Assembly: GCA_005843825.1 (NCBI GenBank)
Contig: SZXX01000025.1
Coordinates: 1 to 64,000, forward strand
DNA length: 64,000 bases
From: Chlorobium sp.
Lineage (GTDB): Bacteria; Bacteroidota; Chlorobiia; Chlorobiales; Chlorobiaceae
Direction of reading: 5' to 3'
Of this stretch, positions 1 through 64,000 are shown one piece after another. Position 1 is the stretch's first letter. Each line of letters starts with the position of its first letter. The translations under genes and the position numbers were made by a program. The notes beneath the pieces are model-generated. The model was given only the letters and a program-made list of their open reading frames with translations. It was not told where the DNA came from and did not search any database.

Positions 1-26
1 ACAGAGTGGGGTCCACTTCAAACTGC

Positions 27-44
27 ATACCGTATTTAAGGTAT
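27..44. promoter_or_regulatory. Sulfur-regulon operator copy 1 (inverted repeat)
   Basis: The 18-bp inverted repeat ATACCGTATTTAAGGTAT has the ATACC-N8-GGTAT form found again at 14246, 18966, 37818 and 49870. Here one position in each arm departs from the best copy (ATACCATAAATATGGTAT). It lies about 90 bp before a Cys-rich leader ORF and about 260 bp before the porin gene. Downstream of it a stretch ending GGTTTGG resembles the sequence beside the 37818 copy. It is probably a transcription-factor site; the half-sites resemble the ATACC/GGTAT arms of some Rrf2-family cysteine regulators, but the regulator is not encoded in this window. Confidence 0.6.
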
Positions 45-136
45 TTTTAATAATCGGTTTGGTTTTATGTTAATAATTTGGTTTTATAAGCAGCAAATAA
101 TATCAAAATTAAGCCTTCACTTTTAAATCAAGTATT

Positions 137-205
137 ATGTTAAATATCTGCTGTTGTTGTCGATGTAAAAAATATTCTGATATAAATGTTTTGGTGCCTA
201 TGTAG
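137..205 (+). CDS. Cysteine-rich leader peptide 1 (22 aa)
   Basis: This short ORF starts MLNICCCCRCKKY and ends PM with a TAG stop, so five of its first ten residues are Cys, four of them consecutive. It sits between the operator at 27 and the intrinsic terminator at 235, upstream of the porin/SsuA/dehydratase-like operon. That is the layout of an attenuation leader. Scarce Cys-tRNA would stall the ribosome at codons 5-10. The stalled ribosome would leave the TTGGT near 189-193 free to pair with GCCAA at 237-241, which breaks the terminator stem. Two other sulfur operons here have the same arrangement. The ribosome binding site is weak. The role is inferred from position and composition. Confidence 0.75.
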   Translation: MLNICCCCRCKKYSDINVLVPM

Positions 206-234
206 TACTTGATCAAATGAGCAAGTTTATTATT

Positions 235-270
235 AAGCCAATTCTTTTTCTCGGAGAGTTGGCTTTTTTT
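235..270 (+). terminator. Attenuator terminator before porin 1
   Basis: AAGCCAA (235-241) pairs with TTGGCTT (259-265) and is followed by a T run to 270, the form of a Rho-independent terminator. It lies 30 bp after the Cys-rich leader ORF and 33 bp before the porin start, so it would stop transcription before the operon unless relieved. It also argues against starting the porin at the in-frame codon at 217, which lies upstream of this stem. Confidence 0.75.
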
Positions 271-303
271 GTGTCCATAATTCAAAATCATAAAATATAT
301 ACA

Positions 304-1689
304 ATGAGTAAAATAAAATTGATAATACTTGTTCTTGGAGGCTTGTTAATTGGAAATGCTAATGTACACGCAGCCAAGGGGCCAAATACGGAGCCGCAGA
401 ATACTCAACCCGGAAGTAGTACGGTAGGAGAGGAAAATCCAGTGTCTTCAGAAACTCTTGAACCCGCTCGGCCTGTAACAAGGGAAGAATTAGAAGGCGT
501 CAGGTCAGAATTGGCAGTTGTTAATGATAAGTTGAATTATCAGCTTACAAACAATATTCCCAGTACAACCCGGTCACTACAAATTAACGGTATTTTTCAG
601 AATCGTTACAATGATGTGACATATAGTTCCAACCAGAATACTCTTCCTTATTCAAACGGTTTTGTATTCAATCAAGTGGTTCTTTCGTTCAGGGGGAATT
701 TGAAGAGGGATTATGAGGAAGGTAGAAACGTAGATTACGTCGTAAGTTTTGCAGCCTCAGGTGCAACATCATACAATTTACAGGCAACGGATGTTTATCT
801 GCAGTACTCTATTCTTCAGTCTCTCGATATTGAAAAAGCTTATATGTATGTCCAGTTTGGGCAACAAAAAATCCCCTTCGGCCTTGAACCGCAAGTGCTC
901 GAGGCTTTTACACCAACGGTAAATTTAGCGACGTTTGCCGGCCCGGGCGGATTTAACCTTGCAGCCAGGGATATCGGTATTCAGTTACGAGGAGATCTTT
1001 TCCCTTCTGTAGACGTAGGATATAATTATCGTAATCCATTTATCCAATACGCGTTTGGAGTTTTTAACGGTAGTGGTCAGAATGCGCTGGATAGCAACTC
1101 GGAAAAGGATGTTGTAGGCAGGATAGTTCTTAATGCTCCCGTCGACTATAACTCTATCTGGCGAGGTCTATCCCTGGGGACTTCAATATACTCGGGAGAA
1201 CCGACTCTTGCCTCCCCAACCACAGGCGGAGTTACTCAAGTGGGTTCCAAAAAGCGGTACGGGGTTGATTTAGCGTATGTGCCTGTAAGTAATCCAATCG
1301 GGATTACGGCGGAATATGTTTCTGGCAAGAGCGACAGTATTCTCTCCGGGAATACACTTGCTAATGAAGTTATAAAGACAACATATAGTTCAGGATCAAC
1401 TGTAACACTCTTTTATAATTTCGGTGAGCAGTTCCTGAAGAATTACGATAACCAGTCTCGGCACGATGATTGGTGGCCTACGACCTATCAGCCATTTGTT
1501 CGCTTTGATCATTATAACTCAGACACATCTGGCGCAGGAACTAAAACCTCTGTGGTCACTTATGGCTTCAACTGGTTCTTTGCACCAACGACCAAATTCC
1601 AGCTTAACTACAATGTGAGCGATATAAAAACAGCCAGTACCAGTTCTAAAAACAATCAGCTGCAGCTGCAATTTCAATACGGATTCTAA
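304..1689 (+). CDS. Phosphate-selective porin O/P-like outer-membrane porin
   Basis: This outer-membrane beta-barrel of about 461 aa is the first structural gene of the operon. The chosen start (304) gives a clean signal peptide, MSKIKLIILVLGGLLIG..NVHA, cut before AKG. The open frame runs back to 217, but that stretch contains the terminator at 235-270. After a Pro/Thr/Glu-rich linker and a short helical segment (about 60-85) come alternating aromatic beta strands. The protein ends in Phe after strand QLQLQFQYGF, the usual outer-membrane assembly signal. The architecture matches the OprO/OprP family (PF07396). As it leads an ABC-import operon, it probably passes that substrate across the outer membrane; the substrate is unknown. 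Confidence 0.75.
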   Translation: MSKIKLIILVLGGLLIGNANVHAAKGPNTEPQNTQPGSSTVGEENPVSSETLEPARPVTREELEGVRSELAVVNDKLNYQLTNNIPSTTRSLQINGIFQNRYNDVTYSSNQNTLPYSNGFVFNQVVLSFRGNLKRDYEEGRNVDYVVSFAASGATSYNLQATDVYLQYSILQSLDIEKAYMYVQFGQQKIPFGLEPQVLEAFTPTVNLATFAGPGGFNLAARDIGIQLRGDLFPSVDVGYNYRNPFIQYAFGVFNGSGQNALDSNSEKDVVGRIVLNAPVDYNSIWRGLSLGTSIYSGEPTLASPTTGGVTQVGSKKRYGVDLAYVPVSNPIGITAEYVSGKSDSILSGNTLANEVIKTTYSSGSTVTLFYNFGEQFLKNYDNQSRHDDWWPTTYQPFVRFDHYNSDTSGAGTKTSVVTYGFNWFFAPTTKFQLNYNVSDIKTASTSSKNNQLQLQFQYGF

Positions 1690-1715
1690 CTACAAAAATT
1701 AAAAGGAGATATAAA

Positions 1716-2753
1716 ATGAAGAAATGGCTCACTGTTTTACCTGTCGCAGCACTGCTGTTTACAGGTCTAATTGCTCACGCAGAAGAAAAACCAAAAGTTA
1801 TTCGTTATGGGTCTGTTGGTAATGCTTTTGGAAAACCATACGCAGCAGGTACTGATGGTGTCGTTGACGTTCAGGCGTTATTAGTAAATGAATTCAGAAA
1901 TGATGGCGTACGTATAGAGAGAACCTATTACACGGCTACAGGGCCGGGCTTGAATGAAGCTTTTGCTGCTGGTTTACTCGATTTTGGGGATTACGGTGAT
2001 CTTCCGATTGTTGTAGGAAAAGCTGGCGGATTGAAAACCAAATACATTCTTCCTACGAACAAAGGCAGCAATATTTACATCATTGCGACTCCACAGTCGA
2101 AGATCAGTTCTGTCAAAGATCTTAAAGGGAAAAAAATAGCAGTGACGAAAGGCACTTATCTTCATCTCACTCTTAATAGGGTACTTGAAGCTAATGGGTT
2201 GACTGAGAAGGATGTAAAACTGGTCAATCTAAGTACTTCAGATGCACAAAATGCAATTGCTGCCGGTAGCGTTGATGCATTTGCAGGCCTGCCTGATCGC
2301 CCCCTTGTAGACCAGGGATTAGCCAAATTGATTTACGATACACGGAAAGATCCTCAGAAATGGCGTGGTCGGAGTGGCCTGCTTGTGTCAGAAGATTTTG
2401 CCAGAAAGTATCCTGAATTCACAAAAAGAGTTGTTAAGGCTAAAATCAAAGCAGCTCATTGGGCTTCACAGGAAAAGAATAGAGAGGCTTTAATCCAGCT
2501 CGCACTCAAAACAGGTAGTGGATATAAAGTTACCAAAGAGGATTTTGCCGGTCAGGATTTGACGGCTAAGTATTCCCCATTGGCAGATCAATCGACAGTG
2601 AACCAATACAAGGAAATAGTTGATTTTGCATTTTCACGTGGGTTGATCAGAAAAAAATTCGATGTAGATACATGGATTGACAAGAGTTTCGCAGAGGCGG
2701 CATTGAAAGAACTTGGCCTTCAGAACTATTGGACACCATTAAGTAAAGAGTAA
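1716..2753 (+). CDS. SsuA/NMT1-like periplasmic substrate-binding protein
   Basis: This 345-aa ABC binding protein has a signal peptide (MKKWLTVLPVAALLFTGLIAHA, cut before EEK). An AAGGAGAT ribosome binding site lies 8 bp before ATG. The sequence YGSVGNAFGKPY..., the DFGDYGDLPIVVGKAGG segment (about 90-106) and SKISSVKDLKGKKIAVTKGT (about 127-146) are typical of the SsuA/TauA/NrtA/THI5 family, which binds aliphatic sulfonates, taurine, nitrate or pyrimidine precursors. It works with the permeases at 6347 and 7138 and the ATPase at 7943. The putative Cys-attenuation leader favours a sulfur compound such as a sulfonate, but binding specificity cannot be read from sequence alone. Confidence 0.82.
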   Translation: MKKWLTVLPVAALLFTGLIAHAEEKPKVIRYGSVGNAFGKPYAAGTDGVVDVQALLVNEFRNDGVRIERTYYTATGPGLNEAFAAGLLDFGDYGDLPIVVGKAGGLKTKYILPTNKGSNIYIIATPQSKISSVKDLKGKKIAVTKGTYLHLTLNRVLEANGLTEKDVKLVNLSTSDAQNAIAAGSVDAFAGLPDRPLVDQGLAKLIYDTRKDPQKWRGRSGLLVSEDFARKYPEFTKRVVKAKIKAAHWASQEKNREALIQLALKTGSGYKVTKEDFAGQDLTAKYSPLADQSTVNQYKEIVDFAFSRGLIRKKFDVDTWIDKSFAEAALKELGLQNYWTPLSKE

Positions 2754-2780
2754 AAGAAGTGACGGATTTCAGGGTCGCAT

Positions 2781-2815
2781 AAAAAGGAGCGAACCAATAT
2801 GTTACGCTCTTTTTT
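2781..2815 (+). terminator. Terminator-like hairpin after the binding-protein gene
   Basis: AAAAAGGAGCG pairs with CGCTCTTTTTT across a 13-nt loop, giving a strong stem (one G-T pair) with its own U tract. It lies 28 bp after the binding-protein stop. As an internal partial terminator it would keep porin and binding protein abundant relative to the enzyme and permease genes downstream, a common ABC-operon arrangement. Confidence 0.75.
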
Positions 2816-2869
2816 ATCCACTGGATTAATCATGGTAAAGTTTCAATAACATAAGAATTGGAGAATTTA

Positions 2870-3679
2870 ATGTCGTTAAACAAAAATTTTTTTGCGGGTG
2901 TTGATGTGGGTTCGCTTGCCGCGAAATCAGTGATTCTGCAGGATGGGGAGATCTTTGCTACTGGATTGGTACCGAGCGGGGTTAACTCTGTAGAAAGCGG
3001 ATTGAATGCCTTGAACCTGGCACTTGAGACTGCCGGACTGAAAAAGGAAGATCTAACCTATATCGTTGGAACTGGTTATGGTCGCGTTTCTGCACCTTAT
3101 GCAAATAAGGCAGTAACTGAAATTACCTGCCACGCAAAAGGCACAAATTACCTGCATCCTACTGTTCGGACGATCATTGACATGGGTGGCCAGGATTGTA
3201 AAGCAATCAGGATTGACAAGGATGGAGCCGTAATCGATTTCGCTATGAATGATAAATGTGCTGCAGGTACTGGTCGTTTTCTGGAAGTAATGGCCGGTGT
3301 CTTTAAAGTTAGACTTGAAGATCTTGGTGCTATAGCTCTGGCTGCTACGGACACTGTCCCGATGAGTAGTACCTGTACGGTTTTTGCCGAGTCGGAGACG
3401 ATATCCCTTGTCGCAAGAGGGGAGAAACCTGAAAATATTCTGAGTGGTATTCATCACTCGATTGCAAATCGCATTGCCGGACTTTTCTCAAGAGTGGGTA
3501 TTGAAAGCGATGTCTTTTTTTCCGGTGGAGTTGCAAAAAATATTGGTATGAAAAATGCAATCGAAGAAGCTCTAAAAGTCACTATTGTCAAGCCTGAAAT
3601 TGATCCTCAGCTTATCGGAGCTTTAGGCGCCGCAGTTCTTGCGCGCAGCTTTTCCAAAAAGGAGGGATTATGGGCTTAA
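2870..3679 (+). CDS. BadF/HgdC-type [4Fe-4S] ATPase activator
   Basis: This 269-aa ASKHA-fold ATPase belongs to the BadF/BadG/BcrA/BcrD family. Family members are homodimers that use ATP to push a low-potential electron into 2-hydroxyacyl-CoA dehydratases or double-cubane proteins. Visible are the N-terminal phosphate loop GVDVGSLAAKS (10-20), MGGQDCK (105-111), the two cluster cysteines in NDKCAAGTGR (Cys130) and SSTCTVFAE (Cys169), and FFSGGVAKN (216-224). The start at 2870 has GGAG 7 bp upstream; an in-frame TTG at 2858 is poorer. It overlaps the next gene by 10 bp, so the three enzyme genes are tightly coupled. Confidence 0.85.
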   Translation: MSLNKNFFAGVDVGSLAAKSVILQDGEIFATGLVPSGVNSVESGLNALNLALETAGLKKEDLTYIVGTGYGRVSAPYANKAVTEITCHAKGTNYLHPTVRTIIDMGGQDCKAIRIDKDGAVIDFAMNDKCAAGTGRFLEVMAGVFKVRLEDLGAIALAATDTVPMSSTCTVFAESETISLVARGEKPENILSGIHHSIANRIAGLFSRVGIESDVFFSGGVAKNIGMKNAIEEALKVTIVKPEIDPQLIGALGAAVLARSFSKKEGLWA

Positions 3680-4848
3680 AGACGCTTGAAAAAATAACCG
3701 CGGCTCTCACAAGTCGTCCTGCAGAACTTGAGCAACTGCGCAAACAAGGGAAAAAAATAGTCGGTTGGCTTGCCTATAACATACCGGAAGAGATTATCTA
3801 TGCACTTGGATTGATACCAATCCGGGTGGGACAGGGTGGTGACGGAAGATTAGTGGAGGTCGGCGCACGCCACATATCGACCAAAAATTGCGTATTTGTT
3901 CGTCAGGTTCTTGGCCAATTTGCAGAGAAAACTGATCCGTACATCAAGCAACTGGATCTTGTGGCGATTGATGCAACATGCATTCAGCTCTATCGCCTGG
4001 AAGAACTTATTAATTTCTATTTCGACTATAAAACGGTTGTCCTGGGAGTTCCGCGCAATTTTGCAACAAAAGAAGGTCACGAGTATTTCAGGAAGGAAGT
4101 AGAGCACTTTACAAAAAAACTTGAACTGTTTGCCGGTGTTAGTCTGGAACAGTCAAAGCTTCAGGAAGCGATCAATATCTATGACGGGATCAGGGAAGCT
4201 ATCAAGACACTCTACAGCTATCAAAGCAAGGATAATGCACCCTTAAGCTGGCGGGACGTGTCCGCTGTAATCAATGCTGGTTATAATCTGGACCGGTTGA
4301 GATATCTGGAACTTTTGCAGGAACTGATAAAGGAAGTTGAAGAGAAAACCTCAGAGCCTCAAGAAAATCAGGCGATAGAAGCAAGGGTATTCCTTTCAGG
4401 AAGCCTTATTCCACCCGGCGATACTAAGCTCATTGATATTATCGAGCAATTGGGCGGGCGCATAGTTGGTGATGACTTGTGGTCCGGGCTCAATTTTTTC
4501 CTTAATCTTGAAATCAAAGAGCCGACACCTTTTGGTGTTGCTGATGCCTATCTCGACAGGATCCCGCACGCCTCACTGCCATATCTTGATCTTCCCACTG
4601 ACGGCAGGTTAGCAAATTTGAAGCATCAGATACAGCAGTTCAACGCAGACGGGGTGATCTATCATACTCTGCGCTATTGCGATGCGTTCACTTTTAAAGC
4701 AGGGGAAACAAAGGATGTTCTGAAAAATGTGCCTTTTCTGGAAATCCATACAGAATATTCAGGCTCTGATTTTGAAGCAATTCGCACCAGAGTGGAAGCT
4801 TTCGTTGAAATGATCAAGAACAAGAAAGAAATCGCTGAACTCGTTTAG
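3670..4848 (+). CDS. 2-hydroxyacyl-CoA dehydratase-family (HgdB-like) Fe-S protein, subunit 1
   Basis: This 392-aa protein of the 2-hydroxyglutaryl-CoA dehydratase D-component family (PF06050) starts after a strong AAGGAGGG site. Family members bind a [4Fe-4S] or double-cubane cluster and do ATP-driven reductions. Signature parts are GWLAYNIPEEIIYALGLIP (32-50), KNCVFVRQ (Cys74), DATCIQLYRLEEL (Cys104), SGSLIPPGD, and RYCDAF (Cys337); these cysteines are the likely cluster ligands. The position before PEEII that is often Cys in relatives is Tyr/Asn here. No CoA transferase or ligase gene is nearby, so the substrate may not be a CoA ester. The true reaction is unknown. Confidence 0.8.
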   Translation: MGLKTLEKITAALTSRPAELEQLRKQGKKIVGWLAYNIPEEIIYALGLIPIRVGQGGDGRLVEVGARHISTKNCVFVRQVLGQFAEKTDPYIKQLDLVAIDATCIQLYRLEELINFYFDYKTVVLGVPRNFATKEGHEYFRKEVEHFTKKLELFAGVSLEQSKLQEAINIYDGIREAIKTLYSYQSKDNAPLSWRDVSAVINAGYNLDRLRYLELLQELIKEVEEKTSEPQENQAIEARVFLSGSLIPPGDTKLIDIIEQLGGRIVGDDLWSGLNFFLNLEIKEPTPFGVADAYLDRIPHASLPYLDLPTDGRLANLKHQIQQFNADGVIYHTLRYCDAFTFKAGETKDVLKNVPFLEIHTEYSGSDFEAIRTRVEAFVEMIKNKKEIAELV

Positions 4849-4869
4849 TAAATCAAATGGAGACATATA

Positions 4870-6258
4870 ATGCCTAATAGTAAACTGTTTAAATATCCAG
4901 AAGAGATTAAGGATAAATTTATATCGACCAAAGGTCTGAAATTCAAGAATGGTACAACGGTGAGTTCAGCCGAGATCTGGGAGTTCATGACTGAAGAGGC
5001 TCCAAGGCGGTTTCCGTATGCTTTCGATGCTAATGCAAATAACATCGGCCGATTTTCTGATGACGTTCATTTCTTGTCGGGTATTAAAAGGGCTTACCTG
5101 ACCCTTACCTTTAAAGACAGGTTATTGAAAGAACATGCTGCAGGTACTCCTACGGTTCTTGTTCAGGGAGGTCAGGCAATGGACGCTTACTACGCTGCAG
5201 GAGCGATTCCTGTGCGTCCTGGATTAGTAATGCAATGGGCACAAAGTATGGAAGAGGGGCTTAACCTTCGTCAGTCAGAAACACGAGGTATCAATATTCT
5301 GGAATCGGGACGGCGCAAAATCAGTATTGACGCCTGTAATCAGATTTCGGCGCATGCTGCGATCGACAATAAGGTTGTGCCTATAGACCTTATTGCTCCT
5401 TTTCTTTGCCTCCGCTGTTCTGATATGGCGTTTCTGGTTGAAACACATCGCAACAGAGAGCACGATATTCCGCGTTATATGGTCGATTATCCTGTCGATC
5501 ATGAAAACAAGCCGTGGGCAGCAGAATATATCGAAGTTGAACTGAAAGAACTCATTACAAAAATCGCTGCACTTTCCGGCAGAAAGATTACTGATGAAGT
5601 AATCTTTGATGAAATAAGACTTGAAAACCGTGGCCGTAAAATCGCTAATGAGATTGCTGAATTATGGTGGAATGCTGAAAACCCGCCGATTAATAGCACT
5701 GATTTCTTTGCTATAGCGTTCCTTGCTAACGATTTCTTGGGTGATCCTGTTGCTTCGGTTGACCTGTTGGAGCAAAGCAAACAAGAAATAGAAGAGCGGG
5801 TAAAGAATAACGTCAAGGGTTACGGCGTGCCTGATGATGCCAAACGCCTGTACATTTGTGGTTCATGTGTTGGACCGAATGCCCACCATGCGGAAACTGC
5901 GGGCGCTGTTTTTGTTGGTCGGGATGACAATTGGAGCTGCATTTCAGTGCTTGTTGAAGAAGAGGGAAATCCGTACCTCAATATTGCCAAATCCATGCTG
6001 GAGTATCCTTATGAACAGCGTACAGAGAAGCGGGCTGAATGGACAGCTGAACAGGTAAGGCGTTCCCGTGCCAGCGGCGTTATTTTCATGTACCAATGGG
6101 GCTGCAATTATCAGAGTGGCGTGGCTCGTATGATCTCGGATATCATTCGAGAGAAGACTGGGGTACCCACGACATTTGTTGAAGTTGGAGAATTAGGACG
6201 ATCTGAAGCAACCGAACAGTCGACCAATCGCGTCGAAGCATTCATAGAAATGGTATAA
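4870..6258 (+). CDS. 2-hydroxyacyl-CoA dehydratase-family (HgdA-like) Fe-S protein, subunit 2
   Basis: This 462-aa protein is a second, divergent member of the same family, 21 bp after subunit 1, so the two probably form a heterodimer fed by the ATPase at 2870. Recognisable parts are the N-terminal VLVQGGQAMDAYYAAGAIPV (97-116), the cysteines in IDACNQISAH (Cys156) and FLCLRCSDM (Cys180, Cys183), ICGSCVGPNAHH, and the C-terminal MYQWGCNYQSG. The extra N-terminal 60 residues and the ICGSC..HH segment are not things I recognise from characterised dehydratases. This suggests a distinct, undescribed subfamily. Confidence 0.78.
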   Translation: MPNSKLFKYPEEIKDKFISTKGLKFKNGTTVSSAEIWEFMTEEAPRRFPYAFDANANNIGRFSDDVHFLSGIKRAYLTLTFKDRLLKEHAAGTPTVLVQGGQAMDAYYAAGAIPVRPGLVMQWAQSMEEGLNLRQSETRGINILESGRRKISIDACNQISAHAAIDNKVVPIDLIAPFLCLRCSDMAFLVETHRNREHDIPRYMVDYPVDHENKPWAAEYIEVELKELITKIAALSGRKITDEVIFDEIRLENRGRKIANEIAELWWNAENPPINSTDFFAIAFLANDFLGDPVASVDLLEQSKQEIEERVKNNVKGYGVPDDAKRLYICGSCVGPNAHHAETAGAVFVGRDDNWSCISVLVEEEGNPYLNIAKSMLEYPYEQRTEKRAEWTAEQVRRSRASGVIFMYQWGCNYQSGVARMISDIIREKTGVPTTFVEVGELGRSEATEQSTNRVEAFIEMV

Positions 6259-6274
6259 CATATCAGGCTAAATC

Positions 6275-6304
6275 CCCGAAAGACCCTTCTTTGGGTTTTT
6301 CGGG
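6275..6304 (+). terminator. Intercistronic hairpin
   Basis: CCCGAAA(6275-6281) pairs with TTTCGGG (6298-6304), with an inner ACCC/GGGT extension. No U run follows, so it is more likely an mRNA processing or stability element between the enzyme and permease genes than a full terminator. Confidence 0.5.
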
Positions 6305-6346
6305 AAATGATTGTCATGAACACGATTTTTTCGCTGTATAAAGATT

Positions 6347-7141
6347 ATGAGTAAATCACTATTAAAACGATTTGAATGGAAGGATAAACTTCTTGCATTT
6401 ATTGTACCTCTTCTTGTGCTGGTTGCCTGGCAGAGTGCAGTATCGCTGCAACTATTTTCCGAAATGATTCTTGTGCCCCCGTTAACCGTAATGAATACAC
6501 TTGTTGATCTTGCCCGAACGGGTGACCTCACCAACAACATCATATCCAGTTTGAAACGGGTACTTTCTGGTTTTCTGCTCGGAGCTTCCACCGGTTTTTT
6601 TCTTGGACTGTTAATGGGGCTTTCATCATTGTTGGATAGATTCGTAGGGCCATTGATAAAAGCATGCAAACAGGTGCCACAGTTTGCTTTGATGCCTTTG
6701 ATAATATTATGGTTTGGTATAGATGAAGTTTCTAAAGTTGTATTCATATCGATCGGGGCATTTTTCCCCATGGTTTTTAATACCTATCAAGGCGTGAGTG
6801 GTGTTCCGAAAAAATATCGAGAATTGGCCCGTGTTTTCAATTACAAAAGCTTTCGTTACCTGACCAAGGTTATCCTTCCCGGTGCTTTACCTTCGATAAT
6901 AACAGGCGTGCGTCATAGTCTTGGATTATCATGGATGTTTGTGGTTGGAGCTGAGCTTTTCGGTTCTGAATCTGGCGTGGGCTATATGATGGTCTGGGCG
7001 CGTCAATTGTTCCAGATCGATATTGTTATGGCTGGGCTGTTTGTCATTGGCATTATTGGTTTTACCATGAACATTATTCTCCAGATAATTGAAAAAAGGG
7101 TCTTGCGCTGGCGTGTCTCCTTTGATGGGAGAATGGCGTGA
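6347..7141 (+). CDS. SsuC-like ABC transporter permease 1
   Basis: This 264-aa inner-membrane permease has about six hydrophobic helices and the BPD_transp_1 coupling loop. The region around YRELARVFNYKSFRYLTKVILPGALPSII (155-183) carries the EAA-type motif that docks with the ATPase. It resembles permeases of sulfonate, nitrate and taurine importers. It follows the dehydratase-like genes by 88 bp and overlaps the second permease by 4 bp. Two permeases in one operon suggest a heterodimeric channel. Confidence 0.85.
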   Translation: MSKSLLKRFEWKDKLLAFIVPLLVLVAWQSAVSLQLFSEMILVPPLTVMNTLVDLARTGDLTNNIISSLKRVLSGFLLGASTGFFLGLLMGLSSLLDRFVGPLIKACKQVPQFALMPLIILWFGIDEVSKVVFISIGAFFPMVFNTYQGVSGVPKKYRELARVFNYKSFRYLTKVILPGALPSIITGVRHSLGLSWMFVVGAELFGSESGVGYMMVWARQLFQIDIVMAGLFVIGIIGFTMNIILQIIEKRVLRWRVSFDGRMA

Positions 7142-7926
7142 CGACGAAAAATATCACCAGCAAAGGAAAAGCAATGCTGGTTAGTATCACACTTCCAGTA
7201 CTGTTGATCTTGTTTTGGCAATTAATTACATCAACAGGTTATGTTTCACCCCACATTCTGCCCTTACCCAAAAATGTCATTAAGATATTTTTGAGTCTTT
7301 TCTCCGAAGAGCGCTTGATGCTTCATATTGTGATCAGCTTAAGAAGGGTAATGAGCGGATTTCTAATTGGTATTGCTGCCGGGTTTTCGTTTGGTTTGCT
7401 GATAGGGTTGTCAAGAACAGGCGAAAAAATATTTGCTCCTTTTTTTCATGCCTTACGGCAGGTGCCGATGATAGGTTGGATCCCATTGATCGTCATGTGG
7501 TTTGGAATGAGTGAACTGCCTCGCATTCTCGTTATCGCCATAAGTGCTTTTTATCCAATGGCCCTGAATACGTTCACTGGTGTCAGGAATGTGCCCAGTG
7601 AGTATATCGAGCTTGCCTCAGTCTATGGGTATAAAAGATTAAAGCTTATAAGACGTGTTATTATACCGGCGGCATTGCCTTCTATCATAACAGGTATTAC
7701 CCTCAGTCTTGGAATGTCGTGGGTAATTCTGGTGGCAGCAGAACTGCTTATTGAAACACCTGTTGGTATTGGTCGACTGATCTCAAATGGGCGTGAGACA
7801 TGCAATATGGAACAAGTATTAGTGGGGATTATCACGGTTGCTTTGCTTGGCTTCATTATGACAATGATGATTGAGAAATTAGCGAAAGTAGTGGAACGTG
7901 GAAGGAGCATTCACCAGGAACTTTAA
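7138..7926 (+). CDS. SsuC-like ABC transporter permease 2
   Basis: This 262-aa paralogue of the preceding permease shares its overall plan: VPSEYIELASVYGYKRLKLI (about 147-166) then RRVIIPAALPSIITG, followed by LSLGMSWVILVAAELL. The start is a GTG inside the upstream stop (GTGA overlap), so translation is coupled. With permease 1 and the ATPase at 7943 it forms the import complex for the ligand of the binding protein at 1716. Confidence 0.85.
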   Translation: MTTKNITSKGKAMLVSITLPVLLILFWQLITSTGYVSPHILPLPKNVIKIFLSLFSEERLMLHIVISLRRVMSGFLIGIAAGFSFGLLIGLSRTGEKIFAPFFHALRQVPMIGWIPLIVMWFGMSELPRILVIAISAFYPMALNTFTGVRNVPSEYIELASVYGYKRLKLIRRVIIPAALPSIITGITLSLGMSWVILVAAELLIETPVGIGRLISNGRETCNMEQVLVGIITVALLGFIMTMMIEKLAKVVERGRSIHQEL

Positions 7927-7942
7927 ATTCAAAGGAAATAAG

Positions 7943-8722
7943 ATGTCAATCGGGAAGGGTATTCTTGAGATCAAAAATTTAAGCAAAAGCTTTATTGTCG
8001 ATAACAATCCATTACAAGTACTGAATGATATTAACATCACTATTCCTCCAGGAAATTTTGTATCCATTATCGGTTCAAGTGGGTGCGGAAAGACAACGCT
8101 GCTGCGCATAGTATTAGGGCTGGAGACCAATTATGAAGGTGATGCGTTGATAGACGGAGAACAAATAGAAGGCCCGGGGATAAACAGGGGAATAGTTTTT
8201 CAGGATCACCGCCTACTTCCCTGGCTGACAGTGGGAGAGAATGTAGCATTCGGACTGGATGGGAAAAGTCGGAAGGAGACGGAGGTTATTGTTGATGAAC
8301 ATCTCAAGCTTGTTGGCCTTAACGGCTTTAAGAGTGCTTATCCTTGTCAGTTGTCAGGTGGCATGGCCCAGAGAGCTGCAATTGCCAGAGCCTTGGCGAA
8401 CAAACCTGAAATACTTCTTCTGGACGAACCTCTTGGTTCTCTGGATGCCATGACCAGAATGCATATGCAAAAAGAGCTTGAGCGTATATGGCTCTTTGAA
8501 AAAATCACCATGATTTTGGTCACACATGATGTTGAAGAAGCAATATACCTTGGAGACAAGGTTGTTATTATGTCTTCCCGGCCTGGTGTTATTAAAAAGA
8601 TAATTGATATACCATTTACAAGACCACGTGACAGGAGTAGTTATGAATTTATGCAGATAAAATCTGAAATATTGGAAGAGTTTCATTTAGGAGTTGAACA
8701 CCCGTTTATTTACTCCATCTGA
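7943..8722 (+). CDS. SsuB-like ABC transporter ATPase
   Basis: This 259-aa nucleotide-binding subunit of the importer starts at 7943 after AAAGGAAA; an upstream in-frame GTG (7898) lies inside the permease gene. It shows Walker A GSSGCGKTT (44-52), the Q loop in FQDHRLLPW, signature LSGGMAQR, Walker B ILLLDEPLGSLDA and switch VTHDVEEA. The LLPW..NVAFGL stretch is typical of the nitrate/sulfonate/taurine (NitT/TauT) ATPases. It is the last gene of the operon. Confidence 0.88.
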   Translation: MSIGKGILEIKNLSKSFIVDNNPLQVLNDINITIPPGNFVSIIGSSGCGKTTLLRIVLGLETNYEGDALIDGEQIEGPGINRGIVFQDHRLLPWLTVGENVAFGLDGKSRKETEVIVDEHLKLVGLNGFKSAYPCQLSGGMAQRAAIARALANKPEILLLDEPLGSLDAMTRMHMQKELERIWLFEKITMILVTHDVEEAIYLGDKVVIMSSRPGVIKKIIDIPFTRPRDRSSYEFMQIKSEILEEFHLGVEHPFIYSI

Positions 8723-8882
8723 CATCAGGTCTATAGCTCTCCTGAAACGCCTCTTTATCGCTCAGGTTAAATACCTGAAGCATTATTTCGAAATTCCGAT
8801 ACATAAATAGACAACAAAATCCTCAGCTAAACTTTGGGGCTGTATCAATAAGAAGAGTTCCAAAAATTAAGTCCAGGAGTAT

Positions 8883-9011
8883 ATGAGTTGCTTTTTCTTT
8901 TCTGAATCTGGCAGAGAGTTATTGTTTAACATCAACCGGGTGATCTTTTCTACGCATTCTTCTTACTGTATGAGCATTGATAAACCTAAGGAGCCTGAGA
9001 GGTATGTATAA
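8883..9011 (+). CDS. Possible small ORF upstream of ABC exporter (42 aa)
   Basis: A 42-codon ORF beginning MSCFFFSESGRELLF runs into the start of the exporter gene, its TAA overlapping that gene's first codons. AGGAG precedes it with short spacing. It could be a coupling or leader ORF, or chance. It resembles nothing I recognise. Confidence 0.25.
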   Translation: MSCFFFSESGRELLFNINRVIFSTHSSYCMSIDKPKEPERYV

Positions 9012-10785
9012 TATTTTCAGGCTTGGCTATTTTCTCAAACCTTATTGGAAACAGTCGTTTATCTCGCTTTTATTATTGATAGCAGTCGTTGCAATGGATT
9101 TGAGCATCCCTCGTCTGATTCAGAAAATCATCGATCAGGGTGTTCATAAGCATAATCAGCACATAGTTGTGACAACGGGATGTATTATGCTTGGCATAAC
9201 ATTATTGAGCGTTCTGTTTGCCATCTGGTCACACATTTTATCAGTTAGAGTCGGTGAGTGTGTTGCGCGGGATATTCGTGAAGCCTTGTTTCTAAAAATC
9301 CAATCTTTTTCTTTTGGCAATATTGACCGCATGAATACCGGTCAGCTTATGGTTCGTCTATCCAGCGATATTTCAGCGGTTCAGCGTGTTGCCCAGTTTT
9401 CCCTGCGAATTGGTACACGCTCTTTTTTGCTGCTGATTGGCAGTCTTATCCTGATGATCAGAACCAGTATCAGCCTTTCACTCTCTATGTTCCCGTTACT
9501 TCTTATAACAGCAGTTCTCATCATATTTTTTGTTGTAAAAATGGAGCCGCTGTGGTGTGCTGTTCAACAACAGCTCGACAGGCTCAATACAGTTTTGCAG
9601 GAAAATATTGCGGGTATTCGCTTGATCAAGGCATTTGTCAGGGCTGACTTTGAGTTCTTGCGGTTTAACAAGACTAATCAGGCGTTTACAAGAGACTCAA
9701 TAAGTGTAATGAAATTTATGGCGAGTATGCCACCGATATTGACCATGTGTATTAACACAGGTATGGTTCTTGTTATTTGGGTTGGTGGCCTCAATACTAT
9801 TCGGGGCGAGCTTACGATAGGACAGGTTGTTGCGTTTACGAATTATCTTCTGACAACCATGGCCCCGATGATCTTTATGGCGAATTTGACGAATGTTTTG
9901 GCCGCCGGTATCGCGTCATCGAAGCGCGTTGTCGAAGTCCTTGATATTATCCCGGATATTCAGGACGATGCTGTTGCGAAAGATATGTTTGAGCATACCC
10001 GAGGAGGGATTGTTTTCGAGAGTGTTTCTTTCCGTTATAGAAATGCTGGCGGTGGTATGCTCCTTGATGATATCAGTTTTACAGTTGAACCAGGAAAGAC
10101 TCTTGCCATCCTTGGAGCCACAGGAGCTGGAAAATCAACGCTTGTCAACCTCATCCCCAGGTTTTACGATCTTTCATCAGGCAGAATCCTGATTGATGGG
10201 ATAGATATCAGAGAGGTAACACAGGACTCACTGCTTCGGAGAATCTCAATTGTTCCTCAGGAAACTATTCTCTTTTCAGGCACTATTCTTGACAATATTC
10301 GATATGGTGTACCCACAGCAAGTCATGAAGAAGTAATACAGGCGGCTAAAGTTGCCCAGGCTCATGATTTTATTCTCAGCCTGCAGCATGGGTATGATAC
10401 AAGGGTTGAAGAGCGTGGTGTTAATCTTTCCGGGGGTCAGAAACAGCGTATTGCCATTGCTCGGGCGATGCTTGCATCCCGTCAGATACTGATTTTTGAT
10501 GATAGCACAAGCGCGGTTGATATTGACACCGAAACCAGAATACAAGATGCTCTGGCTGCAAAATATACAAACTGCACCATCCTTATTGTTGCTCAGCGCA
10601 TAAGTTCGGTACTGAATGCCGACAAGATCATAGTACTTGACAAAGGTCGTATTGTTGGAGAAGGTAGCCATGCTCAGCTTATGCAGAGTTGTAAGGTCTA
10701 CCGCGAAATTTATGATTCACAGCTGGGTTGTGATAAGTCACAAGATAAAGTCAGTACGGTATCGGAGAGAGGGGTGTTGCGATGA
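9004..10785 (+). CDS. ABC exporter half-transporter, degenerate-site subunit
   Basis: This 593-aa type IV ABC exporter half has six N-terminal membrane helices (about 10-300) and a C-terminal ATPase. The start at 9004 follows GGAG. Walker A GATGAGKST, Q loop VPQETILFSG and signature LSGGQKQR are normal. Walker B is followed by Asp (IFDDSTSAVD) where the catalytic Glu normally sits. Its partner at 10782 has the Glu, so this is the non-catalytic half of an asymmetric heterodimer such as TM287/288, BmrCD or TmrAB. The substrate (lipid, drug or peptide) is unknown. Confidence 0.88.
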   Translation: MYNIFRLGYFLKPYWKQSFISLLLLIAVVAMDLSIPRLIQKIIDQGVHKHNQHIVVTTGCIMLGITLLSVLFAIWSHILSVRVGECVARDIREALFLKIQSFSFGNIDRMNTGQLMVRLSSDISAVQRVAQFSLRIGTRSFLLLIGSLILMIRTSISLSLSMFPLLLITAVLIIFFVVKMEPLWCAVQQQLDRLNTVLQENIAGIRLIKAFVRADFEFLRFNKTNQAFTRDSISVMKFMASMPPILTMCINTGMVLVIWVGGLNTIRGELTIGQVVAFTNYLLTTMAPMIFMANLTNVLAAGIASSKRVVEVLDIIPDIQDDAVAKDMFEHTRGGIVFESVSFRYRNAGGGMLLDDISFTVEPGKTLAILGATGAGKSTLVNLIPRFYDLSSGRILIDGIDIREVTQDSLLRRISIVPQETILFSGTILDNIRYGVPTASHEEVIQAAKVAQAHDFILSLQHGYDTRVEERGVNLSGGQKQRIAIARAMLASRQILIFDDSTSAVDIDTETRIQDALAAKYTNCTILIVAQRISSVLNADKIIVLDKGRIVGEGSHAQLMQSCKVYREIYDSQLGCDKSQDKVSTVSERGVLR

Positions 10786-12605
10786 GTCGTTACCAGCAGA
10801 GTGGGCTAGACAACAACAAACATATAGGGATCGGCAATACCGTTCAACCTGGCAAAATTGAAAAACCGAAGAACTCGGCTACAGCTGTTCATCGATTGCT
10901 TGGATATCTCTTGCCCTTCAGGCCTCAATTATTGGCAGTTGCCATTTTGGTAGTACTCTATTCTTTACTTGGGTTGTCCGGGCCTTACCTTATCGGGCTG
11001 GCAATAGATCGTTTCATGGTTGAAAAAAATATTGCGGGGCTTGAAAGAATATCGTTGTTGATGCTCTTGGTTTATTTAATCTATAACCTGTTTCAGTTGA
11101 TATCAGGCTGGATTATGGCTAAGGTCTCTCAAACTGCCCTTAAGCAGTTGAGCGGAGATCTCTTTACGCACATACAGACCTTACCTGTCAGTTATTTTGA
11201 TCATACTTCGCCAGGGAGTTTGATGAGCAGGCTGACGAACGATACTGACGCAATCAATCAGGCGATCTCCCAGAATGTTACCTCCCTGGTTGCCAGTGTT
11301 CTTTCTCTGCTTGGTATCATGGTGGCTATGTTTCTGCTGAACTTATGGCTGGCTTTAAGCGCGCTGCTTGTTATTCCAGTCATGCTCTGGTTTACACAGT
11401 TTGTCGCACGTAATACACGCAAAGGGTTCCGGGAGCTTCAAAAACAGCTTGGCGAAATGTATGGTGTCATGGAAGAGTCTATCAGTGGTCTGAAAGTGAT
11501 CAAGGCATTCCGGCGTAATGAAGAGGTGATTGAGCGGTTTCAGAGTCAGAATGATAAGGTTTTTAAGGCTGCAGTCTATGCAAATAGCTACGCAATGATG
11601 CTCATGCCGTTAACTAACGTTCTTGGGAACCTTTTTGTCATTGTTATTGCATTCGTTGGTGGATGGATAGCACTCAAAGGTATGGTTACTGTCGGGGTTA
11701 TTGCAACATTTATTATCTATGGACAGAATTTTATTCAGCCCCTTCGCCAGCTTGCGAATATGTATAACATCATTCAGGCAGCGCTTGCAGGGAGTGAAAG
11801 AATATTTGAAATTCTTGATATTCCATCAGAAGTTGATGCACCGGTTAATACAGAATCATCAACTATCTCCGGAATAATACGTTTCGATCATGTGAGGTTT
11901 GGCTATAAGAAAGGTATTTCCGTGGTCAAAGATATGACATTCGATGCCGCACCAGGTAAAACCATTGCTTTGGTAGGTCCTACAGGGGCTGGAAAAACCA
12001 CAATTATCAATCTTCTGACCCGTTTTTATGAGATAAGCAGTGGCGTCATCACTATAGCAGGAAAGGATATCCGCGATTACAGCAAAGCTGACTTGCGTCG
12101 AAAAATTGGACTGGTGCTGCAGGATACCTTTCTATTCTCCGGTACTGTTCTTGAAAATATCCGTTTTGGCCGACTTGATGCAACAGATGCAGAATGTCAT
12201 CAAGCAGCAAAACTTGCCGAAGCAGATGAGTTTATCCGCCAGCTTCCAGAGGGGTATAATACCATACTGTCGGAACGGGCAGGGAATTTGAGCCAGGGGC
12301 AACGGCAGTTGCTTGCCATAACCAGAGTTATTCTTGCAAATCCTGAGATATTGATTCTTGACGAAGCAACAAGCAGTGTCGATACCAGAACCGAGCTTCG
12401 TATACAGAAAGCGTTATTGACACTGATGAAGGGACGGACAAGCTTTGTCATTGCCCATCGGCTCAGTACCATTCGCGAAGCTGATCAGGTGCTCGTTATC
12501 GACAAAGGAACCATAGCCGAAAAGGGAACACATCAGGAACTTCTTGATCAGGAGGGGGTTTATTATGATCTCTACATGAGCCAGTTCAAAGGGTTGGCAA
12601 TTTAG
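10782..12605 (+). CDS. ABC exporter half-transporter, catalytic subunit
   Basis: This 607-aa partner of the preceding gene overlaps it by ATGA. It has an N-terminal extension of about 35 residues, six membrane helices, and an ATPase with Walker A GPTGAGKTT, Q loop VLQDTFLFSG, Walker B ILDEATSSVD carrying the catalytic Glu, and IAHRLSTI switch. Its signature is LSQGQRQ in place of LSGGQ, as in the canonical-Glu subunit of many heterodimeric exporters. Together the pair forms one consensus and one degenerate ATP site. Confidence 0.88.
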   Translation: MSRYQQSGLDNNKHIGIGNTVQPGKIEKPKNSATAVHRLLGYLLPFRPQLLAVAILVVLYSLLGLSGPYLIGLAIDRFMVEKNIAGLERISLLMLLVYLIYNLFQLISGWIMAKVSQTALKQLSGDLFTHIQTLPVSYFDHTSPGSLMSRLTNDTDAINQAISQNVTSLVASVLSLLGIMVAMFLLNLWLALSALLVIPVMLWFTQFVARNTRKGFRELQKQLGEMYGVMEESISGLKVIKAFRRNEEVIERFQSQNDKVFKAAVYANSYAMMLMPLTNVLGNLFVIVIAFVGGWIALKGMVTVGVIATFIIYGQNFIQPLRQLANMYNIIQAALAGSERIFEILDIPSEVDAPVNTESSTISGIIRFDHVRFGYKKGISVVKDMTFDAAPGKTIALVGPTGAGKTTIINLLTRFYEISSGVITIAGKDIRDYSKADLRRKIGLVLQDTFLFSGTVLENIRFGRLDATDAECHQAAKLAEADEFIRQLPEGYNTILSERAGNLSQGQRQLLAITRVILANPEILILDEATSSVDTRTELRIQKALLTLMKGRTSFVIAHRLSTIREADQVLVIDKGTIAEKGTHQELLDQEGVYYDLYMSQFKGLAI

Positions 12606-12654
12606 GATTCTGTTCTATCCATTTTTCCACTAAGCATCTTAACCTCCTGAAACC

Positions 12655-13068
12655 ATGTGGTGGACCTACGCGTTATTATCGGCTCTCTTTGCTGCCTTTA
12701 CTGCCATACTTGCAAAAATCGGCATAAAAGGGGTTAACTCCGATCTGGCGACTGCGATACGAACGGTATTTATTTTATGTATTGCATGGGGGATTGTTGT
12801 TGCACGCAAAGAGGTAGATGGCATCCATCTCCTTTCAAAAAACAACTGGGTGTTTCTCGGTCTTTCTGGTGTAGCTACCGGTTTGTCCTGGATTTGCTAT
12901 TTCAAAGCGTTGCAGTTGGGCAAGGTTTCACAGGTTGCCCCTGTCGATAAAATGAGCGTTGCCATTGCAATCATTTTATCAGCGTTGTTCCTGCATGAGG
13001 TTCTGACATGGAAAATCCTTATGGGAGCACTCCTGATCATTGGAGGCTCTGTTCTGATTATCTTGTAG
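12655..13068 (+). CDS. EamA-family membrane protein (half-size DMT transporter)
   Basis: This 137-aa protein has about five hydrophobic segments and a single EamA domain; full DMT transporters have two. Recognisable are the N-terminal WWTYALLSALFAAFTAILAKIGI and the late APVDKMSVAIAIILSALFLHE. Single-domain members probably dimerise. It lies 49 bp after the exporter genes on the same strand and may be co-transcribed. The substrate is unknown. Confidence 0.8.
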   Translation: MWWTYALLSALFAAFTAILAKIGIKGVNSDLATAIRTVFILCIAWGIVVARKEVDGIHLLSKNNWVFLGLSGVATGLSWICYFKALQLGKVSQVAPVDKMSVAIAIILSALFLHEVLTWKILMGALLIIGGSVLIIL

Positions 13069-13104
13069 TGGATTATTTTGCAAAGGAGGCGAGTTTGATA
13101 CCAA

Positions 13105-13139
13105 AGCAGAACGGGACAGTTATTCTGCCCCGTTCTGCT
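13105..13139. terminator. Convergent hairpin between EamA and sbp1
   Basis: AGCAGAACGGG (13105-13115) pairs perfectly with CCCGTTCTGCT (13129-13139), with a further ACAG/CTG contact inside. It sits between convergent genes and can serve both strands, though neither side has a long U run. Confidence 0.6.
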
Positions 13140-13156
13140 GGTAATGTTTTGGTCCT

Positions 13157-14173
13157 TCAGGGAGTAGTAATCTGATCGAACACCCCACCGTCACTGAAGT
13201 GTATTTTCTGTGCACTGCGCCAGTTCCCGAATACTTCCTTAAGAGTAAACAGCTTGATGTTCGGGAAGTTTGCTGCATATTTTTTCAGTGCGGCAGCATT
13301 TCTCGGTCGATAGGAGTTTTTTGCGATAATGTCCTGTGCCTCCGGAGTATAAAGGAAGTTCAGATAGGCTTCAGCGGCCTTACGGGTGCCATGTTTATCA
13401 ACGTTTTTATCGACAATAGCCACAGGCGGCTCAGCCAGAATGCTGACAGGGGGAAGAACGATTTCATATTGATCCGATCCGAACTCTTTAAGAATCAGGT
13501 GAGCCTCATTTTCCCATGCCAGAAGAACATCGCCAATACCCCTTTGCGTAAAGGTAAGGGTTGAACCTCGGGCTCCCGTGTCAAGAACCGGGACATTTTT
13601 ATATAAAGCCTTGACAAATTTTTTAGCCTGATCAGTTGAGTTTGTCTGTTTTTGTTTGTAGCCCCATGCCGCCAGGTAGACCCAGCGGGCACCTCCTCCG
13701 GTTTTCGGGTTTGGTGTTATAACCGATACACCCGACTTTACAACGTCATCCCAGCTCCTGATCTGTTTCGGATTTCCCTTGCGTACAACAAAAACGATTG
13801 TAGAGGTATATGGAGTGCTGTTATCGGGCAATCTTTTCTGCCAGTCAGGATCGAGAAGTTTGCTGTCGGCAATGGCATCAATGTCATTGGCAAGAGCAAG
13901 AGTGACCACATCGGCTTCAAGTCCGTCAATAATGGCACGTGCCTGTTTACCGGAACCGCCGTGTGACTGGTTGATTGTCACAGTCTGGCCCGTTTTCTGT
14001 AACCAGTACTTTGCAAAAGCAGCATTTTCACTCTGATAGAGTTCCCTCGTAGGGTCATACGATACATTCAGCAGAGTAACATTTCCTGCGGCCTCTGCCA
14101 GAGTGACCGGAAGTCCGGAGGTGAGAAAAAGCACACCGAACAGCGTAAATTTTTTTATCCAGTCATGACTCAC
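13157..14173 (-). CDS. sbp: Sulfate/thiosulfate-binding protein, lone copy (sbp1)
   Basis: This 338-aa periplasmic binding protein of the CysP/Sbp family starts at GTG 14173 (AGGAG 6 bp upstream), giving signal peptide [22 protein letters not shown]. Family marks are [33 protein letters not shown] and [16 protein letters not shown], which line the sulfate site. It is a close paralogue of the copy at 48575, which heads cysTWA. This copy has no permease genes beside it and presumably shares CysTWA. The operator at 14246 is about 73 bp upstream with no leader peptide or terminator between, so its control should differ from that of the second copy. Confidence 0.9.
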
Positions 14174-14245
14174 AGCTTTCTCCTTCTCTTATTGTTTAAC
14201 GATCAACTGGTAATAAAGCTCAATATTGGTAAGGCTTCCAAGCGT

Positions 14246-14274
14246 ATACCATAAAAATACCATAAACAAGGTAT
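14246..14274. promoter_or_regulatory. Sulfur-regulon operator copy 2
   Basis: Two ATACCATAAA half-sites 11 bp apart and a GGTAT arm occupy 29 bp. The same layout recurs at 49870 and, inverted, at 18966. The flank CCAAGC(G/A)T is also shared with the 49870 copy, pointing to duplication of promoter plus gene. It lies upstream of sbp1 (minus strand), and the divergent osmC gene starts 188 bp away. Confidence 0.75.
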
Positions 14275-14461
14275 GTCGCTTGCGAGCGCGCCAAGGCTAC
14301 TCTCTTTGCGGTATAAGTATTACCTCATAAACGGGATTTACTTTGAGTTGACCCTGTCGGATATTAAAGAGGTGAAATCCTGAAAGATTTATTTGAGGGA
14401 TACCTCAATCCACTCACCAATGGAATTTTTTTCCTCTTTAACCTAAAAAGGAAACACATAC

Positions 14462-14911
14462 ATGAGCAATTACCTGACATTCTCGATAAACGGGGCCAGC
14501 GAGAGCGCTACCAAGTTTGTGGCAAATTCACGAACATTCAGTTTCATCGTTGATGAACCGCCAACGCTGGGGGGGACTGATCATGGCGCAAATCCTGTAG
14601 AGTATTTGCTGGCAGGCTTTGCAGGGTGCTTAAATGTTGTGGCGCATTTAGTGGCCAAAGAACAGGGTATTAATCTTAAATCCCTGAAGATCAGTGTTGA
14701 TGGAGATATCAATCCTGCAAGACTGCTCGGATTGTCAACTGACGACCGTGCAGGTTTTCAGAGTCTTCGGGTACACTTGATTCCCGATACTGATGCTACG
14801 CATGTTGAGCTTAAAAAGTGGCTTGAAACAGTGGAGGATAGATGCCCTGTAAGAGATAACCTTGCAAACCATACTCCATTGCATCTTGGCGTACAGCTTG
14901 TTCCCGCGTAA
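14462..14911 (+). CDS. OsmC-family protein
   Basis: This 149-aa OsmC/Ohr superfamily protein starts after AAGGAAA. PVEYLLAGFAGCLNVVAHLVAKEQGI (46-71) carries the first reactive Cys, and EDRCPVRDNL the second. Such proteins are cytoplasmic thiol peroxidases, or thiol-dependent hydrolases of unknown substrate. It is divergent from sbp1 across a sulfur-regulon operator. A second OsmC protein is at 25235. Confidence 0.85.
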   Translation: MSNYLTFSINGASESATKFVANSRTFSFIVDEPPTLGGTDHGANPVEYLLAGFAGCLNVVAHLVAKEQGINLKSLKISVDGDINPARLLGLSTDDRAGFQSLRVHLIPDTDATHVELKKWLETVEDRCPVRDNLANHTPLHLGVQLVPA

Positions 14912-15046
14912 CCCAAAATCAATAATCGAATTACGGGATATAAAATGCCGTATAAGAGGTATTTCGAAACCGGCTATTATTGATGACTTTTAATTGTGAA
15001 AAAGCAGGTTGCTCTATGATTTCCAGATAACTAAACAGAATGAGCT

Positions 15047-15256
15047 ATGGCACAAAGTAAAGTCAAATGGTTCAACGATAAAAAAGGCTATGGTTTTATC
15101 GTTAATCCCGAGGGAGGAGAGGACATTTTTGTTCACTATTCCAACATTGATTCACATCATCGTTTCAAGATTCTCAAGCAGGATGCTAAAGTGCATTTTG
15201 AACTTGACAATAAAGGGCAACGATTGCAGGCAAAGAAAGTCCGCGAGCTTCCATAA
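15047..15256 (+). CDS. Cold-shock-domain protein (CspA family)
   Basis: This 69-aa single cold-shock domain has RNP1-like KGYGFI (13-18) and RNP2-like DIFVHYSNI (26-34). It is an RNA/ssDNA-binding protein that acts on mRNA structure. MAQSKVKWFND is the standard N-terminus. It is monocistronic. Confidence 0.93.
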   Translation: MAQSKVKWFNDKKGYGFIVNPEGGEDIFVHYSNIDSHHRFKILKQDAKVHFELDNKGQRLQAKKVRELP

Positions 15257-15332
15257 AAAAAGAAGCTATGTCTCAGTGCTGACAATACTGATGCCTTGAT
15301 GGTTCGGTATATTTCCTGCTATATATTTTGAT

Positions 15333-15521
15333 CTACACCTTTATAATGCTCTCCCCGGGGCATACAGCAGCGCATGCTGGTTCACTATGATGGCCGACGC
15401 AGTCGACACAGAGCGCTTCATTGATGATATAGGTATCCTCTCCGGGAGAAATAGCGTTTACAGGGCATTCTGGTTCGCAGGCTCCGCAAAAAATGCAAGT
15501 ATCAGTAATACGATGTGCCAT
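15333..15521 (-). CDS. 2[4Fe-4S] ferredoxin
   Basis: This 62-aa ferredoxin has CIFCGACEPECP (first cluster) and a longer second motif, CVDCVGHHSEPACAAVCP. The insertion between the second and third cysteines of the second motif is characteristic of green-sulfur and related photosynthetic ferredoxins. Such ferredoxins accept electrons from the type I reaction centre and serve the reverse TCA cycle and nitrogenase. This is one of the better taxonomic markers in the window. Confidence 0.92.
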   Translation of the reverse strand: MAHRITDTCIFCGACEPECPVNAISPGEDTYIINEALCVDCVGHHSEPACAAVCPGESIIKV

Positions 15522-15611
15522 AAGATCTTCTTTCTGGTATGATTATTAACATTTTGTCGTACCAGTATGGCATTTCTGGACGTCATTTCATAATTCATAT
15601 CGACATTAACC

Positions 15612-15648
15612 AAAAAGAGCCATCCCTTATGCGAGATGGCTCTTTTTT
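15612..15648. terminator. Strong hairpin between divergent genes
   Basis: AAAAAGAGCCATC (15612-15624) and GATGGCTCTTTTTT (15635-15648) form a textbook bidirectional terminator. It sits between divergent genes (ferredoxin minus, DUF1847 plus), where no upstream gene needs one. It may end a short untranslated RNA or act as a leader attenuator. Confidence 0.8.
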
Positions 15649-15769
15649 CTTCTGGGTATGCAATAATTAATTCCCTGAAAAAAGCTATGGTTACGGTATT
15701 TATAATGACCGGAACAAGTTGGATATTGCATCTATTCAGTTTTGAGCTAAATAATAAAAGACTATCTCG

Positions 15770-16450
15770 ATGGCATTAAAGAAACAGCACAAGAATTCAG
15801 CAGGCAAGGCACTCAGTTGTTCTGATTGCGGTGTGCCGAATTGTTACAGGGAGGAGAAGAAATATCCTGATTTCTGTCTGACCGAAGCGGTTGAGCCCGC
15901 TGAGCTTGATGGTATTACGAGCCAATACCGTGGCGATGATCTCGATGCCCGGATAGCAAGGGCTTCCGCTGAGGTTGAGGGTACCTATTATGGCCAGCTT
16001 ACCCGCGTCGAGGAAACTATTGCGTTTGCAAATCGAATAGGAGCGAAAAAAATCGGACTGGCAACATGTATAGGTCTTTCAGAAGAAACCAGAATTCTGG
16101 TCAAGGTTTTGAAAATTAACGGACTGGAGCCCTACTCGGTCATTTGCAAAATTGGCGCTGTGGACAAGAGCGAAATCGGAATTGAGGATGAGTTTAAAAT
16201 CCAGAAGGGGAGTCATGAATCCATGTGTAATCCCATCCTGCAGGCCCGACTGCTGAACGAACAAAAAACAGATCTGAATGTTATTATTGGATTATGTGTA
16301 GGTCATGATTCGCTCTTTATCAAATATTCAGATGCCCCGGTGACCACACTCATTGCCAAGGACAGGCTGCTTGCCCACAATCCTGCAGCAGCTCTCTACA
16401 CAAGTGGATTTTATTACAAGCGATTATTCACTGAAGGTCGTAATTTATAA
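15770..16450 (+). CDS. DUF1847 family cysteine-rich protein
   Basis: This 226-aa protein has the DUF1847 pattern: N-terminal metal-binding-like CSDCGVPNCYREEKKYPDFC (17-36), KIGLATCIGL (about 87-96), CNPILQARLLN and IIGLCVGHDSLFIKYSDAPVTT. The cysteines suggest an Fe-S or zinc site. Function is not established for the family, which is common in anaerobes. It is monocistronic. Confidence 0.8.
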   Translation: MALKKQHKNSAGKALSCSDCGVPNCYREEKKYPDFCLTEAVEPAELDGITSQYRGDDLDARIARASAEVEGTYYGQLTRVEETIAFANRIGAKKIGLATCIGLSEETRILVKVLKINGLEPYSVICKIGAVDKSEIGIEDEFKIQKGSHESMCNPILQARLLNEQKTDLNVIIGLCVGHDSLFIKYSDAPVTTLIAKDRLLAHNPAAALYTSGFYYKRLFTEGRNL

Positions 16451-16503
16451 GCCTCCTGAAACACACTCTGTAGCTCAATACTATAACGTTCAACAAGAGA
16501 GAC

Positions 16504-17682
16504 GTGCCCCAAACAAGTCAACGCACAAGCCATTTTACAGAATCCATCATACGGAGAATGACCCGTGTGGCAAACTCCTGTGATGCTGTCAATCTGTCAC
16601 AGGGGTTTCCTGATTTTAATCCTCCTGAAGCACTGCTTGCTGCTGCTGCAAAAGCCGGGAGAGAGGGGCCGCATCAGTATGCGGTGACGTGGGGTGCACC
16701 GAATTTTCGGACTGCTTTTTCGCGCAAACAATCACGATTCATGGGTATTCCAATTGACCCTGAAACCAATGTGGTTGTCACCTGCGGCAGCACGGAGGCG
16801 ATGATGGCTGCCATGATGACTGCATGCAATCCGGGTGACAAGGTTGTGATCTTCTCTCCCTTCTATGAAAATTACACCGCCGATACCATCTTGACCGGAG
16901 CCATTCCGGTCTATGTCCCGTTGCGTCCACCCGAGTTTGCCATTGATCCAGATGAACTCCGGCAGGCTTTCGAACAGCATCGTCCAAAAGCATTGATTCT
17001 CTGCAATCCTGGCAACCCGACAGGCAAAGTGTTTACAATGAGTGAACTGGAACTCATTGCCGCTCTCGCCTGTGAGTTTGATGCATTTGTCATTACGGAC
17101 GAGGTCTATGAGCATATTGTGTACGCTCCAAACGTGCATATAAGCATAGCAACGTTGCCCGGTATGTTTGAGCGGACAATAACGTGCAGTTCGCTTTCAA
17201 AAACATACTCAATCACTGGATGGCGCCTGGGTACGGTGGTGGCGGCGCCTCTAATTATTGATGCTATCCGTAAGGTGCATGACTTTTTGACAGTCGGAGC
17301 AGCAGCCCCACTTCAGCAAGCAGCCGTTACCGCGCTTGAGTTTCCGGATTCCTATTATCGGGATATCCAGGCAAGTTACACCGCCAAAAAGGATATTTTT
17401 CTCGGCTGGCTTGACAAGGCCGGACTCTCATATTCGACTCCCCAGGGAGCTTACTATGTGATGGTTGACGTCAGCGAGTTTGGAGTAACCGACGACCTCT
17501 CCTTCTGTGAATGGCTGGCACGCAAGGTAGGTGTGGCTGCAGTGCCGGGATCAAGTTTTTTCCGTGAACCCGTTCATAACCTGATAAGGTTTCATTTTGC
17601 CAAACAGCCCGAAACCCTCAATGCCGCTGGCGAGCGTTTACTAAAGTTACGCTCTCATGCCAAAAGCCTCAACATTGATTGA
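16504..17682 (+). CDS. Class I/II PLP-dependent aminotransferase
   Basis: This 392-aa fold-type I aminotransferase starts at GTG 16504 with GAGAG upstream. It has NLSQGFPDFNPP, CGSTEAMMAAM, ILCNPGNPTGKVF, ITDEVYEHIVY, and the PLP lysine in SSLSKTYSITGWRLG. The GFPDF opening resembles the aspartate/kynurenine/methionine aminotransferase group. The amino donor is not determined; a role in methionine or aromatic amino acid transamination is possible. Confidence 0.87.
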   Translation: MPQTSQRTSHFTESIIRRMTRVANSCDAVNLSQGFPDFNPPEALLAAAAKAGREGPHQYAVTWGAPNFRTAFSRKQSRFMGIPIDPETNVVVTCGSTEAMMAAMMTACNPGDKVVIFSPFYENYTADTILTGAIPVYVPLRPPEFAIDPDELRQAFEQHRPKALILCNPGNPTGKVFTMSELELIAALACEFDAFVITDEVYEHIVYAPNVHISIATLPGMFERTITCSSLSKTYSITGWRLGTVVAAPLIIDAIRKVHDFLTVGAAAPLQQAAVTALEFPDSYYRDIQASYTAKKDIFLGWLDKAGLSYSTPQGAYYVMVDVSEFGVTDDLSFCEWLARKVGVAAVPGSSFFREPVHNLIRFHFAKQPETLNAAGERLLKLRSHAKSLNID

Positions 17683-17729
17683 GATTAGCCCTCGGACTAT
17701 CAGAAAAAGCCGCAAACGCTAGCACAATA

Positions 17730-17924
17730 TCAAACACGTTGTGTCTTCTGGGTAATTGGTTTCTTCTTTTGTGATTCCTTTTGGCGAACTAACATGGCTT
17801 TTGTACGTTTCTGCCAAAACTCCAGTTGCTCTTGTTGCGTCATGTTCGCGATTAATTTTGCAACATGCTCAGCACCACGTCGCTTCAATATGACACATTC
17901 AGGTTCACGAATCATCACTGTCAT
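17730..17924 (-). CDS. Small protein paired with PIN toxin (putative antitoxin)
   Basis: This 64-aa charged protein starts at 17924 after GGAGG, inside the 3' end of the PIN gene (20-bp overlap). MTVMIREPECVILKRRGAEHVAKL is followed by a basic, Gln/Lys-rich tail. Tight coupling to a PIN-domain gene makes it a candidate cognate antitoxin in toxin-first order. I do not recognise a named family. Confidence 0.6.
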   Translation of the reverse strand: MTVMIREPECVILKRRGAEHVAKLIANMTQQEQLEFWQKRTKAMLVRQKESQKKKPITQKTQRV

Positions 17925-18366
17925 AATTAATAACCTCCATCGGGGAATATATCCCAATCTGGCCGTAGCCGTTAAGTGTATTTACCGCATTATATTTTGG
18001 AATTTTGTCGAAATGGACAATATGCTTGAAATTCCAACTTACAATAAGGTTGCATTGCGTAACAGTAGCAATTGCAACATGCAAAGCATCTTCAGCGGAC
18101 TTTGGAGTAACAACACCTGAGTTGATATACTGTTGCCGAAGATTAAGCATTTCTTGGGTAATTGTTGCAATTTCTGCGACGGTTTCATAGCGGGTAAAAA
18201 AGTCCCTGATTGTCTCGGGCGCAGGTTCTATCTCTGCTTCAACAATAGCAGAGGTGACAATAGAAAATCGACCAGCATCTACTTGCAAAAAAAAATGTTT
18301 TGTCGGTTCAGCAAACTCTTTATCAAACACCCCGCCAAAAACCGATGTATCGACATAAATTCTCAT
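17905..18366 (-). CDS. PIN-domain protein (VapC-like toxin)
   Basis: This 153-aa PIN nuclease has the N-terminal MRIYVDTSVFGGVFD with catalytic Asp6, a second acidic patch (IVEAEIEP, about 43-50), and KSAEDALHVAIATV (about 92-105) giving the third acidic group. Such proteins cleave tRNA or mRNA in type II toxin-antitoxin modules. The downstream overlapping ORF at 17730 is the likely partner. Confidence 0.8.
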   Translation of the reverse strand: MRIYVDTSVFGGVFDKEFAEPTKHFFLQVDAGRFSIVTSAIVEAEIEPAPETIRDFFTRYETVAEIATITQEMLNLRQQYINSGVVTPKSAEDALHVAIATVTQCNLIVSWNFKHIVHFDKIPKYNAVNTLNGYGQIGIYSPMEVINYDSDDS

Positions 18367-18509
18367 TTTTCCTTAATCCTCTTCATATTTTCGTGTGGCG
18401 AAAAATCGGGTAATAAATAAAAAGATAGTTAATGGTCGCGACTGTTCTATGACGAAAAAAAGAAGAAAAATAAAGCCATTATTCGGTAATCTCCTTCAAC
18501 ACAATTCCG

Positions 18510-18791
18510 CTATAGCTTTTTTTTCTTGGCAAGGATCTTCTTTACCTCCTCTTTTCCATACACTTCCCCTGATTCTGCTGCAGCCAAGCCGCGTTCAACC
18601 GATTCAGTAAATTGTTTACGGTAAGCCAGGGCATCATATTCAGCAGGCGAAAGAAGCACTCCCGCCGGCCGGCCATTTTGGGTAATGATCAAAGGCTGGC
18701 CTGTAGCCTGAACCTTTTTCAAGCAGGAAGAGATTCCTGCCTTAAACTCACCCAGAGGAATGATATCGCTTGAGATATGGATGGTTTTCAT
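18510..18791 (-). CDS. Phd/YefM-family antitoxin, apparently orphan
   Basis: This 93-aa protein has the Phd/YefM fold signature (LGEFKAGISSCLKKVQATGQPLIITQNGRPAGVLLSPAEYDAL). A charged C-terminal tail would normally wrap the toxin. No RelE/ParE/Doc toxin follows in the 140 bp before the PIN gene, so it is either solitary or controls a toxin elsewhere. Confidence 0.82.
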   Translation of the reverse strand: MKTIHISSDIIPLGEFKAGISSCLKKVQATGQPLIITQNGRPAGVLLSPAEYDALAYRKQFTESVERGLAAAESGEVYGKEEVKKILAKKKKL

Positions 18792-18965
18792 AAAAGTAGT
18801 CGATTAAGGCCTTAATTTAATCCCTTTTTCAGTACTGAATATAGCTATTCTTTTCTTGAAACTGCCATGAATACCAAGTGAAAACCAGAAAACAAGTTTC
18901 CCCCCTGACTGCCAGCCACGTTCCCCCTTTTTTCCCTTGAATTGAGCAGAATACGGTCGTTTTCT

Positions 18966-18994
18966 ATACCATATTCATGGTATTTTTATGGTAT
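18966..18994. promoter_or_regulatory. Sulfur-regulon operator copy 3
   Basis: ATACCATATTCATGGTAT followed by TTTTTATGGTAT is the exact mirror layout of the 49870 copy, pointing toward the plus-strand porin at 19291. As with the copies at 14246 and 49870, it is followed by a GCTTG-type stretch. Confidence 0.75.
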
Positions 18995-19057
18995 ATGCTT
19001 GTAAATAAACAAGATAAAAGCCTCATTGTTAACAATCGAAATACAAATGACACTCGT

Positions 19058-19162
19058 ATGAATGCTCAAGACTTATTCAATAAAGGACTTTTCAGCACGT
19101 CATCATGCTGTTGTTGTCTCTTTGTGGATGCTGATATATCGGATCCCGGATTAATGACATAG
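19058..19162 (+). CDS. Cysteine-rich leader peptide 2 (34 aa)
   Basis: This short ORF, MNAQDLFNKGLFSTSSCCCC then LFVDADISDPGLMT, has four consecutive Cys codons (TGC TGT TGT TGT, 19106-19117) and a TAG stop. It ends 29 bp before the terminator at 19192, which itself precedes the porin. A ribosome stalled at the Cys run would expose CCCGG near 19145-19149, able to pair with the terminator's GCCGGC arm. The frame continues upstream into the operator, so the exact start is a choice; 19058 is the last ATG before the Cys run. Confidence 0.7.
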   Translation: MNAQDLFNKGLFSTSSCCCCLFVDADISDPGLMT

Positions 19163-19191
19163 ATGCCCTGTTGATTGGGGCTGAATATTTC

Positions 19192-19226
19192 AAAGCCGGC
19201 TTTCAATATCAGAGCCGGCTTTTTTT
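19192..19226 (+). terminator. Attenuator terminator before porin 2
   Basis: AAAGCCGGCT (19192-19201) pairs with AGCCGGCTTT (19213-19222) and a T run follows. It sits 65 bp before the porin ATG and just after the Cys-rich leader ORF, as in the first operon. Confidence 0.8.
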
Positions 19227-19290
19227 ATGAAATTTTTTTCCTGAACACATAACACACTACACAACAACCAATAAAAAGGAGTACAGTAAA

Positions 19291-20388
19291 ATGAAAAAGA
19301 TGTTTTCACTAGCTGCGATGTTCGCAGTTCTCTCATACGCATCACCGGCTTCGGCTGAAGTAACGCTCAATGGTGAAGTTGGTTTGCGTCTTAGAAACGA
19401 TTTCGGTAATTCGACAACAACTGCCGGTGCCAGAACAGTGACCGAAGACCAGTATTTCCAGTACCGTGTTCGTCTGAAACCTTCAGCTGATCTTGGCGAA
19501 GGCTACTTTGTTAAGGCATTGTTTCAGGACGAAGGTGTTGCTGGAGCCTGGCGTGGTTTAGGGACTACCGGGGCAACTGCTAACAACACGGAACAATATT
19601 CGATAACGGCCTCGCAGTTTTACTTTGGACATGGCGATGCATGCAGCCATTGGGTTGCCGGTCGTATTCCGCTCGGTAGTTTTGACAACCCTATTCTGGA
19701 TCTGACTCTTTATGCAATTCCAGGTACCGGCCCTCAAGGAACAAAACTCTATGCGGTTGATACTCCGATTTCCACAAATCATTTTGACCGTCTATTGGGT
19801 TTTAATTATGGCACAAAGATCGGTGACGGTGATTTTAATGCTGTTGTTGTTAATTTTGACAACGTTTCGACAACCACTGCCGATAAAGGGCTTTTAAACG
19901 ACGGGTACGGTTTCACTGCTAACTATAAGACCAATATTGGTGATGTAACTATTGTTCCACAGGGCTTTATAACCTTGACTCATCTTGCCGATGGTCGTTC
20001 TCCTTACTCCTTTGGTACTCAGGCCTTCATTCCTGCAGGGAAATCCAAAGTTTCTCTCAGCGGATTCTATACCGGAGACAGTAATACCATTCCGAAGACG
20101 ACGACAAAGATTGATTATAGCGGTTATATCTTCAGGGTTAAAGGTGAATCCGGTCCGGTTCTTGCCTGGATAGATTACAACAGAACCAAAGACAATGCAG
20201 GCGCTACTACGTACAACAATACCTTTGTCTGGGCGCAGTATCTCATTAAGGTGCAGGACTCAAATAAAGGAACCTTCTCCCTGCAGCCGACAATCAGGTA
20301 CCGTGCCTCTGGTTCAAAGACCGATGCAGGTCTCTCAACATCGAACGATCTGTTCCGTGGAGAGCTCTACGCAACGGTAAGCTTCTAA
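19291..20388 (+). CDS. Outer-membrane porin 2
   Basis: This 365-aa outer-membrane beta-barrel has signal peptide MKKMFSLAAMFAVLSYASPASA, strong GGAG, regular amphipathic strands and a terminal LYATVSF ending in Phe. The N-terminal EVTLNGEVGLRLRNDF and later YGFTANYKTNIGDVTIVPQGFITL resemble general porin or alginate-export-type barrels. The Cys leader and operator upstream suggest induction under sulfur limitation, for example for sulfate or organosulfur entry. The tRNA-Cys genes follow with no obvious promoter between. Confidence 0.75.
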   Translation: MKKMFSLAAMFAVLSYASPASAEVTLNGEVGLRLRNDFGNSTTTAGARTVTEDQYFQYRVRLKPSADLGEGYFVKALFQDEGVAGAWRGLGTTGATANNTEQYSITASQFYFGHGDACSHWVAGRIPLGSFDNPILDLTLYAIPGTGPQGTKLYAVDTPISTNHFDRLLGFNYGTKIGDGDFNAVVVNFDNVSTTTADKGLLNDGYGFTANYKTNIGDVTIVPQGFITLTHLADGRSPYSFGTQAFIPAGKSKVSLSGFYTGDSNTIPKTTTKIDYSGYIFRVKGESGPVLAWIDYNRTKDNAGATTYNNTFVWAQYLIKVQDSNKGTFSLQPTIRYRASGSKTDAGLSTSNDLFRGELYATVSF

Positions 20389-20401
20389 CGTTTCTCTCCG
20401 G

Positions 20402-20485
20402 CATCCGGGCAGCAGTTGTAAAGTCATGTGGGGGCTTTACGGGTGTGTGTGCATCTTGTTATTAGTGCTGTCCGGATGTTTTTTT
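20402..20485 (+). terminator. Structured hairpin repeat, copy 1
   Basis: CATCCGGGCAGC (20402-20413) pairs with GCTGTCCGGATG (20467-20478) followed by seven T. The 53-nt loop holds an inner stem, GTAAAG/CTTTAC. Copies 2 and 3 follow the two tRNA genes; the inner stem changes in sequence while keeping pairing. A GTGTGTGTGCATCTT-like strand is shared. Confidence 0.7.
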
Positions 20486-20487
20486 AT

Positions 20488-20562
20488 GGCGATATGGGTG
20501 AGTGGTCTAAGCCAAGGGTCTCTAAAAACTCTGTATCACAAGTTCGAATCTTGTTATCGCCT
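20488..20562 (+). tRNA. tRNA-Cys-like gene with 8-nt anticodon loop (CUA)
   Basis: A 75-nt cloverleaf: acceptor GGCGATA/TATCGCC, D stem GGT/GCC, anticodon stem AGGGT/ACTCT, variable GTATC, T arm ACAAG-TTCGAAT-CTTGT and discriminator U. CCA is not encoded. The anticodon loop is CTCTAAAA, eight bases instead of seven. Placing U33 normally gives anticodon CUA (UAG codon); the expanded loop could also read four bases. Apart from the loop, the variable arm and compensated acceptor changes it matches the tRNA-Cys at 20681. It could be an amber or frameshift suppressor, a regulatory decoy, or a decaying duplicate. Confidence 0.65.
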
Positions 20563-20595
20563 CAGTTTTTTCAGTATGCCGAAGTGTTTCTCCGG

Positions 20596-20679
20596 CATCC
20601 GGGCATCTGTTGTGAAGTCATGTGGGGACTTAAGGGTGTGTGTGTGCATCTTATCTTCAGGGCTGCCCGGATGTTTTTT
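20596..20679 (+). terminator. Structured hairpin repeat, copy 2
   Basis: CATCCGGGCA (20596-20605) pairs with TGCCCGGATG (20664-20673) and six T follow. The inner stem is AAGTC/GACTT, different in sequence from copy 1 but again paired. It separates the two tRNA genes. Confidence 0.7.
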
Positions 20680-20680
20680 A

Positions 20681-20754
20681 GGCGATGTGGGTGAGTGGTC
20701 TAAGCCAAGGGTCTGCAAAACTCTTTTTCACAAGTTCGAATCTTGTCATCGCCT
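20681..20754 (+). tRNA. tRNA-Cys (GCA)
   Basis: A 74-nt canonical cloverleaf: acceptor GGCGATG/CATCGCC, D stem GGT/GCC, anticodon stem AGGGT/ACTCT with seven-base loop CTGCAAA (anticodon GCA at 20715-20717), variable TTTTC and T arm ACAAG-TTCGAAT-CTTGT. Discriminator U73 is the bacterial cysteine identity base. CCA is not encoded. It lies 193 bp after the variant copy and in the same direction as porin 2. Confidence 0.85.
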
Positions 20755-20785
20755 CAGTATTTTTTGTCCAGTTATCTTCCTCCGC

Positions 20786-20854
20786 ACATCCGGGCTGCCG
20801 ATAAAAAATGTTGTCGGGTGCATTTTTCTTCAGCGCTGTCCGGATGTTTTTTTT
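20786..20854 (+). terminator. Structured hairpin repeat, copy 3
   Basis: ACATCCGGGC (20786-20795) pairs with GTCCGGATGT (20838-20847), followed by a T tract; an inner CCGA/TCGG stem is present. It closes the tRNA block just before the convergent gene at 20859. Confidence 0.68.
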
Positions 20855-20858
20855 CTCT

Positions 20859-21692
20859 TTAACGGCTGATCATTGTTTCCAGTATTTTTCGAAGCTCGTT
20901 CATTTCAAGTTTGTTGATTTCGGCAATGGATTTCAACGGGGTATCGATTTTTGCTTCTATTCCTTTCTGGTGTAAAGCAAGCTGTAGTGAAGTTGCTGAA
21001 ACCCCACCCTCATCGGCTATGTCCTGTAATGTTTTTTTCCCGAAACCCTGCCCCTGTAACTTGTGCCCTTCTTTTTTTGCCGGAGCAATAACTTCATAGA
21101 CTTGTTCAGCAGTCTTTCCATTTGAGGTTGCTATTTCAGCCAGGGTCTGATCAAGAGAGGTAACTTTTAACCCGGCCTTTTCCAGCTTTGCTTTTAATGC
21201 GGCAGGATCACCACCAAGACCTGGCTGCTCTGCAAGTTGCGTAAGGGTCATGAGTTCTGCATGTGGAACCGGGGCCTGTTTTTCCTGCCGTTCCCATGAG
21301 CCTGAAATTGCATCGCCAAACTTGATGACTGCCAGGAAGGGTTGGATACCATAGTATGTTCCTATTCCAAAAAAAACAGAAAGTAATATGATGGTGAGCA
21401 GTTCTCCAGGGCTTTTCAGCCCCTCGCTTGTCTTTGATTTCAGGTAGGAGAAAAATGCTTTCCAGTTGATAACAAAGAGGTGAAACAAAGAAAGGATTAA
21501 AAAGGCAAACCCGAAGATTATATGCTGGTGTTGCCACCCCCTTTTTGTCAGACCAATCATCCTCCAGTCAGTCCAGTTTGCCACCCTTCCTGGAGGAGAG
21601 ATATAAAGAATCACTCCTGAAATCAGCATCATGACTAACGCAATGAAAAGTCCGAAGCTTATAAAAACCCGCCAATTGAATGATTTTTTCAT
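20859..21692 (-). CDS. DUF4405-type membrane protein with helical C-terminal repeats
   Basis: This 277-aa protein has four hydrophobic segments in the first 120 residues. Histidines in GWQHQHIIFGFAFLILSLFHLF (about 52-73) resemble heme b or quinone-linked DUF4405 membrane proteins. The second half has repeated helical units (SLDQTLAEIATSNGKTAEQV, TLQDIADEGGVSATSLQLAL) like small DUF2318/SHOCT-type helical repeats. It starts the cluster with the two small cytochromes at 21689 and 21948 (4-bp overlap), suggesting a membrane electron-transfer module. Confidence 0.72.
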   Translation of the reverse strand: MKKSFNWRVFISFGLFIALVMMLISGVILYISPPGRVANWTDWRMIGLTKRGWQHQHIIFGFAFLILSLFHLFVINWKAFFSYLKSKTSEGLKSPGELLTIILLSVFFGIGTYYGIQPFLAVIKFGDAISGSWERQEKQAPVPHAELMTLTQLAEQPGLGGDPAALKAKLEKAGLKVTSLDQTLAEIATSNGKTAEQVYEVIAPAKKEGHKLQGQGFGKKTLQDIADEGGVSATSLQLALHQKGIEAKIDTPLKSIAEINKLEMNELRKILETMISR

Positions 21693-21922
21693 GGTTCAGT
21701 GGTTGTTGGCTTCCAATGCCTGGTAGTGTGGCAAGTATAGCAGTTTGCCTTCGACTGGATATGCAGATTGTCATCCGGCTGATCACGTTTATGGCATCGT
21801 ATGCACTGCGTCGTGGCATTAAGCCTGGTATGGTCAAAGCTTGCGTGCTGTTCAGTGGTTTTGGCTGCAATTGCTGCAGGATTGAACAGCACGGCTATGG
21901 TGATAAACAATAATCTTTTCAT
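21689..21922 (-). CDS. Small periplasmic diheme cytochrome c
   Basis: This 77-aa protein with signal peptide MKRLLFITIAVLFNPAAIA has two CxxCH sites (CIRCH, CYTCH). FDHTRL..TTQCIRCHK..DNLH and ANCYTCHTTRHWKP match one repeat of the 16-heme cytochrome at 30431, so this is a minimal version of the same module. It overlaps the DUF4405 gene by 4 bp. Confidence 0.8.
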   Translation of the reverse strand: MKRLLFITIAVLFNPAAIAAKTTEQHASFDHTRLNATTQCIRCHKRDQPDDNLHIQSKANCYTCHTTRHWKPTTTEP

Positions 21923-21947
21923 GGTAGCAAGTGTTATCAAACCCTTA

Positions 21948-22385
21948 CTACTGATTCATTCCCCGACCTCGACCCATGCCCATTCCTTGACCCTGACCCA
22001 TTCCCATACCTCGTCCCATACCCATATTCGGGTTGTACTGATCCCATACCCATTCAGCTACGGCTCTCAGTTCTGCATCCGGTAGTGGTTGAGCAGGCAT
22101 AAGGCCAAACCTTGTAATGGCTTGAGGATCAATCGCTTTATCCTTGTTTGGCGATTTCAGGTAGGCGACCAAATGATTAACTCCATCTTTTTTTGTCGAG
22201 TATTTCTGATGGTAGTGAGAAGCGAGAGGAGTAATAGGAGGTGCGGTTTTTGGTGGCGGCATAACGGAGTGACAGACACTGCAGTTCTTGTCAAAAATAG
22301 CTTTACCATCCAAAGCAACTGTTCCCGCTTGTGCGACAGAATTGAACGAAAACCCCATACCCATTATCAACAATAATCGTTTCAT
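21948..22385 (-). CDS. Monoheme cytochrome c with Gly-Met-Arg tail
   Basis: This 145-aa secreted cytochrome has signal peptide MKRLLLIMGMGFSFNSVAQA, heme site CSVCH, and candidate Met ligands in RFGLMPAQPLPDAEL. The last 25 residues are a low-complexity GMGMGRG/GQGQ repeat. The start at 22385 gives the signal peptide. It lies 25 bp upstream of the diheme gene in one operon. The tail is unusual; it may be a disordered docking or metal-binding segment. Confidence 0.8.
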   Translation of the reverse strand: MKRLLLIMGMGFSFNSVAQAGTVALDGKAIFDKNCSVCHSVMPPPKTAPPITPLASHYHQKYSTKKDGVNHLVAYLKSPNKDKAIDPQAITRFGLMPAQPLPDAELRAVAEWVWDQYNPNMGMGRGMGMGQGQGMGMGRGRGMNQ

Positions 22386-22895
22386 GGCTAAATAGATCAT
22401 TAAATTAATCTGAACATTTCTTTTCTGTTTCATATATCTATTTAATGTACTGAAATAATCAATTAAGCGCCAAATTATTGATTGGTATGTTTTTATATTT
22501 AAATGTAAATAATTTATAAGTTGTTTTGTATTATAGGCTTATATCATCATTGAATATTGCTGACAATGAGATTTTTTTGGTGCAGCTAAGATATTTTTAA
22601 TAATTTCAAAAGGTGTTATATGCCTATATCAGGTAACAATTGTGAATAATTATGCTGAATCAAATGCCATATTATTCGCAATTGTTAATTAGCTATTTAT
22701 ATAGTTCTGTGATAGTTAAAAATTAAATTCATCGGTAATATAATCCTGTTTTATAGTGCTTAGAATCGTATCGCTGATCAAAAGCATGGGATTACAGGGT
22801 GAATTGTTTATCACTGGTTGATGTTGTATTATTGCTTGAATAAATATGTATTTGTTATCCTCAAACATCACTCACCTTTTAAACAAATCGAGCTC
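22386..22895. other. AT-rich intergenic region with long inverted repeat
   Basis: No gene is seen. TAACAATTGTGAATAAT (22634-22650) and ATTATTCGCAATTGTTA (22671-22687) are near-perfect inverted repeats (one G-T mismatch) around a 20-nt spacer. It could be an operator or a structured RNA for one of the divergent genes. Confidence 0.6.
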
Positions 22896-23123
22896 ATGCA
22901 AAAAAATGTAGGGCAAATAGATAAAATAATCCGGATTGTTATCGGAGTAGCCGTTATTGCAGTAGGTGTCATCAATCAATCGTGGTGGGGAGCTGTAGGG
23001 CTTGTTCCGCTCTTGACTGCGTTTATAGGTTTTTGTCCACTCTACACTGTGCTGAAGATTTCGACAGGCGAAAATTGTGCCTGCAATGAAAAGCCGGGGA
23101 AGAACAGCTCTTGCAAGTTATAA
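22896..23123 (+). CDS. DUF2892 family small membrane protein
   Basis: This 75-aa protein has two membrane helices and the DUF2892 pattern (NVGQIDKIIRIVIGVAVIAVG, then GFCPLYTVLKIST). The Cys-rich tail is GENCACNEKP. DUF2892 proteins often accompany rhodanese or sulfur-transfer proteins. The start at 22896 fits the family; upstream codons are likely untranslated. Confidence 0.82.
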   Translation: MQKNVGQIDKIIRIVIGVAVIAVGVINQSWWGAVGLVPLLTAFIGFCPLYTVLKISTGENCACNEKPGKNSSCKL

Positions 23124-23311
23124 TGGGTGAATGATTTTTCCCTCGAAAAGAAGAGATGTACAAAGCAACTTTTGTATGAACTACAGGTTGCATTGTACAT
23201 TTTCTGAGTCATTTGAATGCTTGACCGGTTACTATACCAACAGCCGTGTGGATTTTGGCAAGCGGGCAGAAGCCGGTAAATACAAGACAATCGATATTCA
23301 TAATGAAACTG

Positions 23312-23980
23312 TTAAACCTGTAGTGATACTATCGCTTTGCTGGCGGTAACCAGAAATATCGGATAGGCTGCCGTTTTCCCTGATCTGTTTGTTTTGTTGA
23401 AGGTGTAAATAGTCTCAAACGATAGTGGTTGCAATCCTGCCACTTTCAGCATTTCAGCCAGTACCCTACGGTCAAACCCGTGATGAACCTTTTCAAGGGG
23501 GTCGTCATGAAACAGGCCGTCTTCAAGGTCGAGATCAGCCAGAGCCAACATGCCTCCAGGTGAAAGAAGCTTGGATATTCTGTTTAAAACCCCCGCAGTA
23601 TCATCTATATGGTGAAGCGTCATGCTGCTGTAAATCAGCTCAAAGGTTTTATCAGTTCCAACGGTATCAGTTGGTGATGAAAGATCGGCGCAGATAGTTT
23701 CAATGGTTGACAATCCTGAGGCTTTGATTTTTTCCAGAAGCACAGAGAGCATTTCTCTGGAGGTATCAATGGCCGAAAGTGTTTTCACCAGTGGTGCGAT
23801 TTCCATGGTAACCAACCCTGTACCACATCCAAATTCCAGGGCATGCATGCTCTTTTCAGGTTTTATTGCTGCGATGATAGCTTTTGTCACTTCAAGTGCA
23901 ACTGCTCTGCGTTGAGGATTTTCATCCCATTGAGCAGCTTCCCGGTTAAATTTTTCGGGACTGTTCCATGTGTCAGTCAT
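23312..23980 (-). CDS. Class I SAM-dependent methyltransferase
   Basis: This 222-aa methyltransferase has motif I ALEFGCGTGLVTME (47-60), acidic IDTSREML, and TFELIYSSMTLHHIDD (motif IV region) followed by LLSPGGMLALADLDLED. It resembles UbiE/small-molecule methyltransferases. The substrate is unknown. Confidence 0.85.
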   Translation of the reverse strand: MTDTWNSPEKFNREAAQWDENPQRRAVALEVTKAIIAAIKPEKSMHALEFGCGTGLVTMEIAPLVKTLSAIDTSREMLSVLLEKIKASGLSTIETICADLSSPTDTVGTDKTFELIYSSMTLHHIDDTAGVLNRISKLLSPGGMLALADLDLEDGLFHDDPLEKVHHGFDRRVLAEMLKVAGLQPLSFETIYTFNKTNRSGKTAAYPIFLVTASKAIVSLQV

Positions 23981-24067
23981 AGCGTCAAGAGTAAAAAGTT
24001 ATCATACCTGCAAATGAATAATCAAGGTTGCTGCGGCAGTGTGCAGGCCTGCCGACCCGACTGGTTT

Positions 24068-25219
24068 TCACAGCCACAGTTTGGATAGTTTATAGTAGTG
24101 ACCCCAGCTCTTTTTCAGCCAGTGACCGACAACAGGCAACGGGATAAACACCTCCCTGACACTGTTTTTATAGACAAACCCTGCGCCATCACCCATATCC
24201 ATCACACAGAGTACATTCAAATGAGCCTGATACCCTTTCATTGCACCCTGCCTTCCCAGGTGCTCTATTGCGGCATTGCCGGCAGCATTATTTGCCATTA
24301 ATTCAGCAATGTGCCCCTGTTTTGCTTTCCATTCAGGACCTTCAAGAGCTGCAGCATCGCCAACAGCATACCATCCTTTGACTCCCTCTATCCGGCAGTA
24401 ATCGTCAATACAAATAAACCCTGCGCTGTTTTGAGGCAGGTTTGATTTCCTGATTATTTCCTGTCCTTCACCGGCAGGAATAAACATGGTGAGGTCACTC
24501 TGAAGCATGCTCTGGTCTTCAAATACAACTCCATCCGCTTCAAAATGGCTGATTTTTTTACCGAAACGGGTTGTAATGCTTTTGGTATGAAACATCGTAG
24601 CCATGGCTGCAAGTGCTTTTTTCCCCATTCGCGCACCGGGCTCAGCCATTGGAGCAAAAAAGGTTAACTCAAATTTCTTGCGGATCCCAAGTTTTTTAAG
24701 GTGATGATGCAGGTTGAACAGGAGTTCAAATCCCGGTCCGCCACGCACAGCACTTGCATCTTTTGGATTGCCTCCAAATCCTAAAGCAATCTTGCCGCTT
24801 CCCCGTGCAACCAGCGCTTCAATCTTTTCCTTTAGCACCAGCGACTCTTCCGGCTTGCCGCAAATGGAAGAGGTATGCTCAATACCTTCATGTTTCATTT
24901 TCGAAGCTCCAAGAGCCACAACAACAAGAGCAGGGGAGTCACGAACACCAGCTTTTTCAAGGGTGATTGTTTTGTCGTCGCTATCAAGAGCTACAACCTT
25001 GTCGATGGTGAGTGAAAAGCCGTGCTTGCGGGCCAGTTTTGACAGTGGCATTGAAACATCCTTGAATTGCATACTTCCAACCGGTATCCAGATTGCAAGG
25101 GGATAGATAAAAAGATAGTCCCGTTCCGAAACAAGCTCTACCTCAAATCCCTGTTTCCGAAAAGCAATTGCCGAAGCAACACCGCCAATGCCTCCACCAA
25201 GAATCAATACTTTTTTCAT
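24068..25219 (-). CDS. SQR-like NAD(P)/FAD-dependent oxidoreductase
   Basis: This 383-aa flavoprotein has N-terminal FAD motif VLILGGGIGGVASAIAF (4-20), EGIEHTSSICGKPEE, and the second FAD contact GWYAVGDAAALEGPEWKAKQGH. It belongs to the sulfide:quinone oxidoreductase/flavocytochrome c sulfide dehydrogenase/NDH-2 superfamily. Only two cysteines are seen, one in SSICGKPEE and one in VLCVMDMGDGA, fewer than the three redox cysteines of classical SQR. It may be a divergent SQR type or act on another substrate. Confidence 0.78.
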   Translation of the reverse strand: MKKVLILGGGIGGVASAIAFRKQGFEVELVSERDYLFIYPLAIWIPVGSMQFKDVSMPLSKLARKHGFSLTIDKVVALDSDDKTITLEKAGVRDSPALVVVALGASKMKHEGIEHTSSICGKPEESLVLKEKIEALVARGSGKIALGFGGNPKDASAVRGGPGFELLFNLHHHLKKLGIRKKFELTFFAPMAEPGARMGKKALAAMATMFHTKSITTRFGKKISHFEADGVVFEDQSMLQSDLTMFIPAGEGQEIIRKSNLPQNSAGFICIDDYCRIEGVKGWYAVGDAAALEGPEWKAKQGHIAELMANNAAGNAAIEHLGRQGAMKGYQAHLNVLCVMDMGDGAGFVYKNSVREVFIPLPVVGHWLKKSWGHYYKLSKLWL

Positions 25220-25234
25220 TGATAAAGATGATGG

Positions 25235-25636
25235 TTACCGTGTGACAGTTGTTACCACAAATTCCGGGGGTGTCTGTATATGCTTTTTTACCGCACACAG
25301 ATTAGCTGCACTGATAACGGCATCCTTGTATTTTTCAGGGAAATCGTGTGGAAGCTCTATGGCAATCTCGATTTTTCCTATACCTCTGCCAGACTCATTG
25401 ACTGTATGAGACTGAACAATCCGGATATCATCTGTCGGGATGCCTCTCTGCTGGCAGAAGGACAAGACGAAGATACCTGCACAGGTACCGATTGAGGCAA
25501 GAAAAAGGGAAAAAGGCTCAGGGGCAGAACCCTCTCCTCCGGCATATTTTGCCTGGTCAGTATGAATGGTAAACCCGTTAAACTCGGCATTCACCTTCTT
25601 GCCGCCTCCAAACGTTACAATCATTTCGCTTTTCAT
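25235..25636 (-). CDS. OsmC-family protein 2
   Basis: This 133-aa OsmC-family protein has the two reactive cysteines in LASIGTCAGIFVLSFC and SAANLCAVKKH. It starts at 25636; an upstream extension is not supported. It lies 15 bp downstream of nothing but directly before the SQR-like gene on the same strand (15-bp gap), so the two may work together in sulfur or peroxide chemistry. Confidence 0.82.
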   Translation of the reverse strand: MKSEMIVTFGGGKKVNAEFNGFTIHTDQAKYAGGEGSAPEPFSLFLASIGTCAGIFVLSFCQQRGIPTDDIRIVQSHTVNESGRGIGKIEIAIELPHDFPEKYKDAVISAANLCAVKKHIQTPPEFVVTTVTR

Positions 25637-25797
25637 AATAGGACAAGAGTGAAAGTGTTTGCTGTAAAAATAACGATCCACTATTGGCGTATGCTCATAA
25701 TAAACCAACAGAAACGGAGTGGCCTATTAAAAATTGCGCCAAGAGAATGAGTAAACAACAAAAATCAGTTGGTTTTTTTCTGTGATTTCTTCATTTT

Positions 25798-25820
25798 ATA
25801 CCCATACGCGGTATAGGTAT
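25798..25820. promoter_or_regulatory. Imperfect ATACC/GGTAT palindrome, possible operator variant
   Basis: ATACCCATAC and GTATAGGTAT flank a short CGCG-containing centre between the divergent osmC-like and cytochrome genes. Spacing differs from the 18-bp sulfur operator, so it is only a weak candidate for the same regulator. Confidence 0.3.
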
Positions 25821-25872
25821 AAAGTCATTATATAAATCGTCTGCTTAATCTCCAAGCCATAGAGGTCTGATT

Positions 25873-26250
25873 ATGAAACCGTTTCTGTTTTTTTTGATTG
25901 TTGGACTTACTTTTCTCGGAGCATGCAGCCCTGAAAAGGCACCTGTCAACAAAGGAGTAACTACCAACAAAGAAGCAACGTTGGGTGAACAAAAAATTGC
26001 ATTGGGTAAGCAGGTTTATGAGGCTAACTGCGCAGGCTGCCATGATGCCGGTGTGGCAGGAGCGCCTAAACCTGGAGATAAAGCAGCATGGAGTGAAAGA
26101 ATTGCCCAGGGGGGGATGGATATGATCGTAAAGAAATCTATTGAGGGATATGATGGGAAAGCCGGAATGATGCCTCCAAAAGGTGGCAATGCAACCCTTG
26201 AAGACGGAGAGGTCATGAATGCTGTTATTTACATGACCCGGAAACTCTAA
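25873..26250 (+). CDS. Lipoprotein cytochrome c (c5/c555-like)
   Basis: This 125-aa lipoprotein has lipobox FLGAC (Cys18), heme motif CAGCH and axial Met in MMPPKGGNATLED. The layout (about 80-residue class I domain) matches small chlorobial c-type electron carriers. Membrane anchoring through the lipid would place it in the periplasm. It is divergent from the OsmC/SQR-like pair. Confidence 0.85.
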   Translation: MKPFLFFLIVGLTFLGACSPEKAPVNKGVTTNKEATLGEQKIALGKQVYEANCAGCHDAGVAGAPKPGDKAAWSERIAQGGMDMIVKKSIEGYDGKAGMMPPKGGNATLEDGEVMNAVIYMTRKL

Positions 26251-26324
26251 ATGATCCCGAAGCCCTGGTGCTTGCCTGACTACGATGAACTGAACGATAT
26301 AACAAGCAAAAATTAAAAGTTACC

Positions 26325-26702
26325 ATGAATACAGCCCACGAAGTCAGTCCCACGAAAGCCCTTGCTATGATTAAAAAAGGCGCACTGCTTGTCGATGTAC
26401 GTCAACCCAGAGAAGTTGCAAAAAAATCATTTGATGTTTCCGAAATCCTCCTGATTCCAGTACGCGAGTTACAAAAGCGGTTTCATGAAATACCTGTTGA
26501 CCGTAAGGTGATTATTGCCTGTCATGTTGGAAATCGAGGCTTGATGGCCACCCGTTTTCTTGTGAATCAGGGATACAGCAAAGCTGTCAATATGCAGCAG
26601 GGGATTGTTCGCTGGGAAAAGGAAGGGCTTCCAGTCAAAAGTGAGCTGAAAGCAAAATCCGGCTCATGGCTGATGCAGATGTTGAAAAAAATCGGAGGCT
26701 AA
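26325..26702 (+). CDS. Rhodanese-domain protein
   Basis: This 125-aa single rhodanese domain has LVDVRQPREVAK (22-33) and the active-site loop IACHVGNRG with the catalytic Cys. It transfers sulfane sulfur to thiols or cyanide. It lies 74 bp after the cytochrome gene and may be co-transcribed with it. Confidence 0.88.
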   Translation: MNTAHEVSPTKALAMIKKGALLVDVRQPREVAKKSFDVSEILLIPVRELQKRFHEIPVDRKVIIACHVGNRGLMATRFLVNQGYSKAVNMQQGIVRWEKEGLPVKSELKAKSGSWLMQMLKKIGG

Positions 26703-26755
26703 GTTACAGCGATCCATATGTAGCCATCGCTCAAGCGGTGTTTAGTTTTGATGGA

Positions 26756-27280
26756 TCAGGCATTTTTAATGAGCGCATACATGACACTATCGGTGAACTG
26801 ACCGTCTTTGAATACACTCCGTTTCATAACTCCTTCTCGAATAAAACCTGCTTTTTCAAGCACACGCATAGAAGAAAAATTCCAGGCGAACACCGGTGCT
26901 TCAAGCCTTTCGAACAACGAATCAGAGAGTGCATGAGCGGCCATTGCGCGGGCAGCTGCGGTGGCTATGCCTTTGCCCCAGTGTGCTTCACCGAGCCAGT
27001 AACCGAACTGGCCGGTATGGCGAGCGATGCCCTCACCGGCAATAATCCCGATCCCGCCTGCGGCTGAACCGTCAATAGCAATGGCAAGATGAATACTTGG
27101 TGCAGCTTTATTCGCAAAGGTTATCCAGAACTCTGCGTCAGCCTGAGTGTAGGGATGCGGAAAAACATCAGTCAGGTTTCGCCAGACATGTCGGTTATTT
27201 GCATTGTAAACCAGGGAGGCCTTGTCTTCCTGCTTCCATGAGCGAAGAGTGCATTCAGGGAGATTTGTCTGTATCAGCAT
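26756..27280 (-). CDS. GNAT N-acetyltransferase (RimJ/RimL-like)
   Basis: This 174-aa acetyltransferase has GYWLGEAHWGKGIATAAARAM (acetyl-CoA loop) and NFSSMRVLEKAGFIREGVMKRSV, which is typical of RimJ/RimL/SpeG-like enzymes. The start at 27280 (MLIQTNLPE) is preferred over 27349. Confidence 0.85.
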   Translation of the reverse strand: MLIQTNLPECTLRSWKQEDKASLVYNANNRHVWRNLTDVFPHPYTQADAEFWITFANKAAPSIHLAIAIDGSAAGGIGIIAGEGIARHTGQFGYWLGEAHWGKGIATAAARAMAAHALSDSLFERLEAPVFAWNFSSMRVLEKAGFIREGVMKRSVFKDGQFTDSVMYALIKNA

Positions 27281-27594
27281 GTAAGTTCTGATTCGAGTGA
27301 TGCCAAGAGTTGCTCCTTTAGTATAACACCATGCAATAAATACCAACACATCTGATAGTTTTTTTTAAGCGTCAAACATACTGAAAATATATACATTGAT
27401 ACTTGATGTCTGATGTATAGGAGCCTGTTAGATTCAGAGTAAATAGTGACCTGCCGGTAAAGAAAATATTGAGTCATTCGTTCTTCAACTCTACAAACTT
27501 CCGGGTATTTACATAAACGTGATCTTCACCTTCAGGTATAGATCAGTACACTACAACCCTATTTGGTTTCGATTGTTTTTCTTACGTTAACTCC
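27281..27594. other. Intergenic region, no gene seen
   Basis: This AT-rich region lies between divergent genes. I see no ORF, tRNA or strong hairpin in it. Confidence 0.5.
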
Positions 27595-29478
27595 ATGAAT
27601 CTATTAAAACGTAAAAAAGGAAGTCCCAGCCGGAGGATTCAGGCCTACTTCTACACTATTTTTAAGCGTAGCAGGTATTTCAAAGGGAATGCCAGTCAGA
27701 TGTATCGCCTGACGCTCGATTATCTTCTTGTTCAGCTCAACCTCAATCAGGACATTCCTTTCCTTTTTGTTGCAGTTATTGTCGGGCTTATGACGGGCTA
27801 TGTGGCGGTTATATTTCACGATGCCATCAAGATACTTAGCTCTTTCTGTTTTACTGGCCTTCACTCATTTGGAAAAGCCAGGATTATAGACAAATACTGG
27901 TCATTTATTCTCCCATTGATTCCTGCTTTGGGAGGTCTGCTTGTTGGGCTCTATAATGCTTTTGTCGTGAAAGCCCGGCCTGGACATGGCTTAGCATCTG
28001 TGATCAAGGCTGTTGCACAGAATGATGGGGTTATTGAAAAGAAATTATGGTTCCATAAAAGTTTAACCTCGGTGTTGAGTATCGGCACTGGCGGTGGCGG
28101 CGGACGTGAAGCCCCGATTGTCCAGGTTGGTGCTGCAATCGGGTCAACCGTTGCACAATTATTACGATTTTCAGCTACTCGAACAAGAACGTTGCTCGGA
28201 TGCGGAGCAGCAGCAGGCCTTGCAGCCGTTTTCAATGCCCCAATCGGAGGTGTGATGTTTGCCATTGAGGTTCTCCTGGGGGATTTCAGTGTTAAAACCT
28301 TCAGCCCCATTGTGGTTGCTGCTGTTATTGGAACGGTAATGTCCAGAAGTTATCTCGGCAGTTCACCTACCTTTAATGTTCCTGAATACTCACTTGTGTC
28401 GAATACCGAGCTGCTTTTCTATTGTATTCTCGGCATTCTTGCCGGTCTTTCAGCTGTCATGTTTATCAAGATGTACTATGCCATAGAAGAGTGGTTCCAG
28501 AGGATGGAAAAACGATGGAAGATCCCTGTATGGGCCATGCCGGCTATCGGTGGTTTAATGAGTGGAGTGATCTGCATGTGGCTGCCCGAACTCTATGGAT
28601 TTTCATACGAGGCAATCAATAATGCTGTGCGCGGCAATGAAGGTTGGCACAATATGATCGGTATCTATTTTTTCAAACCGGTTGTTGCTGCTCTGACTGT
28701 TGGTTCTGGTGGATCAGGCGGCATGTTTGCCCCTGCGATGAAAATGGGAGCCATGCTTGGCGGGATGTTCGGAAAAATTGTTCACATGGTTTTTCCAAAA
28801 ATCACAGCTACCTCTGGTGCATACGCTCTTGTCGGAATGGGCGCTTTGACGGCAGGCATCATGAGAGCCCCTTTGACGGTAATCCTCATTCTGTTCGAAG
28901 TTACCGGAAACTATGAGATTGTGCTGCCGATCATGTTTGCAGCTGTAACCTCTTCTCTCATTGCGCGACTTACCTACCGCCACTCAATGGAAACCTATGT
29001 TCTGGAAAAAGAAGGAGTCAGAGTTGGCTATGGTATTGCCATTTCGGTAGCAGAGCATATCAGTATCACCGAAGTCATGAAAACAGATTATGTGACATTC
29101 AATGTTTCGGAAAGTGCTACAAACATGATCGATACATTTTTCAATACTCCTGAATCAAGTTTTCTGGTTACCGATAATAATGGTCAATTTTCAGGCATCA
29201 TCAGTCTCGATGAGATGCGAATCCTTCTTAAGGAAAATTCATTGGCTGGTTTAATCGCTGAAGACATCGTTAAAAAGGATGTTCCTGTATTGTATGACAC
29301 AACAAAACTTGACGAGGCGCTTAAGCTTTTTGAGATTACCGATTTCAATATGCTGCCGGTTCTTGATGATCAAAGCAATATGTTACTCGGCGTTGTCCGC
29401 CAGGAAGAGGCTTTTGCCTTTTATCGCAAGCAGCTCAACCTGTATGGCTCTGATCAATATGAGAGTCAAAAAGCTTGA
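27595..29478 (+). CDS. CLC-type chloride channel/antiporter with CBS domains
   Basis: This 627-aa membrane protein has a CLC core (about 50-450) with filter-like loops GTGGGGGREAPIVQVG (Ala in place of the common Gly in GREGP) and GSGGSGGMFAPAMKMG. A cytoplasmic tail carries two CBS domains (about 480-600: SITEVMKTDYVTFNVSES and LIAEDIVKKDVPVLYDTTKLDEAL). It moves chloride or another anion, perhaps coupled to protons; the CBS pair usually binds nucleotides. Confidence 0.9.
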   Translation: MNLLKRKKGSPSRRIQAYFYTIFKRSRYFKGNASQMYRLTLDYLLVQLNLNQDIPFLFVAVIVGLMTGYVAVIFHDAIKILSSFCFTGLHSFGKARIIDKYWSFILPLIPALGGLLVGLYNAFVVKARPGHGLASVIKAVAQNDGVIEKKLWFHKSLTSVLSIGTGGGGGREAPIVQVGAAIGSTVAQLLRFSATRTRTLLGCGAAAGLAAVFNAPIGGVMFAIEVLLGDFSVKTFSPIVVAAVIGTVMSRSYLGSSPTFNVPEYSLVSNTELLFYCILGILAGLSAVMFIKMYYAIEEWFQRMEKRWKIPVWAMPAIGGLMSGVICMWLPELYGFSYEAINNAVRGNEGWHNMIGIYFFKPVVAALTVGSGGSGGMFAPAMKMGAMLGGMFGKIVHMVFPKITATSGAYALVGMGALTAGIMRAPLTVILILFEVTGNYEIVLPIMFAAVTSSLIARLTYRHSMETYVLEKEGVRVGYGIAISVAEHISITEVMKTDYVTFNVSESATNMIDTFFNTPESSFLVTDNNGQFSGIISLDEMRILLKENSLAGLIAEDIVKKDVPVLYDTTKLDEALKLFEITDFNMLPVLDDQSNMLLGVVRQEEAFAFYRKQLNLYGSDQYESQKA

Positions 29479-29609
29479 GAAATGAAAATGTCTTGGTTGG
29501 TTATTCATTCATCGAAAATCAAATAAACGTAAAATGCATTCTCTTTTTCATGAAAAGGATTAGTGGTGATATGCCAGATGCCAGCGAGAGCATATAGGCG
29601 ACCAAACCG

Positions 29610-30326
29610 TTACATTCTGCAATAAAGAATTCCTGGAATCCGTTTTAGGATTGCTGCAATGAATCGCCAGCGCCTTGTTACGTAAACGATTGGCTTTTTA
29701 CTTCTGATAGCATCAAATATCTGCTTGCTCGCTTTTTCGACAGTTCCAACCCAGAATTGACCATCGCCTTTTGCCATATCAGTTGCCACAAAACCCGGTC
29801 TGATGTCGGTTACTATTATGGGTATGTTGAGGAATGTGGCTTTCTGTCTCAGAGCTTCAAGATAATTAATCTGAAAGACCTTTGAGGCATTGTAAGATGG
29901 TGCCTGCCTACTGCCGCGAAGGCCACCGACAGAACTGATTGCCACTAAATGACCGGCCTTTTGTTGTTCGAAGTACTTAAACGCCCAGTCAGCGACACAC
30001 GTAAAACCAAGCACATTGGTGTCGATGGTTCTCTTTTCAATGGCAAAGTCCAAATGCTCATTCAAGTCCCCAGTCCCTGAACTGATAACAAGCAGGTCAA
30101 GCCCGCCGAGTTCTGTCGTCAATTCTTCTAACTTTATAACACTCGATGTAGTGTCAGTTATATCAAAAGACTTGGTTACAAACGAATCGGGATTTTTCCG
30201 TTTTAATTCATCCAGCAGTTCCGAACGTCTTCCGGTAATGCCAACTTTGTAACCGTTTTCGACCAGCAATGTGGCAAGCCCTTTTCCAATACCTGAAGTC
30301 GCACCGATTATTATAGCTTTTTTCAT
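29610..30326 (-). CDS. Short-chain dehydrogenase/reductase
   Basis: This 238-aa SDR has cofactor motif GATSGIGKG (8-16), catalytic Ser in AISSVGG and YNASK, and DIRPGFVATDMAK. It is a classical NAD(P)H-dependent oxidoreductase of unknown substrate, apparently monocistronic. Confidence 0.88.
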   Translation of the reverse strand: MKKAIIIGATSGIGKGLATLLVENGYKVGITGRRSELLDELKRKNPDSFVTKSFDITDTTSSVIKLEELTTELGGLDLLVISSGTGDLNEHLDFAIEKRTIDTNVLGFTCVADWAFKYFEQQKAGHLVAISSVGGLRGSRQAPSYNASKVFQINYLEALRQKATFLNIPIIVTDIRPGFVATDMAKGDGQFWVGTVEKASKQIFDAIRSKKPIVYVTRRWRFIAAILKRIPGILYCRM

Positions 30327-30430
30327 ACGCGCCTGTTATGAAGTGGGTTTTATCAACAACCCTTTACAATACTGTATGATAAAAATAAAGTATATTGAGG
30401 CGCAAAAGCAAAGCCTATTGTTCAAGGCTT

Positions 30431-31720
30431 TTAATCATCGCCCTCCCTTTTTCCGCCTTCCTTACTTCCATCGCGATGGCATTTCATGCAGTTCTGATAA
30501 TTGAATATTCCTTCTTTTTCATGCTTCCGGATAATACGGGCAGCTGAATGTTCATGGCAGTTGTAGCAGGTATATTTTTTATAATTACCGGGCTCAGTAT
30601 GGCAGGTAACGCAGCTGGCTCTGTGATCGCCGTCAAGCCTGAAATACCTGTTATGATCAAAGGTTGCCGGTTTCCATGCAGTAGTCCTATGGCAAGCAGC
30701 ACAGTTAGCCTGTGATAGCCGGTGCAGATTGTCTTTCGGTAAATCGGATTTGTGGCAGGTAATACACTGCTTGCCAGATGATGCCGTCAGCTTGCTGTGA
30801 TTGAAGGTTGCAGGTTTCCATTTTTTTGAACCATGGCACTCAGCACAACTCGCAGTTATGTTCATGTGCAGTTTATCTTTTGGCAGGTCAGCTTTGTGGC
30901 AGGTAATGCACTGCTGCGCTGATGATGCCGTCAGCTTGCTGTGATTGAAGGTTGCAGGTTTCCATTTTTTTGAACCATGGCACTCAGCACAACTCGCAGT
31001 TATGTTCAGGTGCAGTTTATCCTTTGGCAGGTCAGCTTTGTGGCAGGTAATGCACTGCTGCGCAGATGATGCTGTAAACCTGCTGTGATTGAAGGTTGCG
31101 GGCTTCCATTTTTTTGAGCCATGGCACTCAGCACAACTCGCAGTTATGTTCAGGTGCAGTTTATCCTTTGGCAGGTCAGCTTTGTGGCAGGTAATGCACT
31201 GCTGCGCAGATGATGCTGTCAACTTGCTGTGATTGAAGGTTGCGGGCTTCCATTTCTTGGAACCATGGCACTCCGCACAACTTGCGGTTACTTTCAGATG
31301 CAGATTGTCTTTTGGTTTTTGAGGTGCATGGCAGGTTATGCACTCTTTTTGCCGCAAAAGCGATAGCGACTCATGTTTGAAAGGTTTGAGTGTTTTTTTT
31401 GCATCAATACCTCTATGATCAGTATGGCAGTCGATGCAGGAGTTGGCACCGACCCCTCTGTGAAAAAGAACCTTGGTGGTATCTTTTGGAAGCAAACTGC
31501 CAGCGACATTTCTGACGCTGATATCACTTTGTTTATGGCAGCTGATACACTGCACTGAAGTAACACCTGCAAAGGGAGTGTGACAACTCAGACACTCTTT
31601 TTTCAACGACTGATGCCCTTTCATCAGCGGCCCTGGGTTAAGAAGGACTTCGGGGAAGGCAGCTGCCAGAGCGGCAAGAATTACCGTTGCTCCTATAAAA
31701 ACAAACTGTAGTACTTTCAA
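30431..31720 (-). CDS. 16-heme cytochrome c with tandem 48-aa repeats
   Basis: This 429-aa secreted or membrane-anchored cytochrome has sixteen CxxCH motifs. The middle holds four tandem copies of a 48-residue unit (ASCAECHGSKKWKPATFNHS then CITCHKADLPKDKLH), seen as near-identical 144-bp repeats from about 30720 to 31300 on the DNA. The N-terminus is a hydrophobic anchor. It lies 4 bp downstream of the membrane protein at 31725. Together they look like a quinone-to-periplasm electron conduit, possibly for extracellular electron exchange. Confidence 0.88.
   Translation of the reverse strand: MKVLQFVFIGATVILAALAAAFPEVLLNPGPLMKGHQSLKKECLSCHTPFAGVTSVQCISCHKQSDISVRNVAGSLLPKDTTKVLFHRGVGANSCIDCHTDHRGIDAKKTLKPFKHESLSLLRQKECITCHAPQKPKDNLHLKVTASCAECHGSKKWKPATFNHSKLTASSAQQCITCHKADLPKDKLHLNITASCAECHGSKKWKPATFNHSRFTASSAQQCITCHKADLPKDKLHLNITASCAECHGSKKWKPATFNHSKLTASSAQQCITCHKADLPKDKLHMNITASCAECHGSKKWKPATFNHSKLTASSGKQCITCHKSDLPKDNLHRLSQANCAACHRTTAWKPATFDHNRYFRLDGDHRASCVTCHTEPGNYKKYTCYNCHEHSAARIIRKHEKEGIFNYQNCMKCHRDGSKEGGKREGDD
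30720..31300 (-). repeat. 144-bp tandem repeats within multiheme cytochrome gene
   Basis: About four near-identical 144-bp units encode the 48-aa diheme repeat. The low divergence implies recent expansion or gene conversion, so heme number probably varies between strains. Confidence 0.85.
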
Positions 31721-31724
31721 GAGA

Positions 31725-32300
31725 TTACCTCCAGTTCAAAAAGAATGTTATGCTCAGAATATGGATGAGGGTCAATGCCAGCAGTATGGAGACCATAGGC
31801 ATATGGATGGTTCTCCATTTCTGAAGAGTTTTGACGGTCAAAGTATCCCAGTATTGTTGACGATCAAGGTTAACATCAGTCATTTCAAGACCAAGCTGCT
31901 TGATTTTCATCTTCACCTCATCCCGTACTTTTTTCAGCAGATATTGTCCGACATGTCCGCTGCCTGTGACTATCAGCATGAAGGCTGTCGCTGCCCAGGG
32001 AAGAACGGCATTGAAATGTATTCCTGAATGAATGAGAATCATCAGGGTTCCGATCCATCCCGCCTTGCAATGAAGCCAGAGAAAAAACTTCAGCGTTCCA
32101 CTGTTTATCACTTTACTTTTACGGGCAGAATAGGCAAAAGAAAAAACAAGAAAAGCAGTGCCTGCAAATCCCATATACCGCCCTACCCATGCAAGATGTG
32201 CAACGTGCAAAAGGTAGTCAAGCGATATAGCGGCAACAATAAGCAGCAGATAGGATACAGTCAGCGGTACGCCACGTTGTATAAGAACAGATTTCCACAT
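31725..32300 (-). CDS. Cytochrome b-type membrane protein paired with multiheme cytochrome
   Basis: This 191-aa protein has about five membrane helices with histidines placed for heme b binding (LHVAHLAW, FLWLHCKAGW, LIHSGIHF, TIHMPMV, LIHILS). It resembles the ferric-reductase-like/cytochrome b561 class. Being just upstream of the 16-heme cytochrome gene, it is the likely quinol- or quinone-linked anchor subunit. Confidence 0.75.
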   Translation of the reverse strand: MWKSVLIQRGVPLTVSYLLLIVAAISLDYLLHVAHLAWVGRYMGFAGTAFLVFSFAYSARKSKVINSGTLKFFLWLHCKAGWIGTLMILIHSGIHFNAVLPWAATAFMLIVTGSGHVGQYLLKKVRDEVKMKIKQLGLEMTDVNLDRQQYWDTLTVKTLQKWRTIHMPMVSILLALTLIHILSITFFLNWR

Positions 32301-32552
32301 AGTTCAGTTTCATTACGTATTCATAGCAATCGGGAATAAGATAACTGACGCTAACTATAGCAACCCTAAGACAACCTTATAAATCGATTAAGATCAATAG
32401 TTGTAACTACCAACCGGATGACAGTGAAATGAACTTTGATGCGAGGGGGTTAAAAGGCAAAAAAAAGGCTTCGTTGAAGGGAACAACGAACCCGATGAAT
32501 AATTGTATTGACGATCTCTCAGAAAACGATTGAAGCGTCGCCTGTTCGCCCC

Positions 32553-32984
32553 TTATTGCTTGTGTCCATTATCTTTTAACCATGCCTGTGCCTTGGTATC
32601 TCCATGAGCTGCAGCTCTTTTATAGTCTGACAAGGCACCTTGGTTATCGCCAAGAGCAGATTTTGCCTGTGCCCTATGATAGTAAGCTGCTGCATCTTTA
32701 GGGGTTGGATCAACCTCTATTGATGATTTAAAGTCAACCTTTGCTCCTTCAATATCGCCTGCGGAACGCTTTGCAAACCCTCGGTTAAGAAAAGCTTCAG
32801 CATATTTTGGATTAAGGTCCAGAGCCTTTGTGAAGTCCGTAATGGCTCCACTGTAATCCTTTGCTTTGAACTTAGCCTCACCACTTGAGTAAAGGCTTTT
32901 GGCATTGGTATCAGCAAATGCTGCATTATTTGCAAGCATCAAACCAAGTATCGCAATAAAAAGAAAGCGAAAAGAGTTTTTCAT
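32553..32984 (-). CDS. Secreted TPR-repeat protein
   Basis: This 143-aa protein has a signal peptide (cut near NAAFA) and about three tetratricopeptide repeats (AKSLYSSGEAKFKAKDYSGA, PKYAEAFLNRGFAKRSAGD, AAYYHRAQAKSALGDNQGAL). It is probably a periplasmic scaffold; the partner is unknown. Confidence 0.85.
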   Translation of the reverse strand: MKNSFRFLFIAILGLMLANNAAFADTNAKSLYSSGEAKFKAKDYSGAITDFTKALDLNPKYAEAFLNRGFAKRSAGDIEGAKVDFKSSIEVDPTPKDAAAYYHRAQAKSALGDNQGALSDYKRAAAHGDTKAQAWLKDNGHKQ

Positions 32985-33303
32985 TAGTTACCTCGTTTTT
33001 GTGATTATTGATAAAAAAGAAAACGGCACTTGAATCGCAAAAGCGAAATCAAGATTGATAATTGCTACGATACACATAAGCACCTTAACGGGTCATTAAG
33101 ATGACCTTAAATGTTGCTTAAAAGGAGACGGCAGTGTAACCGGAAGCCATTAATTGTAAACAGTTTGGTGTCTCAGCAATGCTCTTCAACTGCGAAGCAG
33201 CAGAGCGCCGGGCTGATTGAGGTTTTGGGGAGATGTTGGGAGTACGGCGGTATATGGCGTCATCGGCTACGTCTAATTCTCGGGGCGTCTTGAGGAGTTT
33301 TCT

Positions 33304-33480
33304 GGGCAATAAACTCACTGTCTACGTATTTTCCAAGGGCATCCAGTTGGCCAGATTATGAAGGTTATTGATAATCTTGAATTTTTCGAACAGGGCTATC
33401 AGGTCAACGCCAAGAAACTTGTCGTGTGCTTTCTGAAACCAGATGGACGCCTCATGCCCGATCTCTTCTTTTCAATATGA
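33304..33480 (+). pseudogene. Possible gene remnant
   Basis: Coding-like plus-strand fragments occur in two frames: NKLTVYVFSKGIQLARL then, one frame shifted, IMKVIDNLEFFEQGYQVNAK with an end PDLFFSI-stop. There is no start and no recognised family. It looks like the 3' end of a decayed gene. The rest of 32985-33571 shows nothing else. Confidence 0.3.
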
Positions 33481-33571
33481 ATTCATCCCCCGCAGCAGAG
33501 CTGCAGGGGAGTTGATGCTGGATTGAAGGAAATCCGACGGGTTAACAGGCTCGGATTTTAGAATGTAAACG

Positions 33572-34153
33572 TCATTGACATTGCTCCATCGGTTTTGAAG
33601 TCTCAACTGGTTTTGATGAGCTCACTTTTGAAACCTCTATAGCGTTAACCCATTTGACATGACGGGGGCCGGTAACCTTGTCTTTTGCACTGAAAACAAC
33701 AAACCTGCCATCTTTATCAATTGATTTTCCGTTCTCTTCAAAAATAAGCCAGGTGCTGTCTCCTGCTGTCCCGGAATAAATTTCGTTATAAGAAAACAGA
33801 ACATTGTAATTGTCTGTCGAGCGTACAAGAACAAAGTATTCACCACGCTGATGAGGATCAGCTATCACAACTTTAGCTGAATCAAGAATATCACGCAGGA
33901 GGACGCCTTTGTATGTTTTCAAGGTTTTGCGAGTTTCACCGGTACCGCAGACTATCGCAGCATTTTCCCCTTCAGCAATCTTCAACTGTTTTACTGAAGA
34001 TGTTGTGATAGTAAAAGGGTTTTCAACCAGTCCGGAAACCTTTACTGTTGCAGATCCCTGACTGTCAGGCTTAGCCTCGGCAGCGAACGGAAAAGCCGTT
34101 ATGGTTGCGGCAATCAATAGCCTCATATAGCCTGATAATCTCTTATTTCTCAT
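33572..34153 (-). CDS. Secreted oxidoreductase-molybdopterin-domain-like protein
   Basis: This 193-aa protein with signal peptide (MRNKRLSGYMRLLIAATITAF...) resembles the sulfite-oxidase molybdopterin domain (PF00174): ENPFTITTSSVKQL, AAIVCGTGETRKTLKTYKGVLLRDIL with the Cys that ligates Mo in true enzymes, and GPRHVKWVNAIEV. It is short for a complete enzyme. Its place beside a ModE-like-box TonB receptor and ModA suggests a molybdenum role. Confidence 0.72.
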   Translation of the reverse strand: MRNKRLSGYMRLLIAATITAFPFAAEAKPDSQGSATVKVSGLVENPFTITTSSVKQLKIAEGENAAIVCGTGETRKTLKTYKGVLLRDILDSAKVVIADPHQRGEYFVLVRSTDNYNVLFSYNEIYSGTAGDSTWLIFEENGKSIDKDGRFVVFSAKDKVTGPRHVKWVNAIEVSKVSSSKPVETSKPMEQCQ

Positions 34154-34254
34154 GGTAAGTTTATTAAAGTGTTAACAAAGAAAAGGAATGACAGTATTCA
34201 CCGGAAGAAATCCTGTGGTTCAGGAATGCTTCCGGTATACTTCTCGAATTTTGA

Positions 34255-36255
34255 TTAAAGCGAGTATGCAATTGACAGCACATATTGACGGCCAGGTTCA
34301 GGATATCCTTCCAGCACCGCATAGTTCCGGTCAAAGATATTTTCAACTGAGGCCTGAAGCGACAAAGAACTGATCAGGGTGGTACTTGCCCTCAAATTGA
34401 GCAGACCATAACCTCCTGCGGTATACTTCCCGTCGCTTGTGCTGTAGCGCTTGGAATTGTATTCAGTTTCAAGCATTGCCCATGTACTTTTATTCAGGAC
34501 AAACTGGAGATATCCTGAAATTTTGTTTTTCGGTACATCGGTGAAATAAAGCGTTGGATCACTATCGTTTTTCCGGTCGATATAGCTGTACCCGGCAAAA
34601 GCTTTAAGCCATGAAGCAGGCTTCCAGTCTGCAGAACATTCAAAACCGGTGAATGTTGCCTTGCCGGTATTCTGCTCCTGATAAACCAAGATGTTGTTGA
34701 CATAGGCAATGTTATTGACCTGCTGGATAACATCAACAAGCTTGCTCTGGTAAACTGATGCCTGAATTTTCAGTTGCTCATAGGGTTTTATGGAATAGTC
34801 TAATCCATAATTGCAGCTATGTTCAGGTTTCAATTCCGGATTTGGAAGAGCATTGCCAAGCTTATAGGAGTAGCGGTCTTTCAGGGTTGGAAACCTTGTC
34901 GTTTTGGCTATATATGCCGTCACCTCCTGATACTTGTCCAGATGATCGACTACAGCGAGCTGGTAGTTTGTTGCGGAATTATCATCAAGTGGAAATGAAG
35001 AGATCTTGTTGTTCTGCAGATCCTCAGCTTTTATGGTATTGCGGAAATCCTGCCGTACACCTGCAATCACATTGATATTATCCGCCGCTGCCCAGGTATT
35101 CTCTGCAGCAAAAGAAAGGGTGTTGTCTTCAAACTCCTTTGGTGTCTGGCCGACATTGAATTCCCTGTGCATATCGTGCTTGTCATGAATGGCAAGTTTC
35201 AGGGTATTGTGTTTTATCAGCTCTGTACCGTATTCAACCGATCCGCCAAACGTCTTGTCATTGTAGACACTGGTAAACGCCTTTTTGGAGGTTTGTGTTG
35301 TATAGGTGGCGTTATCATAACTGTCGATAACATTGAAGTAGTTATCATAATAGGCCTTGGTTTTAAGATAACTGGTGCTGCTGAGTGCTTCCTTGCCGAT
35401 AAAGTAAAGGCTTGATTTATCCCAGTCGGTATATTTCCAGTATCTGACAGCACTTGTTGGATTCGATCCTGCATAAACCGGAACTCCTTTGTTGGAATGC
35501 TGGCCGATGGCTGTAATGGAGTATTCGTCAGTGCTGTTCGGTGTATACCCGATTTTAACTGATCCCTTTAAATCTTTGGCGGCTGAATTATCCCGTTCAA
35601 CCCCATTTTCATTCGAATTTGGCACATATGAACCTGACAGCGGCCAGAATTTGCTGTCGAGAAGGGAAAGAGCGCTCTCGACATACCATGTACCCTGGTT
35701 GGAGCCAAGATTCAGTGAGGATAATTTTGAGGCAATCTGGCCATTACCCAACGTAATTCCCTCCTTCAAGGTCCCCTCGAATGTACCTTCCGGTTTGCGG
35801 CTCACCATATTTATAGCTCCGCCCAATGTATTCGGTCCAAACAACACGGAGGAATACCCTTTTGAAACCATGATTTCCGACAGATCAAATGTTGTAAACC
35901 TGTTAGGATCGATATAACCGTCGTAGGGGACATAGAGTGGTATGCCATCCACATAGAGAGGAACCTGGCGCATGTCAAATCCCCTGACATAGATCATACC
36001 CTCATTCCTTGCACCGGCATTACCCAGATTGACACCAGGAAGGACATTAACCGCCTGGGCAATATTTTTCTTGTCAAGTTTCTCCATATCGTCGGCAGAA
36101 ACAGTATTCTTTGCACTGTCTTTTTCTCCGGTTACAGTTATCTCTCCCGCTGTAAACACTTTTTTTCCAATGGGTGGGGAATCTAATGGAACATCAGCAC
36201 CAAACGCTGTTTCAGACATGGCAAGCAAAAAAGCAAGAAGAACTACTTTTTTCAT
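34255..36255 (-). CDS. TonB-dependent outer-membrane receptor
   Basis: This 666-aa receptor has signal peptide MKKVVLLAFLLAMSETAFGA, a plug domain (about 50-160: IAQAVNVLPGVNLGNAGARN, YVRGFDMRQVPLYVDGIP, GPNTLGGAINMVSRKPEG) and a beta-barrel ending in SIAYSL. It imports a large or scarce ligand using TonB energy. ModE-like boxes 18 and 130 bp upstream and neighbouring ModA suggest that the ligand is a molybdate or tungstate species rather than iron. Confidence 0.85.
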   Translation of the reverse strand: MKKVVLLAFLLAMSETAFGADVPLDSPPIGKKVFTAGEITVTGEKDSAKNTVSADDMEKLDKKNIAQAVNVLPGVNLGNAGARNEGMIYVRGFDMRQVPLYVDGIPLYVPYDGYIDPNRFTTFDLSEIMVSKGYSSVLFGPNTLGGAINMVSRKPEGTFEGTLKEGITLGNGQIASKLSSLNLGSNQGTWYVESALSLLDSKFWPLSGSYVPNSNENGVERDNSAAKDLKGSVKIGYTPNSTDEYSITAIGQHSNKGVPVYAGSNPTSAVRYWKYTDWDKSSLYFIGKEALSSTSYLKTKAYYDNYFNVIDSYDNATYTTQTSKKAFTSVYNDKTFGGSVEYGTELIKHNTLKLAIHDKHDMHREFNVGQTPKEFEDNTLSFAAENTWAAADNINVIAGVRQDFRNTIKAEDLQNNKISSFPLDDNSATNYQLAVVDHLDKYQEVTAYIAKTTRFPTLKDRYSYKLGNALPNPELKPEHSCNYGLDYSIKPYEQLKIQASVYQSKLVDVIQQVNNIAYVNNILVYQEQNTGKATFTGFECSADWKPASWLKAFAGYSYIDRKNDSDPTLYFTDVPKNKISGYLQFVLNKSTWAMLETEYNSKRYSTSDGKYTAGGYGLLNLRASTTLISSLSLQASVENIFDRNYAVLEGYPEPGRQYVLSIAYSL

Positions 36256-36272
36256 AAGGATTTCAAAGGTTT

Positions 36273-36296
36273 CGTTATATTAATTTAGATATAACG
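36273..36296. promoter_or_regulatory. ModE-like operator 1
   Basis: CGTTATAT-N8-ATATAACG is a perfect inverted repeat matching the known ModE pattern (CGNTATATA-N6/7-TATATAACG). It lies just before the TonB receptor start. ModE-molybdate would repress here. Confidence 0.65.
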
Positions 36297-36384
36297 ATGG
36301 TTAAAAAAATTACAGTTCAGAACATTCCGAGAGAAACATTCAAGAAGAATTTTTATCAGATCGTAATGCTCTTCGCGTAAAGGT

Positions 36385-36408
36385 CGTTATATACTAAATA
36401 GCATAGCG
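36385..36408. promoter_or_regulatory. ModE-like operator 2
   Basis: CGTTATATA-N8-CATAGCG is a second, less perfect copy, 112 bp from the first. It may serve the receptor, the divergent modA, or both. Between 36409 and 36895 I see no gene; the stretch is AT-rich. Confidence 0.5.
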
Positions 36409-36895
36409 ATCGAGAAAAAAAAGCGCATATAATGCAACTGCAAGATACCAAAAAAAATGTAACAACAATGGAAAACATTTTTTTATACGAAAAAATTAAT
36501 AGATATGGTCTTTTTATGGTTAATATTTTATGTTAATAGTAAATAAATCCTTATTTAATAAGGCAAAGCTCTTTTGTTTCAGGGTATAGCCTGACCCTTA
36601 CATCGGGAGTGGAGGAAAGGCTGCCTGGTAACGATTAAAATACAAAGAGTTATGGGATTTATAGAGGAAGGGATTGGCGGGATAAGTTGAGAAAAGAGAT
36701 CCCTAACTGCGTGTCGGGATGACGGAGGGTGGGTTGTGAGAATGCAAGTGGCTTAGTCGTTGCCTTGTTCATTATTCTTAAAAAAATGTCTTGGTTTTTT
36801 CTATCGATATGTATTTTATTACATAACGAATCCGGAATAAAATCAAAAAACGCTTTTGCTAATACATAGCAAAGCAATACAACACAATAACAACC

Positions 36896-37657
36896 ATGCA
36901 CACAACAATGACTCAAGCAATGAAGAAGATCACCGCGTTATGTTTCGCTTTCCTTTTGATGGCCACGACCGCTATGGCCAGCGAGCTGAACCTTTCAGTG
37001 GCTGCAAGCCTTAAAGAAGTTATCAATGAGCTGACTGCGAGCTATACGGCAAAGCATCCTGGTACAGTTTTTCTGAAAAACTTTGGCCCTTCTGGTACAC
37101 TTGCCGGTCAGATTGAAAATGGTGGCCCCGCCGACCTGATTATTTCAGCTAACACTGAATGGGTGGATTATCTGAACAACAAAAAACTCGTCGATGCGTC
37201 AAGCATAAAGACCTTTACCTACAACTCGCTTGTTTTTGCAGGTACTACAACTAAAAAAGTAACCTCGATTAAGGAGCTCACAAAACTGGATAAGATTGCC
37301 ATCGGAAGCCCGAAAAGCGTTCCTGCAGGAGAATATGCAATGGCAGCAATGACAAAATCGGGTGTCGCGTCTCAGCTTACAAGCAAGCTTGTCATGGCAA
37401 AAGATGTCCGTGAGTGCCTTATGTATGCTGAACTGGGTGAAGTTGATGGTGCGTTTGTCTACAAAACCGATGCGATGCAGGCTCAAAAATCAAAGTTGCT
37501 CTTTACGGTACCTCAGGAACTCTACCCAAGAGTGGTTTACCCTATGGCTATCACCATCAAAGGAACAAAGAGCGATGAGGTAAAAGCTTTCCATGTGTTC
37601 CTGCAGTCCGATGAGGCGAAATCAGTTCTCACCAAATTCGGGTTTGCTCTCAAGTAG
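36896..37657 (+). CDS. modA: ModA, molybdate-binding periplasmic protein
   Basis: This protein of about 253 aa has signal peptide MKKITALCFAFLLMATTAMA; an in-frame ATG at 36920 starts exactly there. The ModA pattern is clear: LNLSVAASLKEVINEL, FGPSGTLAGQIENGGPADLIISAN, and AIGSPKSVPAGEYAMAAM. It binds molybdate or tungstate. modB and modC are not next to it, so it must use permease and ATPase genes elsewhere. Molybdenum would serve nitrogenase or Mo-enzymes. Confidence 0.88.
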   Translation: MHTTMTQAMKKITALCFAFLLMATTAMASELNLSVAASLKEVINELTASYTAKHPGTVFLKNFGPSGTLAGQIENGGPADLIISANTEWVDYLNNKKLVDASSIKTFTYNSLVFAGTTTKKVTSIKELTKLDKIAIGSPKSVPAGEYAMAAMTKSGVASQLTSKLVMAKDVRECLMYAELGEVDGAFVYKTDAMQAQKSKLLFTVPQELYPRVVYPMAITIKGTKSDEVKAFHVFLQSDEAKSVLTKFGFALK

Positions 37658-38025
37658 GCTGGCTTATAGAAGAACAACATCCCCCTGAAAACATCTATCC
37701 ACTCTGGCTGTCGTTGAAAGTTCAGCTTTCTCCGGCAGCCCTTGGCTGGATGATCTGCAAATCAATTTTTTCATTCCACATTTCATCTTTGCCTTTGCTG
37801 CATAAAATCATTCCCATATACCATATTTATGGTATTTCTGATCGATTGGTTTGGAGATGTGGCTTGTATAAGGTTTTATTAAAAAACATGAATCTTTCCG
37901 TTTTCTTGCTGTCATCGGGGAAAAGAGAGAAGAGATGTGGGTGAGTGGTTTTGTAGCATCCTGCTGGCAGTCTCATCGTTATTGAACATTCATTATTTTT
38001 GAAAAACATTTGAATACCTGAAAGC
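37658..38025. other. Leader region of the sulfite reductase operon
   Basis: This holds the operator at 37818, then a possible 16-aa ORF (37935-37985, MWVSGFVASCWQSHRY) with a purine-rich upstream. Bases 37934-37949 are identical to part of tRNA-Cys at 20684-20699. No intrinsic terminator was seen. Confidence 0.5.
37818..37835. promoter_or_regulatory. Sulfur-regulon operator copy 4
   Basis: ATACCATATTTATGGTAT is a perfect 18-bp inverted repeat, the best core match to the 49870 copy. It lacks the third half-site. It lies 190 bp before the sulfite reductase gene and probably controls the whole 38026-44410 assimilation operon. Confidence 0.75.
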
Positions 38026-38904
38026 ATGGCTGAACATGAGCTTGATTTGGCAGCATTGAGCAGAGTAGGAATGATGCGCCAGAAGCAGCCTGGCTATTAC
38101 GTTATGCGTCTTAAGGCTGTTGCAGGCGACCTGAAAGCATCGGAGCTTGCATGCATAGCATCAGTTGCCGAAAAATATGGAAGGGGGTTTGTTCATCTTT
38201 CTACCCGCCAGGGGGTTGAAATCCATTACGTTCATAGTGATAATCTTGAAAAAGCACGGCTTGAGCTTCAAGAGGCGGGGATTGAGATGGGAGCCTGCGG
38301 TCCTCGCGTTCGGGTGATTGTTGCCTGTCCGGGAGATGACTCCTGTCGCTGGGGAAATATTGATACAAAGAAGATTGCAAGGGAACTTGATTCCCTGTAT
38401 TTCAAGCAGGAGACTCCATCTAAATTTAAATTTGCAGTCACAGGCTGCTCGAATAACTGCACCAAGGCAAACGAAAACGATATCGGCGTCAGGGGCGCCA
38501 TAGAGCCGCTATGGGTTCAAGATGTGTGTACCGATTGCGGGTTGTGTATTCCGCTCTGTCCGGTCAATGCAATTGAGCGTAAGGAAAATGACGAGGGATA
38601 CAGTTATACCACCGATCAGGAAAAATGCATCAACTGCAGCATCTGTACCTCTCTATGCACAACCAACGCATGGGTAGCCGGCAGGAAAGGATTTACTCTC
38701 TATATCGGTGGCACCATGGGCAGAATACCTCGCTTTGCCTCTGTGCTGAAAAAAATAGTAGAAACTGAAGATGAATTGTATCAGCTGATCGACAAGGCAG
38801 TGACTTTCTATAAAGAGAATGGACGGAAAAAAGAGCGATTCGGGCACATGATCGACCGGATCGGGCTTGAAAACGTTAAGGAGGCTCTTCTTGGCAAACC
38901 ATGA
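38026..38904 (+). CDS. Siroheme sulfite reductase with ferredoxin domain (AsrC-like)
   Basis: This 292-aa protein has an N-terminal ferredoxin-like half (FVHLSTRQGVEIHYV), siroheme-[4Fe-4S] ligands CPGDDSC (about 103-109) and GCSNNC (about 140-145), then an inserted 2[4Fe-4S] ferredoxin (CTDCGLCIPLCP, CINCSICTSLC). Single-subunit size and these extra clusters resemble AsrC or small Dsr-like reductases. It probably reduces sulfite to sulfide as the last step of sulfate assimilation, fed by the downstream APS reductase. It overlaps the TusA-like gene by 14 bp. Confidence 0.82.
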   Translation: MAEHELDLAALSRVGMMRQKQPGYYVMRLKAVAGDLKASELACIASVAEKYGRGFVHLSTRQGVEIHYVHSDNLEKARLELQEAGIEMGACGPRVRVIVACPGDDSCRWGNIDTKKIARELDSLYFKQETPSKFKFAVTGCSNNCTKANENDIGVRGAIEPLWVQDVCTDCGLCIPLCPVNAIERKENDEGYSYTTDQEKCINCSICTSLCTTNAWVAGRKGFTLYIGGTMGRIPRFASVLKKIVETEDELYQLIDKAVTFYKENGRKKERFGHMIDRIGLENVKEALLGKP

Positions 38905-39127
38905 CATTGCTTATACCCTTGATGTTCAGGGGATTTCATGTCCGGCAAATGCTGTCCGCGTCAAGGCTGCAGTTGGAGAGTTGAAAGATGGTGAACTGCT
39001 TGAAGTGCTTGTTGATGAAGGAGAGGCTGTTCTCCGTGTAGCAAGGACCCTTAAGGATTCCGGATATAGAATCGTAAAGGTTGAGCCTCGAGAGCAAGGA
39101 TTGAGCGTCATTGTCAGTAAAAAATAA
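38891..39127 (+). CDS. TusA-family sulfur carrier
   Basis: This protein of about 78 aa starts at TTG 38891. AAGGAGG lies 6 bp upstream, inside the previous gene, and fixes the start; the earlier ATG at 38867 has none. The motif GISCPANAVRVK carries the persulfide Cys. TusA-like proteins shuttle sulfane sulfur, so it may take the sulfide product or deliver sulfur to cysteine or Fe-S pathways. Translationally coupled to the sulfite reductase. Confidence 0.82.
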   Translation: MANHDIAYTLDVQGISCPANAVRVKAAVGELKDGELLEVLVDEGEAVLRVARTLKDSGYRIVKVEPREQGLSVIVSKK

Positions 39128-39175
39128 TGCCATAGATAACGGGAACAGGTTTACCAATAAAGAATTAGAAATAGT

Positions 39176-39889
39176 ATGAGCAGGGAAACGGTTGAAAACC
39201 TGAGTTTGGAACTCTCCGGTAAAACCCCGGAAGAGATCATTCGCCGGGCGGTTGAGTTTTTTGGAGCATCATCCACTGCACTTGCTTCCAGTTTTGGCGC
39301 CGAAGATCAGGTCATTACAGATATCCTGCACCACGAAAAGCTCCAGGTGCCTGTTTTTACGCTCGATACAGGACGATTGCCCCAGGAAACCTATGATGTT
39401 CTGGATGCAACGAGAAAGCGTTACGGCTTGCAGATCGAGGTGCTTTTTCCTGAAACCTCTGCGGTTGAGGCAATGGTGACCAGCCATGGGGCAAACCTGT
39501 TTTACGAAAGTGTTGAACTTCGCAAGGAGTGCTGCCGCATTCGAAAGGTGCAGCCGCTTACCAATAAACTTTCAACATTGAAAGCCTGGATATGTGGACT
39601 TCGCCGCGAGCAGTCTGTCACCAGAACTGCAGTTGCACCCGTTGAGTGGGATGCGGCGTTCGGGCTCTACAAAATTAACCCTTTGGCAGAAGTCTCTGAA
39701 GCCTGGGTGTGGGACTATATCAAAACCAAGTCAGTTCCGTATAATGCACTCCATGACAGCGGTTATCCAAGCATAGGTTGTGCACCTTGCTCCAGGGCCG
39801 TCAAACCGGGAGAGGATATCCGGGCAGGACGCTGGTGGTGGGAAATTGCCGAACATCGCGAGTGCGGCCTGCACCGTGAACATAAGTAA
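39176..39889 (+). CDS. cysH: CysH, adenylylsulfate (APS) reductase
   Basis: This 237-aa reductase has a PP-loop-like ALASSFGAEDQV (about 36-47), FTLDTGRLPQETY, RKECCRIRKV and GCAPCSR, the CC...CxxC pattern that binds [4Fe-4S] in APS reductases, and catalytic ECGLH near the C-terminus. It reduces APS to sulfite using thioredoxin. Presence of the cluster motif means APS, not PAPS, is the likely substrate, so no APS kinase is needed. Confidence 0.92.
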   Translation: MSRETVENLSLELSGKTPEEIIRRAVEFFGASSTALASSFGAEDQVITDILHHEKLQVPVFTLDTGRLPQETYDVLDATRKRYGLQIEVLFPETSAVEAMVTSHGANLFYESVELRKECCRIRKVQPLTNKLSTLKAWICGLRREQSVTRTAVAPVEWDAAFGLYKINPLAEVSEAWVWDYIKTKSVPYNALHDSGYPSIGCAPCSRAVKPGEDIRAGRWWWEIAEHRECGLHREHK

Positions 39890-39904
39890 CCTTATTTAGA
39901 AAGA

Positions 39905-40783
39905 ATGGATCATCTCGACAAACTCGAAGCCCAAAGCGTCTATATCCTCAGGGAAGCCTATCGCGAATTTAAAAGCCTTTGCATGCTCTGGTCCATCGGC
40001 AAAGACAGCACCGTCATGCTCTGGCTCGCCCGTAAAGCCTTTTTCGGACATGTCCCTATCCCGCTTGTGCACATCGATACGCACTACAAGATCCCGGAAA
40101 TGATTACGTATCGCGACCGCATTGCGCTTGAGTGGAACCTGAACATGATTTATGGTGAAAACCGCGAAGCGCTTGAGAGCAAGCTCACATTTCCTGACGG
40201 AAATACCGATCGCATTACCTGCTGCAAATATTTGAAAAGCGAGGCGCTGAAACACACTCTTTCAGGCGAGTGGCCCAGGTATCGCATGGACCACGAGCTT
40301 AAGCGATATGTGCCCGATGAGGGGAAAGAGCCCTATACCGGCGTTATAGTAGGCGTCAGGGCAGACGAGGAAGGTAGCCGCTCAAAGGAGAGGTATTTTT
40401 CCCCCCGTGACAAGGATAACGTCTGGGATGTCGGCGACCAGCCCCCCGAGTTCTGGAACCAGTTCAAGACCGATTTTGCTCCGGGAACCCATGTACGCAT
40501 TCACCCTCTGCTCGACTGGACAGAGCTGAACATCTGGGAGTATATCGAGAGAGAAAAGATCCCTGTGGTGTCGCTCTATTTTAATCAGGGCAAAGGTACA
40601 CGGTACCGATCACTCGGCTGTTATCCATGCACCAATCCTGTTGATTCGGCGTCGCAAACCGTCCCTGAGATCATCGACGAACTAAAAAGCGGCAGGCTTT
40701 CCAATATCGCCGAGCGCTCCGGACGTGCCCAGGACAGTGAAGATGGTGGTCTTGAAACCCTGCGTCGCGACGGCTATATGTAA
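39905..40783 (+). CDS. cysD: CysD, sulfate adenylyltransferase subunit 2
   Basis: This 292-aa subunit has the PP-loop [18 protein letters not shown] (about 31-48), [12 protein letters not shown] and [12 protein letters not shown]. With CysN it makes APS from sulfate and ATP. It starts 15 bp after cysH. Confidence 0.94.
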
Positions 40784-40861
40784 CATGGACATGTAGGTTG
40801 GGGTGATTCCTGAACCCCAACAAAACACTGCAGAATCAGTAAATTATTATTTCCCATTGGT

Positions 40862-42664
40862 ATGATGAATGGACGAGCGCAAATGAATATAGTTATTGTC
40901 GGTCACGTTGATCACGGTAAAAGCACCGTGATCGGCCGGCTTCTGGCAGATACAGGAACACTGCCGAAGGGCAAGCTTGAATCAGTAAAAGAGAACTGTC
41001 GGAAGAACTCAAAGCCATTCGAGTATGCCTTTCTCCTCGATGCGCTCAAGGATGAGCAGTCACAGGGCATCACCATTGATATGGCAAGGTGTTTCTTTAA
41101 AACCGCCGCACGCGACTACATCATTATCGATGCTCCCGGTCACATTGAGTTTCTGAAAAATATGATCACCGGCGCATCCAGGGCAGAATCGGCCCTGCTT
41201 GTTATTGACGTGGATGAAGGCATCAAGGAAAACTCAAAGCGTCATGGTCAGATGGTCTCCATGCTCGGAGTGAAACAGGTTACCGTGCTGGTGAACAAAA
41301 TGGACCTTGTCGATTTCAGCGAAGAGGTGTTTGAAAAGCTCAAAGCCGACTATTCAGAGTTTCTTGCCCAGATCAAGGTGAAGCCTGTCAGCTTTATTCC
41401 CGTCAGTGCCCGTGAAGGCGACAATATCGCAACTCTTTCTGAACGCATGCCCTGGTACAGGGGTGCGACTGTTCTTCAGCAGCTCGATGGCTTCACAAGC
41501 GATAAGCAGCTCCAGGACAAGCCGTTCCGTTTCCCTGTGCAGGATATCTACAAGTTTACCCGCCAGAATGATGACCGTCGAATTGTAGCAGGCACTGTTG
41601 CCGCCGGTTCGGTGAGTGTTGGAGACGAGGTGCTTTTTCTGCCCTCAGGCAAGCAGTCCGCTATAAAGACAGTTGAATCGTTCAATACCACTCCGAAACA
41701 AAGTGCCTTAACAGGAGATGCTCTGGGGTTTACCCTCACCACCCAGATCTATATACGTCCCGGTGAACTCATGGTCAAACCCTCTGAACCATTGCCCGAA
41801 GTCGGCACTCGTTTCAGGGTGAATATATTCTGGGTAGGCAGAGCGCCTATGATCATGCAGAAGGAGTACAAGCTTAAAATTGGATCAGCACGCGCATCAG
41901 TCAAACTCGCTGAAATCTGCAATACGCTCGATGCATCAGATCTTAGCTACAGCAAAAACAAGCATCAGCTCGACTGCCGCGATGTAGGAGAGTGCATTCT
42001 CGAAACCTCCCGTCCTATTGCCTTCGATCCTGCAGCTGCAAGTGAGGCTACCGGACGGTTTGTTATCGTCGATAATTATGAAATTGCCGGAGGCGGTATA
42101 GTTATCGAAAACCTTTCCGCGGATGAAACCCTGCTTCAGCGCCATATTCGTGAGCGCGAAAACAACTGGGAAAAAGGACTCATCAAAGCTGAAGAGAGGG
42201 AACATGCCAACCATCATCGAGCCAAATTCATTGTCTTTACCGGAGTTCCAGGTACAGGAAAACGCTCTATAGCCAAAGCTCTTGAACAGGGATTGTTCGG
42301 CAACCGGTTGAACGCCTATTACCTTGGTGTTGCCAGTATTGATCGCGGTCTGGATGCTGATTTAGGCTACAATGCCGATAACGCAGGCGAAAGGCTCAGA
42401 AGAATCGGTGAACTGGCCCGTATACTCACTGATGCCGGGCTTATTTTCATCACCACTATTGATGATGCTGACGATTACGATATTGAAACTCTGAAGCAGT
42501 TGAACGAACCCAGTGATATTCTTGTCGTCAATCTTGGTGAAAACGGCTTTTCCCGCTACCATCCGGATCTTCAGATTCCTGCCATAAGCAGTTTGGCTGA
42601 CGCTGTGCAAGCTGTGGTTGAGCTTCTAAAAACAAAGGAAATTATCATCGAGTACCAGATATGA
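40862..42664 (+). CDS. cysN: CysN, sulfate adenylyltransferase GTPase with degenerate APS-kinase-like domain
   Basis: This 600-aa CysN has GTPase motifs [15 protein letters not shown] (13-27), DAPGH, NKMD and three elongation-factor-like domains. The C-terminal about 150 residues resemble APS kinase: P-loop [34 protein letters not shown]. The DGDNVRHG substrate loop of active kinases is replaced by [10 protein letters not shown], so the domain is probably not an active kinase. This fits an APS- rather than PAPS-type CysH. The next gene overlaps by 4 bp. Confidence 0.92.
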
Positions 42665-43137
42665 ACTATCTGCCGGTAAGCCTGAACGTTAACAAGAAGC
42701 ATGTGCTGATTGCCGGTGGCGGAAAAGCTGCCCTTGAAAAGTTGCAGATGCTTCGGAAGTTTAACTGTCAGGTTACTGTTGTCGGTGAAGAGCTATCTTC
42801 TGAGATCCATCTTGAGATAAAAAAAGAGATCACTCAATCTGGCTGTTCTCATCACTTACGGGAGTTTTGTCGGGATGATCTGGAGGGAGTATTTCTTGTC
42901 TATGCCTGCAATAGTGACAGGGAGATCAACCGCTTTATAAAGAGGGAAGCCAATGCCTTGGGTATTCTGGTCAATACGCCGGACGACCCTGAACTCTGTG
43001 ATTTTCTTACCCCGGCTCTTTTCAGTGAAGGCCCGATGATGGTGGCTGTATCGTCCGGCGGAACTGATGTGCGCAAGACCATTCTGTGGCGCAACAGGAT
43101 TAAACAACTCTTCTCTGATAATGGCATCAAACCCTGA
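42661..43137 (+). CDS. Precorrin-2 dehydrogenase / ferrochelatase (CysG N-terminal-like)
   Basis: This 158-aa Met8p/SirC-like protein has [22 protein letters not shown] with a Rossmann NAD site (GGGKAA), [18 protein letters not shown] and [12 protein letters not shown]. It oxidises precorrin-2 and inserts iron to form siroheme for the sulfite reductase at 38026. It overlaps cysN by 4 bp. Confidence 0.88.
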
Positions 43138-44410
43138 TCCCGTTCACATCGTTATCGGGTATTCCAAACACCATCTCCACGACAGGGCTCTCTTTTCTTT
43201 TCCTTGCGTATTGATGTTGCTTGAAGGTGATCCCTTTCAGGCTCTTCTTGATGGCAAGGTCGATGCTCTTGTCATTCCAGCTGCCGATCTCCCTGATCGC
43301 TTACCCGCAAGCCTGGAAGTTGCTGCGTTGATAACCCAAACCATCATTCAATATGTGGATGCAAGCCATCCGCTTTACGATAAGAATGTGATTGTCGTCA
43401 AGAATGATCGAGCTGACCTCAAAGTGCTCTTTGCTCTGTTGGACATCCGCCAGACCTACGGAAAGGTCTATTTGACAGGCGCCGGAGCAGGGGGGCGTGA
43501 TTACCTGACGATTCGAGCGGATTCGCTCTTGCGCAATGCCGACGTCATTTTTTACGACGACCTCATCGACACAGGATTGCTGGACTTTTATACGGCGGAA
43601 AAGATATTTGTAGGAAAACGCAAAGGTCGCCACCATGCGGATCAGGATGCCATAAACCAGCAGCTTTACCATGCGGCCCTGAAGAAACAGGTGGTTGTCC
43701 GCCTCAAGGGTGGAGACCCGCTAATTTTCGGCAGGGGAGGAGAGGAAATGGCCTATCTGCAAGAACGCCATATTGATGTGGAAATTGTCGCAGGAGTTTC
43801 CGCAGTGCAGAGTGCGGCAGCCTCAGCCGGAATTCCTCTCACCCTGAGAGCGGTCAGTGGGGGAGTCACACTGCTCAGCGCCCACAATGCCCTCGCCGGA
43901 TCCACTGATCCCACTCTTGTATACTATATGTGTGCCAGTCGACTGAACGAACTCCAACGTACGCTCAAAGCGGAAGGAATCGATCCTCAAATACCGGTTG
44001 CCCTGGTCTACAAGGCCGGTTTTGTCGATGAATCTGTCACCTTGACCACTATCGACTCCATGCACCTGCAGGAGCAAGCCTCCCCATTGCTCGCCATTAT
44101 CGGCAGGACAGCTTCCCTTTACAGAAGGCGTCCAAAAATCCTCTATACCGGCACTGAGCCATGCAGATGCCTTCTGCCGGGAAAGATAGTCTCCCTGATC
44201 TCCCTGAAAAACCAGGCGAACAGTTATAACGACATCGATCTCTCGCTCTTTTCAGGAATCGCATTCACAACCCCCGAACAGGTTGACTCTTTTCTTGAAA
44301 TATTCGGCCAAATATCCTCCCGCCTCGTCCTCTACGCCTACGGCAAAGCAACAGCAGAAAAGCTCCGCGAAAAGGGCTACAACGCCACCACCCAAGAACT
44401 CATGCCGTAA
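43121..44410 (+). CDS. Uroporphyrinogen-III methyltransferase fused to HemC-like and HemD-like segments
   Basis: This protein of about 429 aa starts at 43121, 17 bp inside the previous gene. Residues 1-110 resemble a degenerate porphobilinogen deaminase part (LLDGKVDALVIPAADLPDRL). The centre is an intact SUMT/CobA (VYLTGAGAGGRDYLTIRA, GRHHADQDAIN, VVVRLKGGDPLIFGRGGEE, GVSAVQSAAASAGIPL). The tail has a short HemD-like stretch. It makes precorrin-2 from uroporphyrinogen III, feeding siroheme. The fused ends appear vestigial or regulatory. Confidence 0.8.
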   Translation: MASNPDPVHIVIGYSKHHLHDRALFSFPCVLMLLEGDPFQALLDGKVDALVIPAADLPDRLPASLEVAALITQTIIQYVDASHPLYDKNVIVVKNDRADLKVLFALLDIRQTYGKVYLTGAGAGGRDYLTIRADSLLRNADVIFYDDLIDTGLLDFYTAEKIFVGKRKGRHHADQDAINQQLYHAALKKQVVVRLKGGDPLIFGRGGEEMAYLQERHIDVEIVAGVSAVQSAAASAGIPLTLRAVSGGVTLLSAHNALAGSTDPTLVYYMCASRLNELQRTLKAEGIDPQIPVALVYKAGFVDESVTLTTIDSMHLQEQASPLLAIIGRTASLYRRRPKILYTGTEPCRCLLPGKIVSLISLKNQANSYNDIDLSLFSGIAFTTPEQVDSFLEIFGQISSRLVLYAYGKATAEKLREKGYNATTQELMP

Positions 44411-44471
44411 CCCCTCTAAAAAAAAACACTAAACAACTCAGCACTCGCTCCTCAGCACTCAGCACTATTTT

Positions 44472-44735
44472 TTATTCATAATGAGTCCAGAGGCGGATGA
44501 TTTTGACAATGCGCTCTCTCTCATAGACCTGATAGACTATACGATGTTGGATATTCAATCTTCTGGAGTAGGCACCCAAGAGATCACCGACAAGTTTCTC
44601 ATAAGGCGGGGGATTCGGGAAAGGATTGTTTTGCAGCATCTCAAGCAGTTCCAATGCCTTAGGCTTCAAACCGGCAGATGCAAGTTTTTTGGCATCCTTT
44701 TGAGCCTGCTTGGTGAAGACAAGCTGCCAAGTCAC
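44472..44735 (-). CDS. YoeB/Txe-type toxin
   Basis: This 87-aa RelE-superfamily mRNA interferase has WQLVFTKQAQKDAKKL, PPYEKLVGDLLGAYSRRLN, HRIVYQVYER and C-terminal TTHYE-like WTHYE. It overlaps its antitoxin gene by 4 bp. Confidence 0.88.
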   Translation of the reverse strand: MTWQLVFTKQAQKDAKKLASAGLKPKALELLEMLQNNPFPNPPPYEKLVGDLLGAYSRRLNIQHRIVYQVYERERIVKIIRLWTHYE

Positions 44736-44980
44736 CAGTCAAGCTCTTGCGAACACTCAGAGATATCTTCCTTAAGCCCCTCTTGAATTGATTCGCGCAT
44801 GCCCGGAAGGGAAACAAGATGTAATGTTTCTGAAATTGCATTCCAGTCACTTTCCGACAAAAGAACCGCATTGCCTCTTTTTCCTTTTATGACGACCGGT
44901 TTATGCGAACTGACTGTTTCATCAATAAGCTTGTAAAGCGTAGCCCGAGCTCCCGTTACAGTGATAGTAGTTGTAGTCAT
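44732..44980 (-). CDS. YefM-type antitoxin
   Basis: This 82-aa antitoxin starts at 44980 after GGAAGGAAA. TITVTGARATLYKLIDETVSSHKPVVI and GNAVLLSESDW are the Phd/YefM DNA-binding domain; the acidic tail binds the toxin. It autoregulates the pair. Confidence 0.87.
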   Translation of the reverse strand: MTTTTITVTGARATLYKLIDETVSSHKPVVIKGKRGNAVLLSESDWNAISETLHLVSLPGMRESIQEGLKEDISECSQELDW

Positions 44981-45251
44981 AGCGTTTCCTTCCTTTTCCG
45001 TAACGTACGTCTTTTCGTACGCATAATCAAATCTCACCAAATCTATAGCATCCTTGTTGCATCAGGTTATACCCAGCAAAAACTATAAGTCGCATAAGCC
45101 CTCGCCCCATTCCCTCGCTTGAAAAGAAACAGAAAAGTTTGCATAGGAATAGTTTTCCCTTGAAATGTATATACAAATTGTGTAGACTTTATAAATGTCT
45201 GGACATGGCGAGAAGAAAATCGCAGAATTATATCATTCAGGAGGGCACGAC

Positions 45252-45611
45252 ATGGAGAGGAAAGGGCGTATCGTCTCATACACGGATAAGGAATTACGCG
45301 AAATGCGGGAACGCGGCGAGAGCAAAAGCGACTGGGCGAAAGCTGCAGCAATGACCTATGAGGAGATTGAAGCGGCCATAGCTTCCGATCCAGACGAAGC
45401 GGGCATGGTGATTGATTGGTCGACAGCCTCGGCAGAATTACCGAAGCCGAAGGCAGTCCTCAACATGCGCGTCGACCATGATGTTCTGGAATTTTTCCGT
45501 AATGAGGGCAAAGGCTATCAGACAAAAATCAACGCTGTCTTGCGCTCGTATGTCGATCAACGAATGCACCACGAGCTGAAAGCCAAATCTAGGGCATCCA
45601 AATTACAGTAG
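45252..45611 (+). CDS. BrnA-like antitoxin, apparently without BrnT
   Basis: This 119-aa protein starts at 45252 after AGGAGG. The late segment AVLNMRVDHDVLEFFRNEGKGYQTKINAVLRSYV is the ribbon-helix-helix of BrnA-type antitoxins. The usual upstream brnT toxin is absent; only a palindrome ATGTCTGGACAT (45194-45205) precedes it. Confidence 0.7.
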   Translation: MERKGRIVSYTDKELREMRERGESKSDWAKAAAMTYEEIEAAIASDPDEAGMVIDWSTASAELPKPKAVLNMRVDHDVLEFFRNEGKGYQTKINAVLRSYVDQRMHHELKAKSRASKLQ

Positions 45612-45630
45612 GTCAGAACCTGCGAGCGCT

Positions 45631-45668
45631 ATAAGTCCTATAGGCCATATGGGTCCTATAGGACTTAT
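45631..45668. repeat. Palindromic CCTATAGG repeat element
   Basis: ATAAGTCCTATAGG (45631-45644) and CCTATAGGACTTAT (45655-45668) are perfect inverted repeats between two convergent genes. A related array of the same words is at 61440-61480, so this is a dispersed intergenic repeat. Confidence 0.7.
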
Positions 45669-45682
45669 TCTTTCTTCAACCC

Positions 45683-46756
45683 CTAAATCTCGTAATCCCC
45701 GGTAAACACCCTGACCCGATTAATGGCAACAAAAACCTGCACACCTTTGGCAAGCTGAAGATTGTTGAAGAGCTCTCTCGGAACTTCCGCTTCAATGGGG
45801 CACTCAATCCCTTGGCACTCTATGTTCAGCCCGATCTGTCCACCCTGAAGACGTACCTCCCGGATAGTTCCTTCAAGGTCGTTGTTGTTACTGCGTATTC
45901 TGCTTATACCGATTTCATGAGGTCGTACAAAGGTCTGACTTGTTTTTTCTTCGACGTTTTTTAAATCATCCGGGGCATCGACAGTGTGAGCTCCCAGGCT
46001 TACCTTTCCGTTGTGGATACGCCCATGGAAGACGTTGACATTTCCCAGAAAGTTGTAGACAAAGGCATTTGCAGGGTGATCATACACCTCCTGCGGGGTT
46101 CCCTGTTGTTCAATCCGGCCTTTGTTGATCACTACAATTTTATCAGCAAGTTCGAGAGCCTCTTCCTGGTCGTGGGTAACAAAAATACTGGTCACGTGGA
46201 TTTCATCGTGCAGTTTCCTGAGCCAGCGACGCAGCTCCTGTCGCACCTTGGCATCCAGTGCTGAAAAAGGCTCATCAAGGAGCAGTACTCTTGGATTTAC
46301 AGCTAAAGCTCTTGCCAACGCAACACGCTGACGCTGTCCGCCTGAAAGCTGTGACGGAAAGCGGTCCAGCGCCCAATCCATTTGAACCAGTGTCAAAAGA
46401 TGTTCCACCCGTTCACGAATTTCTTTGCGTGCAGGGCGTTCCTTAAAAGGGAGAACTTTAAGACCGAATGCTACATTTTCAAAAACCGTAAGACGCCGGA
46501 ACAGTGCATAATGCTGAAAAACAAAACCAACATTTTTTTCCCTTGGAGGAAGGTTTGTGGTATCCTTGTTTTCCAGAATTATCTTTCCCGAATCGGCCAG
46601 CTCCAAACCGGCAATAATGCGCAACAGAGTGGTCTTTCCGCATCCCGAAGGACCCAGAAGAGCAATCAGATCTCCTGAGGGAATATTCAGGCTGAGATTG
46701 TCAATCGCCTTGTAGTCGCCAAATGTTTTGTTGATGTTCTGCAGTTCGATACCCAT
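45683..46756 (-). CDS. cysA: CysA, sulfate ABC transporter ATPase
   Basis: This 357-aa ATPase has Walker [49 protein letters not shown] and [10 protein letters not shown]. The C-terminal 120 residues form the TOBE regulatory domain, with [17 protein letters not shown] typical of CysA. It drives sulfate/thiosulfate import with CysTW. Confidence 0.93.
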
Positions 46757-46764
46757 GTCAGATC

Positions 46765-47634
46765 CTAAAGATGAAAGCTGTTTTTCTGAAAGTGTTTTTC
46801 CATGCCACTCTTGATAACTACCGTAAGCAGAGCCAGAAAGACAAGAAGTGATGCAACGGCAAAGGATGCCGTAAAATTATATTCGCTGTAAAGAATTTCA
46901 ACATGCAGAGGAATCGTGTTGGTCTGGCCTCGGATATGACCCGAAACTACAGAAACAGCGCCAAACTCTCCAATGGAACGAGCTCCGCAAAGGATCATTC
47001 CATATAAGAGTCCCCATCTGATGTTTGGAAGGGTGATTTTTGAGAAAATCTGCCATCCTTTGGCGCCTAGAGTCAAAGCAGCTTCCTCTTCATCTCTTCC
47101 CTGTGCTTCCATCAAAGGGATCAGTTCACGGGCAATAAATGGAAAGGTTACAAAGATAGTGGCGATGATGATACCGGGGGTAGAAAAAATAATTTTGATA
47201 CCATGTTCCCCAAGCCATGAACCAAAAGGTGTACGGCTGCCGACAAGGAGTACAAAGATGAGTCCGGCAATAACCGGTGAGACTGCAAAAGGGAGGTCTA
47301 GCAGGCTCTTGAGAGTACTCTTTCCCCGGAAGTTGAATTTCGTGATTGCCCATGCCGCTGTAACGCCGAAAACAGCATTTACCGGCACAACAATAGCGAC
47401 CGTGAGAAGCGTTAGCTTTACCGCTTCGATCGCGTATGGTTCCCGGATTGCTTCAAGATAGAAGCTCCATCCTTTCCCGAAAGCCTGTGAAAAAACGAGG
47501 CCAAGCGGAAGAAAGATGAACCCGATAAAAAAAAGATAGGTGAGACCGATCAGTAAAATTTGAATTGATCGAGGATCCGAAATCCTTTTCTTTACAACAG
47601 GTGGGTGATCCTGTGAAATTTCTGGTTCTGGCAT
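46765..47634 (-). CDS. cysW: CysW, sulfate ABC transporter permease
   Basis: This 289-aa permease has about six helices, [19 protein letters not shown] and the EAA loop [22 protein letters not shown]. It is 8 bp from cysA and 3 bp from cysT. Confidence 0.92.
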
Positions 47635-47637
47635 AGC

Positions 47638-48474
47638 TTATGAACGATATTCTTTCTGTTGCCACTCCTGCACTGCATTCAGCAGCAGAAGCATTGAAAA
47701 GGAGATGCAGAGAAGCACAAGCGCAACCGCCGATGCCCCGGCATAGTCAAACTGATCAAGCTTTGACATGATCATCAATGGGGCAATCTCAGTTTTCATC
47801 GGCAGATTACCTGCGATGAAGATCACAGATCCGTACTCCCCAATGCCACGAGCAAAAGCAAGCGTGACTCCGGTAAGCAAAGCAGGAAAAAGATGAGGCA
47901 GCAGAATTTTCGTGAAGGTCTGCCAGCGTGTTGCTCCAAGGCAATGTGCGGCTTCCTCAATTTCCTGTTCCATCTCTTCAAGTACAGGCTGAATTGTCCG
48001 GACAACAAACGGAAACCCGATAAATATAAGTGCGATAATAATTCCTGTCGGAGTATTGATAATTTGCAGGTTCAATGGTGCAAGCAGCTGTCCTAGCCAA
48101 CCTATCGGAGAATAGAGAGTTGCAAAACAGATACCGGCAACTGCAGTCGGCAGTGCAAATGGAAGATCGACAAGGGCATCAAGAAATTGTTTACCTGGAA
48201 AACGGTAACGTACGAGTACCCATGCGGTCAGAAGGCCGGCAAAGGCATCGAAAAGTGCAGCAAAAAAAGCAGTGGAAAAACTCAGTTTGTAGGACGCAAG
48301 AACACGAGGGGCAGTTACAGAATGCACAAAAGGCTCCCATCCCATTGGAATGGTATTGAAGAATACCATGCTCAGTGGCACAATGACAATTGCTGAAAGG
48401 TAGAATACTGTGTATCCCATCGACAGTCCGAAGCCGGGCAGAATGTTGCGTCTTTTTCTCTGAAACAATGCCAT
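47638..48474 (-). CDS. cysT: CysT, sulfate ABC transporter permease
   Basis: This 278-aa permease has VDLPFALPTAVAGICFATLY and EIEEAAHCLGATRWQTFTKILLP. With CysW it forms the membrane channel. Confidence 0.92.
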   Translation of the reverse strand: MALFQRKRRNILPGFGLSMGYTVFYLSAIVIVPLSMVFFNTIPMGWEPFVHSVTAPRVLASYKLSFSTAFFAALFDAFAGLLTAWVLVRYRFPGKQFLDALVDLPFALPTAVAGICFATLYSPIGWLGQLLAPLNLQIINTPTGIIIALIFIGFPFVVRTIQPVLEEMEQEIEEAAHCLGATRWQTFTKILLPHLFPALLTGVTLAFARGIGEYGSVIFIAGNLPMKTEIAPLMIMSKLDQFDYAGASAVALVLLCISFSMLLLLNAVQEWQQKEYRS

Positions 48475-48502
48475 TTATTATGTTGTTAGTGCGAACTGCA
48501 AA

Positions 48503-48536
48503 GGAAAACAGGATAGGAGGTATTATCCTGTTTTCC
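48503..48536 (-). other. Intercistronic hairpin between sbp2 and cysT
   Basis: GGAAAACAGGATA (48503-48515) and TATCCTGTTTTCC (48524-48536) form a perfect 13-bp inverted repeat. As after other binding-protein genes, it would protect the sbp mRNA 3' end or reduce readthrough, keeping the binding protein in excess. Confidence 0.65.
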
Positions 48537-48574
48537 AAAATATTCGTTAGCAGTTCAGTGGTAAAGACCCAGCA

Positions 48575-49591
48575 TCAGGGAGTATAGATCTGATCGAAAA
48601 CGCCGCCGTCGTTAAAATGGGTTTTCTGTGCAGTGCGCCAGTTACCAAATACTTCACCAAGAGTAAAGAGCTTGATTTTTGGGAAGTTTGCAGCATATTT
48701 TTTCAATGCAGCAGGGTTGCGTGGACGGTAAAAGTTCTGCGCAATGATATCCTGAGCCTGTGGTGTGTAGAGGAAGTTCAGGTAAGCTTCTGCAAGTTTC
48801 CGTGTACCATGCTTCTCGACATTTTTATCCACAACTGCAACAGGCGGTTCAGCCAGAATACTTACAGAAGGAGAGACGATTTCATACTTGTCAGAACCGA
48901 ACTCTTTAAGAATCAGGTGAGCTTCATTTTCCCATGCAATAAGCACATCGCCGAGTCCGCGCTGAGCAAAGCTGAGTGTTGAGCCACGGGCACCGGTATC
49001 AAGCACAGGAACATTCTTGTACAATGCCTTGACAAAAGTTTTTGCCTGTTCAGCAGAACCGGTCTGCTTTTGCTTGTAACCCCATGCCGCCAGGTAGTTC
49101 CAGCGTGCCCCCCCTGATGTTTTAGGGTTTGGTGTAATGACTGACAAACCTGGCTTTACAAGATCATCCCAGTTTTTGATCTGCTTTGGATTTCCCTTTC
49201 TGACAACAAAGACGATAGTCGAGGTGTATGGTGTGCTGTTGTTTGCCAGTTTTTTCTGCCAGTTGATATCGAGAAGTTTGCTGTCGGCGATCGCATCGAT
49301 ATCATAGGCAAGAGCCAGTGTTACTACATCTGCTTCGAGTCCGTCAATGACTGCACGAGCCTGCTTTCCTGATCCACCGTGTGACTGGTTGATCACGACG
49401 GTCTGACCGCTTTTCTTTTGCCAGTACTGTGTAAATGCAATGTTTTCGCTCTGATAGAGTTCCCTCGTAGGGTCATAGGAAACGTTAAGAAGTGTTGCGT
49501 TTCCTGCAGCCTCAGCAAATGTGCCCGGTATGCCCGATGCCAGGATTAATGTTGCCGCAAAAGTAAGTTTTTTTATTCCTTGAAGATTCAT
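48575..49591 (-). CDS. sbp: Sulfate/thiosulfate-binding protein 2, head of cysTWA operon
   Basis: This 338-aa paralogue of the protein at 13157 has signal peptide region [22 protein letters not shown] and the same sulfate-site motifs ([32 protein letters not shown]). It leads cysT-cysW-cysA. Its mRNA leader carries a Cys-rich ORF and terminator (49648-49687), so it should be expressed when Cys-tRNA is short. Confidence 0.92.
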
Positions 49592-49647
49592 GCTCTTCTC
49601 CTTGTAATTTGAAGTTTGTTGAAAAAATATTGAGGAAAAATAAAGGC

Positions 49648-49687
49648 AAAAAAAAAAGCCGGTTCACTGTATCGTCAGGAACCGGCC
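49648..49687 (-). terminator. Attenuator terminator before sbp2
   Basis: On the minus strand GCCGGTTC pairs with GAACCGGC and ten U follow. It lies between the Cys-rich leader ORF and sbp2. A second CCGGTTC inside the leader ORF end (codons for KSGS) can also pair with the GAACCGGC arm, giving an antiterminator. Confidence 0.82.
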
Positions 49688-49712
49688 GTGGCAAAAGTGC
49701 ACTGGTACACCA

Positions 49713-49808
49713 TCAACACGAACCGGATTTTCCTATGGCTGCATACTCCATTATTTGACAGCAGCAAGAGCAACGGCAACGCTCTGTTCTTTCAGTTATA
49801 GTGTCCAT
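49713..49808 (-). CDS. Cysteine-rich leader peptide 3 (31 aa)
   Basis: MDTITERTERCRCSCCCQIM then EYAAIGKSGSC-stop: five of seven residues at positions 11-17 are Cys. It lies between the operator at 49870 and the terminator at 49648. The last codons hold a CCGGTTC copy that competes for the terminator's 3' arm. It is the third polycysteine leader in the window and the best supported by alternative pairing. Confidence 0.78.
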   Translation of the reverse strand: MDTITERTERCRCSCCCQIMEYAAIGKSGSC

Positions 49809-49869
49809 AGTCTTAATGTTTGATTCACGATTGTTAATAAAACCCAATCTTTTCAACCTCTCCAAGCAT

Positions 49870-49898
49870 ATACCATAAAAATACCATAAATATGGTAT
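49870..49898. promoter_or_regulatory. Sulfur-regulon operator copy 5
   Basis: ATACCATAAAA then ATACCATAAATATGGTAT: a half-site 11 bp before a perfect 18-bp palindrome. It is 62 bp upstream of the leader ORF and about 280 bp upstream of sbp2. It shares flanks with the copy at 14246. Confidence 0.78.
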
Positions 49899-50019
49899 GC
49901 CTCTTCACAGGGCGCGAGTGCTGAGTTTTGAGTTCTGAGAAGAGATTTTGGTAGTATGAGAGTGCCGATTACAATCGGTAGAAAGGAGAGAATGCAAAAG
50001 AGTCTTAAACGCCGTGATA

Positions 50020-50226
50020 CTATAATTCGGTTTCAGTAATACCTGCTACGTTCATAAAATGACGAAGAAGTCCAAGTTTTAAATCCTTGTTTCCGTGCAT
50101 AGGAACGGATATTCTGACAGGGTTGCCAGGTTTCATGTAAATATGGTGACTGCCACTTGTCCGTACCAAAAACCAGCCCTTATTTTCGAGCAGCTTGGCA
50201 AAACGTTTTCCTGAAATAGATTTCAC
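50020..50226 (-). CDS. hicA: HicA-type toxin
   Basis: This 68-aa protein has the HicA dsRBD-like fold (SGKRFAKLLENKGWFLVRTSGSHHIYMKP) with catalytic His in GSHHIY. It is an mRNA interferase. It overlaps hicB by 4 bp. Confidence 0.88.
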   Translation of the reverse strand: MKSISGKRFAKLLENKGWFLVRTSGSHHIYMKPGNPVRISVPMHGNKDLKLGLLRHFMNVAGITETEL

Positions 50227-50426
50227 AGAACAAGTTCTGAAATCCTGTCATTTTCGGAGATCTCAATGTTTTCAAGATCCACAGATAGGCAGGCTTCAGC
50301 AGCATCGTGCAGGTTTGTCAGCAGTTCTTCCATAGTGTCACCTTGGGTAGCACACCCTAGAATTGCTGGAATTTCTGCCCAAAAGCCACCCTCTTCTGCT
50401 TGATGTATAATAACTTTCAGTTTCAT
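50223..50426 (-). CDS. hicB: HicB-type antitoxin
   Basis: This 67-aa HicB has VIIHQAEEGGFWAEIPAILGCATQGDTMEELLTNL. The antitoxin gene is first, as in some hicBA pairs. The start at 50426 fits; the ORF extends upstream without support. Confidence 0.86.
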   Translation of the reverse strand: MKLKVIIHQAEEGGFWAEIPAILGCATQGDTMEELLTNLHDAAEACLSVDLENIEISENDRISELVL

Positions 50427-50521
50427 TGTAATGTCCTGATGGTTCTGGTGAGATCCTTTTTTTTTAATCAACATACGGACCTTGCTTTTATTCTACAATT
50501 AAAATGCATCACCAACAAGTA

Positions 50522-51535
50522 TTATATATGGGAGAAACATTGCGGTGGCATATAAAGCCATGAACCGATTCTTCTGGCAGCAGTGAAACTGCTCCACGCA
50601 AGAGCTGAAATCAGAATGTCGTCACCGGGGAAGTACTCTGAAAACGCTCTAACTACTGCTTCATCAACCTTGTAGGGTGCAAATGCAGTAAGGAATGCAA
50701 GCCTCCCTGCAGCCTTGTCCGCTCCCTGAAGGTGCGCAATGTCGTCTTCATACCATCCATCATTCATGGCAGGGCTACTGCCGTCCCAGTTCAGAGCTGA
50801 TTTGCTGACAGCTGCCCGCACATCTTCCGGGAGAGAACCTACACCAGCATGTTCTATTGCGTTCGCAAATCGGGCAAATGCACCAGCTATCGGCAGAGAA
50901 GCTTTTGCCCACGAAAGATCGTCCGGCAGTGGAGCTTCCTGAAGCAGCTCAAGCGACGTTCCCTGTGGTTTCCGAAGTCGGATAGCACCTCCGAAAAACC
51001 ATGCAGCCATGCGCATGGAAACCTGTTTTGGAATGCCACTCGAAAAGGGCAGCGGGGAGGTTCCAAGCAGTATGGTGACCATGCGGTTGATGTAGTGAAA
51101 AAAAACAGCGGTGCCGATAAATGCATGGGCTTCGGTGTCGGAAAAGGGAGGTGAATGCAGAATCGCTGAGCCGGGTTTGAGAGTTGATGATGCCCATTCG
51201 GCAATCCTGCCAAGGTAGGTGTCAGCAAGGGCTTCAGGGTAATCATATCCTGACGATTCCAGCAGCATGATGCTGTGCGCATCGACACAGTAAGGGCAGC
51301 GGTTGATGGTTGAAACAGCAGCAGCAACAAGCTCTTTAGCATCACGACTGCCTTCACCGGCAAGAAGCGTCTCCCTGCATGCCATCCATGCTCCGGCGAG
51401 GAGTTCTGGTACAGGCCGGTGCAACGCGAATGGTTCGACCTCAGCTCCAAACTCACGCCGCACCTGCGAGAGGACTTTTTCCGATAAACGGTCTCCAGCT
51501 ATAGAACCAGGATGTTTGATATACCGTATGCTCAT
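50522..51535 (-). CDS. AhpD/carboxymuconolactone-decarboxylase-fold protein
   Basis: This 337-aa protein has the AhpD-like INRCPYCVDAHSIMLLESSG with CxxC and His, about residues 74-92. Such proteins are alkylhydroperoxidase-like reductants. The length suggests two fused domains. It overlaps the 5' end of rimO's 3' end by 4 bp; substrate unknown. Confidence 0.75.
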   Translation of the reverse strand: MSIRYIKHPGSIAGDRLSEKVLSQVRREFGAEVEPFALHRPVPELLAGAWMACRETLLAGEGSRDAKELVAAAVSTINRCPYCVDAHSIMLLESSGYDYPEALADTYLGRIAEWASSTLKPGSAILHSPPFSDTEAHAFIGTAVFFHYINRMVTILLGTSPLPFSSGIPKQVSMRMAAWFFGGAIRLRKPQGTSLELLQEAPLPDDLSWAKASLPIAGAFARFANAIEHAGVGSLPEDVRAAVSKSALNWDGSSPAMNDGWYEDDIAHLQGADKAAGRLAFLTAFAPYKVDEAVVRAFSEYFPGDDILISALAWSSFTAARRIGSWLYMPPQCFSHI

Positions 51536-52824
51536 AACCCAACTATTGAACCGTGCAGCTCAAAAGCATCACTATCAGTTATTTTAGCAAAATAGAATGA
51601 ACCGACATTGATGGATGTATCGCCAATCGTAAGGATACAGTCATTATCAACCTCCGGAGCATCGTATTCCGTTCGTCCGAAAGCGGTATCGCCTTCAATT
51701 TGATCAATCAGCACCTTTACCACCGTTCCTTCGAATACCCGGTTTTTATCTTCCGAAACCTCTTCCTGCAGTTCCATGATCTCTGCAACACGTTCCTGTT
51801 TTTCTTCAGTGCTGAGCGTCTCCTTCAAGGCATAAGCCGGTGCGTGTTCCTCATGGAAGTATGGGAAGCAGCCAAGCCTGTCAAATCGGCTCGTTTCCAC
51901 GAACTCTAAAAGCTCCTCAAACTCTTCAAGCGTTTCACCTGGATAACCGGCGATCAGGGTAGTCCGCAGCCGGATATCCGGATTCTTCTCGCGGATGCTT
52001 TCAAGCAGTTGGATCGTTTGAGTTTTATCGATACCCCGGTTCATTGATTTGAGAATGCGGCTATTGCAATGCTGCAACGGAATGTCGAGGTAGTTGCAGA
52101 TATTTTCCCGCTTGCGCATGGTATCAATCACTTCAAGTGGAAAGTTTACCGGATAGGCATAGAGCAGCCTGATCCAGTCAAACCCAATATCAGACAGACG
52201 CAACACAAGATCGTTAAGCAATGTTTTCCCAGCCAGGTCATAGCCATAAAGGCTTATATCCTGAGCAATGACATTCAGTTCCTTGACGCCCGAGGCCTTC
52301 AACAGAGTAGCTTCTCTCAGCAACTGTTCCGGCGGCTGGCTTTTGTATCGGCCCCTTATTATCGGGATCGAGCAGAACGAACAGGCACGGTTGCATCCTT
52401 CAGCAATCTTGAGATACGAATAATGAGGCGGTGTAAGCAGTGAGCGGCGGTCATAAAGCTCTTCACGATACTCAGCACCTATAGCGGCAAGCACTTCGAA
52501 AAGTTCTCGAGTGCCGAAAAATCCATCCACTTCCGGCATCTCTTCTTGAAGCTCCTTTCTATGAAGTTCCGTGAGGCATCCCATCACATAAACACGCTTG
52601 ATGGAGCCCTCGGCTTTTTTATCGATTGCCGCCAGAGTTTCGTTAATGGACTCCTGTTTAGCGTCGGCAATGAAGCCGCAGGTATTGATGAGAATAGTTT
52701 CAGCATCATCAACCTTCTCGGTAAAGACTATGCCCGAAGCTTCAGCCTGAGCCATCAGACGTTCAGAATCAACCGTGTTTTTAGAGCACCCAAGGCTCAG
52801 GAGAAATACTTTATGCTGTATCAT
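51532..52824 (-). CDS. rimO: RimO, ribosomal protein S12 methylthiotransferase
   Basis: This 430-aa radical-SAM methylthiotransferase has N-terminal cluster cysteines (LGCSKNTVDSE, NTCGFI, VMGCLTE), radical-SAM motif CNRACSFCSIP, and a C-terminal TRAM domain. It methylthiolates S12 Asp88, and so consumes sulfur. Confidence 0.93.
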   Translation of the reverse strand: MIQHKVFLLSLGCSKNTVDSERLMAQAEASGIVFTEKVDDAETILINTCGFIADAKQESINETLAAIDKKAEGSIKRVYVMGCLTELHRKELQEEMPEVDGFFGTRELFEVLAAIGAEYREELYDRRSLLTPPHYSYLKIAEGCNRACSFCSIPIIRGRYKSQPPEQLLREATLLKASGVKELNVIAQDISLYGYDLAGKTLLNDLVLRLSDIGFDWIRLLYAYPVNFPLEVIDTMRKRENICNYLDIPLQHCNSRILKSMNRGIDKTQTIQLLESIREKNPDIRLRTTLIAGYPGETLEEFEELLEFVETSRFDRLGCFPYFHEEHAPAYALKETLSTEEKQERVAEIMELQEEVSEDKNRVFEGTVVKVLIDQIEGDTAFGRTEYDAPEVDNDCILTIGDTSINVGSFYFAKITDSDAFELHGSIVGL

Positions 52825-53944
52825 TGCTATTGAATCGTTCGAGAAAATCTGCTTTCCACTCTATGAAAGAACCATTCTGTATTTGCGTTCGAGCCGTCGC
52901 AGTCAGCCACATGAAAAAAGAAATGTTCTGCAGTGTACAAAGTTTAAGACCAAGAATTTCACCGACATTCAGAAGGTGGCGGATATAAGCGCGCGAGAAG
53001 TTCCGGCAGACATGATTGTCAAACCCTTCATCGATTGATGAAAAGTCAGCAGCATACTTCGCTGAGCGCAGATTCATCTTTCCATGGCGGGTATAGACCC
53101 GGCCATTTCGCCCTTCACGGGTAGGGATAACGCAATCAAACATATCAACCCCGCGTTCAATAGCGTTCAGAATATTCTCCGGAGTTCCAACCCCCATAAG
53201 GTATCGCGGCTTCTTTTCTGGAAGCAGCGTATGTGAAAGTTCAAGGATACGATACATTTCCACAGCCGGCTCTCCCACAGCCATGCCGCCTATGGAATAG
53301 CCGTCAAAATCAAGCTCTGTCAGAGCGTCTATCGAAATTTTGCGCAGATCTTCATGGATCCCGCCTTGTGTGATACCGAACAGGTATTGCTCGTGACCGT
53401 AAAGGGGAGAGGTTGCAGCGAAATGTTTTTTTGCCCGTTCGGCCCAGCGTATGGTCAGTTCTCCTGACTTCCGGATGTACTCCTTTTCGGCTGTCGAGGG
53501 CGGGCATTCATCGAGAGGCATCATAATGTCGCTGCCGATAATGCGCTGGGTATCTACAACATTTTCAGGTGTGAAGTGCTGTTTCGAACCGTCAAGGTGC
53601 GATTTGAACATGACACCTTCCTCCGTAATCTTGCGCAGATCAGAAAGTGAGTAGACCTGGTAACCACCGCTATCAGTGAGCAGGGGTCCATCCCAGTTCA
53701 TGAACCTGTGTACCCCGCCGGCTTTAAAAAGAATTTCGTTTCCCGGCTTCAGGTAGAGGTGGTAGGTATTGGCCAGAATAATATGAACGTTGATCTCTTT
53801 CAGTTCCCGGGGTTCAACCGATTTCACGCTCGCGCGCGTGCCTACAGGCATAAAGACCGGAGTTGGTATGCTCCCATGGGCGGTTTCAAGAACTCCACAT
53901 CGGGCTGAAGAGTGAGGATCGGTGGTAATGATGCTGAATTTCAT
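52811..53944 (-). CDS. tgt: Tgt, queuine/preQ1 tRNA-ribosyltransferase
   Basis: This 377-aa enzyme starts at 53944. It has FMPVGTRASVKSVEP, LTDSGGYQVYSL with the general Asp, and GIHEDLRKISIDAL; zinc ligands lie in the C-terminal part (CTLQNISFFMWL region). It inserts preQ1 at the wobble position of GUN-anticodon tRNAs. Confidence 0.93.
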   Translation of the reverse strand: MKFSIITTDPHSSARCGVLETAHGSIPTPVFMPVGTRASVKSVEPRELKEINVHIILANTYHLYLKPGNEILFKAGGVHRFMNWDGPLLTDSGGYQVYSLSDLRKITEEGVMFKSHLDGSKQHFTPENVVDTQRIIGSDIMMPLDECPPSTAEKEYIRKSGELTIRWAERAKKHFAATSPLYGHEQYLFGITQGGIHEDLRKISIDALTELDFDGYSIGGMAVGEPAVEMYRILELSHTLLPEKKPRYLMGVGTPENILNAIERGVDMFDCVIPTREGRNGRVYTRHGKMNLRSAKYAADFSSIDEGFDNHVCRNFSRAYIRHLLNVGEILGLKLCTLQNISFFMWLTATARTQIQNGSFIEWKADFLERFNSNDTA

Positions 53945-54352
53945 AGTGTCAAGGTAGCCAATGACCCGCACATAAAAAAGCATGGAAAAATGCTATCGTC
54001 TCGCTTTTAGGGAGGTGAAATGCTTTTGATATAAGTGCATAAAAATAAGGGGTTTCTAAAAGAAAAACAGGAAATTACGCGAATTCCCTCACACTTGTCT
54101 TTGTTTAAATTCTATATTGAAAGGGTTAAGACCGCCTTACACTGTTTTAAGCAGCCGATAACTTGCCTCTAAACCTGATATTCCGCACGCCACCTATTTT
54201 GGACTAGAGCTGCACGGGACCTTGATTGTATTCTTTTGTTTCAAGGATTTGGATTTTTAGAATTTAACCCCCTACCCATGCAGAAAACCAGGTGCAGTAA
54301 AAAAAATGGCATGCTTCCCCGCAATCAGAACCATTTCGGAGAGCATGAACAT
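53945..54352. other. Intergenic region, no gene seen
   Basis: The divergent tgt and the kinase-like gene flank it. An open frame runs into the kinase start but has no supported upstream start. No strong hairpin, tRNA or repeat is evident. Confidence 0.5.
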
Positions 54353-56731
54353 ATGTCAGGTAATGCCATTTCGGAGGTTTTCCTGCACTCCTTCTTTGTT
54401 ATCGATTCCAAGGGAAATTTTGTTGGCTGGAATGACTCTTTCCAGCAGGAAGCAGCCCTCAAACCCTCGCGTCGCAAAGAGAGTATTAATGTCATTGATA
54501 AGCTCATTTATCCAGCCGATCAACCGCTTATAAAAGCAAAACTTCTCAGTGTCCTGAAGAAAGGTTTTGAAGAAACCGCAGAAGCAAGGGTTCTTATTAA
54601 GGGAGAGCATGAGTTGCGCTGGTTCATGATGACGGGCCGAAAGATAATAATAAGGGATAAGCCTTTCGTTATTTGCATGATACTTGATATCACTGCCCGT
54701 AAGCGGGAGGAAGATAGCCTCGTTCAAACGGCAAACAAGTTTCGTTTTATTACTGAGCATATGGATGGTGTGGTTTTTACTGCGGGTACCAACACCATAT
54801 TGGACTACGTCTCACCTTCCGCTGAAAACATGTTTGGGTATATGCCCAATGAAATGACAGGGAAGTCGTATGCAGGATTTCTTAAAGAAGAAAACGAAAT
54901 TCCAGGAGCTATTGCCGCCATAGATAAAACCACTCTCAATCAACTTCCACCACAGATTATTGAATTACACTTTCGCAGAAAAAATGGTTCCCTTTTTTGG
55001 GGGGAGGTACATTTACAATATTCTTCAGTTAATGGAAATCCCTGTATAGTAGGGCGGCTTCAGGATATCACTCTCCGGAAAAACCGTGAATCTCATACTC
55101 TCTTTCGCACGCGTCTGATTGAGAAAGCCGATACCTGTTCCATTGAAGAACTGCTTCAGGCTGCGCTGGATGAAGTCAAACGCCTTACAGGGAGCTCTAT
55201 CGGGTTTTGCTACTTTTTAAGGGGTGATAAGAGAGAACCTCTCCTTCAGGTATGGTCAACCAATGCAGACACCTTCAGTTCGTTAAACCCGACCGGTCTT
55301 TTTGTTGAGGCATTAAGGGCTCAGAAAACAGTTATTCATAATGAATGCAATACCGCAGACAGAGAGAGTGACCGGCATGGTAACCATTCAGAATCCGTCC
55401 GTACGTTGGTTGTGCCCATAATGAACGGCGAGATGGTTACGGCGATTATCGGGGTTGGGGGCAAATCTTCATTGTACGACGGGGATGATGAGCGGGTGGT
55501 AAAAGGTTTCGCAGATCTGGCTGGTGATCTTGTTCTCCGAAAACGAGCGGAGCAGTCTGAAAAGAATGATCAGCTATCTTTGATTCAGGCTCAGAAAATG
55601 GAATTTGCGGGCAGTGTTATCCATAAAATAGCTGTGGATTACAGTCAGATGCTGTCGATGATACTTGAGCTCATCAGTTTGATGATGGAAGAGGATGCGA
55701 TAAGGAAATCGCAGGGGAAAAACATGATCGATGTTATGGACTTTGTTGGAAGTTCAAAAGATATGATGAGTCAGCTCCTTATTTTTGCGCGAACCAGCAG
55801 CATTATGCCAATTGTTCTCGAGTTGAATATGATCGTAGAAGAAAGGCTCGGTGTGCTCAGAAAGCTCACCGGCGAAAATATTCCTCTTTCCTGGATACCC
55901 GACAGTCAAAACACTCTGGTAAAGGTAGATCCCTCGCAAATTGATAAGCTTCTTGATATCCTCTGTCTCAATGCCCGTGATGCAATAGACGGTAAAGGCC
56001 GGATCACTATCGAATCCAGTCGGTTGTTTATTGATCAGGATGAATGTGACGTCGGTCATCCCTGCAAGGTCCCCGGCTGCTATGCGGTGCTTTCAGTGAC
56101 CGATAATGGTGCAGGGATCGAAGCAAAGGATCTTCCCTGCATATTTGAGCCGTTTTTTACCACAAGAGAGGAAGGAAAAGCTATGGGACTTGGCTTGTCA
56201 ATAGCTTATGGCATATCGAAACAGAACCATGGAAGTATCGATTGTCTGAGTGAATTGGGCAAGGGAAGCACCTTTACCGTCTATTTGCCCCGGTACACGG
56301 GAAAGTACTATTTTTCTCAAAATGAAGATCCGTCTGAAAGCGATGATTTGAAAAGAACAGTATTGCTGGTTGAAGAAGAACCGGATATCCTGAGTTCTTA
56401 CAAGCGCATGCTTGAAAAAACAGACTACTCTGTCTATGCAGTTGACACAATGGATAAAGCGATCAGTGTCGCGACTGAACACCAGAGTGATATTGATCTC
56501 CTCCTGACCAATGTAGTGTTACGTGAAGTGAATGGATGCGATCTTTCACAAAAGCTTTTGACAATATGTCCTAAGCTGAAAACCCTTTTAATGTCAGGTG
56601 ATCATAACGATATGACTGCACGCTTCGGGGGGTTGGATGACGGTGTCGGTTTTATCCAGAAGCCTTTTTCAATGAATGAGCTGGCAACTAAGATCAATGA
56701 ACTTCTGAATGCTGTTGAGGTTGTTTCTTAA
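54353..56731 (+). CDS. PAS/GAF hybrid histidine-kinase-like protein lacking phospho-His and phospho-Asp
   Basis: This protein of about 792 aa starts at 54353 (GGAG upstream; longer in-frame starts lack one). Order: PAS (1-125), second PAS (about 135-255), GAF (about 270-410), H-box region, HATPase (N-box NARDAI, DNGAGI, GLGLSIAYG), receiver. The H-box reads QKMEFAGSVIHKIAVDYSQ, with Val428 where AHDFNN kinases have His. The receiver reads LLLTNVVLREVNG, with Asn720 at the phospho-acceptor Asp. ATP-binding motifs are intact. It looks like a pseudokinase-type sensor that may act by ATP binding rather than phosphotransfer. Confidence 0.85.
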   Translation: MSGNAISEVFLHSFFVIDSKGNFVGWNDSFQQEAALKPSRRKESINVIDKLIYPADQPLIKAKLLSVLKKGFEETAEARVLIKGEHELRWFMMTGRKIIIRDKPFVICMILDITARKREEDSLVQTANKFRFITEHMDGVVFTAGTNTILDYVSPSAENMFGYMPNEMTGKSYAGFLKEENEIPGAIAAIDKTTLNQLPPQIIELHFRRKNGSLFWGEVHLQYSSVNGNPCIVGRLQDITLRKNRESHTLFRTRLIEKADTCSIEELLQAALDEVKRLTGSSIGFCYFLRGDKREPLLQVWSTNADTFSSLNPTGLFVEALRAQKTVIHNECNTADRESDRHGNHSESVRTLVVPIMNGEMVTAIIGVGGKSSLYDGDDERVVKGFADLAGDLVLRKRAEQSEKNDQLSLIQAQKMEFAGSVIHKIAVDYSQMLSMILELISLMMEEDAIRKSQGKNMIDVMDFVGSSKDMMSQLLIFARTSSIMPIVLELNMIVEERLGVLRKLTGENIPLSWIPDSQNTLVKVDPSQIDKLLDILCLNARDAIDGKGRITIESSRLFIDQDECDVGHPCKVPGCYAVLSVTDNGAGIEAKDLPCIFEPFFTTREEGKAMGLGLSIAYGISKQNHGSIDCLSELGKGSTFTVYLPRYTGKYYFSQNEDPSESDDLKRTVLLVEEEPDILSSYKRMLEKTDYSVYAVDTMDKAISVATEHQSDIDLLLTNVVLREVNGCDLSQKLLTICPKLKTLLMSGDHNDMTARFGGLDDGVGFIQKPFSMNELATKINELLNAVEVVS

Positions 56732-56750
56732 GGATTGACCGCTCTCTCAA

Positions 56751-56777
56751 CCCCGACATTATAGCGTGATGTCGGGG
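56751..56777. terminator. Convergent terminator-like hairpin
   Basis: CCCCGACAT (56751-56759) pairs with ATGTCGGGG (56769-56777) between the kinase-like gene and the transglutaminase-like gene, which converge. Confidence 0.65.
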
Positions 56778-56802
56778 CAGGGAAGTCCATGCAGCCTGGA
56801 TT

Positions 56803-57621
56803 TCATTCCATGGAGCTTACTTTGACCGATACGCTCAGCTTTTCCTGTCCATTGCCTTTATAGGTGCCTCGTACTGGCGGCACGTCATCGTAATCCCTTC
56901 CTGAGCCGATTTTGATATACCGCTCATCGACAAAGAGGGTACTGTGAGTCGGGTCCATACCGATCCATCCCTTTTCTTTGCCGCAGTAAACTTCGCACCA
57001 TGCGTGGGTAGCCTCATCCCTGCCATCCGGCGTGCTTCCCCCGAAAAGGTAGCCGCTTACATATCTGGCAGGCACGTTCAGGTAGCGGCAGGCCGCAAGC
57101 AGGATATGGGCAAAATCCTGGCAAACGCCACGGCCAAGAGCCATCACCACTGCACTGGTGCTGTGAACGTCTGTTACTCCCGGTTCATAGATGAACGATT
57201 CATTAATGTGCCGGCATATCGATTCTGCAAGCTGATAACTGTCGGTATCTGTGGCAAAACGGGATGAAAAATCGCGAATCGCAGGATCAAAATGCACATA
57301 GCGACTCTGGCAGGTAAAGTCAATGAGAAAAATATCCTCATTCTCAGTTGCTGCGCACTGGCCAATGCCGGTTTCAACCACTGACGTAGCGACAATTTTC
57401 ACCTGTTTATGACTCTGGAGCAGGTTGAAGTGATTAACGATGTTACCGTAGAAATCGGTGTATTCAAATATGGTGGCAGGGGGATCAACCTGGAGCTTGA
57501 AGCTTGCGCATCGCTGCGGAGCTGCAGGATTGTTGTCAGGGTGCAGCCTTACTTCAGTAGCTGTTTCATAGATCGGATTATCATATTCAAACAGTGTGGA
57601 ATGTTCAACTTTTACAATCAT
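56803..57621 (-). CDS. Transglutaminase-like cysteine protease fold protein
   Basis: This 272-aa protein starts at 57621 (MIVKVEHSTLFEY); the longer frame runs into the next gene. It has an N-terminal transglutaminase-N domain, then catalytic Cys in GRGVCQDFAH, His in ATHAWCEVY and Asp in GMDPTHS. It is the third gene of a conserved trio with the alpha-E and ATP-grasp proteins, probably involved in a peptide or amide modification. Confidence 0.85.
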   Translation of the reverse strand: MIVKVEHSTLFEYDNPIYETATEVRLHPDNNPAAPQRCASFKLQVDPPATIFEYTDFYGNIVNHFNLLQSHKQVKIVATSVVETGIGQCAATENEDIFLIDFTCQSRYVHFDPAIRDFSSRFATDTDSYQLAESICRHINESFIYEPGVTDVHSTSAVVMALGRGVCQDFAHILLAACRYLNVPARYVSGYLFGGSTPDGRDEATHAWCEVYCGKEKGWIGMDPTHSTLFVDERYIKIGSGRDYDDVPPVRGTYKGNGQEKLSVSVKVSSME

Positions 57622-57643
57622 GCTCTTATAGTTATGTGTCCGG

Positions 57644-58717
57644 TTATTGCTGCTGCTGATGCTGCTGTGCCTGGCTCCAGTTGGCGCGTCCGCCGGCAAC
57701 TCCTGTAAACGGTAAGGCTTCAGCAATATCCGATGATTCAATATCCGGCGTATGATAGGCAAAATAGGTCAGATGCACCTGTTCCCCCACTTTAACCAGC
57801 CGTTGTTCAAGATCTTCCAGATAGGTATGCAATCCTTTTGCATAGATGTCTTCCATTGCAGTGTAACTCAGCTCAGCTTCGATTTTACCGATAAGCCTGT
57901 CAGCATTGTTGACGTACCGATGACGCGAGCTGCCCGATATCCGCCAGAGGGCATCTTCGGCAGCGCAGACTGAAAAATTGATGCTTCTCGGGAATGTTCT
58001 GTCCAGGATGAGAAACCGCAGAATATTGTCAGGATCGATTTTTGACAGATACACTTTACGGAATGCTTCCAACGCACTGCAGCTTTTCAGAACAGCCATC
58101 CATTGAATAATATCTTCCGAGCCCTCAACAATTTCAGGCTGGCTTTGTGCCTCCGAAAGCAGCATGTGGTACTTCACGTCTATAAGGCGCGCAATATTGT
58201 CGCTGCGTTCAAGATACTTGGCAATCTGGATAAAGTCCCATCCCTCGTTATGCGAAAAAGTGTTGTCTGTGATCCCCTGAAAGAGATGTGACGCGTTTTT
58301 TATCTCTTTATAAAAGCTGTAGGGGTCATTGTGTACAAACTGCGGAGTAATATTCTGCAGGTAGTGGTAGAGGTTGTTCACCTGCTCCCACATCTCACTC
58401 GATATGCTTTCGATTATACTCCGGGCATTTTCCCTTGCAAGGCCGATACAGGAGATGATCGAATTCGGATTATTTTTGTTGAATACCAGATAATCGGTAA
58501 CGCTGTGCGCAGAGTACTCGCTGTAAAGGTTGTTGAAGCGATCCCTGTCACTGGTTACAAGAATCAGGGCTACCCAGTAGTTCGGGTTCTCAATGTGTGT
58601 AATTTTATTGAGGTCGAGCAGCAGGTTGAAATTGACGTCAAGGAACCTTGCAGTGTTCTCTGCCCGTTCAAAATAACGACTCATCCAAAACAGGGATTCG
58701 GCAACACGGCTTAACAT
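57644..58717 (-). CDS. Alpha-E domain protein (DUF403)
   Basis: This 357-aa all-helical alpha-E protein begins MLSRVAESLFWMSRYFERAENTARFL and ends in a Gln/His-rich tail. It usually sits between the ATP-grasp and transglutaminase genes, as here. Function unproven. Confidence 0.87.
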   Translation of the reverse strand: MLSRVAESLFWMSRYFERAENTARFLDVNFNLLLDLNKITHIENPNYWVALILVTSDRDRFNNLYSEYSAHSVTDYLVFNKNNPNSIISCIGLARENARSIIESISSEMWEQVNNLYHYLQNITPQFVHNDPYSFYKEIKNASHLFQGITDNTFSHNEGWDFIQIAKYLERSDNIARLIDVKYHMLLSEAQSQPEIVEGSEDIIQWMAVLKSCSALEAFRKVYLSKIDPDNILRFLILDRTFPRSINFSVCAAEDALWRISGSSRHRYVNNADRLIGKIEAELSYTAMEDIYAKGLHTYLEDLEQRLVKVGEQVHLTYFAYHTPDIESSDIAEALPFTGVAGGRANWSQAQQHQQQQ

Positions 58718-58736
58718 GATAGAGAGAGATTAAAAT

Positions 58737-60185
58737 TTATTCATCGACAACCCAGGTATCCTTGCTGCCTCCTCCCTGAGATGAGTTGACTACCAGCGAA
58801 CCACGCTTAAGAGCAACTCTTGTAAGTCCTCCGGGCACTATAGTAACAGTTTTACCATACAAAACATAGGGCCGAAGGTCGATATGACAGCCATAAAGTT
58901 CGGTGTCATTATAAAAGCTTGGATGACGCGACAGCGAAATAGTCGGTTGGGCAATATAGTTGCGCGGATTGGCAACAATCATTTCGGCAAAACTTTCCTG
59001 CTGTTCAATCGTTGATTCCGGTCCAATCAGCATTCCGTATCCTCCGGATTCATTGGCTGCCTTCACAACAAGGGAGCCAAGGTTTTCAAGGATATATTTA
59101 AGGTCAGAAGGATTGCTCGCCAGCCATGTTGGTACATTCTGCAGAATCGGATCCTCACCGAGGTAATATTTGATGATTGCAGGCACAAAGCTGTAGATGA
59201 CCTTATCATCAGCAACTCCGGTACCGATCGCATTGGCAAGCGTTACATTTCCTTTTCTGTAGGCATTCACAAGACCGGCAACGCCAAGCTTCGAGTCAGG
59301 TCGGAACACCAGCGGATCAAGAAAAGCATCATCAACTCTCCTGTAAATGACATCAACCCGCTCAAGACCGCGAGTGGTTCTTGTGTAGACCTTATTGTCG
59401 TTGACAACCAGATCCTTTCCCTCAGTCAGTTCAACGCCCATCTGTCGGGCAAGAAAACTGTGCTCAAAGTATGCCGAGTTGTAGATGCCGGGAGTAAGTA
59501 CCACCACGTTTGGCTCACGGCGCGAATTCGGACTGATTTCCTGCAGGGTACGGAGAAGTTCCTGTGGATAATTCTCGATCGGACGGATCTTGTATTTGTC
59601 AAAAAGCACCGGAAACGCACGTTTCATTGCCTGCCGGTTTTGCAGCATGTAAGAAACGCCACTCGGAGTGCGCAGATTGTCCTCAAGAACCAGGTAGTTT
59701 CCCTCTTTGTCACGGATGATATCGCTTCCGGTAACATGAATATAAATACCGAGGGGAGGAGTTACCCCTACAAATTCCCGCCTGAAATGCTGGCTTCCGA
59801 GAATCAGCTCCGGAGGAATGATTTTATCTTTCAGAATCTTCTGAGTGTGATAGATATCGTACAGGAACTCATTGATTGCAGTAATTCTCTGCACGAGTCC
59901 TTTTTCTATTGTCTGCCATTCATGTGCAGGCACAACTCTCGGAATAAGATCAAATGGAAAAATTCGTTCGACACCCTCTTCCTCACCGTACACCGTAAAG
60001 GTGATACCCTGGTTTCGAAAAAAGATGTTAACGACTTCCCGGCGGGCTTTTACATCGTCAATTGAAAACTGGCCGAAGCGATGAAGCAGCTTGTCGTAAT
60101 GAGACCGAGGTATTCCATCCGGCGCGATAACCTCATCAAAAAAATGACTTGGATCAGCTTCATATCGCTCAAAAAAGCGACTCAT
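58737..60185 (-). CDS. Circularly permuted ATP-grasp protein
   Basis: This 482-aa protein of the DUF404/DUF407 ATP-grasp type 2 family has [50 protein letters not shown] and GGLTRVAL. It is probably a carboxylate-amine ligase making a peptide- or amide-linked product with its two neighbours downstream. Confidence 0.88.
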
Positions 60186-60423
60186 ACAGGTATTTCTTCA
60201 TGTTGTTGGTAAATCAGGTAACACCACGTTTTATAACCTCTATATACTTAAATAATTTCGGAATTTGATAATAACGACCTAAATAATTTTCCTTTTTGCG
60301 CTTGGTGGATTTGTCAGATTGTGTTCATTTATTTTTTCTTGATCAGGTCGGTTAATTATTTATATCATCCTTATATTAAGACCGGATAACAGTGAAGCCT
60401 CAACATTTTAACGATTCTCTTCT

Positions 60424-61431
60424 ATGCATATTCTGGTGACCGGAGCCGCAGGGTTTATAGGATTTCATGTCTGCAAGCAGCTGCTTGAACGCGGCGACAC
60501 GGTAACGGGTCTTGATAACATGAATGACTATTACGATGTTTCACTCAAAGAAGCGCGGCTTGCCATGCTGTTGCCTTACGAGGGGTTCACGTATATAAAA
60601 GCCGACATCGCCGACCGTGACGCCATTGAAGAGCTTTTTCGCAAAAGTTGTTTTGAACGGGTGGTTAATCTTGCCGCACAGGCTGGTGTTCGATACTCCC
60701 TGATCAATCCCCATGCATATATCAACAGTAATATTCTCGGTTTTCTCAATATCCTCGAAGGGTGCCGACATCACGGGGTGAAGCATCTTGTTTATGCTTC
60801 ATCAAGTTCGGTGTACGGAGCCAACGAGACCATGCCCTTTTCAGTGCATGACAATGTTGATCATCCACTCTCTCTCTACGCCGCCAGCAAAAAGGCCAAC
60901 GAGCTTATGGCTCACACCTACAGTCACCTCTATAATCTGCCTACAACCGGTCTTCGCTTTTTTACCGTCTACGGCCCCTGGGGAAGGCCCGATATGGCAC
61001 TTTTTCTCTTTACCGATGCCATTGTCAACAACAAGCCTATCCAGGTTTTCAACTATGGCAACCACCGGCGCGACTTTACCTTTGTCGATGATATTACAGA
61101 AGGAGTTATAAGGACGCTTGACCATGTTGCAGAGCCAAACCCCGACTGGTCAGGCCTTGCCCCTGATCCCGGCTCAAGCCGTGCACCCTGGCGGGTATAT
61201 AATATCGGCAACAGCAGTCCCGTCAACCTCATGGACTATATCGGAGCTATTGAGCACGAACTTGGTCGAACTGCCGAAAAAGAGTTCCTGCCAATGCAGC
61301 CCGGCGACGTTCCCGATACCTACGCCGATGTCGATCAGCTCATTCAGGACGTCAACTACAAACCTGAAACCACCGTACAGCAAGGCATCAAACGGTTTAT
61401 AACCTGGTACCGCAACTACTACAAACTTTAA
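60424..61431 (+). CDS. UDP-glucuronate 4-epimerase-like NAD-dependent epimerase
   Basis: This 335-aa extended SDR has NAD motif [10 protein letters not shown] (7-16), YASSSSVYG, catalytic [13 protein letters not shown], and [15 protein letters not shown]. The latter and [16 protein letters not shown] match GalE-related uronic acid epimerases used in LPS or capsule synthesis. Confidence 0.88.
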
Positions 61432-61439
61432 GTTATTTC

Positions 61440-61480
61440 ATAGGCCCTATAAGTCCTATAGGTCCCATAGGTCGTATAGG
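61440..61480. repeat. CCTATA(A/G)G-type short repeat array
   Basis: Repeated words TAGGCCCTATAAG, CCTATAGGTCC, CATAGGTCGTATAGG fill the gap after the epimerase gene. They match words of the palindrome at 45631, so it is a second copy of that dispersed intergenic element. Confidence 0.6.
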
Positions 61481-61485
61481 CCCCG

Positions 61486-62226
61486 CTAATAGTCCTTCGT
61501 AGATGAAATTGTATCTATTTCTACGGTTGCTCCGGGCATAATGACAAATTCACTTAATCCAATGTGAGTCTGGTTTTTTCCCCAGTCATAGGTGTAACCC
61601 AGCCTGGTCCATGGGTATCCGTTTGTCCCGTATGATTGCTTTTTCAAGTCATTGTACCATTTTATATACTCGTCACTTACCTTCACAAATTTATTAGATG
61701 TCCGGAACTCTATTTCAGCCTCACTGTCAGTGATCTCCGGGTCTGCGCTTGGCCTGAAGAGATCGCCGGGCTTAACCCACATCTCAACAAACCTGGTTTT
61801 CCCTGCTTTCGGAGGAAGCCCCAACAACTGTTCCAGTCGCAATGTTTTTTCTCCATTCAGGGATTTGCAAAAATTCTTCAGCTCCGGCGCCGTTGTAACC
61901 CAGACATCCCTTGAAATGTTGACTGATTTACCGATTTTGTCATCATAACCATTATAATCTGTCCACGTTACAACGAGTATGCGTGCATTCTCGGCATCAC
62001 CCTTGTTTTTCCAAACCAGCTGTGGGTTTGAGGGGAGAATCGCAACAAGATTTTTCGATATCTCGGATGGCATTGCTATTTCTGCGTCGACAACAGCACT
62101 GTGATACATCTTCTGCAAATCTGCCTGATAAAGCGCCGGACTCTCTGCGGCACAACCGGCAAACAGATACGATACAAGCAGAAAAAGGGCATACCGTTTT
62201 ACCTGAAAAAAGCCTTTTTTCATCAT
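61486..62226 (-). CDS. Lipoprotein of unknown function
   Basis: This 246-aa protein has lipobox LFAGC near residue 24. Later are ILVVTWTDYNGYDDKIGKSVN, VWVTTAPELKNFC, RFVEMWVKPGDLFRPSAD. I recognise no family; it may be a periplasmic lipoprotein tied to the cell envelope, as flanked by an epimerase. Confidence 0.75.
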   Translation of the reverse strand: MMKKGFFQVKRYALFLLVSYLFAGCAAESPALYQADLQKMYHSAVVDAEIAMPSEISKNLVAILPSNPQLVWKNKGDAENARILVVTWTDYNGYDDKIGKSVNISRDVWVTTAPELKNFCKSLNGEKTLRLEQLLGLPPKAGKTRFVEMWVKPGDLFRPSADPEITDSEAEIEFRTSNKFVKVSDEYIKWYNDLKKQSYGTNGYPWTRLGYTYDWGKNQTHIGLSEFVIMPGATVEIDTISSTKDY

Positions 62227-62414
62227 AATCTCATCCTGATTTTATTACAGTTAAATAGTTTGGCGCGAAGAGTGGTGCCGTCACAGCAAAAAACATCCGG
62301 AAAAAGAGTAAATTATACAGCAAAACAGAAGCGGCAATGCCTGATAACAGCTACGTAGTACATACAATAGCAAGCCGGAAAAGCCGCACAAATAATGTAC
62401 TAAACACTATCGAT

Positions 62415-62948
62415 ATGTCGGAAGAAAGTAAGGTGGGATGTTGCTGTTCGGGTGATGAATCCAATGGCAGTTCAGAGCCGGAAAAACGGCTTGGCTGGCA
62501 TGAATATTTCATGAGTGTCGCGCAGCTTATTTCCCGCAGGGCCACCTGTACCCGTGGTCATATCGGTGCGGTTATTGTAAGGGATCACAGTATTCTTTCA
62601 ACCGGATACAACGGAGCCCCTTCCGGACTTCCTCACTGTAACGACAGCAACTGCCGTATTTATCGAAGCACCCATCCCGATGGGACTGTCGAAGAGAATT
62701 GCGTTAACACCATTCATGCAGAAATCAATGCCATCGCGCAGGCAGCAAAGCATGGCGTCTCGATACAGGATTCCGATATCTATATTACATCAAGCCCCTG
62801 TATTCACTGCCTTAAAGTGCTGATTAACGTGGGCATAAAAACCATCTATTACCTTAAACCCTATAAGATAGAGCATATAAGCGAACTCCTCAGGCTATCC
62901 GGCATCAAGCTGGTTCAGGTCACTATGGCTGAAACTCCGCAATGTTGA
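62415..62948 (+). CDS. dCMP deaminase-family protein (ComEB-like)
   Basis: This 177-aa zinc deaminase starts at 62415. It has HAEINAIAQ (His and catalytic Glu) and [11 protein letters not shown] (zinc Cys pair), and [12 protein letters not shown] typical of dCMP deaminases. An N-terminal CCC run (residues 9-11) precedes the domain. It overlaps nothing; ribD follows by 3 bp. Confidence 0.88.
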
Positions 62949-62951
62949 CCG

Positions 62952-64000
62952 ATGCCCAAGAGCGATGATATACTCTATATGCGCCGTTGCATGGAACTTG
63001 CATTGCAGGGTGCCGGCAATGTGAGCCCGAATCCTATGGTAGGATCGGTTATTGTTTACAACGGCGAAATTATCGGTGAAGGCTTCCATCAAAAGTTTGG
63101 CGGCCCTCATGCCGAAGTAAACGCCATTGCTTCCGTCTCCAACGAGGCATTGCTTCCTCACTCCACCTTGTATGTGAATCTTGAACCCTGTTCCCATTTC
63201 GGAAAAACCCCTCCCTGCAGCGATCTTGTTATTGAGAAGGGGATCCCCCGGGTAGTCATCGGATGCCGTGATCCTCATGTTGCGGTGGCAGGTAAAGGAA
63301 CTGCAAAGCTGATTGCCGCAGGGATAGCAGTTACTGAAGGTGTGCTTGAAGCCGAATGCAAAAAACTTAACGAAGCATTTATTACAAGTCATACCACGGC
63401 CATGCCTTTTGTTGCCCTTAAACTGGCCGAGACACTTGACGGTAAAATTGCAACATCGCACAATGCATCCCAGTGGGTTACAGGCGAACCTGCAAGGCGG
63501 GAGGTTCACCGCCTACGGAGCATCTACGATGCAGTCATTATAAGTGAGGCTACCATTCGTGCTGATGATGCCCTTCTTACCGTCAGGCACTGTTCAGGGC
63601 GACATCCCCTTCGGGTTGTGCTCGATCGTCAGTTGAAGGCGCCGTTGACTGCGAAAATTTTCGGTTCTGAGGCCGAAACCATTCTCTTCGCTTCATCGTT
63701 ATCCTCCGGGTTGCCGAAAGTTGAGCAATTAAGGCAAATCGGCGTGACAGTTTTGTTCGTCAATGAGCGTGACGAAAAACTTGATCTTAGCGAAGTCCTT
63801 CTTGAACTTCATAAACGCAACATTCTTTCAGTGATGGTTGAAGGGGGGAGCAGCTTGTCCGCTTCATTTATTCGCGAAAATCTTGCGGATAAAATCTATA
63901 TGTTTATTGCTCCAAAGCTTTTCGGTGGCGATGGCCTCAGTGCGTTTGCTCCACTCGATATCACTACCCCCGACGAGGCAGTGAACCTGCAATTTGAGCT
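62952..64000 (+). CDS. ribD: RibD, riboflavin biosynthesis deaminase/reductase (cut by window end)
   Basis: The frame from 62952 is open to the window end (349+ aa shown; normal is about 360-370). The deaminase domain has HAEVNAIASV and EPCSHFGKTPPCSDL; the reductase domain has ALKLAETLDGKIAT and VEGGSSLSASFI. It converts the first pyrimidine intermediate in riboflavin synthesis. Starts 3 bp after the dCMP deaminase gene. Confidence 0.92.
   Translation, partial: MPKSDDILYMRRCMELALQGAGNVSPNPMVGSVIVYNGEIIGEGFHQKFGGPHAEVNAIASVSNEALLPHSTLYVNLEPCSHFGKTPPCSDLVIEKGIPRVVIGCRDPHVAVAGKGTAKLIAAGIAVTEGVLEAECKKLNEAFITSHTTAMPFVALKLAETLDGKIATSHNASQWVTGEPARREVHRLRSIYDAVIISEATIRADDALLTVRHCSGRHPLRVVLDRQLKAPLTAKIFGSEAETILFASSLSSGLPKVEQLRQIGVTVLFVNERDEKLDLSEVLLELHKRNILSVMVEGGSSLSASFIRENLADKIYMFIAPKLFGGDGLSAFAPLDITTPDEAVNLQFE

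Follow-up and report, generated by a model that had tools for sequence, protein, structure and literature searches.

How strict anaerobes without oxygenases obtain sulfur from inert organic compounds is largely an open question, to which a nitrogenase-like methylthio-alkane reductase provides one answer. The locus at positions 25–12605 of the 64,000-nucleotide stretch analyzed here (the window), close to one end of a contig from a Chlorobiaceae MAG, raises the question of whether an importer-linked, ATP-driven reductase of another family could provide a second. The window starts at the contig end, and the region we cover begins at an operator whose upstream side lies outside the sequence. The eight genes described in the initial annotation, all on the + strand, are intact and belong to the families assigned to them: an outer-membrane porin (Porin_O_P, Pfam 3.6e-14; 304–1689), an NMT1/SsuA-like periplasmic binding protein (SBP; 1716–2753), a BadF/HgdC-type ATPase, or activase (BcrAD_BadFG; PF01869 9e-65; 2870–3679), two HGD-D subunits, dA (beta/N type; 3670–4848) and dB (alpha/O type; 4870–6258), two SsuC/SaoP-like ABC permeases of the BPD family (A, 6347–7141; B, 7138–7926) and abcA, a SaoA/NtrCD/TauB-like ABC ATPase (7943–8722, the ATG at 7943 being a more likely start than the GTG at 7898). 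Missed there was a heterodimeric ABC exporter pair (~9001–12605) composed of two MsbA-type halves (9001–10785 and 10782–12605, both +); because it lies directly 3' of abcA and is kept there in nearly all relatives, the unit comprises about ten genes. Terminator-like hairpins in the SBP/ATPase gap (2781–2815, +) and the dB/permease A gap (6274–6304, +) may grade expression across this putative operon. Searches of a literature library for an operon of this type and of plasmids for the enzyme found none.

The sequence preceding the porin gene indicates when the operon is likely to be expressed. The operator and Cys leader reported earlier are both present: an inverted repeat, GCATACCGTATTTAAGGTATTTTT, matches the operator pattern with 0 mismatches (25–48, +) and is followed by a Cys-rich leader ORF, MLNICCCCRCKKYSDINVLVPM (137–205, +), and an intrinsic terminator of 13 pairs and a T run (235–265, +), in which 4 of the 9 consensus pairs are preserved through changes on both sides. 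The operator pattern occurs five times in the window and in none of 100 shuffles, every copy preceding sulfur genes, and a looser form (≤1 mismatch) occurs seven times genome-wide. The sibling copies precede a sulfate-type binding protein gene (sbpS, 13157–14173, −; operator 14253–14276, −), a gene for an outer-membrane-like protein, "porin2" (18964–20388, +, including the operator, a Cys leader at 18995–19162 and a terminator at 19192–19222), a set of sulfite reductase, cysH, cysD, cysN and cysG-like genes (37816–44410, +, including the operator) and sbp2 with cysTWA (45683–49900, −, including the operator at 49877–49900 and a Cys leader at 49713–49865).

A short ORF with a Cys run and a terminator 3' of it is the arrangement seen in Cys-responsive leader attenuators, and it recurs across the genus. 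Among 30 intergenic Cys-run ORFs, 15 are followed by a terminator, all 15 at a fixed spacing of 108–121 nt (P=3e-13 versus other residues). The 18 "Leu-run" matches in that comparison probably represent these leaders again, translated in a different frame (TTG TTG). Together, the shuffle test and the spacing statistics rule out a chance origin of the operator and leader. An RNA model, R1, for which the leader region described here served as a seed sequence (149–277, 113 bits), matches 41 of 61 genomes of the genus, and in several genomes the attenuator lies 5' of sulfur or cysteine genes. The genes 3' of the attenuators are, for the majority of those examined, porin–SBP–dA/dB clusters, ATPase–dB'–dA'–dB modules, NflHDK genes and clusters combining radical SAM genes with an importer; the remainder are porin2, RND efflux, ASST-like and metY-cysK-cysE-like genes. 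Alifold and constrained folds gave no clear or conserved competing antiterminator helix, and an Rfam search returned no family match. We propose that these attenuators constitute a new family in green sulfur bacteria, one without an Rfam counterpart.

Several of the encoded proteins are themselves poor in sulfur. Start residues aside, SBP, sbp2 and sbpS contain no Met or Cys and the porin contains one Met and no Cys, the lowest counts among the 45 proteins of the window (P=9e-6 for the porin and P=2e-5 for SBP), and dA has a single internal Met and just three Cys. The operator set, the genus-wide Cys attenuator and the purge of Met and Cys from SBP, porin and dA are three independent lines that bear out the earlier placement of these genes in a sulfur regulon, and membership of the predicted operon in a sulfur-starvation regulon is well supported.

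What the operon imports is suggested by its transport genes. SBP and the permeases are nearest to the aliphatic-sulfonate and taurine families, and SBP scores 155.2 bits against the SsuA family model (TIGR01728), just below the cutoff of 163.5. Sulfonates would be the likeliest class of imported compound. Neither SsuD/SsuE, a TauD oxygenase nor any other desulfonating monooxygenase is encoded in the cluster. NCBIfam SaoXPA matches raised the SAO operon as a candidate identity, which we rejected because that operon is a selenoprotein organometallic system and all scores fall below cutoff.

By fold and Cys pattern, dA/dB is predicted to be a heterodimer resembling 2-hydroxyacyl-CoA dehydratase (HAD) and benzoyl-CoA reductase. 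The adjacent ATPase passes the TIGR00241 cutoff of 125 with 268 bits and has the bridging-cluster Cys (C130 and C169), and dA and dB are two HGD-D subunits of different type, as in HAD. The only Cys of dA (C74, C104 and C337) and three of the seven in dB (C156, C183 and C412, among residues 156, 180, 183, 330, 333, 357 and 412) align with the cluster ligands of HadC and HadB, giving three per subunit; four of the dB Cys (C156, C183, C333 and C412) are invariant across paralogues. The best structural matches of the AlphaFold models (pLDDT 78.5, good for fold only, with low confidence in the cluster loops) include substrate-bound HadBC and benzoyl-CoA reductases. The fold of both subunits and the three-Cys sets would also fit an aryl-CoA reductase or 2-hydroxyacyl-CoA dehydratase that depends on a CoA ester supplied by enzymes encoded elsewhere and is merely expressed under sulfur limitation, for example for carbon-skeleton salvage. 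However, neither the window cluster nor the genes next to it include a CoA-transferase or ligase, as first reported, and none was recognized in the clusters of relatives, while the regulation and the Met/Cys depletion indicate sulfur acquisition; we consider CoA-dependent function unlikely.

The nearest relative of dA by sequence is the double-cubane cluster protein, DCCP (E 2e-35; 24% in the fold alignment), which raises the alternative of a DCCP-like small-molecule reductase that acts in detoxification or on small inorganic or C-N/N-N compounds, with an importer that brings in a sulfur-free ligand. Against the double-cubane model NF040772 (cutoff 350), dA scores 208.9 bits and dB 71, both below, and with three Cys in total dA cannot hold a six-Cys-ligated [8Fe-9S] double cubane, so we rejected dA as a DCCP. 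The double-cubane kinship put forward in the initial annotation consequently fails for dA; dB, with seven Cys of which only four are invariant across paralogues, may or may not share it. Since a heterodimer is encoded and the operon is in the sulfur regulon, we regard a DCCP-like role as quite improbable.

Relatives provide further context for an organosulfur substrate. Among the 61 genomes, dB is present in 13, all of which have cysH (P=0.003), the expected co-occurrence with sulfate assimilation, as well as attenuators, and nine of which have NflK (P=0.002), these statistics ignoring phylogeny. In relatives, NflHDK adjoins the dA/dB clusters under the same attenuator and has MarDK as its best match; the closest solved structure is the C-S-cleaving methylthio-alkane reductase (9FMG, PMC12552129). 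NflK retains all three MarK Cys (C32, C56 and C121). NflD in these islands has only one or two Cys and, of the MarD Cys that serve the P-cluster and cofactor (C66, C91, C158 and C270), keeps the equivalent of C91 alone, which sets it apart from a standard Mar. Organosulfur assimilation is favored because NflHDK and metY-cysK-cysE-like genes are co-regulated in relatives. The resemblance of NflHDK to methylthio-alkane reductase, together with the ASST-like genes that L154 and L191 carry under an attenuator beside their porin operons, makes it possible that the organosulfur substrate is a thioether, sulfoxide, sulfone or sulfate ester; the closeness of SBP and the permeases to the aliphatic-sulfonate and taurine families weighs against this, and we hold it only tentatively.

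In relatives, the attenuator also controls exporter pairs together with genes for RND efflux and radical SAM enzymes, a combination that could be read as a system for making or recycling a secreted small molecule, such as a metallophore, which exporters release, the porin and ABC importer recover, and the reductase and radical SAM enzymes modify. No biosynthetic scaffold enzymes were recognized, though, and sulfate-assimilation and metY-cysK-cysE-like genes are under the same control, and we give this reading very little credence. Several observations do count against the organosulfur reading: members of the importer family transport nitrate, thiamine precursors and bicarbonate as well; porin-importer operons lack dA/dB in some relatives (L168, L189 and L158, L189 having a second HGD-D pair near its operon); the enzyme, found in one of 391 Clostridia genomes, occurs in Ruminiclostridium hungatei as dA/dB arrays that lack a Cys leader and are accompanied by a LacI regulator and an SBP and permeases of the sugar type; and NflD is Cys-poor.

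We consider it reasonably probable, from sequence and context, that the operon encodes an anaerobic organosulfur-scavenging system with ATP-driven reductive cleavage. Of the original proposal of import and reductive cleavage or reduction, the regulatory half is strongly supported; for the chemistry, it is enzyme family and context that suggest reduction, a sulfonate substrate and no CoA ester. When Cys-tRNA is scarce, ribosomes would stall at the leader Cys run and the terminator would be read through, with a repressor or activator bound at the upstream repeat as a second control layer. The porin and SsuA-type importer would take up an anionic organosulfur compound, the ATPase would use ATP to drive low-potential electrons into dA/dB, and an open-site [4Fe-4S] cluster could then cleave a C-S (or S-O) bond reductively with no CoA activation. 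The sulfite, sulfide or thiol released would enter cysteine synthesis via the sulfite reductase of the same regulon, and the desulfurized residue may leave through the exporter pair. The more specific possibility that the heterodimer is an O2-independent, CoA-independent reductive desulfonase, cleaving the C-S bond of free sulfonates to yield sulfite for growth under a new Cys-attenuator control, is doubtful enough that we offer it as a conjecture. If the organosulfur reading as a whole is correct, it would add a second, simpler enzyme family, previously known for acyl-CoA chemistry, to anaerobic organosulfur use, and the genus-wide attenuator regulon flags many more candidate organosulfur reductases. 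It would also bear on the sulfur supply of photoferrotrophic Chlorobi in sulfate-poor lakes, for which sulfate alone has been studied so far (PMC5498476).

The proposed system combines features of several known ones. Its regulatory leader resembles the cys attenuators uORFC-8-2 of Rhodobacterales cysS (PMC8632094) and of actinobacteria (PMC1262725), likewise short Cys-codon ORFs followed by a terminator, but differs from them in phylum, sequence and targets. Its SBP, permeases and ATPase are of the same superfamily as SsuABC/TauABC, from which the importer differs in having two distinct permeases, its own porin and an SBP just under the SsuA cutoff. With HadBC and its activase and class I benzoyl-CoA reductases (BzdNOPQ, MbdNO), it shares the ATPase, the alpha/O and beta/N HGD-D subunits and the fold, and with HadBC the pattern of three Cys per subunit; unlike these enzymes, it has no CoA-transferase or ligase gene and is tied to an importer and the sulfur regulon, while dA lacks the BzdN double-cubane ligands and dB has the additional invariant C333. 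As with DCCP (C. hydrogenoformans) and DCCP-R, the ATPase is a separate protein, whereas dA/dB is a heterodimer, lacks the six Cys ligands in dA and misses the NF040772 cutoff. Finally, MarHDK of Rhodospirillum rubrum, homologues of which are absent from this genome, scavenges sulfur by ATP-driven low-potential reduction, as proposed here for dA/dB, even though the two belong to unrelated enzyme families.

The eight genes that the initial annotation had placed in one operon (encoding a porin, a substrate-binding protein [SBP], a BadF-type ATPase, dA and dB, two permeases and an ABC ATPase) were all found in position, and in the families named there, in a host genome that is 2.55 Mb in size and 98% complete; the window spans the opening 64 kb of its contig 2. 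dA and dB (3670-4848 and 4870-6258) form the only HGD-D pair in this genome, and no CoA-activating gene is linked to their cluster. Because two MsbA-type ABC exporter halves located 3' of the eight genes (about 9001-12605) keep that position in almost all relatives (those that carry names are Chlorobiaceae MAGs), we count the operon as about ten genes. It is real and well bounded and, as far as our literature search shows, of an undescribed type.

A repeat, RCATACCNTNTTTAWGGTATTTTT, occurs in the window at positions 25, 14253 (minus strand), 18964, 37816 and 49877 (minus strand), and in none of 100 shuffles. These putative operators precede, respectively, the operon, the gene for a sulfate-type binding protein (sbpS), the gene for a second outer-membrane-like protein (porin2), the sulfite reductase-cysHDNG genes, and sbp2-cysTWA. 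With the pattern relaxed, seven sites matched in the whole genome, five of them the window sites. One operator-like site with one mismatch (L076 in the same genome, C56:15089-15110), between an MFS-like and an NRAMP-like gene, may be a chance occurrence. The porin2 gene (18964-20388), equipped with a separate operator, Cys leader and terminator, has no Pfam match and perhaps encodes a sulfate porin. Two similar sulfate-type binding proteins (13157-14173 and 48575-49591), free of Met and Cys beyond the start, both have an operator upstream, and one has a Cys leader.

Upstream of the operon lies a Cys leader (137-205, MLNICCCCRCKKY...), with a strong terminator 3' of it (235-265). The same layout, with differing peptide sequences, is present before the homologous porin in relatives, before both the porin2 gene and the sbp2 gene of the window, and before NflHDK and radical-SAM clusters in other genomes; at one locus (L029, 4971-5298), a tandem pair of complete attenuators lies upstream of the porin operon. 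In a locus set picked before construction of the covariance model, a terminator (sought within 40-260 nt) accompanied 15 of 30 intergenic Cys-run ORFs, and the distance from Cys run to terminator was 108-121 nt in all 15. The covariance model matched in 41 of 61 genus genomes, with 14 matches being seeds and the matches not being independent events, since whole clusters are homologous. Rfam yielded no match to the element, and the Cys leaders known from the literature searched are all from other phyla. As a search of the attenuator for an antiterminator found none, ribosome stalling at the leader is something that we infer.

The genes 3' of 83 model matches comprised porin-SBP-(ATPase-dA-dB)-importer clusters, ATPase-dB'-dA'-dB modules, NflHDK, a variant radical SAM (NF045502) with PPOX, an NMT1 importer and exporters, RND efflux genes (including those on contig 8 of the host genome), porin2, ASST-like genes, and metY-cysK-cysE-like genes (L173). 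The contig 8 locus (L174, 413-6499) encodes a membrane-fusion protein, an AcrB-type pump and a 479-aa third protein, and similar RND genes follow Cys attenuators at L156, L159, L165, L171 and L193. An ASST (arylsulfotransferase)-like gene with its own attenuator is directly 5' of the porin operon at L154 (3142-4584) and L191 (563-2059; Pfam comparison made for L154). Arrays of the variant radical SAM gene under Cys attenuators, with PPOX flavoproteins nearly free of Met and Cys, occur at L077 (6841-9324), L182, L190 and L154. A second HGD-D family, which is distant and is accompanied by ATPases and a nitroreductase, is under a Cys attenuator at L189 (7996-14255), L161 (4249-8502) and L187 (4607-9322; Pfam comparison made for L189).

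Proteins made in bulk under sulfur starvation are expected to be depleted of Met and Cys. Among the 45 window proteins (mean Met+Cys, 3.07%), the lowest contents are those of SBP, sbp2 and sbpS (none apart from the initiator) and the porin (one residue), with depletion P values of 9e-6 to 3e-5 each; porin2 has three such residues, and dA one Met and three Cys in 391. Mean contents in relatives are 0.23% for porins, 0.62% for SBPs, 0.6% for NflD and 0.5% for PPOX proteins. This depletion is a line of evidence separate from the DNA signals, and operator, Cys attenuator and sulfur sparing together strongly support the earlier assignment of the operon to a sulfur regulon.

dB is present in 13 of the 61 genus genomes, and all 13 have attenuators. 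The sulfate-assimilation gene cysH is found in 13/13 dB genomes versus 41/61 overall (hypergeometric P 0.003, kinship ignored); NflK is found in 9/13 versus 19/61 (P 0.002 by the same test, kinship again ignored). NflHDK adjoins the cluster in three relatives (G010, G023 and the genome containing L034) and is absent from the host genome. Beyond Chlorobiaceae, the dA/dB family was found in R. hungatei only. There, an array (L117-L119) of genes for dB (five copies), dA (four) and the ATPase (two) is set among ABC genes of the sugar type, an exporter pair and a LacI regulator, with no Cys leaders, a context that limits the case for an organosulfur role of the family as a whole. The four dA homologues of this array have 3-4 Cys each and one internal Met (two in one homologue), Met being as scarce as in Chlorobium dA.

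Drawing on the gene content, regulatory signals, sulfur sparing, Cys-ligand pattern, fold and co-occurrence observed here, we regard a sulfur-starvation operon for organosulfur uptake and reductive cleavage as the probable general reading; a sulfonate in particular is a possible substrate, at less than even odds. Sulfur starvation would lift control both at the operator and at the attenuator, at the latter presumably by stalling; an anionic organosulfur compound would enter through the porin and importer; the ATPase would deliver low-potential electrons into dA/dB, which would cleave a bond to sulfur; and the product would feed cysteine synthesis and the sulfite reductase of the same regulon, while the exporter pair may expel the residue. 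The reductive cleavage or reduction of an organosulfur compound proposed initially is a plausible candidate chemistry.

Profile and fold comparisons both assign dA to the HadC/BzdN/DCCP type and dB to the HadB/BzdO type. The only Cys residues of dA are three that align to HAD ligands, dB has seven, four of them invariant, and the ATPase keeps both Cys expected of an activase, a pattern that fits a two-subunit ATP-driven radical reductase. BzdN has six thiolates (PMC11971306). The initial annotation had likened the enzyme to double-cubane proteins, but dA, with its three Cys only, lacks the other three Cys of those proteins, which rules out an [8Fe-9S] cluster bound by six Cys in dA; the analogy needs correction, while the sequence of dB leaves room for a larger cluster there. 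For the NflHDK of relatives (L025, 43-2776; L077, 17131-20000; L078, 6492-10218; L161, 13116-16804), in which NflD has 1-2 Cys and NflK 3-4, P-cluster and cofactor ligands seem to be lacking. Their nearest solved relative is the R. rubrum methylthio-alkane reductase (Mar), and because only one of MarD's four metal-ligating Cys is kept in NflD, with three retained in NflK, we term these proteins Mar-like rather than Mar.
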